This document shows positions 1 through 64,000 of a DNA stretch of 64,000 nt, one piece after another (the stretch's first letter is position 1; every line of letters starts with the position of its first letter). The stretch covers positions 1 through 64,000 of the forward strand of contig CANTFG010000256.1 in NCBI GenBank assembly GCA_947652605.1. The letters run 5' to 3'. The translations under genes and the position numbers were made by a program. The notes under the pieces are model-generated. The model was not told where the DNA came from, did no database searches, and saw nothing but the letters and a program-made list of their open reading frames with translations. This stretch comes from Elmis aenea. Taxonomy: Eukaryota; Arthropoda; Insecta; Coleoptera; Elmidae.

Positions 1-527
1 GTTGTGCTAGCCTTGTGCTGGCGTGCTTTGTTAAAATTTTTGATTGTGCTGGTTTCGTTAAGCTACAAATTCAATTTTAATTTGGGGGGGCTGTGGACAT
101 GATAGCCCCCCCACCACGTAATTTAAACATTTTTTTTAGACAGATATGTTGTGCTAGCCTTGTGCTGGCGTGCTTTGTTAAAATTTTTGATTGTGCTGGT
201 TCCGTTAGGCTACAAATTCAATTTTAATTTGGGGGGGCTGTGGACATGATAGCCCCCACCACGTAATTTAAACATTTTTTTTAGACAGATATGTTGTGCT
301 AGCCTTGTGCTGGCGTGCTTTGTTAAAATTTTTGATTGTGCTCGTTCCATTACACTATAATTTTGATTTTAAATTGGAGGGGCTGTAGACATGATAGCCC
401 CCCCACCAAGTAATTTAAACATTTTTTTTAGACAAATGTGTTGTGCTAGCCTTGTGCTGGCGTGTGCTGTTAAAATTTTTGATTGTGCTGTTTCGTTACG
501 CTATGATTTTGGTTTAAAATCTAAGAG
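1..527 (-). repeat. Left-arm tandem repeat, ~147-bp unit, 3.6 copies
   Basis: Head-to-tail copies begin at 1, 148, 293 and 440, each opening with GTTGTGCTAGCC, so the period is 145-147 bp. The differences come from G/C-run length. The last copy is truncated near 527, where it meets reverse transcriptase-derived sequence. Each full unit holds a G-run, the core CTGTGGACATGATAG and a C-run, which together can fold as a hairpin. The strand is given as minus because the array lies downstream of the minus-strand reverse transcriptase fragment. Copy 1 matches the reverse complement of 3243-3389 with about one difference, and copy 3 matches that of 2950-3095. The array is cut by the window edge and may extend further left. 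The unit is not recognised as a named family. Confidence 0.93.
84..112. other. Hairpin in left repeat copy 1
   Basis: A run of seven G followed by CT (84-92) is complementary to AG followed by seven C (104-112). This gives a 9-bp stem with an 11-nt loop, GTGGACATGAT. Copy 2 (about 233-257) has a shorter C-run and a 7-bp stem. Copy 3 has GGAGGGGCT in place of the full G-run. Folding is inferred from complementarity only. Confidence 0.75.
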
Positions 528-531
528 AGAT

Positions 532-831
532 TAGATTTGCTTTTGTATAAATTGAACCATTATTGTTATCTCTGAAAAGGGTGACTTCTAAACAATTTAT
601 TGAATAATCTGTTTCTGTCTCACAGGTAAATTAAATTTTTGGATGGTAACTGTTGAATAAGTTTAAAATGTTATTGACTTCGGATTTTGGAACGCCTAAA
701 ATTATATCGTCTACATAATTCTTTAAACAAGGGATGTTATACTCTTGATTTTCAATTTTCATGGACACTTCAGACAAACGCAATAAAAGTGGTTTACAGT
801 TATTAATATTGGCATTTGTTGTCATTTCCAA
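532..831 (-). pseudogene. Penelope-like reverse transcriptase fragment (left arm)
   Basis: The minus strand encodes a 66-residue open stretch (831 to 631) holding LSEVSMKIE and NYVDDIILGVPKSEVNN. The YVDD box is the catalytic metal-binding motif of reverse transcriptases. Its context (YVDD, hydrophobics, then FNSYHPKI) resembles Penelope-like elements rather than non-LTR elements, which usually have FADD or YADD. After a TAA stop the same frame continues to about 532 with FTCETE, then CLEVTLFRDNNNGS, which fits the next conserved reverse transcriptase block. The stop sits where KIQFT would be expected, and a CAA-to-TAA change is the simplest explanation. The ATG at 831 is probably not a native start, because family members have several hundred residues upstream. 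No GIY-YIG endonuclease domain is present. This is a dead fragment of perhaps 100 codons. The family assignment is from motif recognition only. Confidence 0.8.
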
Positions 832-840
832 GGCTTACTA

Positions 841-1480
841 TTTAAAAATGTTGCAATTTCTCTTAACTTTATCGAAAATTCTTAATAACTCGAAAATTGT
901 TGCAGATAGGTATAGGAAACGCTAACACAGATTGATGCAGAATGTAATTTAGCATTAGAAAATGAAAAAAAAGTTATACCGGGCATTATATTTGAAAAAA
1001 ACGAGTTTTGGTCTGAAATTGTATTAAAAGAAAATTAAGTTTTGGACACCCTGTAAGTAATGCATCGATTGCAAGAATTCCAGGATGTACTCCAAGGTTT
1101 CTTCTAGGCATGGTCTAAATTTAAGCGTTTTTTCTTTAAAAATGGCGGGGTTAGATAATATTAAGCATCACGATGAAAATCTAAGGATTTTCAAAAAAGT
1201 CTAAAAATTTGAAAAATGACTGCACGTAGGTATAGGGAATGCTAATAAAAGTCCCTCTAAAATAACGTTTTAAATCCAAATACGCATTAAAAAATATACC
1301 ATTGTATTTGAAATAAGAAAGTAGACGTCAACTTCCGGTATTTTCGGAAGGTCGCCATCTTGAAAATATTTTCAATAAACAGACGAGATGTCATTATGGT
1401 CATAACCAAAATTTCAGATCCATACCCTTTTTCATTCTATATATATTTTTAAGTACCGGTCTCAATCAATCACCCTGTAT
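841..1480 (+). repeat. Two related CACCCTGTA-ended segments in the spacer
   Basis: The spacer between the arms contains two segments that share TGCA, one base, one base, TAGGTATAGG, then AA.GCTAA (about 901-926 and 1221-1245). Both end in the motif CACCCTGTA (1047-1055 and 1471-1479). They run in the same orientation about 0.32-0.42 kb apart. This terminus is common on short non-autonomous DNA transposons of insects (general knowledge; the superfamily is not assigned). I found no clear matching left terminus (TACAGGGTG) or target duplication, so these look like decayed or partial copies. No reading frame of note is present. Confidence 0.5.
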
Positions 1481-1857
1481 AGTGTATATGTATATTGTAA
1501 CATAGTCAAAGTACATTCTTTAATAGGTACTTACAAGTTACAAGTATAGTTAAAATTTAAAATTGTACATCTGTGATGAAAAATCAGCAAAAAGTCCTTA
1601 TAATAAAATTTAAAAAAACAAGTGCTTGTACTTTACAGTATTATTTAATTGATGAGTGGGATATGTCAATAATTTTAATTGAAACTGTTATAATTTTTTT
1701 TAGATGCCATAGGCACATTTAAAATACATAAAATGGTTTTACATAGACGAAAATTATAGGACAAACATTTTTACAACACAGCACTTTAAAATATTTCTTA
1801 CAAATGCCCCCCCTATTATTGCAGAAATAATATTAAGATGATTTATTAAAAACAATA
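1481..1857. other. AT-rich spacer with no recognisable feature
   Basis: This stretch between the CACCCTGTA segments and the right reverse transcriptase fragment is AT-rich single-copy-looking sequence with scattered stops in all frames. I see no gene, RNA or clear repeat in it. A short run of C occurs at about 1807-1813. Confidence 0.6.
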
Positions 1858-2084
1858 ATGCCAACAATATCTGATAACATCCCTTTTTTAAAGAAATATG
1901 TAGACGATATAATTTTAGTCGTTCCAAAATCCAAAGTCAATAACATTTTAAACTTATTCAACAGTTACCATCCAAAAATTTAATTTACCTGTGAGACAGA
2001 AACATATTATTCAACAAATTGTTTAGAAGTCACCCTTTTCAGAGATAACAATAATGGTTCAATGTATACAAAAGCAAATCTAAT
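1858..2084 (+). pseudogene. Penelope-like reverse transcriptase fragment (right arm)
   Basis: This is the plus-strand counterpart of the left-arm fragment. It reads KKYVDDIILVVPKSKVNN and then FNSYHPKI before a TAA stop at the same codon as in the left copy. The frame continues with FTCETETYYSTNCLEVTLF and RDNNNGSMYTKANL. Compared with the left copy it lacks most of the block upstream of YVDD that contains LSEVSMKIE, because the sequence jumps from AATGCCAACAATATCTGATA straight to the ACATCCC block. Identity around YVDD is high, with changes such as GVPKSE to VVPKSK. The fragment runs directly into the first ~147-bp repeat copy near 2085. It is non-functional, with no start context, a stop inside the conserved core, and neither fingers nor endonuclease region. 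Confidence 0.8.
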
Positions 2085-2087
2085 CAT

Positions 2088-2095
2088 GTCTAGAG
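2088..2095. repeat. 8-bp target-site duplication, left copy
   Basis: GTCTAGAG immediately precedes the TAGGGATT terminus. The partner after the right terminus is GTCTACAG (2862-2869), with 7 of 8 bases matching. The unmutated form is probably GTCTACAG, because ATCATGTCTACAGCC also occurs in the intact repeat copy at about 2994-3007. Confidence 0.8.
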
Positions 2096-2861
2096 TAGGG
2101 ATTCTGTCACGGGAATTTCCCGAGACGTAAGTCCCGGGAATTTCCGGGACGTTCTTAGTCTCGAGTTCCGGGACATTTAGTGCGAGACTCGAGACGAAAC
2201 TAAATGTTACAGAACACTGAAATAAATTTTGTATAGGTACTTCTAATTTTTAAACAAATTTTACTGCCACGAGTTTAACAAAAATATTTTGTTTAATAAT
2301 TTTTTATGTTTATAGGTTATACTAACAATCAGTATTTACTTTACTTTATTTAATTTTTTTGCCTGCCATATTTAATTATTCATGTTTATTTCTTGTCTGC
2401 TTTAAAGCTAAAGGATAATTAATTGTTAAGTTTATTAGTTAAAATATATTTTACTTATGCCTGATGTTTAAAAGTTTAATGAAAATTATAGTTTATTTAA
2501 AATAGGCATTTACTTGGAAATATAGGTATATATTATTTATTGTCACGACCGATTCACGATCACGATACGTGTAAAGAAGCAATTTTAAGTATGTAGCGGG
2601 TGCTTTCAGAAACAATGTCATTGTCAAGAAATAATTTATTTTTTACAGTGAAAATAGCCGATGAATTTTGAGTGTATGAATACATCATCATTTTTCTTGC
2701 ACTTTATAAAATCTTCCGTCATTTTTGACGGGTTAAACCACTATTTTCTGGTATGTAAATAAAATTCGCAAAAGTCTCGAAGTCCCGGGAATTCCCGGGA
2801 CTTTGATAAAAAAAGTCTTGAGTCCCGGGACTTAAAAAATTGTCGAGACTGACAATCCCTA
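2096..2861. mobile_element. Non-autonomous hAT-like DNA transposon, 766 bp
   Basis: The ends are inverted: TAGGGATTCTGTC at the left, and GACAATCCCTA at the right, which reads TAGGGATTGTC on the other strand. Eight-bp flanking duplications, 7/8 identical, support a hAT superfamily assignment, since that superfamily makes 8-bp duplications. Both subterminal zones are rich in palindromic CCCGGGAA motifs: 2110-2122, 2131-2150 with one mismatch, and a perfect 22-bp palindrome at 2781-2802. A GTCTCGAG/CTCGAGAC stem lies at 2158-2195. Arrays of this kind are typical of hAT subterminal transposase-binding sites (family knowledge). The interior is AT-rich without a transposase frame, so mobilisation would need a transposase from elsewhere. 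The element landed in the first ~147-bp repeat copy of the right arm. It is absent from the left arm, so it is probably younger than the inverted duplication, unless it was lost from the left with the deleted bases. Confidence 0.8.
2781..2802. other. Perfect 22-bp palindrome inside the hAT-like element
   Basis: Two 11-base half-sites, AGTCCCGGGAA and its exact reverse complement, meet without a spacer. A one-mismatch version lies near the other end at 2131-2150. The arrangement suggests a subterminal binding site for a dimeric transposase or a cruciform-prone sequence, which is inference. Confidence 0.85.
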
Positions 2862-2869
2862 GTCTACAG
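2862..2869. repeat. 8-bp target-site duplication, right copy
   Basis: GTCTACAG follows the right terminus of the 766-bp element and pairs with GTCTAGAG at 2088-2095. The sequence after it (CCTCTCAGATTTTAAACC) resumes the interrupted repeat copy. Confidence 0.8.
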
Positions 2870-3389
2870 CCTCTCAGATTTTAAACCAAAATCGTAGCGT
2901 AACGAAACAGCACAATCAAAAATTTTAACAGCACACGCCAGCACAACACATCTGTCTAAAAAAAATGTTTAAATTACTTGGTGGGGGGGGCTATCATGTC
3001 TACAGCCCCTCCAGTTTAAAATCAAAATTGTAGTGTAATGGAACGAGCACAATCAAAATTTTTAACAAAGCACGCCAGCACAAGGCTAGCACAACATATC
3101 TGTCTAAAAAAAATGTTTAAATTACGTGGTGGGGGGGCTATCATGTGCACAGCCCCCCCATATTAAAATTGAAATTGTAGCCTAACGGAACGAGCACAAT
3201 CAAAAATTTTAACAAAGCACGCCAGCACAAGGCTAGCACAACATATCTGTCTAAAAAAAATGTTTAAATTACGTGGTGGGGGGGCTATCATGTCCACAGC
3301 CCCCCCAAATTAAAATTGAATTTGTAGCCTAACGAAACCAGCACAATCAAAAATTTTAACAAAGCACGCCAGCACAAGGCTAGCACAAC
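2870..3389 (+). repeat. Right-arm tandem repeat, ~147-bp unit, 3.5 copies
   Basis: Three full copies end at 3095, 3242 and 3389 with GGCTAGCACAAC, which is the reverse complement of the left-arm opening. A partial copy comes first, ends at 2947, and lacks the AAGGCTAG segment. The G-run/C-run hairpin recurs at about 2987-3009, 3131-3159 and 3278-3306. Spacing is 147-148 bp. The copy ending at 3389 is nearly identical to positions 1-147 on the other strand. Confidence 0.93.
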
Positions 3390-3446
3390 CTTCTACATTT
3401 AAAAAAAAGTTACATTTCAAATGTGGGGGGGCCCAGGACATGGACC
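3390..3446. other. Junction between the transposon block and the satellite
   Basis: About 57 bp of AT-rich sequence with a G-run then CCCAGGACATGG separates the last ~147-bp repeat from the first satellite monomer. The GGGGGGGCCCAGGACATGG stretch (about 3424-3442) resembles the G-run/GGACATG core of the ~147-bp repeat and may be a diverged remnant of it. The satellite begins abruptly at TATGTTCC. Confidence 0.6.
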
Positions 3447-6400
3447 TATGTTCCTTAAGCGACTATTTCGAAACAATTTCAATTATTGATTTGTATATCA
3501 CAGGAACAGTTTATCCATCGCCTCTTTACATGAATACAATTGTTTTGCATATGTCTTTCAATGAGCTGGTTTTAATTTTTAATAATTTTCTAAAAATAAC
3601 GTGCTTTAGTTAATACATATGTTCCTAGAGCGACTATTTCAAAACAATTTTAATTATTGATTTGTATATCACAGAAACAGTTTATCCATCGCCTCTTTAC
3701 ATGAATACAATTGTTTTGCATATGTCTTTCAATGAGCTGGTTTTAATTTTTAATAATTTCCTAAAAATACCGTGCTTTAGTTAATACATATGTTCCTTGA
3801 GCGACTATTTCTGAACAATTTTAATTATTGATTTGTATATCACAGGAACAGTTTATCCATCGCCTCTTTACATGAATACAATTGTTTTGCATATGTCTTT
3901 CAATGAGCTGGTTCTAGTTTTTAATAATTTCCTAAAAATACCGTGCTTTAGTTAATACATATGTTCCTTGAGCGACTATTTCGAAACAATTTCAATTATT
4001 GATTTGTATATCACAGGAACAGTTTATCCATCGCCTCTTTACATGAATACAATTGTTTTGCATATGTCTTTTAAAGAGCTGGTTTTAATTTTTAATAATT
4101 TCCTAAAAATACCGTGCTTTAGTTAATACATAAGTTCCTTGAGCGACTATTTCGAAACAATTTTAATTATAGATTTGTATATCACAGGAACAGTTTATCC
4201 ATCGCCTCTTTACATTAATACAATTGTTTTGCATATGTCTTTCAATGAGCTGGTTTTAATTTTTAATAATTTCCTAAAAATACCGTGCTTTAGTTAATAC
4301 ATATGTTCCTTGAGCGACTATTTCGAAACAATTTCAATTATTGATTTGTATATCACAGGAACAGTTTATCCATCGCCTCTTTACATGAATACAATTGTTT
4401 TGCATATGTCTTTCAATGAGCTGGTTTTAATTTTTAATAATTTCCTAAAAATACCGTGCTTTAGTTAATACATATGTTCCTTGAGCGACTATTTCGAAAC
4501 AATTTCAATTATTGATTTGTATATCACAGGAACAGTTTATCCATCGCCTCTTTACATGAATACAATTGTTTTGCATATGTCTTTCAATGAGCTGGTTTTA
4601 ATTTTTAATAATTTCCTAAAAATACCGTGCTTTAGTTAATACATATGTTCCTTGAGCGACTATTTCGAAACAATTTTAATTATTGATTTGTATATCACAG
4701 GAACAGTTTATCCATCTCCTCTTTACATGAATACAATTGTTTTGCATATGTCTTTCAATGAGCTGGTTTTAATTTTTAATAATTTCCTAAAAATACCGTG
4801 CTTTAGTTAATACATATGTTCCTTGAGCGACTATTTCTAAAAAATTTTAATTATTGATTTGTATATCACAGGAACAGTTTATCCATCGCCTCTTTACATG
4901 AATACAATTGTTTTGCATATGTCTTTCAATGAGCTGGTTTTAGTTTTTAATAATTTCCTAAAAATACCGTGCTTTAGTTAATACATATGTTCCTTGAGCG
5001 ACTATTTCGAAACAATTTCAATTATTGAATTGTATATCACAGAAACAGTTTATCCATCGCCTCTTTACATGAATACAATTGTTTTGCATATGTCTTTCAA
5101 TGAGCTGGTTTTAATTTTTAATAAATTCCTAAAAATACCGTGCTTTAGTTAATACATATGTTCCTTGAGCGACTATTTCGAAACAATTTCAATTATTGAT
5201 TTGTATATCACAGGAACAGTTTATCCATCGCCTCTTTACATGAATACAATTGTTTTGCATATGTCTTTCAATGAGCTGGTTTTAATTTTTAATAATTTCC
5301 TAAAAATACCGTGCTTTAGTTAATACATATGTTCCTTGAGCGACTATTTCGAAACAATTTTAATTATTGATTTGTATATCACAGGAACAGTTTATCCATC
5401 TCCTCTTTACATGAATACAATTGTTTTGCATATGTCTTTCAATGAGCTGGTTTTAATTTTTAATAATTTCCTAAAAATACCGTGCTTTAGTTAATACATA
5501 TGTTCCTTGAGCGACTATTTCTGAACAATTTTAATTATTGATTTGTATATCACAGGAACAGTTTATCCATCGCCTCTTTACATGAATACAATTGTTTTGC
5601 ATATGTCTTTCAATGAGCTGGTTTTAATTTTTAATAATTTCCTAAAAATACCGTGCTTTAGTTAATACATATGTTCCTTGAGCGACTATTTCGAAACAAT
5701 TTCAATTATTGATTTGTATATCACAGAAACAGTTTATCCATCGCCTCTTTACATGAATACAATTGTTTTGCATATGTCTTTCAATGAGCTGGTTTTAATT
5801 TTTAATAAATTCCTAAAAATACCGTGCTTTAGTTAATACATATGTTCCTTGAGCGACTATTTCGAAACAATTTCAATTATTGATTTGTATATCACAGAAA
5901 CAGTTTATCCATCGCCTCTTTACATGAATACAATTGTTTTGCATATGTCTTTCAATGAGCTGGTTTTAATTTTTAATAAATTCCTAAAAATACCGTGCTT
6001 TAGTTAATACATATGTTCCTTGAGCGACTATTTCGAAACAATTTCAATTATTGATTTGTATATCACAGGAACAGTTTATCCATCGCCTCTTTACATGAAT
6101 ACAATTGTTTTGCATATGTCTTTCAATGAGCTGGTTTTAATTTTTAATAATTTCCTAAAAATACCGTGCTTTAGTTAATACATATGTTCCTTGAGCGACT
6201 ATTTCGAAACAATTTCAATTATTGATTTGTATATCACAGAAACAGTTTATCCATCGCCTCTTTACATGAATACAATTGTTTTGCATATGTCTTTCAATGA
6301 GCTGGTTTTAATTTTTAATAAATTCCTAAAAATACCGTGCTTTAGTTAATACATATGTTCCTTGAGCGATTATTTCTGAACAATTTTAATTATTGATTTG

Positions 6401-9400
6401 TATATCACAGGAACAGTTTATCCATCGCCTCTTTACATGAATACAATTGTTTTGCATATGTCTTTCAATGAGCTGGTTTTAATTTTTAATAATTTCCTAA
6501 AAATACCGTGCTTTAGTTAATACATATGTTCCTTGAGCGACTATTTCTGAACAATTTTAATTATTGATTTGTTTATCACAGGAACAGTTTATTCATCGCC
6601 TCTTTACATGAATACAATTGTTTTGCATATGTCTTTTTCAATGAGCTGGTTTTAATTTTTAATAATTTCCTAAAAATACCGTGCTTTAGTTAATACATAT
6701 GTTCCTTGAGCGACTATTTCGAAACAATTTCAATTATTGATTTGTATATCACAGGAACAGTTTATCCATCGCCTCTTTACATGAATACAATTGTTTTGCA
6801 TATGTCTTTCAATGAGCTGGTTTTAATTTTTAATAATTTTCTAAAAATAACGTGCTTTAGTTAATACATATGTTCCTAGAGCGACTATTTCGAAACAATT
6901 TTAATTATTGATTTGTATATCACAGAAACAGTTTATCCATCGCCTCTTTACATGAATACAATTGTTTTGCATATGTCTTTCAATGAGCTGGTTTTAATTT
7001 TTAATAATTTCCTAAAAATACCGTGCTTTAGTTAATACATATGTTCCTTGAGCGACTATTGCTGAACAATTTTAATTATTGATTTGTATATCACAGGAAC
7101 AGTTTATCCATCGCCTCTTTACATGAATACAATTGTTTTGCATATGTCTTTCAATGAGCTGGTTCTAGTTTTTAATAATTTCCTAAAAATACCGTGCTTT
7201 AGTTAATACATATGTTCCTTGAGCGACTATTTCGAAACAATTTCAATTATTGATTTGTATATCACAGGAACAGTTTATCCATCGCCTCTTTACATGAATA
7301 CAATTGTTTTGCATATGTCTTTTAAAGAGCTGGTTTTAATTTTTAATAATTTCCTAAAAATACCGTGCTTTAGTTAATACATAAGTTCCTTGAGCGACTA
7401 TTTCGAAACAATTTTAATTATAGATTTGTATATCACAGGAACAGTTTATCCATCGCCTCTTTACATGAATACAATTGTTTTGCATATGTCTTTCAATGAG
7501 CTGGTTTTAATTTTTAATAATTTCCTAAAAATACCGTGCTTTAGTTAATACATATGTTCCTTGAGCGACTATTTCGAAACAATTTCAATTATTGATTTGT
7601 ATATCACAGAAACAGTTTATCCATCGCCTCTTTACATGAATACAATTGTTTTGCATATGTCTTTCAATGAGCTGGTTTTAATTTTTAATAAATTCCTAAA
7701 AATACCGTGCTTTAGTTAATACATATGTTCCTTGAGCGACTATTTCGAAACAATTTCAATTATTGATTTGTATATCACAGAAACAGTTTATCCATCGCCT
7801 CTTTACATGAATACAATTGTTTTGCATATGTCTTTCAATGAGCTGGTTTTAATTTTTAATAAATTCCTAAAAATACCGTGCTTTAGTTAATACATATGTT
7901 CCTTGAGCGACTATTTCGAAACAATTTCAATTATTGATTTGTATATCACAGGAACAGTTTATCCATCGCCTCTTTACATGAATACAATTGTTTTGCATAT
8001 GTCTTTCAATGAGCTGGTTTTAATTTTTAATAATTTCCTAAAAATACCGTGCTTTAGTTAATACATATGTTCCTTGAGCGACTATTTCGAAACAATTTCA
8101 ATTATTGATTTGTATATCACAGAAACAGTTTATCCATCGCCTCTTTACATGAATACAATTGTTTTGCATATGTCTTTCAATGAGCTGGTTTTAATTTTTA
8201 ATAAATTCCTAAAAATACCGTGCTTTAGTTAATACATATGTTCCTTGAGCGATTATTTCTGAACAATTTTAATTATTGATTTGTATATCACAGGAACAGT
8301 TTATCCATCGCCTCTTTACATGAATACAATTGTTTTGCATATGTCTTTCAATGAGCTGGTTTTAATTTTTAATAATTTCCTAAAAATACCGTGCTTTAGT
8401 TAATACATATGTTCCTTGAGCGACTATTTCTAAACAATTTTAATTATTGATTTGTTTATCACAGGAACAGTTTATCCATCGCCTCTTTACATGAATACAA
8501 TTGTTTTGCATATGTCTTTTTCAATGAGCTGGTTTTAATTTTTAATAATTTCCTAAAAATACCGTGCTTTAGTTAATACATATGTTCCTTGAGCGACTAT
8601 TTCGAAACAATTTCAATTATTGATTTGTATATCACAGGAACAGTTTATCCATCGCCTCTTTACATGAATACAATTGTTTTGCATATGTCTTTCAATGAGC
8701 TGGTTTTAATTTTTAATAATTTTCTAAAAATAACGTGCTTTAGTTAATACATATGTTCCTAGAGCGACTATTTCAAAACAATTTTAATTATTGATTTGTA
8801 TATCACAGAAACAGTTTATCCATCGCCTCTTTACATGAATACAATTGTTTTGCATATGTCTTTCAATGAGCTGGTTTTAATTTTTAATAATTTCCTAAAA
8901 ATACCGTGCTTTAGTTAATACATATGTTCCTTGAGCGACTATTTCTGAACAATTTTAATTATTGATTTGTATATCACAGGAACAGTTTATCCATCGCCTC
9001 TTTACATGAATACAATTGTTTTGCATATGTCTTTCAATGAGCTGGTTCTAGTTTTTAATAATTTCCTAAAAATACCGTGCTTTAGTTAATACATATGTTC
9101 CTTGAGCGACTATTTCGAAACAATTTCAATTATTGATTTGTATATCACAGGAACAGTTTATCCATCGCCTCTTTACATGAATACAATTGTTTTGCATATG
9201 TCTTTTAAAGAGCTGGTTTTAATTTTTAATAATTTCCTAAAAATACCGTGCTTTAGTTAATACATAAGTTCCTTGAGCGACTATTTCGAAACAATTTTAA
9301 TTATAGATTTGTATATCACAGGAACAGTTTATCCATCGCCTCTTTACATTAATACAATTGTTTTGCATATGTCTTTCAATGAGCTGGTTTTAATTTTTAA

Positions 9401-12400
9401 TAATTTCCTAAAAATACCGTGCTTTAGTTAATACATATGTTCCTTGAGCGACTATTTCGAAACAATTTTAATTATTGATTTGTATATCACAGAAACAGTT
9501 TATCCATCGCCTCTTTACATGAATACAATTGTTTTGCATATGTCTTTCAATGAGCTGGTTTTAATTTTTAATAATTTCCTAAAAATACCGTGCTTTAGTT
9601 AATACATATGTTCCTTGAGCGACTATTTCGAAACAATTTCAATTATTGATTTGTATATCACAGGAACAGTTTATCCATCGCCTCTTTACATGAATACAAT
9701 TGTTTTGCATATGTCTTTCAATGAGCTGGTTTTAATTTTTAATAATTTCCTAAAAATACCGTGCTTTAGTTAATACATATGTTCCTTGAGCGACTATTTC
9801 GAAACAATTTTAATTATTGATTTGTATATCACAGGAACAGTTTATCCATCTCCTCTTTACATGAATACAATTGTTTTGCATATGTCTTTCAATGAGCTGG
9901 TTTTAATTTTTAATAATTTCCTAAAAATACCGTGCTTTAGTTAATACATATGTTCCTTGAGCGACTATTTCTAAACAATTTTAATTATTGATTTGTATAT
10001 CACAGGAACAGTTTATCCATCGCCTCTTTACATGAATACAATTGTTTTGCATATGTCTTTCAATGAGCTGGTTTTAATTTTTAATAATTTCCTAAAAATA
10101 CCGTGCTTTAGTTAATACATATGTTCCTTTAGCGACTATTTCGAAACAATTTCAATTATTGAATTGTATATTACAGAAACAGTTTATCCATCGCCTCTTT
10201 ACATGAATACAATTGTTTTGCATATGTCTTTCAATGAGCTGGTTTTAATTTTTAATAAATTCCTAAAAATACCGTGCTTTAGTTAATACATATGTTCCTT
10301 GAGCGACTATTTCGAAACAATTTCAATTATTGATTTGTATATCACAGAAACAGTTTATCCATCGCCTCTTTACATGAATACAATTTTTTTGCATATGTCT
10401 TTCAATGAGCTGGTTTTAATTTTTAATAAATTCCTAAAAATACCGTGCTTTAGTTAATACATATGTTCCTTGAGCGACTATTTCGAAACAATTTCAATTA
10501 TTGATTTGTATATCACAGGAACAGTTTATCCATCGCCTCTTTACATGAATACAATTGTTTTGCATATGTCTTTCAATGAGCTGGTTTTAATTTTTAATAA
10601 TTTCCTAAAAATACCGTGCTTTAGTTAATACATATGTTCCTTGAGCGACTATTTCGAAACAATTTCAATTATTGATTTGTATATCACAGAAACAGTTTAT
10701 CCATCGCCTCTTTACATGAATACAATTGTTTTGCATATGTCTTTCAATGAGCTGGTTTTAATTTTTAATAAATTCCTAAAAATACCGTGCTTTAGTTAAT
10801 ACATATGTTCCTTGAGCGATTATTTCTGAACAATTTTAATTATTGATTTGTATATCACAGGAACAGTTTATCCATCGCCTCTTTACATGAATACAATTGT
10901 TTTGCATATGTCTTTCAATGAGCTGGTTTTAATTTTTAATAATTTCCTAAAAATACCGTGCTTTAGTTAATACATATGTTTCTTGAGCGACTATTTCTGA
11001 ACAATTTTAATTATTGATTTGTTTATCACAGGAACAGTTTATCCATCGCCTCTTTACATGAATACAATTGTTTTGCATATGTCTTTTTCAATGAGCTGGT
11101 TTTAATTTTTAATAATTTCCTAAAAATACCGTGCTTTAGTTAATACATATGTTCCTTGAGCGACTATTTCGAAACAATTTCAATTATTGATTTGTATATC
11201 ACAGGAACAGTTTATCCATCGCCTCTTTACATGAATACAATTGTTTTGCATATGTCTTTCAATGAGCTGGTTTTAATTTTTAATAATTTTCTAAAAATAA
11301 CGTGCTTTAGTTAATACATATGTTCCTAGAGCGACTATTTCAAAACAATTTTAATTATTGATTTGTATATCACAGAAACAGTTTATCCATCGCCTCTTTA
11401 CATGAATACAATTGTTTTGCATATGTCTTTCAATGAGCTGGTTTTAATTTTTAATAATTTCCTAAAAATACCGTGCTTTAGTTAATACATATGTTCCTTG
11501 AGCGACTATTTCTGAACAATTTTAATTATTGATTTGTATATCACAGGAACAGTTTATCCATCGCCTCTTTACATGAATACAATTGTTTTGCATATGTCTT
11601 TCAATGAGCTGGTTCTAGTTTTTAATAATTTCCTAAAAATACCGTGCTTTAGTTAATACATATGTTCCTTGAGCGACTATTTCGAAACAATTTCAATTAT
11701 TGATTTGTATATCACAGGAACAGTTTATCCATCGCCTCTTTACATGAATACAATTGTTTTGCATATGTCTTTTAAAGAGCTGGTTTTAATTTTTAATAAT
11801 TTCCTAAAAATACCGTGCTTTAGTTAATACATATGTTCCTTGAGCGACTATTTCGAAACAATTTCAATTATTGATTTGTATATCACAGAAACAGTTTATC
11901 CATCGCCTCTTTACATGAATACAATTGTTTTGCATATGTCTTTCAATGAGCTGGTTTTAATTTTTAATAAATTCCTAAAAATACCGTGCTTTAGTTAATA
12001 CATATGTTCCTTGAGCGATTATTTCTGAACAATTTTAATTATTGATTTGTATATCACAGGAACAGTTTATCCATCGCCTCTTTACATGAATACAATTGTT
12101 TTGCATATGTCTTTCAATGAGCTGGTTTTAATTTTTAATAATTTCCTAAAAATACCGTGCTTTAGTTAATACATATGTTCCTTGAGCGACTATTTCTGAA
12201 CAATTTTAATTATTGATTTGTTTATCACAGGAACAGTTTATCCATCGCCTCTTTACATGAATACAATTGTTTTGCATATGTCTTTTTCAATGAGCTGGTT
12301 TTAATTTTTAATAATTTCCTAAAAATACCGTGCTTTAGTTAATACATATGTTCCTTGAGCGACTATTTCGAAACAATTTCAATTATTGATTTGTATATCA

Positions 12401-15400
12401 CAGGAACAGTTTATCCATCGCCTCTTTACATGAATACAATTGTTTTGCATATGTCTTTCAATGAGCTGGTTTTAATTTTTAATAATTTTCTAAAAATAAC
12501 GTGCTTTAGTTAATACATATGTTCCTAGAGCGACTATTTCAAAACAATTTTAATTATTGATTTGTATATCACAGAAACAGTTTATCCATCGCCTCTTTAC
12601 ATGAATACAATTGTTTTGCATATGTCTTTCAATGAGCTGGTTTTAATTTTTAATAATTTCCTAAAAATACCGTGCTTTAGTTAATACATATGTTCCTTGA
12701 GCGACTATTTCTGAACAATTTTAATTATTGATTTGTATATCACAGGAACAGTTTATCCATCGCCTCTTTACATGAATACAATTGTTTTGCATATGTCTTT
12801 TTCAATGAGCTGGTTTTAATTTTTAATAATTTCCTAAAAATACCGTGCTTTAGTTAATACATATGTTCCTTGAGCGACTATTTCGAAACAATTTCAATTA
12901 TTGATTTGTATATCACAGGAACAGTTTATCCATCGCCTCTTTACATGAATACAATTGTTTTGCATATGTCTTTCAATGAGCTGGTTTTAATTTTTAATAA
13001 TTTTCTAAAAATAACGTGCTTTAGTTAATACATATGTTCCTAGAGCGACTATTTCAAAACAATTTTAATTATTGATTTGTATATCACAGAAACAGTTTAT
13101 CCATCGCCTCTTTACATGAATACAATTGTTTTGCATATGTCTTTCAATGAGCTGGTTTTAATTTTTAATAATTTCCTAAAAATACCGTGCTTTAGTTAAT
13201 ACATATGTTCCTTGAGCGACTATTTCTGAACAATTTTAATTATTGATTTGTATATCACAGGAACAGTTTATCCATCGCCTCTTTACATGAATACAATTGT
13301 TTTGCATATGTCTTTCAATGAGCTGGTTTTAATTTTTAATAAATTCCTAAAAATACCGTGCTTTAGTTAATACATATGTTCCTTGAGCGACTATTTCGAA
13401 ACAATTTCAATTATTGATTTGTATATCACAGAAACAGTTTATCCATCGCCTCTTTACATGAATACAATTGTTTTGCATATGTCTTTCAATGAGCTGGTTT
13501 TAATTTTTAATAAATTCCTAAAAATACCGTGCTTTAGTTAATACATATGTTCCTTGAGCGACTATTTCGAAACAATTTCAATTATTGATTTGTATATCAC
13601 AGGAACAGTTTATCCATCGCCTCTTTACATGAATACAATTGTTTTGCATATGTCTTTCAATGAGCTGGTTTTAATTTTTAATAATTTCCTAAAAATACCG
13701 TGCTTTAGTTAATACATATGTTCCTTGAGCGACTATTTCGAAACAATTTCAATTATTGATTTGTATATCACAGAAACAGTTTATCCATCGCCTCTTTACA
13801 TGAATACAATTGTTTTGCATATGTCTTTCAATGAGCTGGTTTTAATTTTTAATAAATTCCTAAAAATACCGTGCTTTAGTTAATACATATGTTCCTTGAG
13901 CGATTATTTCTGAACAATTTTAATTATTGATTTGTATATCACAGGAACAGTTTATCCATCGCCTCTTTACATGAATACAATTGTTTTGCATATGTCTTTC
14001 AATGAGCTGGTTTTAATTTTTAATAATTTCCTAAAAATACCGTGCTTTAGTTAATACATATGTTCCTTGAGCGACTATTTCTGAACAATTATAATTATTG
14101 ATTTGTTTATCACAGGAACAGTTTATCCATCGCCTCTTTACATGAATACAATTGTTTTGCATATGTCTTTTTCAATGAGCTGGTTTTAATTTTTAATAAT
14201 TTCCTAAAAATACCGTGCTTTAGTTAATACATATGTTCCTTGAGCGACTATTTCGAAACAATTTCAATTATTGATTTGTATATCACAGGAACAGTTTATC
14301 CATCGCCTCTTTACATGAATACAATTGTTTTGCATATGTCTTTCAATGAGCTGGTTTTAATTTTTAATAATTTTCTAAAAATAACGTGCTTTAGTTAATA
14401 CATATGTTCCTAGAGCGACTATTTCAAAACAATTTTAATTATTGATTTGTATATCACAGAAACAGTTTATCCATCGCCTCTTTACATGAATACAATTGTT
14501 TTGCATATGTCTTTCAATGAGCTGGTTTTAATTTTTAATAATTTCCTAAAAATACCGTGCTTTAGTTAATACATATGTTCCTTGAGCGACTATTTCTGAA
14601 CAATTTTAATTATTGATTTGTATATCACAGGAACAGTTTATCCATCGCCTCTTTACATGAATACAATTGTTTTGCATATGTCTTTCAATGAGCTGGTTCT
14701 AGTTTTTAATAATTTCCTAAAAATACCGTGCTTTAGTTAATACATATGTTCCTTGAGCGACTATTTCGAAACAATTTCAATTATTGATTTGTATATCACA
14801 GGAACAGTTTATCCATCGCCTCTTTACATGAATACAATTGTTTTGCATATGTCTTTTAAAGAGCTGGTTTTAATTTTTAATAATTTCCTAAAAATACCGT
14901 GCTTTAGTTAATACATAAGTTCCTTGAGCGACTATTTCGAAACAATTTTAATTATAGATTTGTATATCACAGGAACAGTTTATCCATCGCCTCTTTACAT
15001 TAATACAATTGTTTTGCATATGTCTTTCAATGAGCTGGTTTTAATTTTTAATAATTTCCTAAAAATACCGTACTTTAGTTAATACATATGTTCCTTGAGC
15101 GACTATTTCGAAACAATTTCAATTATTGATTTGTATATCACAGGAACAGTTTATCCATCGCCTCTTTACATGAATACAATTGTTTTGCATATGTCTTTCA
15201 ATGAGCTGGTTTTAATTTTTAATAATTTCCTAAAAATACCGTGCTTTAGTTAATACATATGTTCCTTGAGCGACTATTTCGAAACAATTTCAATTATTGA
15301 TTTGTATATCACAGGAACAGTTTATCCATCGCCTCTTTACATGAATACAATTGTTTTGCATATGTCTTTCAATGAGCTGGTTTTAATTTTTAATAATTTC

Positions 15401-18400
15401 CTAAAAATACCGTGCTTTAGTTAATACATATGTTCCTTGAGCGACTATTTCGAAACAATTTTAATTATTGATTTGTATATCACAGGAACAGTTTATCCAT
15501 CTCCTCTTTACATGAATACAATTGTTTTGCATATGTCTTTCAATGAGCTGGTTTTAATTTTTAATAATTTCCTAAAAATACCGTGCTTTAGTTAATACAT
15601 ATGTTCCTTGAGCGACTATTTCTAAACAATTTTAATTATTGATTTGTATATCACAGGAACAGTTTATCCATCGCCTCTTTACATGAATACAATTGTTTTG
15701 CATATGTCTTTCAATGAGCTGGTTTTAATTTTTAATAATTTCCTAAAAATACCGTGCTTTAGTTAATACATATGTTCCTTGAGCGACTATTTCGAAACAA
15801 TTTCAATTATTGAATTGTATATCACAGAAACAGTTTATCCATCGCCTCTTTACATGAATACAATTGTTTTGCATATGTCTTTCAATGAGCTGGTTTTAAT
15901 TTTTAATAAATTCCTAAAAATACCGTGCTTTAGTTAATACATATGTTCCTTGAGCGACTATTTCGAAACAATTTCAATTATTGATTTGTATATCACAGAA
16001 ACAGTTTATCCATCGCCTCTTTACATGAATACAATTGTTTTGCATATGTCTTTCAATGAGCTGGTTTTAATTTTTAATAAATTCCTAAAAATACCGTGCT
16101 TTAGTTAATACATATGTTCCTTGAGCGACTATTTCGAAACAATTTCAATTATTGATTTGTATATCACAGGAACAGTTTATCCATCGCCTCTTTACATGAA
16201 TACAATTGTTTTGCATATGTCTTTCAATGAGCTGGTTTTAATTTTTAATAATTTCCTAAAAATACCGTGCTTTAGTTAATACATATGTTCCTTGAGCGAC
16301 TATTTCGAAACAATTTCAATTATTGATTTGTATATCACAGAAACAGTTTATCCATCGCCTCTTTACATGAATACAATTGTTTTGCATATGTCTTTCAATG
16401 AGCTGGTTTTAATTTTTAATAAATTCCTAAAAATACCGTGCTTTAGTTAATACATATGTTCCTTGAGCGATTATTTCTGAACAATTTTAATTATTGATTT
16501 GTATATCACAGGAACAGTTTATCCATCGCCTCTTTACATGAATACAATTGTTTTGCATATGTCTTTTTCAATGAGCTGGTTTTAATTTTTAATAATTTCC
16601 TAAAAATACCGTGCTTTAGTTAATACATATGTTCCTTGAGCGACTATTTCGAAACAATTTTAATTATTGATTTGTATATCACAGGAACAGTTTATCCATC
16701 TCCTCTTTACATGAATACAATTGTTTTGCATATGTCTTTCAATGAGCTGGTTTTAATTTTTAATAATTTCCTAAAAATACCGTGCTTTAGTTAATACATA
16801 TGTTCCTTGAGCGACTATTTCTAAACAATTTTAATTATTGATTTGTATATCACAGGAACAGTTTATCCATCGCCTCTTTACATGAATACAATTGTTTTGC
16901 ATATGTCTTTCAATGAGCTGGTTTTAATTTTTAATAATTTCCTAAAAATACCGTGCTTTAGTTAATACATATGTTCCTTGAGCGACTATTTCGAAACAAT
17001 TTCAATTATTGAATTGTATATCACAGAAACAGTTTATCCATCGCCTCTTTACATGAATACAATTGTTTTGCATATGTCTTTCAATGAGCTGGTTTTAATT
17101 TTTAATAAATTCCTAAAAATACCGTGCTTTAGTTAATACATATGTTCCTTGAGCGACTATTTCGAAACAATTTCAATTATTGATTTGTATATCACAGAAA
17201 CAGTTTATCCATCGCCTCTTTACATGAATACAATTGTTTTGCATATGTCTTTCAATGAGCTGGTTTTAATTTTTAATAAATTCCTAAAAATACCGTGCTT
17301 TAGTTAATACATATGTTCCTTGAGCGACTATTTCGAAACAATTTCAATTATTGATTTGTATATCACAGGAACAGTTTATCCATCGCCTCTTTACATGAAT
17401 ACAATTGTTTTGCATATGTCTTTCAATGAGCTGGTTTTAATTTTTAATAATTTCCTAAAAATACCGTGCTTTAGTTAATACATATGTTCCTTGAGCGACT
17501 ATTTCGAAACAATTTCAATTATTGATTTGTATATCACAGAAACAGTTTATCCATCGCCTCTTTACATGAATACAATTGTTTTGCATATGTCTTTCAATGA
17601 GCTGGTTTTAATTTTTAATAAATTCCTAAAAATACCGTGCTTTAGTTAATACATATGTTCCTTGAGCGATTATTTCTGAACAATTTTAATTATTGATTTG
17701 TATATCACAGGAACAGTTTATCCATCGCCTCTTTACATGAATACAATTGTTTTGCATATGTCTTTCAATGAGCTGGTTTTAATTTTTAATAATTTCCTAA
17801 AAATACCGTGCTTTAGTTAATACATATGTTCCTTGAGCGACTATTTCTGAACAATTTTAATTATTGATTTGTTTATCACAGGAACAGTTTATCCATCGCC
17901 TCTTTACATGAATACAATTGTTTTGCATATGTCTTTTTCAATGAGCTGGTTTTAATTTTTAATAATTTCCTAAAAATACCGTGCTTTAGTTAATACATAT
18001 GTTCCTTGAGCGACTATTTCGAAACAATTTCAATTATTGATTTGTATATCACAGGAACAGTTTATCCATCGCCTCTTTACATGAATACAATTGTTTTGCA
18101 TATGTCTTTCAATGAGCTGGTTTTAATTTTTAATAATTTTCTAAAAATAACGTGCTTTAGTTAATACATATGTTCCTAGAGCGACTATTTCAAAACAATT
18201 TTAATTATTGATTTGTATATCACAGAAACAGTTTATCCATCGCCTCTTTACATGAATACAATTGTTTTGCATATGTCTTTCAATGAGCTGGTTTTAATTT
18301 TTAATAATTTCCTAAAAATACCGTGCTTTAGTTAATACATATGTTCCTTGAGCGACTATTTCTGAACAATTTTAATTATTGATTTGTATATCACAGGAAC

Positions 18401-21400
18401 AGTTTATCCATCGCCTCTTTACATGAATACAATTGTTTTGCATATGTCTTTCAATGAGCTGGTTCTAGTTTTTAATAATTTCCTAAAAATACCGTGCTTT
18501 AGTTAATACATATGTTCCTTGAGCGACTATTTCGAAACAATTTCAATTATTGATTTGTATATCACAGGAACAGTTTATCCATCGCCTCTTTACATGAATA
18601 CAATTGTTTTGCATATGTCTTTTAAAGAGCTGGTTTTAATTTTTAATAATTTCCTAAAAATACCGTGCTTTAGTTAATACATAAGTTCCTTGAGCGACTA
18701 TTTCGAAACAATTTTAATTATAGATTTGTATATCACAGGAACAGTTTATCCATCGCCTCTTTACATTAATACAATTGTTTTGCATATGTCTTTCAATGAG
18801 CTGGTTTTAATTTTTAATAATTTCCTAAAAATACCGTGCTTTAGTTAATACATATGTTCCTTGAGCGACTATTTCGAAACAATTTCAATTATTGATTTGT
18901 ATATCACAGGAACAGTTTATCCATCGCCTCTTTACATGAATACAATTGTTTTGCATATGTCTTTCAATGAGCTGGTTTTAATTTTTAATAATTTCCTAAA
19001 AATACCGTGCTTTAGTTAATACATATGTTCCTTGAGCGACTATTTCGAAACAATTTCAATTATTGATTTGTATATCACAGGAACAGTTTATCCATCGCCT
19101 CTTTACATGAATACAATTGTTTTGCATATGTCTTTCAATGAGCTGGTTTTAATTTTTAATAATTTCCTAAAAATACCGTGCTTTAGTTAATACATATGTT
19201 CCTTGAGCGACTATTTCGAAACAATTTTAATTATTGATTTGTATATCACAGGAACAGTTTATCCATCTCCTCTTTACATGAATACAATTGTTTTGCATAT
19301 GTCTTTCAATGAGCTGGTTTTAATTTTTAATAATTTCCTAAAAATACCGTGCTTTAGTTAATACATATGTTCCTTGAGCGACTATTTCTAAACAATTTTA
19401 ATTATTGATTTGTATATCACAGGAACAGTTTATCCATCGCCTCTTTACATGAATACAATTGTTTTGCATATGTCTTTCAATGAGCTGGTTTTAATTTTTA
19501 ATAATTTCCTAAAAATACCGTGCTTTAGTTAATACATATGTTCCTTGAGCGACTATTTCGAAACAATTTCAATTATTGAATTGTATATCACAGAAACAGT
19601 TTATCCATCGCCTCTTTACATGAATACAATTGTTTTGCATATGTCTTTCAATGAGCTGGTTTTAATTTTTAATAAATTCCTAAAAATACCGTGCTTTAGT
19701 TAATACATATGTTCCTTGAGCGACTATTTCGAAACAATTTCAATTATTGATTTGTATATCACAGGAACAGTTTATCCATCGCCTCTTTACATGAATACAA
19801 TTGTTTTGCATATGTCTTTCAATGAGCTGGTTTTAATTTTTAATAATTTCCTAAAAATACCGTGCTTTAGTTAATACATATGTTCCTTGAGCGACTATTT
19901 CGAAACAATTTTAATTATTGATTTGTATATCACAGGAACAGTTTATCCATCTCCTCTTTACATGAATACAATTGTTTTGCATATGTCTTTCAATGAGCTG
20001 GTTTTAATTTTTAATAATTTCCTAAAAATACCGTGCTTTAGTTAATACATATGTTCCTTGAGCGACTATTTCTGAACAATTTTAATTATTGATTTGTATA
20101 TCACAGGAACAGTTTATCCATCGCCTCTTTACATGAATACAATTGTTTTGCATATGTCTTTCAATGAGCTGGTTTTAATTTTTAATAATTTCCTAAAAAT
20201 ACCGTGCTTTAGTTAATACATATGTTCCTTGAGCGACTATTTCGAAACAATTTCAATTATTGATTTGTATATCACAGAAACAGTTTATCCATCGCCTCTT
20301 TACATGAATACAATTGTTTTGCATATGTCTTTCAATGAGCTGGTTTTAATTTTTAATAAATTCCTAAAAATACCGTGCTTTAGTTAATACATATGTTCCT
20401 TGAGCGACTATTTCGAAACAATTTCAATTATTGATTTGTATATCACAGAAACAGTTTATCCATCGCCTCTTTACATGAATACAATTGTTTTGCATATGTC
20501 TTTCAATGAGCTGGTTTTAATTTTTAATAAATTCCTAAAAATACCGTGCTTTAGTTAATACATATGTTCCTTGAGCGACTATTTCGAAACAATTTCAATT
20601 ATTGATTTGTATATCACAGGAACAGTTTATCCATCGCCTCTTTACATGAATACAATTGTTTTGCATATGTCTTTCAATGAGCTGGTTTTAATTTTTAATA
20701 ATTTCCTAAAAATACCGTGCTTTAGTTAATACATATGTTCCTTGAGCGACTATTTCGAAACAATTTCAATTATTGATTTGTATATCACAGAAACAGTTTA
20801 TCCATCGCCTCTTTACATGAATACAATTGTTTTGCATATGTCTTTCAATGAGCTGGTTTTAATTTTTAATAAATTCCTAAAAATACCGTGCTTTAGTTAA
20901 TACATATGTTCCTTGAGCGATTATTTCTGAACAATTTTAATTATTGATTTGTATATCACAGGAACAGTTTATCCATCGCCTTTTTACATGAATACAATTG
21001 TTTTGCATATGTCTTTCAATGAGCTGGTTTTAATTTTTAATAATTTCCTAAAAATACCGTGCTTTAGTTAATACATATGTTCCTTGAGCGACTATTTCTG
21101 AACAATTTTAATTATTGATTTGTTTATCACAGGAACAGTTTATCCATCGCCTCTTTACATGAATACAATTGTTTTGCATATGTCTTTTTCAATGAGCTGG
21201 TTTTAATTTTTAATAATTTTCTAAAAATACCGTGCTTTAGTTAATACATATGTTCCTTGAGCGACTATTTCGAAACAATTTCAATTATTGATTTGTATAT
21301 CACAGGAACAGTTTATCCATCGCCTCTTTACATGAATACAATTGTTTTGCATATGTCTTTCAATGAGCTGGTTTTAATTTTTAATAATTTCCTAAAAATA

Positions 21401-21935
21401 CCGTGCTTTAGTTAATACATATGTTCCTTGAGCGACTATTTCGAAACAATTTTAATTATTGATTTGTATATCACAGGAACAGTTTATCCATCTCCTCTTT
21501 ACATGAATACAATTGTTTTGCATATGTCTTTCAATGAGCTGGTTTTAATTTTTAATAATTTCCTAAAAATACCGTGCTTTAGTTAATACATATGTTCCTT
21601 GAGCGACTATTTCTGAACAATTTTAATTATTGATTTGTATATCACAGGAACAGTTTATCCATCGCCTCTTTACATGAATACAATTGTTTTGCATATGTCT
21701 TTCAATGAGCTGGTTTTAATTTTTAATAATTTCCTAAAAATACCGTGCTTTAGTTAATACATATGTTCCTTGAGCTACTATTTCGAAACAATTTCAATTA
21801 TTGATTTGTATATCACAGAAACAGTTTATCCATCGCCTCTTTACATGAATACAATTGTTTTGCATATGTCTTTCAATGAGCTGGTTTTAATTTTTAATAA
21901 ATTCCTAAAAATACCGTGCTTTAGTTAATACATAT
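3447..21935 (+). repeat. Satellite domain I: 33-monomer HOR built as 11+15+7
   Basis: The monomer carrying GAGCGATTATTT begins at 6357, 8240, 10807, 12006, 13891, 16458, 17657, 20908 and 21936. The intervals are 1883, 2567, 1199, 1885, 2567, 1199, 3251 and 1028 bp, or 11, 15, 7, 11, 15, 7, 19 and 6 monomers. The 11+15+7 set occurs twice in a row (6357-12005 and 12006-17656), a 33-monomer period of 5649-5651 bp. A second marker, CCTAGAGCGAC, follows the first by 515 bp at most positions (6872, 8755, 11322, 12521, 14406, 18172), with an extra copy at 13036. It also occurs at 3621. A third marker, ACATAAGTTCC, follows 513 bp later at about 4134, 7385, 9268, 14919 and 18685. Marker order is kept while some blocks are missing, as expected from unequal exchange in monomer register. 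Confidence 0.85.
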
Positions 21936-24900
21936 GTTCCTTGAGCGATTATTTCTGAACAATTTTAATTATTGATTTGTATATCACAGGAACAGTTTAT
22001 CCATCGCCTCTTTACATGAATACAATTGTTTTGCATATGTCTTTCAATGAGCTGGTTTTAATTTTTAATAATTTCCTAAAAATACCGTGCTTTAGTTAAT
22101 ACATATGTTCCTTAAGCGACTATTTCTGAACAATTTTAATTATTGATTTGTTTATCACAGGAACAGTTTATCCATCGCCTCTTTACATGAATACAATTGT
22201 TTTGCATATGTCTTTTTCAATGAGCTGGTTTTAATTTTTAATAATTTCCTAAAAATACCGTGCTTTAGTTAATACATATGTTCCTTGAGCGACTATTTCG
22301 AAACAATTTCAATTATTGATTTGTATATCACAGGAACAGTTTATCCATCGCCTCTTTACATGAATACAATTGTTTTGCATATGTCTTTCAATGAGCTGGT
22401 TTTAATTTTTAATAATTTCCTAAAAATACCGTGCTTTAGTTAATACATATGTTCCTTGAGCGACTATTTCTAAACTATTTTAATTATTGATTTGTATATC
22501 ACAGGAACAGTTTATCCATCGCCTCTTTACATGAATACAATTGTTTTGCATATGTCTTTCAATGAGCTGGTTTTAATTTTTAATAATTTCCTAAAAATAC
22601 CGTGCTTCAGTTAATACATATGTTCCTTGAGCGACTATTTCAAAACAATTTCAATTATTGATTTGTATATCACAGGAACAGTTTATCTATCGCCTCTTTA
22701 CATGAATACAATTGTTTTGCATATGTCTTTCAATGAGCTGGTTTTAATTTTTAATAATTTCCTAAAAATACCGTGCTTTAGTTAATACATATGTTCCTTG
22801 AGCGACTATTTCGAAACAATTTTAATTATTGATTTGTATATCATAGGAACAGTTTATCCATCGCCTCTTTACATGAATACAATTGTTTTGCATATGTCTT
22901 TCAATGAGCTGGTTTTAATTTTTAATAATTTCCTAAAAATACCGTGCTTTAGTTAATACATATGTTCCTTGAGCGACTATTTCGAAACAATTTTAATTAT
23001 TGATTTTTATATCACAGGAACAGTTTATCCATCGCCTCTTTACATAAATACAATTGTTTTGCATATGTCTTTCAATGAGCTGGTTTTAATTTTTAATAAT
23101 TTCCTAAAAATACCGTGCTTTAGTTAATACATATGTTCCTTGAGCGACTATTTCTGAACAATTTTAATTATTGATTTGTATATCACAGGAACAGTTTATC
23201 CATCGCCTCTTTACATGAATACAATTGTTTTGCATATGTCTTTCAATGAGCTGGTTTTAATTTTTAATAATTTCCTAAAAATACCGTGCTTTAGTTAATA
23301 CATATGTTCCTTGAGCGACTATTTTAAAACAATTTCAATTATTGATTTGTATATCACAGGAACAGTTTATCCATCGCCTCTTTACATGAATACAATTGTT
23401 TTGCATATGTCTTTTAATGAGCTGGTTTTAATTTTTAATAATTTCCTAAAAATACCGTGCTTTAGTTAATACATATGTTCCTTGAGCGACTATTTCTAAA
23501 CAATTTTAATTATTGATTTGTATATCACAGGAACAGTTTATCCATCGCCTCTTTACATGAATACAATTGTTTTGCATATGTCTTTCAATGAGCTGGTTTT
23601 AATTTTTAATAATTTCCTAAAAATACCGTGCTTTAGTTAATACATATGTTCCTTGAGCGACTATTTCGAAACAATTTTAATTATTGATTTTTATATCACA
23701 GGAACAGTTTATCCATCGCCTCTTTACATAAATACAATTGTTTTGCATATGTCTTTCAATGAGCTGGTTTTAATTTTTAATAATTTCCTAAAAATACCGT
23801 GCTTTAGTTAATACATATGTTCCTTGAGCGACTATTTCTGAACAATTTTAATTATTGATTTGTATATCACAGGAACAGTTTATCCATCGCCTCTTTACAT
23901 GAATACAATTGTTTTGCATATGTCTTTCAATGAGCTGGTTTTAATTTTTAATAATTTCCTAAAAATACCGTGCTTTAGTTAATACATATGTTCCTTGAGC
24001 GACTATTTCTAAACAATTTTAATTATTGATTGGTATATCACAGGAACAGTTTATCCATCGCCTCTTTACATGAATACAATTGTTTTGCATATGTCTTTCA
24101 ATGAGCTGGTTTTAATTTTTAATAATTTCCTAAAAATACCGTGCTTTAGTTAATACATATGTTCCTTGAGCGACTATTTCGAAACAATTTTAATTATTGA
24201 TTTTTATATCACAGAAACAGTTTATCCATCGCCTCTTTACATGAATACAATTGTTTTGCATATGTCTTTCAATGAGCTGGTTTTAATCTTTAATAATTTC
24301 CTAAAAATACTGTGCTTTAGTTAATACATATGTTCCTTAAGCGACTATTTCTAAACAATTTTAAATATTAATTTGTATATCACAGGAACAGTTTATCCAT
24401 CGCCTCTTTACATGAATACAATTGTTTTGCATATGTCTTTCAATGAGCTGGTTTTAATTTTTAATAATTTCCTAAAAATACCGTGCTTTAGTTAATACAT
24501 ATGTTCCCTGAGCGACTATTTCGAAACAATTTTAATTATTGATTGGTATATCACAGAAACAGTTTATCCATCGCCTCTTTACATGAATACAATTGTTTTG
24601 CATATGTCTTTCAATGAGCTGGTTTTAATTTTTAATAATTTCCTAAAAATACCGTGCTTTAGTTAATACATATGTTCCTTGAGCGACTATTTCTAAACAA
24701 TTTTAATTATTGATTTGTATATCACAGGAACAGTTTATCCATCGCCTCTTTACATGAATACAATTGTTTTGCATATGTCTTTCAATGAGCTGGTTTTAAT
24801 TTTTAATAATTTCCTAAAAATACCGTGCTTAAGTTAATACATATGTTCCTTGAGCGACTATTTCGAAACAATTTTAATTATAGATTTGTATATCAAAGGA

Positions 24901-27900
24901 ACAGTTTATCCATCGCCTCTTTACATGAATACAATTGTTTTGCATATGTCTTTCAATGAGCTGGTTTTAATTTTTAATAATTTCCTAAAAATACCGTGCT
25001 TTAGTTAATACATATGTTCCTTGAGCGACTATTTCGAAACAATTTTAATTATTAATTTGTATATCACAGGAACAGTTTATCCATCGCCTCTTTACATGAA
25101 TACAATTGTTTTGCATATGTCTTTCAATGAGCTGGTTTTAATTTTTAATAATTTCCTAAAAATACCGTGCTTTAGTTAATACATATGTTCCTTGAGCGAC
25201 TATTTCTAAACAATTTTAATTATTGATTTGTATATCACAGGAACAGTTTATCCATCGCCTCTTTACATGAATACAATTGTTTTGCATATGTCTTTCAATG
25301 AGCTGGTTTTAATTTTTAATAATTTCCTAAAAATACCGTGCTTTAGTTAATACATATGTTCCTTGAGCGACTATTTCGAAACAATTTTAATTATTGATTT
25401 GTATATCACAGGAACAGTTTATCCATCGCCTCTTTACATGAATACAATTGTTTTGCATATGTCTTTCAATGAGCTGGTTTTAATTTTTAATAATTTCCTA
25501 AAAATACCGTGCTTTAGTTAATACATATGTTCCTTGAGCGACTATTTCGAAACAATTTTAATAATTGATTTGTATATCACAGAAACAGTTTATCCATCGC
25601 CTCTTTACATGAATACAATTGTTTTGCATATGTCTTTCAATGAGCTGGTTTTAATGTTTAATAATTTCCTAAAAATACCGTGCTTCAGTTAATACATATG
25701 TTCCTTGAGCGACTATTTCGAAACAATTTCAATTATTGATTTGTATATCACAGGAACAGTTTATCCATCGCCTCTTTACATGAATACAATTGTTTTGCAT
25801 ATGTCTTTCAATGAGCTGGTTTTAATTTTTAATAATTTTCTAAAAATACCGTGCTTTAGTTAATACATATGTTCCTTGAGCGACTATTTCGAAACAATTT
25901 TAATTATTGATTTGTATATTACAGGAACAGTTTATCTATCGCCTCTTTACATGAATACAATTGTTTTGCATATGTCTTTCAATGAGCTGGTTTTAATTTT
26001 TAATAATTTCCTAAAAATACCGTGCTTTAGTTAATACATATGTTCCTTGAGCGACTATTTCTGAACAATTTTAATTATTGATTTGTATATCACAGGAACA
26101 GTTTATCCATCGCCTCTTTACATGAATACAATTGTTTTGCATATGTCTTTCAATGAGCTGGTTTTAATTTTTAATAATTTCCTAAAAATACCGTGCTTTA
26201 GTTAATACATATGTTCCTTGAGCGACTATTTCTAAACAATTTTAATTATTGATTGGTATATCACAGGAACAGTTTATCCATCGCCTCTTTACATGAATAC
26301 AATTGTTTTGCATATGTCTTTCAATGAGCTGGTTTTAATTTTTAATAATTTCCTAAAAATACCGTGCTTTAGTTAATACATATGTTCCTTGAGCGACTAT
26401 TTCTAAACAATTTTAATTATTGATTGGTATATCACAGGAACAGTTTATCCATCGCCTCTTTACATGAATACAATTGTTTTGCATATGTCTTTCAATGAGC
26501 TGGTTTTAATTTTTAATAATTTCCTAAAAATACCGTGCTTTAGTTAATACATATGTTCCTTGAGCGACTATTTCTGAACAATTTTAATTATTGATTTGTT
26601 TATCACAGGAACAGTTTATCCATCGCCTCTTTACATGAATACAATTGTTTTGCATATGTCTTTTTCAATGAGCTGGTTTTAATTTTTAATAATTTCCTAA
26701 AAATACCGTGCTTTAGTTAATACATATGTTCCTTGAGCGACTATTTCGAAACAATTTCAATTATTGATTTGTATATCACAGGAACAGTTTATCCATCGCC
26801 TCTTTACATGAATACAATTGTTTTGCATATGTCTTTCAATGAGCTGGTTTTAATTTTTAATAATTTCCTAAAAATACCGTGCTTTAGTTAATACATATGT
26901 TCCTTGAGCGACTATTTCTAAACTATTTTAATTATTGATTTGTATATCACAGGAACAGTTTATCCATCGCCTCTTTACATGAATACAATTGTTTTGCATA
27001 TGTCTTTCAATGAGCTGGTTTTAATTTTTAATAATTTCCTAAAAATACCGTGCTTCAGTTAATACATATGTTCCTTGAGCGACTATTTCGAAACAATTTT
27101 AATTATTAATTTGTATATCACAGGAACAGTTTATCCATCGCCTCTTTACATGAATACAATTGTTTTGCATATGTCTTTCAATGAGCTGGTTTTAATTTTT
27201 AATAATTTCCTAAAAATACCGTGCTTTAGTTAATACATATGTTCCTTGAGCGACTATTTCTAAACAATTTTAATTATTGATTTGTATATCACAGGAACAG
27301 TTTATCCATCGCCTCTTTACATGAATACAATTGTTTTGCATATGTCTTTCAATGAGCTGGTTTTAATTTTTAATAATTTCCTAAAAATACCGTGCTTTAG
27401 TTAATACATATGTTCCTTGAGCGACTATTTCGAAACAATTTTAATTATTGATTTGTATATCACAGGAACAGTTTATCCATCGCCTCTTTACATGAATACA
27501 ATTGTTTTGCATATGTCTTTCAATGAGCTGGTTTTAATTTTTAATAATTTCCTAAAAATACCGTGCTTTAGTTAATACATATGTTCCTTGAGCGACTATT
27601 TCGAAACAATTTTAATAATTGATTTGTATATCACAGAAACAGTTTATCCATCGCCTCTTTACATGAATACAATTGTTTTGCATATGTCTTTCAATGAGCT
27701 GGTTTTAATGTTTAATAATTTCCTAAAAATACCGTGCTTCAGTTAATACATATGTTCCTTGAGCGACTATTTCGAAACAATTTCAATTATTGATTTGTAT
27801 ATCACAGGAACAGTTTATCCATCGCCTCTTTACATGAATACAATTGTTTTGCATATGTCTTTCAATGAGCTGGTTTTAATTTTTAATAATTTTCTAAAAA

Positions 27901-28257
27901 TACCGTGCTTTAGTTAATACATATGTTCCTTGAGCGACTATTTCGAAACAATTTTAATTATTGATTTGTATATTACAGGAACAGTTTATCTATCGCCTCT
28001 TTACATGAATACAATTGTTTTGCATATGTCTTTCAATGAGCTGGTTTTAATTTTTAATAATTTCCTAAAAATACCGTGCTTTAGTTAATACATATGTTCC
28101 TTGAGCGACTATTTCTGAACAATTTTAATTATTGATTTGTATATCACAGGAACAGTTTATCCATCGCCTCTTTACATGAATACAATTGTTTTGCATATGT
28201 CTTTCAATGAGCTGGTTTTAATTTTTAATAATTTCCTAAAAATACCGTGCTTTAGTT
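21936..28257 (+). repeat. Satellite transitional stretch with a 12-monomer duplication
   Basis: Monomers here show more private variants than on either side: GATTGGTATATC, TAATAATTGATT, TGCTTCAGTT and CTAAACTATTTT. A block beginning near 25016 recurs near 27070. The TATTAATTTG variant is at 25051 and 27105 (2054 bp, 12 monomers plus a 2-bp insertion), and TAATAATTG and TGCTTCAG follow at the same offset. The CTAAACTATTTT monomer occurs at 22472 and 26918, 26 monomers apart. I could not reduce the stretch to one simple period by eye. Confidence 0.65.
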
Positions 28258-28945
28258 ATATGTTCCTTGAGCGACTATTTCTACACAATTTTAATTATTG
28301 ATTTGTATACACAGGAACAGTTTTACCATCGCCTCTTTACATGAATACAATTGTTTCTGCATATGTCTTTCAATGAGCTGGTTTTAATTTTTAATAATTT
28401 CCTAAAAATGCCGTGCTTTAGTTAATACATCGTGTTCCTTGAGCGACTATTTCTAAACAATTTTAATTATTGATTTGTATATCACAGGAACAGTTTATCC
28501 ATCGCACTCTTTACATGAATACAATTGTTTTGCATATGTCTTTCAATGAGCTGGTTTTAATTTTTAATAATTTCCTAAAAATGCCGTGCTTTAGTTAATA
28601 CATGTGTTCCTTGAGCGACTATTTCGAAACAATTTTAATTATTGATTTGTATATCACAGGAACAGTTTATCCATCGCCTCTTTACATGAATACAATTGTT
28701 TTGCATATGTCTTTTCAATGAGCTGGTTTTAATTTTTAATAATTTCCTAAAAAATACCGTGCTTTAGTTAATACATATGTTCCTTGAGCGACTATTTCGA
28801 AACAATTTTAATTATTGATTTGTATATCACAGAAACAGTTTATCCATCGCCACTTTACATGAATACAATTGTTTTTGCATATGTCTTTTAATGAGCCTGG
28901 TTTAAATTTTTAATAATTTCCTAAAAATACCGTGCTTTAGCTTAA
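28258..28945 (+). repeat. Satellite patch dense in single-base indels
   Basis: About four monomers carry at least ten lesions not seen elsewhere in the array. They include loss of ATAC near 28258, a lost base in TGTATACACAGG (28308), TTTTACC for TTTATCC (28322), GTTTCTGC (28356) and CATCGTGTTCC (28431). Further on are CGCACTC (28506), CTTTTCAATG (28714), CTAAAAAATACC (28751), GTTTTTGC (28874), GAGCCTGG (28896) and TTAGCTTAATAC (28941). Most are one-base insertions. Monomers on both sides lack such private indels. The pattern looks like unpolished long-read consensus rather than biological divergence. Confidence 0.85.
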
Positions 28946-31900
28946 TACATATGTTCCTTGAGCGACTATTTCGAAACAATTTTAATTATTGATTTGTATA
29001 TCACAGAAACAGTTTATCCATCGCCTCTTTACATGAATACAATTGTTTTGCATATGTCTTTCAATGAGTTGGTTTTAATTTTTAATAATTTCCTAAAAAT
29101 ACCGTGCTTTAGTTAATACATGTGTTCCTTGAGCGACTATTTCTAAACAATTTTAATTATTGATTTGTATATCACAGGAACAGTTTATCCATCGCCTCTT
29201 TACATGAATACAATTGTTTTGCATATGTCTTTCAATGAGCTGGTTTTAATTTTTAATAATTTCCTAAAAATGCCGTGCTTTAGTTAATACATGTGTTCCT
29301 TGAGCGACTATTTCGAAACAATTTTAATTATTGATTTGTATATCACAGGAACAGTTTATCCATCGCCTCTTTACATGAATACAATTGTTTTGCATATGTC
29401 TTTCAATGAGCTGGTTTTAATTTTTAATAATTTCCTAAAAATACCGTGCTTTAGTTAATACATATGTTCCTTGGGCGACTATTTCTACACAATTTTAATT
29501 ATTGATTTGTATATCACAGGAACAGTTTATCCATCGCCTCTTTACATGAATACAATTGTTTTGCATATGTCTTTCAATGAGCTGGTTTTAATTTTTAATA
29601 ATTTCCTAAAAATACCGTGCTTTAGTTAATACATATGTTCCTTGAGCGACTATTTCGAAACAATTTTAATTATTGATTTGTATATCACAGGAACAGTTTA
29701 TCCATCGCCTCTTTACATGAATACAATTGTTTTGCATATGTCTTTCAATGAGCTGGTTTTAATTTTTAATAATTTCCTAAAAATACCGTGCTTTAGTTAA
29801 TACATATGTTCCTTAAGCGACTATTTCTAAACAATTTTAATTATTAATTTGTATATCACAGGAACAATTTATCCATCGCTTCTTTACATAAATACAATTG
29901 TTTTGCATATGTCTTTCAATGAGCTGGTTTTAATTTTTAATAATTTCCTAAAAATACCGTGCTTTAGTTAATACATATGTTCCTTGAGCGACTATTTCTA
30001 AACAATTTTAATTATTGATTTGTATATCACAGGAACAATTTATCCATCGCTTCTTTACATGAATACAATTGTTTTGCATATGTCTTTCAATGAGCTGGTT
30101 TTAATTTTTAATAATTTCCTAAAAATACCGTGCTTTAGTTAATACATATGTTCCTTAAGCAACTATTTCTAAACAATTTTAATTATTGATTTGTATATCA
30201 CAGGAACAGTTTATCCATCGCCTCTTTACATGAATACAATTGTTTTGCATATGTCTTTCAATGAGCTGGTTTTAATTTTTAATAATTTCCTAAAAATACC
30301 GTGCTTTAGTTAATACATATGTTCCTTGAGCGAATATTTCGAAACAATTTCAATTATTGATTTGTATATCACAGGAACAGTTTATCCATCGCCTCTTTAC
30401 ATTACTACAATTGTTTTGCATATGTCTTTCAAAGAGCTGGTTTTTAATTTTTAATAATTTCCTAAAAATACCGTGCTTTAGTTAATACATATGTTCCTTG
30501 AGCGAATATTTCGAAACAATTTCATTTATTGATTTGTATATCACAGGAACAGTTTATCCATCGCCTCTTTACATGAATACAATTGTTTTGCATATGTCTT
30601 TCAATGAGCTGGTTTTAATTTTTAATAATTTCCTAAAAATACCGTGCTTTAGTTAATACATATGTTCCTTGAGCGACTATTTCGAAACAATTTTAATTAT
30701 TGATTTGTATATCACAGGAACAGTTTATCCATCGCCTCTTTACATGAATACAATTGTTTTGCATATGTCTTTCAATGAGCTGGTTTTAGATTTTAATAAT
30801 TTCCTAAAAATACCGTGCTTTAGTTAATACATATGTTCCTTGAGCGACTAATCGAAACAATTTCAATTATTGATTTGTATATCACAGAAACAGTTTATCC
30901 ATCGCCTCTTTACATGAATACAATTGTTTTGCATATGTCTTTCAATGAGCTGGTTTTAATTTTTAATAATTTCCTAAAAATACCGTGCTTTAGTTAATAC
31001 ATATGTTCCTTGAGCGACTATTTCTAAACAATTTTAATTATTGATTTGTATATCACAGGAACAATTTATCCATCGCTTCTTTACATGAATACAATTGTTT
31101 TGCATATGTCTTTCAATGAGCTGGTTTTAATTTTTAATAATTTCCTAAAAATACCGTGCTTTAGTTAATACATATGTTCCTTGAGCAACTATTTCTAAAC
31201 AATTTTAATTATTGATTTGTATATCACAGGAACAGTTTATCCATCGCCTCTTTACATGAATACAATTGTTTTGCATATGTCTTTCAATGAGCTGGTTTTA
31301 ATTTTTAATAATTTCCTAAAAATACCGTGCTTTAGTTAATACATATGTTCCTTGAGCGACTATTTCTAAACAATTTTAATTATTGATTTGTATATCACAG
31401 GAACAGTTTATCCATCGCCTCTTTACATGAATACAATTGTTTTGCATATGTCTTTCAATGAGCTGGTTTTAATTTTTAATAATTTCCTAAAAATGCCGTG
31501 CTTTAGTTAATACATGTGTTCCTTGAGCGACTATTTCGAAACAATTTTAATTATTGATTTGTATATCACAGGAACAGTTTATCCATCGCCTCTTTACATG
31601 AATACAATTGTTTTGCATATGTCTTTCAATGAGCTGGTTTTAATTTTTAATAATTTCCTAAAAATACCGTGCTTTAGTTAATACATATGTTCCTTGAGCG
31701 ACTATTTCGAAACAATTTTAATTATTGATTTGTATATCACAGAAACAGTTTATCCATCGCCACTTTACATGAATACAATTGTTTTGCATATGTCTTTTAA
31801 TGAGCTGGTTTAAATTTTTAATAATTTCCTAAAAATACCGTGCTTTAGTTAATACATATGTTCCTTGAGCGACTATTTCGAAACAATTTTAATTATTGAT

Positions 31901-34428
31901 TTGTATATCACAGAAACAGTTTATCCATCGCCTCTTTACATGAATACAATTGTTTTGCATATGTCTCTCAATGAGCTGGTTTTAATTTTTAATAATTTCC
32001 TAAAAATACCGTGCTTTAGTTAATACATATGTTTCTTGAGCGACTATTTCGAAACAATTTTAATTATTGATTTGTATATCACAGGAACAGTTTATCCATC
32101 GCCTCTTTACATGAATACAATTGTTTTGCATATGTCTTTCAATGAGCTGGTTTTAATTTTTAATAATTTCCTAAAAATACCGTGCTTTAGTTAATACATA
32201 CATATGTTCCTTGAGCGACTATTTCTAAACAATTTTAATTATTGATTTGTATATCACAGGAACAGTTTATCCATCGCCTCTTTACATGAATACAATTGTT
32301 TTGCATATGTCTTTCAATGAGCGGGTTTTAATTTTTAATAATTTCCTAAAAATACCGTGCTTTAGTTAATACATATGTTCCTTGAGCGACTATTTCTAAA
32401 CAATTTTAATTATTGATTTGTATATCACAGGAACAGTTTATCCATCGCTTCTTTACATGAATACAATTGTTTTGCATATGTCTTTCAATGAGCTGGTTTT
32501 AATTTTTAATAATTTCCTAAAAATACCGTGCTTTAGTTAATACATATGTTCCTTGAGCGACTATTTCTAAACAATTTTAATTATTGATTTGTATATCACA
32601 GGAACAGTTTATCCATCGCCTCTTTACATGAATACAATTGTTTTGCATATGTCTTTCAATGAGCTGGTTTTAGATTTTAATAATTTCCTAAAAATACCGT
32701 GCTTTAGTTAATACATATGTTCCTTGAGCGACTATTTCGAAACAATTTCAATTATTGATTTGTATATCACAGAAACAGTTTATCCATCGCCTCTTTACAT
32801 GAATACAATTGTTTTGCATATGTCTTTCAATGAGCTGGTTTTAATTTTTAATAATTTCCTAAAAATACCGTGCTTTAGTTAATACATATGTTCCTTGAGC
32901 GACTATTTCTAAACAATTTTAATTATTGATTTGTATATCACAGGAACAGTTTATCCATCGCCTCTTTACATGAATACAATTGTTTTGCATATGTCTTTCA
33001 ATGAGCTGGTTTTAATTTTTAATAATTTCCTAAAAATGCCGTGCTTTAGTTAATACATGTGTTCCTTGAGCGACTATTTCGAAACAATTTTAATAATTGA
33101 TTTGTATATCACAGGAACAGTTTATCCATCGCCTCTTTACATGAATACAATTGTTTTGCATATGTCTTTCAATGAGCTGGTTTTAATTTTTAATAATTTC
33201 CTAAAAATACCGTGCTTTAGTTAATACATATGTTCCTTGAGCGACTATTTCGAAACAATTTTAATTATTGATTTGTATATCACAGAAACAGTTTATCCAT
33301 CGCCACTTTACATGAATACAATTGTTTTGCATATGTCTTTTAATGAGCTGGTTTAAATTTTTAATAATTTCCTAAAAATACCGTGCTTTAGTTAATACAT
33401 ATGTTCCTTGAGCGACTATTTCGAAACAATTTTAATTTTTGATTTGTATATCACAGAAACAGTTTATCCATCGCCTCTTTACATGAATACAATTGTTTTG
33501 CATATGTCTTTCAATGAGTTGGTTTTAATTTTCAATAATTTCCTAAAAATACCGTGCTTTAGTTAATACATGTGTTCCTTGAGCGACTATTTCGAAACAA
33601 TTTTAATTATTGATTTGTATATCACAGGAACAGTTTATCCATCGCCTCTTTACATGAATACAATTGTTTTGCATATGTCTTTCAATGAGCTGGTTTTAAT
33701 TTTTAATAATTTCCTAAAAATGCCGTGCTTTAGTTAATACATGTGTTCCTTGAGCGACTATTTCGAAACAATTTTAATTATTGATTTGTATATCACAGGA
33801 ACAGTTTATCCATCGCCTCTTTACATGAATACAATTGTTTTGCATATGTCTTTCAATGAGCTGGTTTTAATTTTTAATAATTTCCTAAAAATACCGTGCT
33901 TTAGTTAATACATATGTTCCTTGAGCGACTATTTCTACACAATTTTAATTATTGATTTGTATATCACAGGAACAGTTTATCCATCGCCTCTTTACATGAA
34001 TACAATTGTTTTGCATATGTCTTTCAATGAGCTGGTTTTAATTTTTAATAATTTCCTAAAAATACCGTGCTTTAGTTAATACATATGTTCCTTGAGCGAC
34101 TATTTCTACACAATTTTAATTATTGATTTGTATATCACAGGAACAGTTTATCCATCGCCTCTTTACATGAATACAATTGTTTTGCATATGTCTTTCAATG
34201 AGCTGGTTTTAATTTTTAATAATTTCCTAAAAATACCGTGCTTTAGTTAATACATATGTTCCTTGAGCGACTATTTCGAAACAATTTTAATTATTGATTT
34301 GTATATCACAGGAACAGTTTATCCATCGCCTCTTTACATGAATACAATTGTTTTGCATATGTCTTTCAATGAGCTGGTTTTAATTTTTAATAATTTCCTA
34401 AAAATACCGTGCTTTAGTTAATACATAT

Positions 34429-37400
34429 GTTCCTTAAGCGACTATTTCTAAACAATTTTAATTATTAATTTGTATATCACAGGAACAATTTATCCATCGC
34501 TTCTTTACATGAATACAATTGTTTTGCATATGTCTTTCAATGAGCTGGTTTTTAATTTTTAATAATTTCCTAAAAATACCGTGCTTTAGTTAATACATAT
34601 GTTCCTTGAGCGAATATTTCGAAACAATTTTATTTATTGATTTGTATATCACAGGAACAGTTTATCCATCGCCTCTTTACATGAATACAATTGTTTTGCA
34701 TATGTCTTTTAATGAGCTGGTTTTAATTTTTAATAATTTCCTAAAAATACCGTGCTTTAGTTAATACATATGTTCCTTGAGCGACTATTTCTAAACAATT
34801 TTAATTATTGATTTGTATATCACAGGAACAATTTATCCATCGCTTCTTTACATGAATACAATTGTTTTGCATATGTCTTTCAATGAGCTGGTTTTAATTT
34901 TTAATAATTTCCTAAAAATACCGTGCTTTAGTTAATACATATGTTCCTTGAGCAACTATTTCTAAACAATTTTAATTATTGATTTGTATATCACAGGAAC
35001 AGTTTATCCATCGCCTCTTTACATGAATACAATTGTTTTGCATATGTCTTTCAATGAGCTGGTTTTAATTTTTAATAATTTCCTAAAAATACCGTGCTTT
35101 AGTTAATACATATGTTCCTTGAGCGAATATTTCGAAACAATTTCAATTATTGATTTGTATATCACAGGAACAGTTTATCCATCGCCTCTTTACATTACTA
35201 CAATTGTTTTGCATATGTCTTTCAAAGAGCTGGTTTTTAATTTTTAATAATTTCCTAAAAATACCGTGCTTTAGTTAATACATATGTTCCTTGAGCGAAT
35301 ATTTCGAAACAATTTCATTTATTGATTTGTATATCACAGGAACAGTTTATCCATCGCCTCTTTACATGAATACAATTGTTTTGCATATGTCTTTCAATGA
35401 GCTGGTTTTAATTTTTAATAATTTCCTAAAAATACCGTGCTTTAGTTAATACATATGTTCCTTGAGCGACTATTTCGAAACAATTTTAATTATTGATTTG
35501 TATATCACAGGAACAGTTTATTCATCGCCTCTTTACATGAATACAATTGTTTTGCATATGTCTTTCAATGAGCTGGTTTTAGATTTTAATAATTTCCTAA
35601 AAATACCGTGCTTTAGTTAATACATATGTTCCTTGAGCGACTAATCGAAACAATTTCAATTATTGATTTGTATATCACAGGAACAGTTTATCCATCGCCT
35701 CTTTACATGAATACAATTGTTTTGCATATGTCTTTCAATGAGCTGGTTTTAATTTTTAATAATTTCCTAAAAATACCGTGCTTTAGTTAATACATATGTT
35801 CCTTGAGCGACTATTTCGAAACAATTTTAATTATTGATTTGTATATCACAGGAACAGTTTATCCATCGCCTCTTTACATGAATACAATTGTTTTGCATAT
35901 GTCTTTCAATCAGCTGGTTTTAATTTTTAATAATTTCCTAAAAATACCGTGCTTTAGTTAATACATATGTTCCTTAAGCGACTATTTCTAAACAATTTTA
36001 ATTATTAATTTGTATATCACAGGAACAATTTATCCATCGCTTCTTTACATGAATACAATTGTTTTGCATATGTCTTTCAATGAGCTGGTTTTTAATTTTT
36101 AATAATTTCCTAAAAATACCGTGCTTTAGTTAATACATATGTTCCTTGAGCGAATATTTCGAAACAATTTTATTTATTGATTTGTATATCACAGGAACAG
36201 TTTATCCATCGCCTCTTTACATGAATACAATTGTTTTGCATATGTCTTTCAATGAGCTGGTTTTAATTTTTAATAATTTCCTAAAAATACCGTGCTTTAG
36301 TTAATACATATGTTCCTTGAGCGACTATTTCTAAACAATTTTAATTATTGATTTGTATATCACAGGAACAATTTATCCATCGCTTCTTTACATGAATACA
36401 ATTGTTTTGCATATGTCTTTCAATGAGCTGGTTTTAATTTTTAATAATTTCCTAAAAATACCGTGCTTTAGTTAATACATATGTTCCTTGAGCAACTATT
36501 TCTAAACAATTTTAATTATTGATTTGTATATCACAGGAACAGTTTATCCATCGCCTCTTTACATGAATACAATTGTTTTGCATATGTCTTTCAATGAGCT
36601 GGTTTTAATTTTTAATAATTTCCTAAAAATACCGTGCTTTAGTTAATACATATGTTCCTTGAGCGAATATTTCGAAACAATTTCAATTATTGATTTGTAT
36701 ATCACAGGAACAGTTTATCCATCGCCTCTTTACATTACTACAATTGTTTTGCATATGTCTTTCAAAGAGCTGGTTTTTAATTTTTAATAATTTCCTAAAA
36801 ATACCGTGCTTTAGTTAATACATATGTTCCTTGAGCGAATATTTCGAAACAATTTCATTTATTGATTTGTATATCACAGGAACAGTTTATCCATCGCCTC
36901 TTTACATGAATACAATTGTTTTGCATATGTCTTTCAATGAGCTGGTTTTAATTTTTAATAATTTCCTAAAAATACCGTGCTTTAGTTAATACATATGTTC
37001 CTTGAGCGACTATTTCGAAACAATTTTAATTATTGATTTGTATATCACAGAAACAGTTTATCCATCGCCACTTTACATGAATACAATTGTTTTGCATATG
37101 TCTTTTAATGAGCTGGTTTAAATTTTTAATAATTTCCTAAAAATACCGTGCTTTAGTTAATACATATGTTCCTTGAGCGACTATTTCGAAACAATTTTAA
37201 TTATTGATTTGTATATCACAGAAACAGTTTATCGATCGCCTCTTTACATGAATACAATTGTTTTGCATATGTCTTTCAATGAGTTGGTTTTAATTTTTAA
37301 TAATTTCCTAAAAATACCGTGCTTTAGTTAATACATATGTTCCTTGAGCGACTATTTCGAAACAATTTTAATTATTGATTTGTATATCACAGGAACAGTT

Positions 37401-38900
37401 TATTCATCGCCTCTTTACATGAATACAATTGTTTTGCATATGTCTTTCAATGAGCTGGTTTTAGATTTTAATAATTTCCTAAAAATACCGTGCTTTAGTT
37501 AATACATATGTTCCTTGAGCGACTAATCGAAACAATTTCAATTATTGATTTGTATATCACAGAAACAGTTTATCCATCGCCTCTTTACATGAATACAATT
37601 GTTTTGCATATGTCTTTCAATGAGCTGGTTTTAATTTTTAATAATTTCCTAAAAATACCGTGCTTTAGTTAATACATATGTTCCTTGAGCGACTATTTCT
37701 AAACAATTTTAATTATTGATTTGTATATCACAGGAACAGTTTATCCATCGCCTCTTTACATGAATACAATTGTTTTGCATATGTCTTTCAATGAGCTGGT
37801 TTTAATTTTTAATAATTTCCTAAAAATACCGTGCTTTAGTTAATACATGTGTTCCTTGAGCGACTATTTCTAAACAATTTTAATTATTGATTTGTATATC
37901 ACAGGAACAATTTATCCATCGCTTCTTTACATGAATACAATTGTTTTGCATATGTCTTTCAATGAGCTGGTTTTAATTTTTAATAATTTCCTAAAAATAC
38001 CGTGCTTTAGTTAATACATATGTTCCTTGAGCAACTATTTCTAAACAATTTTAATTATTGATTTGTATATCACAGGAACAGTTTATCCATCGCCTCTTTA
38101 CATGAATACAATTGTTTTGCATATGTCTTTCAATGAGCTGGTTTTAATTTTTAATAATTTCCTAAAAATACCGTGCTTTAGTTAATACATATGTTCCTTG
38201 AGCGAATATTTCGAAACAATTTCAATTATTGTTTTGTATATCACAGGAACAGTTTATCCATCGCCTCTTTACATTACTACAATTGTTTTGCATATGTCTT
38301 TCAAAGAGCTGGTTTTTAATTTTTAATAATTTCCTAAAAATACCGTGCTTTAGTTAATACATATGTTCCTTGAGCGAATATTTCGAAACAATTTCATTTA
38401 TTGATTTGTATATCACAGGAACAGTTTATTCATCGCCTCTTTACATGAATACAATTGTTTTGCATATGTCTTTCAATGAGCTGGTTTTAATTTTTAATAA
38501 TTTCCTAAAAATACCGTGCTTTAGTTAATACATATGTTCCTTGAGCGACTATTTCGAAACAATTTTAATTATTGATTTGTATATCACAGAAACAGTTTAT
38601 CCATCGCCTCTTTACATGAATACAATTGTTTTGCATATGTCTTTCAATGAGCTGGTTTTAGATTTTAATAATTTCCTAAAAATACCGTGCTTTAGTTAAT
38701 ACATATGTTCCTTGAGCGACTAATCGAAACAATTTTAATTATTGATTTGTATATCACAGAAACAGTTTATCTATCGCCTCTTTACATGAATACAATTGTT
38801 TTGCATATGTCTTTCAATGAGCTGGTTTTAATTTTTAATAATTTCCTAAAAATACCGTGCTTTAGTTAATACATATGTTCCTTGAGCGACTATTTCTAAA
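34429..38900 (+). repeat. Local 9-monomer HOR, ~1540 bp
   Basis: The ACATTACTAC monomer recurs at 35193, 36733 and 38272 (1540 and 1539 bp). The CCTTAAGCGAC monomer with TATTAATTTG recurs at 34429 and 35969 (1540 bp). The order within the repeated part is TTAAGCG, then GAATATT with ATTTTATTT, then ACAATTTATCC with CGCTTC. It continues with GAGCAAC, GAATATT with ATTACTAC, GAATATT with TTTCATTT, and then CGAAAC types. The third copy is partly replaced by other monomers. Confidence 0.75.
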
Positions 38901-40591
38901 CAATTTTAATTATTGATTTGTATATCACAGGAACAGTTTATCCATCGCCTCTTTACATGAATACAATTGTTTTGCATATGTCTTTCAATGAGCTGGTTTT
39001 AATTTTTAATAATTTCCTAAAAATACCGTGCTTTAGTTAATACATATGTTCCTTGAGCGACTATTTCGAAACAATTTTAATTATTGATTTGTATATCACA
39101 GGAACAGTTTATCCATCGCCTCTTTACATGAATACAATTGTTTTGCATATGTCTTTCAATGAGCTGGTTTTAATTTTTAATAATTTCCTAAAAATACCGT
39201 GCTTTAGTTAATACATATGTTCCTTGAGCGACTATTTCTAAACAATTTTAATTATTGATTTGTATATCACAGGAACAATTTATCCATCGCTTCTTTACAT
39301 AAATACAATTGTTTTGCATATGTCTTTCAATGTGCTGGTTTTAATTTTTAATAATTTCCTAAAAATACCGTGCTTTAGTTAATACATATGTTCCTTGAGC
39401 GACTATTTCGAAACAATTTTAATTATTGATTTGTATATCACAGGAACAGTTTATCCGTCGCTTCTTTACATGAATACAATTGTTTTGCATATGTCTTTCA
39501 ATGAGCTGGTTTTAATTTTTAATAATTTCCTAAAAATACCGTGCTTTAGTTAATACATATGTTCCTTGAGCGACTATTTCAAAACAATTTTAATTATTGA
39601 TTTGTATATCACAGGAACAGTTTATCCATCGCCTCTTTACATGAATACAATTGTTTTGCATATGTCTTTCAATGAGCTGGTTTTAATTTTTAATAATTTC
39701 CTAAAAATACCGTGCTTTAGTTAATACATATGTTCCTTGAGCGACTATTTCGAAACAATTTCAATTATTGATTTGTATATCACAGGAACAGTTTATCCAT
39801 CGCCTCTTTACATGAATACAATTGTTTTGCATATGTCTTTCAATGAGCTGGTTTTAATTTTTAATAATTTCCTAAAAATACCGTGCTTTAGTTAATACAT
39901 ATGTTCCTTGAGCGACTATTTCTGAACAATTTTAATTATTGATTTGTATATCACAGGAACAGTTTATCCATCGCCTCTTTACATGAATACAATTGTTTTG
40001 CATATGTCTTTCAATGAGCTGGTTTTAATTTTTAATAATTTCCTAAAAATACCGTGCTTTAGTTAATACATATGTTCCTTGAGCGACTATTTCTAAACAA
40101 TTTTAATTATTGATTTGTATATCACAGGAACAGTTTATCCATCGCCTCTTTACATGAATACAATTGTTTTGCATATGTCTTTCAATGAGCTGGTTTTAAT
40201 TTTTAATAATTTCCTAAAAATACCGTGCTTTAGTTACTACATATGTTCCTTGAGCGACTATTTCTAAACAATTTTAATTATTGATTTGTATATCACAGGA
40301 ACAGTTTATCCATCGCCTCTTTACATGAATAAAATTGTTTTGCATATGTCTTTCAATGAGCTGGTTTTAATTTTTAATAATTTCCTAAAAATACCGTGCT
40401 TTAGTTATTACATATGTTCCTTGAGCGACTATTTCTGAACAATTTTAATTATTGATTTGTATATCACAGGAACAGTTTATCCATCGCCTCTTTACATGAA
40501 TACAATTGTTTTGCATATGTCTTTCAATGAGCTGGTTTTAATTTTTAATAATTTCCTAAAAATACCGTGCTTTAGTTAATACATATGTTCC

Positions 40592-40882
40592 TTGAGCGAA
40601 TATTTCGAAACAATTTCAATTATTGATTTGTATATCACAGGAACAGTTTATCCATCGCCTCTTTACATTACTACAATTGTTTTGCATATGTCTTTCAAAG
40701 AGCTGGTTTTAATTTTTAATAATTTCCTAAAAATACCGTGCTTTAGTCAATACATATGTTCCTTGAGCGAATATTTCGAAACAATTTCATTTATTGATTT
40801 GTATATCACAGGAACAGTTTATCCATCGCCTCTTTACATGAATACAATTGTTTTGCATATGTCTTTCAATGAGCTGGTTTAA
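40592..40882 (+). other. Open frame across two satellite monomers, not a gene
   Basis: This 96-codon open frame arises only because a T-to-C change at 40748 turns the TAA of AGTTAATAC into CAA, which removes the one stop that most monomers share in this frame. It starts at TTG; the first in-frame ATG is inside the monomer at 40688. It stops in the GGTTTAAATT variant of the next monomer. Because 171 is 57 codons, the frame is kept from one monomer to the next and the product is an internal repeat of itself. Related monomers carry stops (TTCTAA, TTCTGA) and frame-breaking length variants, so I see no coding constraint. Confidence 0.9.
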
Positions 40883-43601
40883 ATTTTTAATAATTTCCTA
40901 AAAATACCGTGCTTTAGTTAATACATATGTTCCTTGAGCGACTATTTCGAAACAATTTTAATTATTGATTTGTATATCACAGGAACAGTTTATCCATCGC
41001 CTCTTTACATGAATACAATTGTTTTGCATATGTCTTTCAATGAGCTGGTTTTAATTTTTAATAATTTCCTAAAAATACCGTGCTTTAGTTAATACATATG
41101 TTCCTTGAGCGACTAATCGAAACAATTTCAATTATTGATTTGTATATCACAGAAACAGTTTATCCATCGCCTCTTTACATGAATACAATTGTTTTGCATA
41201 TGTCTTTCAATGAGCTGGTTTTAATTTTTAATAATTTCCTAAAAATACCGTGCTTTAGTTAATACATATGTTCCTTGAGCGACTATTTCGAAACAATTTT
41301 AATTATTGATTTGTATATCACAGAAACAGTTTATCCATCGCCACTTTACATGAATACAATTGTTTTGCATATGTCTTTTAATGAGCTGGTTTAAATTTTT
41401 AATAATTTCCTAAAAATACCGTGCTTTAGTTAATACATATGTTCCTTGAGCGACTATTTCGAAACAATTTTAATTATTGATTTGTATATCACAGGAACAG
41501 TTTATCCATCGCCTCTTTACATGAATACAATTGTTTTGCATATGTCTTTCAATGAGCTGGTTTTAATTTTTAATAATTTCCTAAAAATACCGTGCTTTAG
41601 TTAATACATATGTTCCTTGAGCGACTATTTCTAAACAATTTTAATTATTGATTTGTATATCACAGGAACAATTTATCCATCGCTTCTTTACATAAATACA
41701 ATTGTTTTGCATATGTCTTTCAATGAGCTGGTTTTAATTTTTAATAATTTCCTAAAAATACCGTGCTTTAGTTAATACATATGTTCCTTGAGCGACTATT
41801 TCGAAACAATTTTAATTATTGATTTGTATATTACAGGAACAGTTTATCCATCGCCTCTTTACATGAATACAATTGTTTTGCATATGTCTTTCAATGAGCT
41901 GGTTTTAATTTTTAATAATTTCCTAAAAATACCGTGCTTTAGTTAATACATATGTTCCTTGAGCGACTATTTCAAAACAATTTTAATTATTGATTTGTAT
42001 ATCACAGGAACAGTTTATCCATCGCCTCTTTACATGAATACAATTGTTTTGCATATGTCTTTCAATGAGCTGGTTTTAATTTTTAATAATTTCCTAAAAA
42101 TACCGTGCTTTAGTTAATACATATGTTCCTTGAGCGACTATTTCGAAACAATTTCAATTATTGATTTGTATATCACAGGAACAGTTTATCCATCGCCTCT
42201 TTACATGAATACAATTGTTTTGCATATGTCTTTCAATGAGCTGGTTTTAATTTTTAATAATTTCCTAAAAATACCGTGCTTTAGTTAATACATATGTTCC
42301 TTGAGCGACTATTTCGAAACAATTTTAATTATTGATTTGTATATCACAGAAACAGTTTATCCATCGCCACTTTACATGAATACAATTGTTTTGCATATGT
42401 CTTTTAATGAGCTGGTTTAAATTTTTAATAATTTCCTAAAAATACCGTGCTTTAGTTAATACATATGTTCCTTGAGCGACTATTTCGAAACAATTTTAAT
42501 TATTGATTTGTATATCACAGGAACAGTTTATCCATCGCCTCTTTACATGAATACAATTGTTTTGCATATGTCTTTCAATGAGCTGGTTTTAATTTTTAAT
42601 AATTTCCTAAAAATACCATGCTTTAGTTAATACATATGTTCCTTGAGCGACTATTTCTAAACAATTTTAATTATTGATTTGTATATCACAGGAACAATTT
42701 ATCCATCGCTTTTTTACATAAATACAATTGTTTTGCATATGTCTTTCAATGAGCTGGTTTTAATTTTTAATAATTTCCTAAAAATACCGTGCTTTAGTTA
42801 ATACATATGTTCCTTGAGCGACTATTTCGAAACAATTTTAATTATTGATTTGTATATTACAGGAACAGTTTATCCATCGCCTCTTTACATGAATACAATT
42901 GTTTTGCATATGTCTTTCAATGAGCTGGTTTTAATTTTTAATAATTTCCTAAAAATACCGTGCTTTAGTTAATACATATGTTCCTTGAGCGACTATTTCA
43001 AAACAATTTTAATTATTGATTTGTATATCACAGGAACAGTTTATCCATCGCCTCTTTACATGAATACAATTGTTTTGCATATGTCTTTCAATGAGCTGGT
43101 TTTAATTTTTAATAATTTCCTAAAAATACCGTGCTTTAGTTAATACATATGTTCCTTGAGCGACTATTTCGAAACAATTTTAATTATTGATTTGTATATC
43201 ACAGGAACAGTTTATCCATCGCCTCTTTACATGAATACAATTGTTTTGCATATGTCTTTCAATGAGCTGGTTTTAATTTTTAATAATTTCCTAAAAATAA
43301 CGTGCTTTAGTTAATACATATGTTCCTTGAGCGACTATTTCTGAACAATTTTAATTATTGATTTGTATATCACAGGAACAGTTTATCCATCGCCTCTTTA
43401 CATGAATACAATTGTTTTGCATATGTCTTTCAATGAGCTGGTTTTAATTTTTAATAATTTCCTAAAAATACCGTGCTTTAGTTAATACATATGTTCCTTG
43501 AGCGACTATTTCTGAACAATTTTAATTATTGATTTGTATATCACAGGAACAGTTTATCCATCACCTCTTTACATGAATACAATTGTTTTGCATATGTCTT
43601 T

Positions 43602-46600
43602 CAAAGAGATGGTTTTAATTTTTAATAATTTCCTAAAAATACCGTGCTTTAGTTAATACATAATGTTCCTTGAGCGACTATTTCGAAACAATTTCAATTA
43701 TTGATTTGTATATCACAGGAACAGTTTATCCATCGCCTCTTTACATGAATACAATTGTTTTGCATATGTCTTTCAATGAGCTGGTTTTAATTTTTAATAA
43801 TTTCCTAAAAATACCGTGCTTTAGTTAATACATATGTTCCTTGAGCGACTATTTCGAAACAATTTTAATTATTGATTTGTATATCACAGAAACAGTTTAT
43901 CCATCGCCTCTTTACATGAATACAATTGTTTTGCATATGTCTTTCAATGGGCTGGTTTTAATTTTTAATAATTTCCTAAAAATACCGTGCTTTAGTTAAT
44001 ACATATGTTCCTTGAGCGACTATTTCTAAACAATTTTAATTATTGATTTGTATATCACAGGAACAGTTTATCCATCGCCTCTTTACATGAATACAATTGT
44101 TTTGCATATGTCTTTCAATGAGCTGGTTTTAATTTTTAATAATTTCCTAAAAATGCCGTGCTTTAGTTAATACATGTGTTCCTTGAGCGACTATTTCGAA
44201 ACAATTTTAATTATTGATTTGTATATCACAGGAACAGTTTATCCATCGCCTCTTTACATGAATACAATTGTTTTGCATATGTCTTTCAATGAGCTGGTTT
44301 TAATTTTTAATAATTTCCTAAAAATACCGTGCTTTAGTTAATACATATGTTCCTTGAGCGACTATTTCTACACAATTTTAATTATTGATTTGTATATCAC
44401 AGGAACAGTTTATCCATCGCCTCTTTACATGAATACAATTGTTTTGCATATGTCTTTCAATGAGCTGGTTTTAATTTTTAATAATTTCCTAAAAATACCG
44501 TGCTTTAGTTAATACATATGTTCCTTGAGCGACTATTTCTAAACAATTTTAATTATTGATTTGTATATCACAGGAACAGTTTATCCATCGCCTCTTTACA
44601 TGAATACAATTGTTTTGCATATGTCTTTCAATGAGCTGGTTTTAATTTTTAATAATTTCCTAAAAATGCCGTGCTTTAGTTAATACATGTGTTCCTTGAG
44701 CGACTATTTCGAAACAATTTTAATTATTGATTTGTATATCACAGGAACAGTTTATCCATCGCCTCTTTACATGAATACAATTGTTTTGCATATGTCTTTC
44801 AATGAGCTGGTTTTAATTTTTAATAATTTCCTAAAAATACCGTGCTTTAGTTAATACATATGTTCCTTGAGCGACTATTTCGAAACAATTTTAATTATTG
44901 ATTTGTATATCACAGAAACAGTTTATCCATCGCCACTTTACATGAATACAATTGTTTTGCATATGTCTTTTAATGAGCTGGTTTAAATTTTTAATAATTT
45001 CCTAAAAATACCGTGCTTTAGTTAATACATATGTTCCTTGAGCGACTATTTCGAAACAATTTTAATTATTGATTTGTATATCACAGAAACAGTTTATCCA
45101 TCGCCTCTTTACATGAATACAATTGTTTTGCATATGTCTTTCAATGAGTTGGTTTTAATTTTTAATAATTTCCTAAAAATACCGTGCTTTAGTTAATACA
45201 TGTGTTCCTTGAGCGACTATTTCTAAACAATTTTAATTATTGATTTGTATATCACAGGAACAGTTTATCCATCGCCTCTTTACATGAATACAATTGTTTT
45301 GCATATGTCTTTCAATGAGCTGGTTTTAATTTTTAATAATTTCCTAAAAATGCCGTGCTTTAGTTAATACATGTGTTCCTTGAGCGACTATTTCGAAACA
45401 ATTTTAATTATTGATTTGTATATCACAGGAACAGTTTATCCATCGCCTCTTTACATGAATACAATTGTTTTGCATATGTCTTTCAATGAGCTGGTTTTAA
45501 TTTTTAATAATTTCCTAAAAATACCGTGCTTTAGTTAATACATATGTTCCTTGAGCGACTATTTCTACACAATTTTAATTATTGATTTGTATATCACAGG
45601 AACAGTTTATCCATCGCCTCTTTACATGAATACAATTGTTTTGCATATGTCTTTCAATGAGCTGGTTTTAATTTTTAATAATTTCCTAAAAATACCGTGC
45701 TTTAGTTAATACATATGTTCCTTGAGCGACTATTTCGAAACAATTTTAATTATTGATTTGTATATCACAGAAACAGTTTATCCATCGCCACTTTACATGA
45801 ATACAATTGTTTTGCATATGTCTTTTAATGAGCTGGTTTAAATTTTTAATAATTTCCTAAAAATACCGTGCTTTAGTTAATACATATGTTCCTTGAGCGA
45901 CTATTTCGAAACAATTTTAATTATTGATTTGTATATCACAGAAACAGTTTATCCATCGCCTCTTTACATGAATACAATTGTTTTGCATATGTCTTTCAAT
46001 GAGTTGGTTTTAATTTTTAATAATTTCCTAAAAATACCGTGCTTTAGTTAATACATGTGTTCCTTGAGCGACTATTTCTAAACAATTTTAATTATTGATT
46101 TGTATATCACAGGAACAGTTTATCCATCGCCTCTTTACATGAATACAATTGTTTTGCATATGTCTTTCAATGAGCTGGTTTTAATTTTTAATAATTTCCT
46201 AAAAATGCCGTGCTTTAGTTAATACATGTGTTCCTTGAGCGACTATTTCGAAACAATTTTAATTATTGATTTGTATATCACAGGAACAGTTTATCCATCG
46301 CCTCTTTACATGAATACAATTGTTTTGCATATGTCTTTCAATGAGCTGGTTTTAATTTTTAATAATTTCCTAAAAATACCGTGCTTTAGTTAATACATAT
46401 GTTCCTTGAGCGACTATTTCTACACAATTTTAATTATTGATTTGTATATCACAGGAACAGTTTATCCATCGCCTCTTTACATGAATACAATTGTTTTGCA
46501 TATGTCTTTCAATGAGCTGGTTTTAATTTTTAATAATTTCCTAAAAATACCGTGCTTTAGTTAATACATATGTTCCTTGAGCGACTATTTCGAAACAATT

Positions 46601-49250
46601 TTAATTATTGATTTGTATATCACAGGAACAGTTTATCCATCGCCTCTTTACATGAATACAATTGTTTTGCATATGTCTTTCAATGAGCTGGTTTTAATTT
46701 TTAATAATTTCCTAAAAATACCGTGCTTTAGTTAATACATATGTTCCTTAAGCGACTATTTCTAAACAATTTTAATTATTAATTTGTATATCACAGGAAC
46801 AATTTATCCATCGCTTCTTTACATGAATACAATTGTTTTGCATATGTCTTTCAATGAGCTGGTTTTTAATTTTTAATAATTTCCTAAAAATACCGTGCTT
46901 TAGTTAATACATATGTTCCTTGAGCGAATATTTCGAAACAATTTTATTTATTGATTTGTATATCACAGGAACAGTTTATCCATCGCCTCTTTACATGAAT
47001 ACAATTGTTTTGCATATGTCTTTCAATGAGCTGGTTTTAATTTTTAATAATTTCCTAAAAATACCGTGCTTTAGTTAATACATATGTTCCTTGAGCGACT
47101 ATTTCTAAACAATTTTAATTATTGATTTGTATATCACAGGAACAATTTATCCATCGCTTCTTTACATGAATACAATTGTTTTGCATATGTCTTTCAATGA
47201 GCTGGTTTTAATTTTTAATAATTTCCTAAAAATACCGTGCTTTAGTTAATACATATGTTCCTTGAGCAACTATTTCTAAACAATTTTAATTATTGATTTG
47301 TATATCACAGGAACAGTTTATCCATCGCCTCTTTACATGAATACAATTGTTTTGCATATGTCTTTCAATGAGCTGGTTTTAATTTTTAATAATTTCCTAA
47401 AAATACCGTGCTTTAGTTAATACATATGTTCCTTGAGCGAATATTTCGAAACAATTTCAATTATTGATTTGTATATCACAGGAACAGTTTATCCATCGCC
47501 TCTTTACATTACTACAATTGTTTTGCATATGTCTTTCAAAGAGCTGGTTTTTAATTTTTAATAATTTCCTAAAAATACCGTGCTTTAGTTAATACATATG
47601 TTCCTTGAGCGAATATTTCGAAACAATTTCATTTATTGATTTGTATATCACAGGAACAGTTTATCCATCGCCTCTTTACATGAATACAATTGTTTTGCAT
47701 ATGTCTTTCAATGAGCTGGTTTTAATTTTTAATAATTTCCTAAAAATACCGTGCTTTAGTTAATACATATGTTCCTTGAGCGACTATTTCGAAACAATTT
47801 CAATTATTGATTTGTATATCACAGGAACAGTTTATCCATCGCCTCTTTACATGAATACAATTGTTTTGCATATTATGTCTTTCAATGAGCTGGTTTTAAT
47901 TTTTAATAATTTCCTAAAAATACCGTGCTTTAGTTAATACATATGTTCCTTGAGCGACTATTTCGAAACAATTTTAATTATTGATTTGTATATCACAGAA
48001 ACAGTTTATCCATCGCCACTTTACATGAATACAATTGTTTTGCATATGTCTTTTAATGAGCTGGTTTAAATTTTTAATAATTTCCTAAAAATACCGTGCT
48101 TTAGTTAATACATATGTTCCTTGAGCGACTATTTCGAAACAATTTTAATTATTGATTTGTATATCACAGGAACAGTTTATCCATCGCCTCTTTACATGAA
48201 TACAATTGTTTTGCATATGTCTTTCAATGAGCTGGTTTTAATTTTTAATAATTTCCTAAAAATACCGTGCTTTAGTTAATACATATGTTCCTTGAGCGAC
48301 TATTTCTAAACAATTTTAATTATTGATTTGTATATCACAGGAACAATTTATCCATCGCTTTTTTTCATAAATACAATTGTTTTGCATATGTCTTTCAATG
48401 AGCTGGTTTTAATTTTTAATAATTTCCTAAAAATACCGTGCTTTAGTTAATACATATGTTCCTTGAGCGACTATTTCGAAACAATTTTAATTATTGATTT
48501 GTATATTACAGGAACAGTTTATCCATCGCCTCTTTACATGAATACAATTGTTTTGCATATGTCTTTCAATGAGCTGGTTTTAATTTTTAATAATTTCCTA
48601 AAAATACCGTGCTTTAGTTAATACATATGTTCCTTGAGCGACTATTTCAAAACAATTTTAATTATTGATTTGTATATCACAGGAACAGTTTATCCATCGC
48701 CTCTTTACATGAATACAATTGTTTTGCATATGTCTTTCAATGAGCTGGTTTTAATTTTTAATAATTTCCTAAAAATACCGTGCTTTAGTTAATACATATG
48801 TTCCTTGAGCGACTATTTCGAAACAATTTCAATTATTGATTTGTATATCACAGGAACAGTTTATCCATCGCCTCTTTACATGAATACAATTGTTTTGCAT
48901 ATGTCTTTCAATGAGCTGGTTTTAATTTTTAATAATTTCCTAAAAATAACGTGCTTTAGTTAATACATATGTTCCTTGAGCGACTATTTCTGAACAATTT
49001 TAATTATTGATTTGTATATCACAGGAACAGTTTATCCATCGCCTCTTTACATGAATACAATTGTTTTGCATATGTCTTTCAATGAGCTGGTTTTAATTTT
49101 TAATAATTTCCTAAAAATACCGTGCTTTAGTTAATACATATGTTCCTTGAGCGACTATTTCTGAACAATTTTAATTATTGATTTGTATATCACAGGAACA
49201 GTTTATCCATCATCTCTTTACATGAATACAATTGTTTTGCATATGTCTTT
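43602..49250 (+). repeat. Domain II HOR unit A1, 33 monomers, 5649 bp
   Basis: The unit is bounded by the CAAAGAGATGG monomer at 43602 and 49251. Inside, in order, are ACATAATGTTCC, AATGGGCTGG, TGCCGTGC/ACATGTG pairs, CTACAC, CGCCACTTT and GAGTTGG. A second CGCCACTTT/GAGTTGG set follows 855 bp later (5 monomers), so this is an internal duplication. Then come TTAAGCG, GAGCAAC, ACATTACTAC (47507), CATATTATGTC (47871), another CGCCACTTT, a CGCTTTTTTTCAT monomer, and back to the start. It is one of two complete 33-monomer units of identical length in the window. Confidence 0.85.
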
Positions 49251-52200
49251 CAAAGAGATGGTTTTAATTTTTAATAATTTCCTAAAAATACCGTGCTTTA
49301 GTTAATACATAATGTTCCTTGAGCGACTATTTCGAAACAATTTCAATTATTGATTTGTATATCACAGGAACAGTTTATCCATCGCCTCTTTACATGAATA
49401 CAATTGTTTTGCATATGTCTTTCAATGAGCTGGTTTTAATTTTTAATAATTTCCTAAAAATACCGTGCTTTAGTTAATACATATGTTCCTTGAGCGACTA
49501 TTTCGAAACAATTTTAATTATTGATTTGTATATCACAGAAACAGTTTATCCATCGCCTCTTTACATGAATACAATTGTTTTGCATATGTCTTTCAATGGG
49601 CTGGTTTTAATTTTTAATAATTTCCTAAAAATACCGTGCTTTAGTTAATACATATGTTCCTTGAGCGACTATTTCTAAACAATTTTAATTATTGATTTGT
49701 ATATCACAGGAACAGTTTATCCATCGCCTCTTTACATGAATACAATTGTTTTGCATATGTCTTTCAATGAGCTGGTTTTAATTTTTAATAATTTCCTAAA
49801 AATGCCGTGCTTTAGTTAATACATGTGTTCCTTGAGCGACTATTTCGAAACAATTTTAATTATTGATTTGTATATCACAGGAACAGTTTATCCATCGCCT
49901 CTTTACATGAATACAATTGTTTTGCATATGTCTTTCAATGAGCTGGTTTTAATTTTTAATAATTTCCTAAAAATACCGTGCTTTAGTTAATACATATGTT
50001 CCTTGAGCGACTATTTCTACACAATTTTAATTATTGATTTGTATATCACAGGAACAGTTTATCCATCGCCTCTTTACATGAATACAATTGTTTTGCATAT
50101 GTCTTTCAATGAGCTGGTTTTAATTTTTAATAATTTCCTAAAAATACCGTGCTTTAGTTAATACATATGTTCCTTGAGCGACTATTTCTAAACAATTTTA
50201 ATTATTGATTTGTATATCACAGGAACAGTTTATCCATCGCCTCTTTACATGAATACAATTGTTTTGCATATGTCTTTCAATGAGCTGGTTTTAATTTTTA
50301 ATAATTTCCTAAAAATGCCGTGCTTTAGTTAATACATGTGTTCCTTGAGCGACTATTTCGAAACAATTTTAATTATTGATTTGTATATCACAGGAACAGT
50401 TTATCCATCGCCTCTTTACATGAATACAATTGTTTTGCATATGTCTTTCAATGAGCTGGTTTTAATTTTTAATAATTTCCTAAAAATACCGTGCTTTAGT
50501 TAATACATATGTTCCTTGAGCGACTATTTCGAAACAATTTTAATTATTGATTTGTATATCACAGAAACAGTTTATCCATCGCCACTTTACATGAATACAA
50601 TTGTTTTGCATATGTCTTTTAATGAGCTGGTTTAAATTTTTAATAATTTCCTAAAAATACCGTGCTTTAGTTAATACATATGTTCCTTGAGCGACTATTT
50701 CGAAACAATTTTAATTATTGATTTGTATATCACAGAAACAGTTTATCCATCGCCTCTTTACATGAATACAATTGTTTTGCATATGTCTTTCAATGAGTTG
50801 GTTTTAATTTTTAATAATTTCCTAAAAATACCGTGCTTTAGTTAATACATGTGTTCCTTGAGCGACTATTTCTAAACAATTTTAATTATTGATTTGTATA
50901 TCACAGGAACAGCTTATCCATCGCCTCTTTACATGAATACAATTGTTTTGCATATGTCTTTCAATGAGCTGGTTTTAATTTTTAATAATTTCCTAAAAAT
51001 GCCGTGCTTTAGTTAATACATGTGTTCCTTGAGCGACTATTTCGAAACAATTTTAATTATTGATTTGTATATCACAGGAACAGTTTATCCATCGCCTCTT
51101 TACATGAATACAATTGTTTTGCATATGTCTTTCAATGAGCTGGTTTTAATTTTTAATAATTTCCTAAAAATACCGTGCTTTAGTTAATACATATGTTCCT
51201 TGAGCGACTATTTCTACACAATTTTAATTATTGATTTGTATATCACAGGAACAGTTTATCCATCGCCTCTTTACATGAATACAATTGTTTTGCATATGTC
51301 TTTCAATGAGCTGGTTTTAATTTTTAATAATTTCCTAAAAATACCGTGCTTTAGTTAATACATATGTTCCTTGAGCGACTATTTCGAAACAATTTTAATT
51401 ATTGATTTGTATATCACAGAAACAGTTTATCCATCGCCACTTTACATGAATACAATTGTTTTGCATATGTCTTTTAATGAGCTGGTTTTAATTTTTAATA
51501 ATTTCCTAAAAATACCGTGCTTTAGTTAATACATATGTTCCTTGAGCAACTATTTCTAAACAATTTTAATTATTGATTTGTATATCACAGGAACAGTTTA
51601 TCCATCGCCTCTTTACATGAATACAATTGTTTTGCATATGTCTTTCAATGAGCTGGTTTTAATTTTTAATAATTTCCTAAAAATACCGTGCTTTAGTTAA
51701 TACATATGTTCCTTGAGCGAATATTTCGAAACAATTTCAATTATTGATTTGTATATCACAGGAACAGTTTATCCATCGCCTCTTTACATTACTACAATTG
51801 TTTTGCATATGTCTTTCAAAGAGCTGGTTTTTAATTTTTAATAATTTCCTAAAAATACCGTGCTTTAGTTAATACATATGTTCCTTGAGCGAATATTTCG
51901 AAACAATTTCATTTATTGATTTGTATATCACAGGAACAGTTTATCCATCGCCTCTTTACATGAATACAATTGTTTTGCATATGTCTTTCAATGAGCTGGT
52001 TTTAATTTTTAATAATTTCCTAAAAATACCGTGCTTTAGTTAATACATATGTTCCTTGAGCGACTATTTCGAAACAATTTCAATTATTGATTTGTATATC
52101 ACAGGAACAGTTTATCCATCGCCTCTTTACATGAATACAATTGTTTTGCATATTATGTCTTTCAATGAGCTGGTTTTAATTTTTAATAATTTCCTAAAAA

Positions 52201-53359
52201 TACCGTGCTTTAGTTAATACATATGTTCCTTGAGCGACTATTTCGAAACAATTTTAATTATTGATTTGTATATCACAGAAACAGTTTATCCATCGCCACT
52301 TTACATGAATACAATTGTTTTGCATATGTCTTTTAATGAGCTGGTTTAAATTTTTAATAATTTCCTAAAAATACCGTGCTTTAGTTAATACATATGTTCC
52401 TTGAGCGACTATTTCGAAACAATTTTAATTATTGATTTGTATATCACAGGAACAGTTTATCCATCGCCTCTTTACATGAATACAATTGTTTTGCATATGT
52501 CTTTCAATGAGCTGGTTTTAATTTTTAATAATTTCCTAAAAATACCGTGCTTTAGTTAATACATATGTTCCTTGAGCGACTATTTCGAAACAATTTTAAT
52601 TATTGATTTGTATATTACAGGAACAGTTTATCCATCGCCTCTTTACATGAATACAATTGTTTTGCATATGTCTTTCAATGAGCTGGTTTTAATTTTTAAT
52701 AATTTCCTAAAAATACCGTGCTTTAGTTAATACATATGTTCCTTGAGCGACTATTTCAAAACAATTTTAATTATTGATTTGTATATCACAGGAACAGTTT
52801 ATCCATCGCCTCTTTACATGAATACAATTGTTTTGCATATGTCTTTCAATGAGCTGGTTTTAATTTTTAATAATTTCCTAAAAATACCGTGCTTTAGTTA
52901 ATACATATGTTCCTTGAGCGACTATTTCGAAACAATTTCAATTATTGATTTGTATATCACAGGAACAGTTTATCCATCGCCTCTTTACATGAATACAATT
53001 GTTTTGCATATGTCTTTCAATGAGCTGGTTTTAATTTTTAATAATTTCCTAAAAATAACGTGCTTTAGTTAATACATATGTTCCTTGAGCGACTATTTCT
53101 GAACAATTTTAATTATTGATTTGTATATCACAGGAACAGTTTATCCATCGCCTCTTTACATGAATACAATTGTTTTGCATATGTCTTTCAATGAGCTGGT
53201 TTTAATTTTTAATAATTTCCTAAAAATACCGTGCTTTAGTTAATACATATGTTCCTTGAGCGACTATTTCTGAACAATTTTAATTATTGATTTGTATATC
53301 ACAGGAACAGTTTATCCATCACCTCTTTACATGAATACAATTGTTTTGCATATGTCTTT
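49251..53359 (+). repeat. Domain II HOR unit B1, 24 monomers (deleted form of A)
   Basis: Bounded by the CAAAGAGATGG monomer at 49251 and 53360 (4109 bp). It follows unit A until the second CGCCACTTT monomer (about 51.43 kb). That monomer ends GGTTTTAATT instead of GGTTTAAATT and runs straight into the GAGCAAC monomer near 51.54 kb, so eight monomers present in A (about 45.9-47.26 kb) are missing. The ACAATTTATCC/CGCTTTTTT monomer near 48.3 kb in A is also absent. Eight plus one accounts exactly for 33 minus 24. Confidence 0.85.
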
Positions 53360-56300
53360 CAAAGAGATGGTTTTAATTTTTAATAATTTCCTAAAAATAC
53401 CGTGCTTTAGTTAATACATAATGTTCCTTGAGCGACTATTTCGAAACAATTTCAATTATTGATTTGTATATCACAGGAACAGTTTATCCATCGCCTCTTT
53501 ACATGAATACAATTGTTTTGCATATGTCTTTCAATGAGCTGGTTTTAATTTTTAATAATTTCCTAAAAATACCGTGCTTTAGTTAATACATATGTTCCTT
53601 GAGCGACTATTTCGAAACAATTTTAATTATTGATTTGTATATCACAGAAACAGTTTATCCATCGCCTCTTTACATGAATACAATTGTTTTGCATATGTCT
53701 TTCAATGGGCTGGTTTTAATTTTTAATAATTTCCTAAAAATACCGTGCTTTAGTTAATACATATGTTCCTTGAGCGACTATTTCTAAACAATTTTAATTA
53801 TTGATTTGTATATCACAGGAACAGTTTATCCATCGCCTCTTTACATGAATACAATTGTTTTGCATATGTCTTTCAATGAGCTGGTTTTAATTTTTAATAA
53901 TTTCCTAAAAATGCCGTGCTTTAGTTAATACATGTGTTCCTTGAGCGACTATTTCGAAACAATTTTAATTATTGATTTGTATATCACAGGAACAGTTTAT
54001 CCATCGCCTCTTTACATGAATACAATTGTTTTGCATATGTCTTTCAATGAGCTGGTTTTAATTTTTAATAATTTCCTAAAAATACCGTGCTTTAGTTAAT
54101 ACATATGTTCCTTGAGCGACTATTTCTACACAATTTTAATTATTGATTTGTATATCACAGGAACAGTTTATCCATCGCCTCTTTACATGAATACAATTGT
54201 TTTGCATATGTCTTTCAATGAGCTGGTTTTAATTTTTAATAATTTCCTAAAAATACCGTGCTTTAGTTAATACATATGTTCCTTGAGCGACTATTTCTAA
54301 ACAATTTTAATTATTGATTTGTATATCACAGGAACAGTTTATCCATCGCCTCTTTACATGAATACAATTGTTTTGCATATGTCTTTCAATGAGCTGGTTT
54401 TAATTTTTAATAATTTCCTAAAAATGCCGTGCTTTAGTTAATACATGTGTTCCTTGAGCGACTATTTCGAAACAATTTTAATTATTGATTTGTATATCAC
54501 AGGAACAGTTTATCCATCGCCTCTTTACATGAATACAATTGTTTTGCATATGTCTTTCAATGAGCTGGTTTTAATTTTTAATAATTTCCTAAAAATACCG
54601 TGCTTTAGTTAATACATATGTTCCTTGAGCGACTATTTCGAAACAATTTTAATTATTGATTTGTATATCACAGAAACAGTTTATCCATCGCCACTTTACA
54701 TGAATACAATTGTTTTGCATATGTCTTTTAATGAGCTGGTTTAAATTTTTAATAATTTCCTAAAAATACCGTGCTTTAGTTAATACATATGTTCCTTGAG
54801 CGACTATTTCGAAACAATTTTAATTATTGATTTGTATATCACAGAAACAGTTTATCCATCGCCTCTTTACATGAATACAATTGTTTTGCATATGTCTTTC
54901 AATGAGTTGGTTTTAATTTTTAATAATTTCCTAAAAATACCGTGCTTTAGTTAATACATGTGTTCCTTGAGCGACTATTTCTAAACAATTTTAATTATTG
55001 ATTTGTATATCACAGGAACAGTTTATCCATCGCCTCTTTACATGAATACAATTGTTTTGCATATGTCTTTCAATGAGCTGGTTTTAATTTTTAATAATTT
55101 CCTAAAAATGCCGTGCTTTAGTTAATACATGTGTTCCTTGAGCGACTATTTCGAAACAATTTTAATTATTGATTTGTATATCACAGGAACAGTTTATCCA
55201 TCGCCTCTTTACATGAATACAATTGTTTTGCATATGTCTTTCAATGAGCTGGTTTTAATTTTTAATAATTTCCTAAAAATACCGTGCTTTAGTTAATACA
55301 TATGTTCCTTGAGCGACTATTTCTACACAATTTTAATTATTGATTTGTATATCACAGGAACAGTTTATCCATCGCCTCTTTACATGAATACAATTGTTTT
55401 GCATATGTCTTTCAATGAGCTGGTTTTAATTTTTAATAATTTCCTAAAAATACCGTGCTTTAGTTAATACATATGTTCCTTGAGCGACTATTTCGAAACA
55501 ATTTTAATTATTGATTTGTATATCACAGAAACAGTTTATCCATCGCCACTTTACATGAATACAATTGTTTTGCATATGTCTTTTAATGAGCTGGTTTAAA
55601 TTTTTAATAATTTCCTAAAAATACCGTGCTTTAGTTAATACATATGTTCCTTGAGCGACTATTTCGAAACAATTTTAATTATTGATTTGTATATCACAGA
55701 AACAGTTTATCCATCGCCTCTTTACATGAATACAATTGTTTTGCATATGTCTTTCAATGAGTTGGTTTTAATTTTTAATAATTTCCTAAAAATACCGTGC
55801 TTTAGTTAATACATGTGTTCCTTGAGCGACTATTTCTAAACAATTTTAATTATTGATTTGTATATCACAGGAACAGTTTATCCATCGCCTCTTTACATGA
55901 ATACAATTGTTTTGCATATGTCTTTCAATGAGCTGGTTTTAATTTTTAATAATTTCCTAAAAATGCCGTGCTTTAGTTAATACATGTGTTCCTTGAGCGA
56001 CTATTTCGAAACAATTTTAATTATTGATTTGTATATCACAGGAACAGTTTATCCATCGCCTCTTTACATGAATACAATTGTTTTGCATATGTCTTTCAAT
56101 GAGCTGGTTTAAATTTTTAATAATTTCCTAAAAATACCGTGCTTTAGTTAATACATATGTTCCTTGAGCGACTATTTCGAAACAATTTTAATTATTGATT
56201 TGTATATCACAGGAACAGTTTATCCATCGCCTCTTTACATGAATACAATTGTTTTGCATATGTCTTTCAATGAGCTGGTTTTAATTTTTAATAATTTCCT

Positions 56301-59008
56301 AAAAATACCGTGCTTTAGTTAATACATATGTTCCTTGAGCGACTATTTCGAAACAATTTTAATTATTGATTTGTATATCACAGGAACAGTTTATCCATCG
56401 CCTCTTTACATGAATACAATTGTTTTGCATATGTCTTTCAATGAGCTGGTTTTAATTTTTAATAATTTCCTAAAAATACCGTGCTTTAGTTAATACATAT
56501 GTTCCTTAAGCGACTATTTCTAAACAATTTTAATTATTAATTTGTATATCACAGGAACAATTTATCCATCGCTTCTTTACATGAATACAATTGTTTTGCA
56601 TATGTCTTTCAATGAGCTGGTTTTTAATTTTTAATAATTTCCTAAAAATACCGTGCTTTAGTTAATACATATGTTCCTTGAGCGAATATTTCGAAACAAT
56701 TTTATTTATTGATTTGTATATCACAGGAACAGTTTATCCATCGCCTCTTTACATGAATACAATTGTTTTGCATATGTCTTTCAATGAGCTGGTTTTAATT
56801 TTTAATAATTTCCTAAAAATACCGTGCTTTAGTTAATACATATGTTCCTTGAGCGACTATTTCTAAACAATTTTAATTATTGATTTGTATATCACAGGAA
56901 CAATTTATCCATCGCTTCTTTACATGAATACAATTGTTTTGCATATGTCTTTCAATGAGCTGGTTTTAATTTTTAATAATTTCCTAAAAATACCGTGCTT
57001 TAGTTAATACATATGTTCCTTGAGCAACTATTTCTAAACAATTTTAATTATTGATTTGTATATCACAGGAACAGTTTATCCATCGCCTCTTTACATGAAT
57101 ACAATTGTTTTGCATATGTCTTTCAATGAGCTGGTTTTAATTTTTAATAATTTCCTAAAAATACCGTGCTTTAGTTAATACATATGTTCCTTGAGCGAAT
57201 ATTTCGAAACAATTTCAATTATTGATTTGTATATCACAGGAACAGTTTATCCATCGCCTCTTTACATTACTACAATTGTTTTGCATATGTCTTTCAAAGA
57301 GCTGGTTTTTAATTTTTAATAATTTCCTAAAAATACCGTGCTTTAGTTAATACATATGTTCCTTGAGCGAATATTTCGAAACAATTTCATTTATTGATTT
57401 GTATATCACAGGAACAGTTTATCCATCGCCTCTTTACATGAATACAATTGTTTTGCATATGTCTTTCAATGAGCTGGTTTTAATTTTTAATAATTTCCTA
57501 AAAATACCGTGCTTTAGTTAATACATATGTTCCTTGAGCGACTATTTCGAAACAATTTCAATTATTGATTTGTATATCACAGGAACAGTTTATCCATCGC
57601 CTCTTTACATGAATACAATTGTTTTGCATATTATGTCTTTCAATGAGCTGGTTTTAATTTTTAATAATTTCCTAAAAATACCGTGCTTTAGTTAATACAT
57701 ATGTTCCTTGAGCGACTATTTCGAAACAATTTTAATTATTGATTTGTATATCACAGAAACAGTTTATCCATCGCCACTTTACATGAATACAATTGTTTTG
57801 CATATGTCTTTTAATGAGCTGGTTTAAATTTTTAATAATTTCCTAAAAATACCGTGCTTTAGTTAATACATATGTTCCTTGAGCGACTATTTCGAAACAA
57901 TTTTAATTATTGATTTGTATATCACAGGAACAGTTTATCCATCGCCTCTTTACATGAATACAATTGTTTTGCATATGTCTTTCAATGAGCTGGTTTTAAT
58001 TTTTAATAATTTCCTAAAAATACCGTGCTTTAGTTAATACATATGTTCCTTGAGCGACTATTTCTAAACAATTTTAATTATTGATTTGTATATCACAGGA
58101 ACAATTTATCCATCGCTTTTTTACATAAATACAATTGTTTTGCATATGTCTTTCAATGAGCTGGTTTTAATTTTTAATAATTTCCTAAAAATACCGTGCT
58201 TTAGTTAATACATATGTTCCTTGAGCGACTATTTCGAAACAATTTTAATTATTGATTTGTATATTACAGGAACAGTTTATCCATCGCCTCTTTACATGAA
58301 TACAATTGTTTTGCATATGTCTTTCAATGAGCTGGTTTTAATTTTTAATAATTTCCTAAAAATACCGTGCTTTAGTTAATACATATGTTCCTTGAGCGAC
58401 TATTTCAAAACAATTTTAATTATTGATTTGTATATCACAGGAACAGTTTATCCATCGCCTCTTTACATGAATACAATTGTTTTGCATATGTCTTTCAATG
58501 AGCTGGTTTTAATTTTTAATAATTTCCTAAAAATACCGTGCTTTAGTTAATACATATGTTCCTTGAGCGACTATTTCGAAACAATTTCAATTATTGATTT
58601 GTATATCACAGGAACAGTTTATCCATCGCCTCTTTACATGAATACAATTGTTTTGCATATGTCTTTCAATGAGCTGGTTTTAATTTTTAATAATTTCCTA
58701 AAAATAACGTGCTTTAGTTAATACATATGTTCCTTGAGCGACTATTTCTGAACAATTTTAATTATTGATTTGTATATCACAGGAACAGTTTATCCATCGC
58801 CTCTTTACATGAATACAATTGTTTTGCATATGTCTTTCAATGAGCTGGTTTTAATTTTTAATAATTTCCTAAAAATACCGTGCTTTAGTTAATACATATG
58901 TTCCTTGAGCGACTATTTCTGAACAATTTTAATTATTGATTTGTATATCACAGGAACAGTTTATCCATCACCTCTTTACATGAATACAATTGTTTTGCAT
59001 ATGTCTTT
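53360..59008 (+). repeat. Domain II HOR unit A2, 33 monomers, 5649 bp
   Basis: Same length as A1 to the base and the same marker order at a constant offset of 9758 bp: AATGGGCTGG at 43947 and 53705, the first CGCCACTTT near 44933 and 54691, and CATATTATGTC at 47871 and 57629. A few substitutions differ. For example, one CTACAC monomer of A1 (about 46.42 kb) reads CGAAAC here, and the monomer near 56.1 kb has GGTTTAAATT. Confidence 0.85.
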
Positions 59009-62000
59009 CAAAGAGATGGTTTTAATTTTTAATAATTTCCTAAAAATACCGTGCTTTAGTTAATACATAATGTTCCTTGAGCGACTATTTCGAAACAATT
59101 TCAATTATTGATTTGTATATCACAGGAACAGTTTATCCATCGCCTCTTTACATGAATACAATTGTTTTGCATATGTCTTTCAATGAGCTGGTTTTAATTT
59201 TTAATAATTTCCTAAAAATACCGTGCTTTAGTTAATACATATGTTCCTTGAGCGACTATTTCGAAACAATTTTAATTATTGATTTGTATATCACAGAAAC
59301 AGTTTATCCATCGCCTCTTTACATGAATACAATTGTTTTGCATATGTCTTTCAATGGGCTGGTTTTAATTTTTAATAATTTCCTAAAAATACCGTGCTTT
59401 AGTTAATACATATGTTCCTTGAGCGACTATTTCTAAACAATTTTAATTATTGATTTGTATATCACAGGAACAGTTTATCCATCGCCTCTTTACATGAATA
59501 CAATTGTTTTGCATATGTCTTTCAATGAGCTGGTTTTAATTTTTAATAATTTCCTAAAAATGCCGTGCTTTAGTTAATACATGTGTTCCTTGAGCGACTA
59601 TTTCGAAACAATTTTAATTATTGATTTGTATATCACAGGAACAGTTTATCCATCGCCTCTTTACATGAATACAATTGTTTTGCATATGTCTTTCAATGAG
59701 CTGGTTTTAATTTTTAATAATTTCCTAAAAATACCGTGCTTTAGTTAATACATATGTTCCTTGAGCGACTATTTCTACACAATTTTAATTATTGATTTGT
59801 ATATCACAGGAACAGTTTATCCATCGCCTCTTTACATGAATACAATTGTTTTGCATATGTCTTTCAATGAGCTGGTTTTAATTTTTAATAATTTCCTAAA
59901 AATACCGTGCTTTAGTTAATACATATGTTCCTTGAGCGACTATTTCTAAACAATTTTAATTATTGATTTGTATATCACAGGAACAGTTTATCCATCGCCT
60001 CTTTACATGAATACAATTGTTTTGCATATGTCTTTCAATGAGCTGGTTTTAATTTTTAATAATTTCCTAAAAATGCCGTGCTTTAGTTAATACATGTGTT
60101 CCTTGAGCGACTATTTCGAAACAATTTTAATTATTGATTTGTATATCACAGGAACAGTTTATCCATCGCCTCTTTACATGAATACAATTGTTTTGCATAT
60201 GTCTTTCAATGAGCTGGTTTTAATTTTTAATAATTTCCTAAAAATACCGTGCTTTAGTTAATACATATGTTCCTTGAGCGACTATTTCGAAACAATTTTA
60301 ATTATTGATTTGTATATCACAGAAACAGTTTATCCATCGCCACTTTACATGAATACAATTGTTTTGCATATGTCTTTTAATGAGCTGGTTTAAATTTTTA
60401 ATAATTTCCTAAAAATACCGTGCTTTAGTTAATACATATGTTCCTTGAGCGACTATTTCGAAACAATTTTAATTATTGATTTGTATATCACAGAAACAGT
60501 TTATCCATCGCCTCTTTACATGAATACAATTGTTTTGCATATGTCTTTCAATGAGTTGGTTTTAATTTTTAATAATTTCCTAAAAATACCGTGCTTTAGT
60601 TAATACATGTGTTCCTTGAGCGACTATTTCTAAACAATTTTAATTATTGATTTGTATATCACAGGAACAGTTTATCCATCGCCTCTTTACATGAATACAA
60701 TTGTTTTGCATATGTCTTTCAATGAGCTGGTTTTAATTTTTAATAATTTCCTAAAAATGCCGTGCTTTAGTTAATACATGTGTTCCTTGAGCGACTATTT
60801 CGAAACAATTTTAATTATTGATTTGTATATCACAGGAACAGTTTATCCATCGCCTCTTTACATGAATACAATTGTTTTGCATATGTCTTTCAATGAGCTG
60901 GTTTTAATTTTTAATAATTTCCTAAAAATACCGTGCTTTAGTTAATACATATGTTCCTTGAGCGACTATTTCTACACAATTTTAATTATTGATTTGTATA
61001 TCACAGGAACAGTTTATCCATCGCCTCTTTACATGAATACAATTGTTTTGCATATGTCTTTCAATGAGCTGGTTTTAATTTTTAATAATTTCCTAAAAAT
61101 ACCGTGCTTTAGTTAATACATATGTTCCTTGAGCGACTATTTCGAAACAATTTTAATTATTGATTTGTATATCACAGGAACAGTTTATCCATCGCCTCTT
61201 TACATGAATACAATTGTTTTGCATATGTCTTTCAATGAGCTGGTTTTAATTTTTAATAATTTCCTAAAAATACCGTGCTTTAGTTAATACATATGTTCCT
61301 TAAGCGACTATTTCTAAACAATTTTAATTATTGATTTGTATATCACAGGAACAATTTATCCATCGCTTCTTTACATGAATACAATTGTTTTGCATATGTC
61401 TTTCAATGAGCTGGTTTTTAATTTTTAATAATTTCCTAAAAATACCGTGCTTTAGTTAATACATATGTTCCTTGAGCGAATATTTCGAAACAATTTTATT
61501 TATTGATTTGTATATCACAGGAACAGTTTATCCATCGCCTCTTTACATGAATACAATTGTTTTGCATATGTCTTTCAATGAGCTGGTTTTAATTTTTAAT
61601 AATTTCCTAAAAATACCGTGCTTTAGTTAATACATATGTTCCTTGAGCGACTATTTCTAAACAATTTTAATTATTGATTTGTATATCACAGGAACAATTT
61701 ATCCATCGCTTCTTTACATGAATACAATTGTTTTGCATATGTCTTTCAATGAGCTGGTTTTAATTTTTAATAATTTCCTAAAAATACCGTGCTTTAGTTA
61801 ATACATATGTTCCTTGAGCAACTATTTCTAAACAATTTTAATTATTGATTTGTATATCACAGGAACAGTTTATCCATCGCCTCTTTACATGAATACAATT
61901 GTTTTGCATATGTCTTTCAATGAGCTGGTTTTAATTTTTAATAATTTCCTAAAAATACCGTGCTTTAGTTAATACATATGTTCCTTGAGCGAATATTTCG

Positions 62001-63286
62001 AAACAATTTCAATTATTGATTTGTATATCACAGGAACAGTTTATCCATCGCCTCTTTACATTACTACAATTGTTTTGCATATGTCTTTCAAAGAGCTGGT
62101 TTTTAATTTTTAATAATTTCCTAAAAATACCGTGCTTTAGTTAATACATATGTTCCTTGAGCGAATATTTCGAAACAATTTCATTTATTGATTTGTATAT
62201 CACAGGAACAGTTTATCCATCGCCTCTTTACATGAATACAATTGTTTTGCATATGTCTTTCAATGAGCTGGTTTTAATTTTTAATAAATTCCTAAAAATA
62301 CCGTGCTTTAGTTAATACATATGTTCCTTGAGCGACTATTTCAAAACAATTTTAATTATTGATTTGTATATCACAGGAACAATTTATCCATCGCTTTTTT
62401 ACATAAATACAATTGTTTTGCATATGTCTTTCAATGAGCTGGTTTTAATTTTTAATAATTTCCTAAAAATACCGTGCTTTAGTTAATACATATGTTCCTT
62501 GAGCGACTATTTCGAAACAATTTTAATTATTGATTTGTATATTACAGGAACAGTTTATCCATCGCCTCTTTACATGAATACAATTGTTTTGCATATGTCT
62601 TTCAATGAGCTGGTTTTAATTTTTAATAATTTCCTAAAAATACCGTGCTTTAGTTAATACATATGTTCCTTGAGCGACTATTTCAAAACAATTTTAATTA
62701 TTGATTTGTATATCACAGGAACAGTTTATCCATCGCCTCTTTACATGAATACAATTGTTTTGCATATGTCTTTCAATGAGCTGGTTTTAATTTTTAATAA
62801 TTTCCTAAAAATACCGTGCTTTAGTTAATACATATGTTCCTTGAGCGACTATTTCGAAACAATTTCAATTATTGATTTGTATATCACAGGAACAGTTTAT
62901 CCATCGCCTCTTTACATGAATACAATTGTTTTGCATATGTCTTTCAATGAGCTGGTTTTAATTTTTAATAATTTCCTAAAAATAACGTGCTTTAGTTAAT
63001 ACATATGTTCCTTGAGCGACTATTTCTGAACAATTTTAATTATTGATTTGTATATCACAGGAACAGTTTATCCATCGCCTCTTTACATGAATACAATTGT
63101 TTTGCATATGTCTTTCAATGAGCTGGTTTTAATTTTTAATAATTTCCTAAAAATACCGTGCTTTAGTTAATACATATGTTCCTTGAGCGACTATTTCTGA
63201 ACAATTTTAATTATTGATTTGTATATCACAGGAACAGTTTATCCATCACCTCTTTACATGAATACAATTGTTTTGCATATGTCTTT
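59009..63286 (+). repeat. Domain II HOR unit B2, 25 monomers (different deletion of A)
   Basis: Bounded by the CAAAGAGATGG monomer at 59009 and 63287 (4278 bp). Relative to A it has only one CGCCACTTT/GAGTTGG five-monomer set (minus 5). The TTTCATTT monomer near 62.2 kb, which ends with TAAATTCC, is followed directly by a CAAAACAATT monomer with CGCTTTTTTAC, which drops three monomers including CATATTATGTC (minus 3). The sum accounts for 33 minus 25. The deletion points differ from B1, so the two short units arose separately. Confidence 0.82.
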
Positions 63287-64000
63287 CAAAGAGATGGTTT
63301 TAATTTTTAATAATTTCCTAAAAATACCGTGCTTTAGTTAATACATAATGTTCCTTGAGCGACTATTTCGAAACAATTTCAATTATTGATTTGTATATCA
63401 CAGGAACAGTTTATCCATCGCCTCTTTACATGAATACAATTGTTTTGCATATGTCTTTCAATGAGCTGGTTTTAATTTTTAATAATTTCCTAAAAATACC
63501 GTGCTTTAGTTAATACATATGTTCCTTGAGCGACTATTTCGAAACAATTTTAATTATTGATTTGTATATCACAGAAACAGTTTATCCATCGCCTCTTTAC
63601 ATGAATACAATTGTTTTGCATATGTCTTTCAATGGGCTGGTTTTAATTTTTAATAATTTCCTAAAAATACCGTGCTTTAGTTAATACATATGTTCCTTGA
63701 GCGACTATTTCTAAACAATTTTAATTATTGATTTGTATATCACAGGAACAGTTTATCCATCGCCTCTTTACATGAATACAATTGTTTTGCATATGTCTTT
63801 CAATGAGCTGGTTTTAATTTTTAATAATTTCCTAAAAATGCCGTGCTTTAGTTAATACATGTGTTCCTTGAGCGACTATTTCGAAACAATTTTAATTATT
63901 GATTTGTATATCACAGGAACAGTTTATCCATCGCCTCTTTACATGAATACAATTGTTTTGCATATGTCTTTCAATGAGCTGGTTTTAATTTTTAATAATT
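63287..64000 (+). repeat. Domain II HOR unit, partial, cut by window end
   Basis: The next unit starts like A and B, with ACATAATGTTCC then AATGGGCTGG near 63632, a TGCCGTGC/ACATGTG pair and a CGAAAC monomer. It is cut after about four monomers, so whether it is a long or short form cannot be told. Confidence 0.85.

Follow-up and report, generated by a model that had tools for sequence, protein, structure and literature searches.

A young, apparently private HOR block with units of unequal length in a 171-bp satellite array

Cascading HORs of alpha satellite are defined by monomer types that are repeated within the unit, and their variants lie beside a canonical copy (PMC11050224, in part). 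In the human chromosome 15 cascading arrays covered by the same source, which have 429 and 164 copies, the canonical form accounts for 65% and 94%, respectively; such canonical dominance is a trait of the published cascading arrays and lies outside the quoted definition. Units of many monomers are also on record: a 33mer alpha-satellite HOR with a monomer of ~171 bp is described for human chromosome 21 (PMC6718397, in part), and a 52mer and a 59mer HOR appear in the titles of PMC12385485 and PMC11276891. Very similar monomers arranged in HOR blocks, their similarity falling with distance, are described for Populus Palv156, with reference to Arabidopsis CEN178 (PMC12046899, in part). For D1Z5 and other human HOR arrays, it has been proposed that crossovers expand and homogenise domains, with sporadic mutation and conversion differentiating them (PMC2853522, in part).

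The window analysed here covers bases 1 to 64,000 of contig C238 (286,464 bp), from an assembly of 516.4 Mb in 302 contigs. Within its satellite array the original prediction had recognised one 33-monomer repeat with alternating long and short units; the markers, the unit lengths and the in-register deletions on which this was based all hold, whereas the alternation does not hold as a super-period. The marker monomer, CAAAGAGATGG, occurs in the window at exactly 43602, 49251, 53360, 59009 and 63287 (a mean of 0 in 100 shuffles), and the predicted intervals of 5649, 4109, 5649 and 4278 bp are exact without exception, corresponding to 33, 24, 33 and 25 monomers. Later marker intervals on C238 are 1369, 4280 and 4620 bp (8, 25 and 27 monomers) and then become irregular. 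Instead of a fixed unit length, the block therefore has seven tandem units of 33, 24, 33, 25, 8, 25 and 27 monomers, in this order, and the resemblance fades after ~75.6 kb. Its features are as follows.

3447 to 64000, forward strand: 171-bp satellite array in a single orientation, copies ~97% identical, continuing to the end of C238
42234 to 43601, forward strand: final ~8 monomers of an incomplete unit preceding A1, the left edge of the block
43602 to 49250, forward strand: unit A1, 5649 bp, 33 monomers, 25 distinct sequences
44800 to 45654, forward strand: copy 1 of the internal 5-monomer duplication of A1, the same monomer word as copy 2
45655 to 46509, forward strand: copy 2 of the internal 5-monomer duplication of A1
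49251 to 53359, forward strand: unit B1, 24 monomers, a 33-type unit minus 8 and minus 1
51475 to 51645, forward strand: junction monomer of B1 (id 108), which can be read as a hybrid between the two monomers that bound the 8-monomer deletion
53360 to 59008, forward strand: unit A2, 5649 bp, 33 monomers, 26 distinct sequences
59009 to 63286, forward strand: unit B2, 25 monomers, without the 5-monomer duplicate and 3 more monomers
62261 to 62431, forward strand: junction monomer of B2 (id 111), one base from the junction monomer of D (id 113)
63287 to 64000, forward strand: start of unit C in the window; the whole unit, 8 monomers, is at contig 63287-64655
contig 64656-68935: unit D, 25 monomers
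contig 68936-73555: unit E, 27 monomers

A1 and A2 were predicted to have the same length and an offset of 9758 bp, and they align at that offset without gaps and with 5 mismatches in 5649 bp (99.91% identity). Monomers within A1 have a mean identity of 97.2% (2.8% mean difference, with 12 of 528 pairs identical), so that the expected excess of A1-A2 identity over identity among monomers is present, and with it the hallmark of a HOR, units that are more alike than the monomers inside them. A Willard-type HOR, in which all monomers are of different types, is rejected, the 33 monomers of the unit being drawn from 25 (A1) or 26 (A2) sequences. Monomer types recur inside one unit, as in cascading HORs, and variants lie beside a canonical copy as they do there; in A, the monomer word 65-102-55-56-74 stands twice in succession, the two copies being identical in A1 and differing by one variant monomer in A2. 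Unlike the chromosome 15 arrays, however, the block comprises seven units, only two of which are full 33-mers, and no canonical copy dominates. With the chromosome 21 33mer it has in common the unit count and a monomer of ~171 bp, a length match that is taken as coincidence. In contrast to that HOR, the consensus monomer here, which was scanned in place of each single monomer, carries no full CENP-B box on either strand, and the monomers are ~97% alike. The scan used the CENP-B box consensus. Length itself had been thought unusual in the original prediction, a point that carries little weight: set against the 33, 52 and 59 monomers reported in primates, a 33-monomer unit is not exceptional.

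The predicted derivation of the short units from the long one, by loss of 8+1 and 5+3 monomers in register, is borne out by the fitted deletions. With 1369 and 171 bp removed, A2 differs from B1 at 1 site (A1 at 2), and with 855 and 516 bp removed it differs from B2 at 3 sites (A1 at 5). Unit C is A2 minus a single in-register deletion of 4280 bp, with 1 mismatch left, and E fits A2 more poorly, with 11 mismatches after two deletions. Each length change fitted for B1, B2, C and E amounts to an integral number of monomers, where in the two-deletion fits the first deletion was tried near whole-monomer sizes only and the total was fixed by the unit lengths. D leaves 38 mismatches when derived from A by two deletions in this ungapped test, because of its 2-bp length difference, and fits only through B2, from which it differs by 2 mismatches and those 2 bp and with which it has the 3-monomer deletion in common. 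B1 starts the second copy of the 5-monomer word before skipping 8 monomers, and is therefore a 33-type unit. The 33-type units A1, B1 and A2 thus lie together on the left, and B2, D and E, without the 5-monomer duplicate, on the right, C being too short to assign to either lineage.

Four junction monomers were compared with their presumed parents, with one to four candidate 3' parents for each. Prefix and suffix cover the B1 junction monomer fully and those of C and D in all but 1 base (that of D, id 113, being a 103 prefix plus a 109 suffix but for 1 base), and do not cover that of B2, which agrees poorly with its presumed parents by itself and can be fitted only by way of the D junction. The exchange in B1 is placed within the first ~14 bases of the monomer (breakpoint interval 2225-2238 of B1), and the test covers the entire monomer, yet rests on one site. 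As the breakpoints of the C and B2 junctions are uncertain across almost one whole monomer, and the B1 hybrid depends on that single site, the hybrids count as weak evidence; given how few sites distinguish the monomers, an exact match of one to another is of limited informative value. The deletions of B1 and B2 differ, which rules out that the two are copies of one short unit, and B2 has a junction in common with D; B1 and B2 were therefore shortened independently. The suggestion that short forms arise repeatedly by in-register exchange is supported by these different deletions, always of whole monomers.

In the array, TRF returns 353.8 copies of the 171-bp repeat. The whole of C238 was cut into 1508 monomers of 430 distinct sequences (later analyses of distance and word counts used a list of 1507), with 6 breaks in monomer spacing; the sole anchor match on the reverse strand lies outside the array, at 617. 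Mean distance from the consensus is 1.7% for the 1365 monomers of exactly 171 bp, other lengths being left out. An LTR element of BEL/Pao type lies inside the satellite array. (TTAGG)n, a repeat that marks arthropods, was found at the start of contig C3 and, among the matches listed, at interstitial places of C1 and C2; together with the BEL/Pao element it points to an arthropod genome. Two monomer pieces (15 and 16 bases, both strands) were absent from the texts of the papers searched, an absence of little weight, as main texts seldom print sequences. The strand fold of one monomer was rejected as a functional sign (z -0.46, with 67 of 200 shuffles equal or better under DNA parameters), as was an RNA family in window positions 1-6000, where the one match scored 21.4 bits against a gathering score of 75, and a full CENP-B box in the consensus monomer.

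When the 516.4-Mb assembly is searched with a 118-bp pattern of the marker monomer, 8 places match, all of them at 43602-73673 of C238. The HOR block, ~42.2-75.6 kb of this contig (~33 kb), is thus apparently private to this place, a privacy that refers to the marker pattern and holds for that monomer. Against the whole 33-mer, the best matches on other contigs reach 97-98%, which equals the monomer background (6 of 2907 candidates scored); C238 itself was not among the matches listed, and the figure alone is no proof that closer copies are absent, so that the marker pattern provides the firmer test. Satellite relatives lie inside the large contigs C1, C6, C7, C8 and C9 among the matches listed, at several places on C1. 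Slots exactly shared with C238 make up 37 of 46 in an 8-kb sample of C174 and 45 of 57 in a 10-kb sample of C9, and ordered monomer pairs are shared in 23 of 45 cases for C174 (shuffle mean 3.64) and 28 of 56 for C9 (shuffle mean 8.17), values reached by 0 of 1000 shuffles in both. In these two small samples the three contigs have their stock of monomers and their short modules in common; the long unit was seen on C238 only. Words of the block recur in the adjoining 3.4-42.2 kb (226 monomers) for 7 of 67 threes, 3 of 79 fours, 1 of 90 fives and 0 of 99 sixes, and to the right of the block, in 1092 slots with nearly five times the monomers, for 3, 0, 0 and 0; looser margins yield identical counts. 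Since pieces of the unit are found mostly in the left neighbourhood, the unit seems to have formed from there.

A lasting alternation of long and short units is not what the contig holds past the window. There the units have 8, 25 and 27 monomers before the pattern dissolves, the long and short pair that was expected to recur does not do so, and after the second 'period' of 9927 bp (53360 to 63287) comes a unit of 8 monomers rather than a long one. With 2 long units among 7, chance alone would put the two at a distance of two places in 5 of the 21 orders, and the alternation is therefore weak evidence of anything. Among the 45 marker intervals of C238, 4 have the same value as the interval two steps on, where 0.66 are expected (permutation p 0.0026); without the first 7 intervals, which belong to the block, the count falls to 2 (p 0.12). 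Neighbouring intervals are equal in 0 cases (0.67 expected), and intervals three steps apart in 2 (p 0.14). The long-short-long duplication imagined in the original prediction does occur nearby on the contig, as 22-13-22 monomers at 263964-273706, where the first 3760 bp align with 1 mismatch, and as 1026-1537-1026 bp at 103300-106888, with 1 mismatch in 1026 bp. Both cases lie outside the block and are plain tandem duplications of a segment with two markers, which give an a-b-a pattern by themselves. Alternations and unit lengths followed over two periods in a satellite provide no basis for a super-unit reading.

We put at about 80% the probability that this is a young, private, local HOR block produced by in-register unequal exchange, with copied blocks of about 28 to 33 monomers and single copies shortened later. 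About 28 adjacent monomers would have been duplicated in tandem when copies out of alignment underwent homologous exchange, through unequal sister-chromatid exchange or an equivalent repair event, sister-chromatid exchange being presumably the route rather than another form of homologous repair. The internal 5-monomer duplication would have arisen in one lineage, to which A1, A2 and the parent of B1 belong as 33-type units, and the lineage of B2 and D would have lost 3 monomers; single copies, namely B1, C and E, would have been cut short by in-register exchange at a later time. The 5-monomer difference could reflect gain in A or loss in the others, and more than one order of events could fit. 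That order, and unequal exchange as the agent, we infer from the unit identities, the whole-monomer deletions, the shared and unshared junctions and the privacy of the marker observed at the locus. Related units sit side by side in the block. The alternation would follow incidentally from which one of three adjoining 33-type units happened to be shortened, and a unit-counting or functional mechanism is unnecessary. In-register unequal exchange explains the observations and comes close to the proposal for human HORs in the cited part of PMC2853522, where the agents put forward for D1Z5 are the same, in another satellite and another phylum.

Were the long and short units instead amplified as a pair, the repeat unit would be 57 monomers, or 9758 bp. 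The near-identity of A1 and A2 at precisely this offset speaks for such a unit, as do the true long-short-long duplications elsewhere on C238 and the excess of equal intervals two steps apart, which weakens when the block is removed. We regard it as unlikely, and its amplification as not supported: a pair copy would give B1 twice, and what follows A2 is B2, a different deletion form that lacks the 5-monomer duplication of A and has its 3-monomer deletion in common with D, before the next units break the pattern altogether. Nor does the left edge agree. Sequence upstream of 43602 compares with that upstream of 59009 at 2 mismatches over 8 monomers and then diverges (ungapped comparison), but matches the end of B1 for only ~5 monomers (1 mismatch), where ~11 would be needed if one 57-monomer duplication had been joined at the hybrid monomer; a single duplication of this kind is accordingly disfavoured as the whole story.

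It is slightly less probable still that collapsed or duplicated reads made the repeated long unit. The assembly gives some cause for suspicion, in that the last 5613 bp of C238 are identical to 84471-90083, which renders the contig end suspect, and a stretch of 5608 bp starting at 192312 recurs without change at an offset of 6102; these two exact long duplications, both outside the block, may be assembly effects. The block, however, is interior to the contig and lies clear of the two suspect stretches; 5 sites separate A1 from A2, the distinctive B1 stands between them, and duplication of reads would hardly make short copies with changes of their own. Copying of an excised circle by rolling-circle replication, followed by reinsertion, is an established idea for near-identical tandem units and would also yield a sharp edge. 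As a substitute for stepwise exchange we think it improbable here, for a circle predicts units that are equal at first, whereas the block has five unit lengths that are nested and spatially sorted, with the proviso that later exchange could hide units that were initially equal.

Copying of blocks is not confined to the HOR. Repeated 10-monomer blocks, scored when 10 monomers recur no more than 100 monomers away and show 9 or fewer differences per 1710 bp, take in 951 of the 1513 slots (monomers plus breaks) of C238, against 0 in 20 shuffles of monomer order. The commonest block offsets are 33, 57, 90, 53, 35, 85, 58 and 59 monomers, several of them from the HOR block, and the longest nearby runs, based on exact 171-base words occurring 2-12 times, have offsets of 53, 57, 40, 35, 63, 59, 19, 33, 22, 85 and 16 monomers. 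Pairs of identical 5-monomer words lie within 25 kb in 85.0% of 407 cases versus 16.9% of random pairs, and without the HOR block in 75.1% of 193 versus 17.8%. Identical monomer pairs amount to 2.7% at 1-3 kb and 2.9% at 3-6 kb (2.8% and 2.5% without the HOR block) and to about 1% beyond 50 kb; the values at 1-6 kb are roughly double the background. Single-monomer difference, by comparison, is almost flat with distance, at 0.029-0.032 per site in all distance classes, and adjacent monomers are identical in 1.46% of cases versus 1.24% when shuffled, a value reached by 509 of 2000 shuffles. The clustering of words and the missing excess among neighbours argue that turnover copies blocks and not single monomers. 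The clustered 5-monomer words, together with the LTR element in the array, recall Palv156, to which this arthropod 171-bp monomer is likened by organisation and not by sequence; in contrast to Palv156 (PMC12046899, in part), only block identity falls with distance here. A stronger claim, that the satellite turns over almost only by many-monomer blocks (offsets ~1-12 kb) with a preferred misalignment length, is on the evidence of one contig possible but doubtful. If true, such a preferred length, which might be imposed by chromatin loops or by tracts of repair synthesis, would be the origin of HORs.

The block is a real, young and apparently private HOR of a known type, a case of ordinary satellite evolution. 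It offers a clear, small example of the birth and erosion of a HOR, in which single in-register losses can be read at the level of the base, and looks like ordinary satellite-DNA turnover displayed with unusual clarity.

Outside the higher-order block (about 42.2-75.6 kb), the long-short-long order of marker intervals, the spacings between copies of the marker sequence, is found at two places on contig CANTFG010000256.1:

263964-273706, long-short-long run, a single mismatch over the initial 3760 bp
103300-106888, long-short-long run, 1 mismatch in 1026 bp

Each of these runs is one near-perfect tandem duplication. This contig also holds exact repeats: the 5608 bp starting at 192312 have an exact second copy at an offset of 6102, and the contig end (280852-286464) is identical over 5613 bp to the internal positions 84471-90083, 196 kb apart, possibly an end effect of the assembly graph.

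Features other than the satellite lie within and beside the array, and at the start of C3, another contig of the assembly:

94720-101190, BEL/Pao retrotransposon inserted in the satellite array, with Peptidase_A17, integrase zinc-binding and DUF1759 domains
200745-208401 together with 194643-198009, three long open reading frames of 1212, 473 and 516 aa
1-3446, non-satellite stretch at the left flank of the array, with 147-bp repeats towards both ends
C3 1-508, telomere-type repeat (CCTAA)n = (TTAGG)n at the contig start

By eye, the 1212-, 473- and 516-aa frames look like candidates for LTR-retrotransposon gag-pol. In the left flank, the 147-bp repeats occupy 1-503 and their inverted copies 2929-3389. 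None of the listed open frames of at least 90 codons falls in 1-3446. On visual reading, an internal piece of this flank seems both to be repeated in inverted orientation and to code for a reverse-transcriptase-like motif. Short interstitial (TTAGG)n stretches are also found on contigs C1 and C2, among the matches listed.

On contig C174, the listed matches to monomers 1-4 of A1, the 33-monomer unit at 43602-49250, extend over 28585-40749 with spacings of 2226, 3422, 2226 and 3593 bp, corresponding to 13, 20, 13 and 21 monomers. This region forms another short run in which unit lengths alternate, with mostly different monomers.
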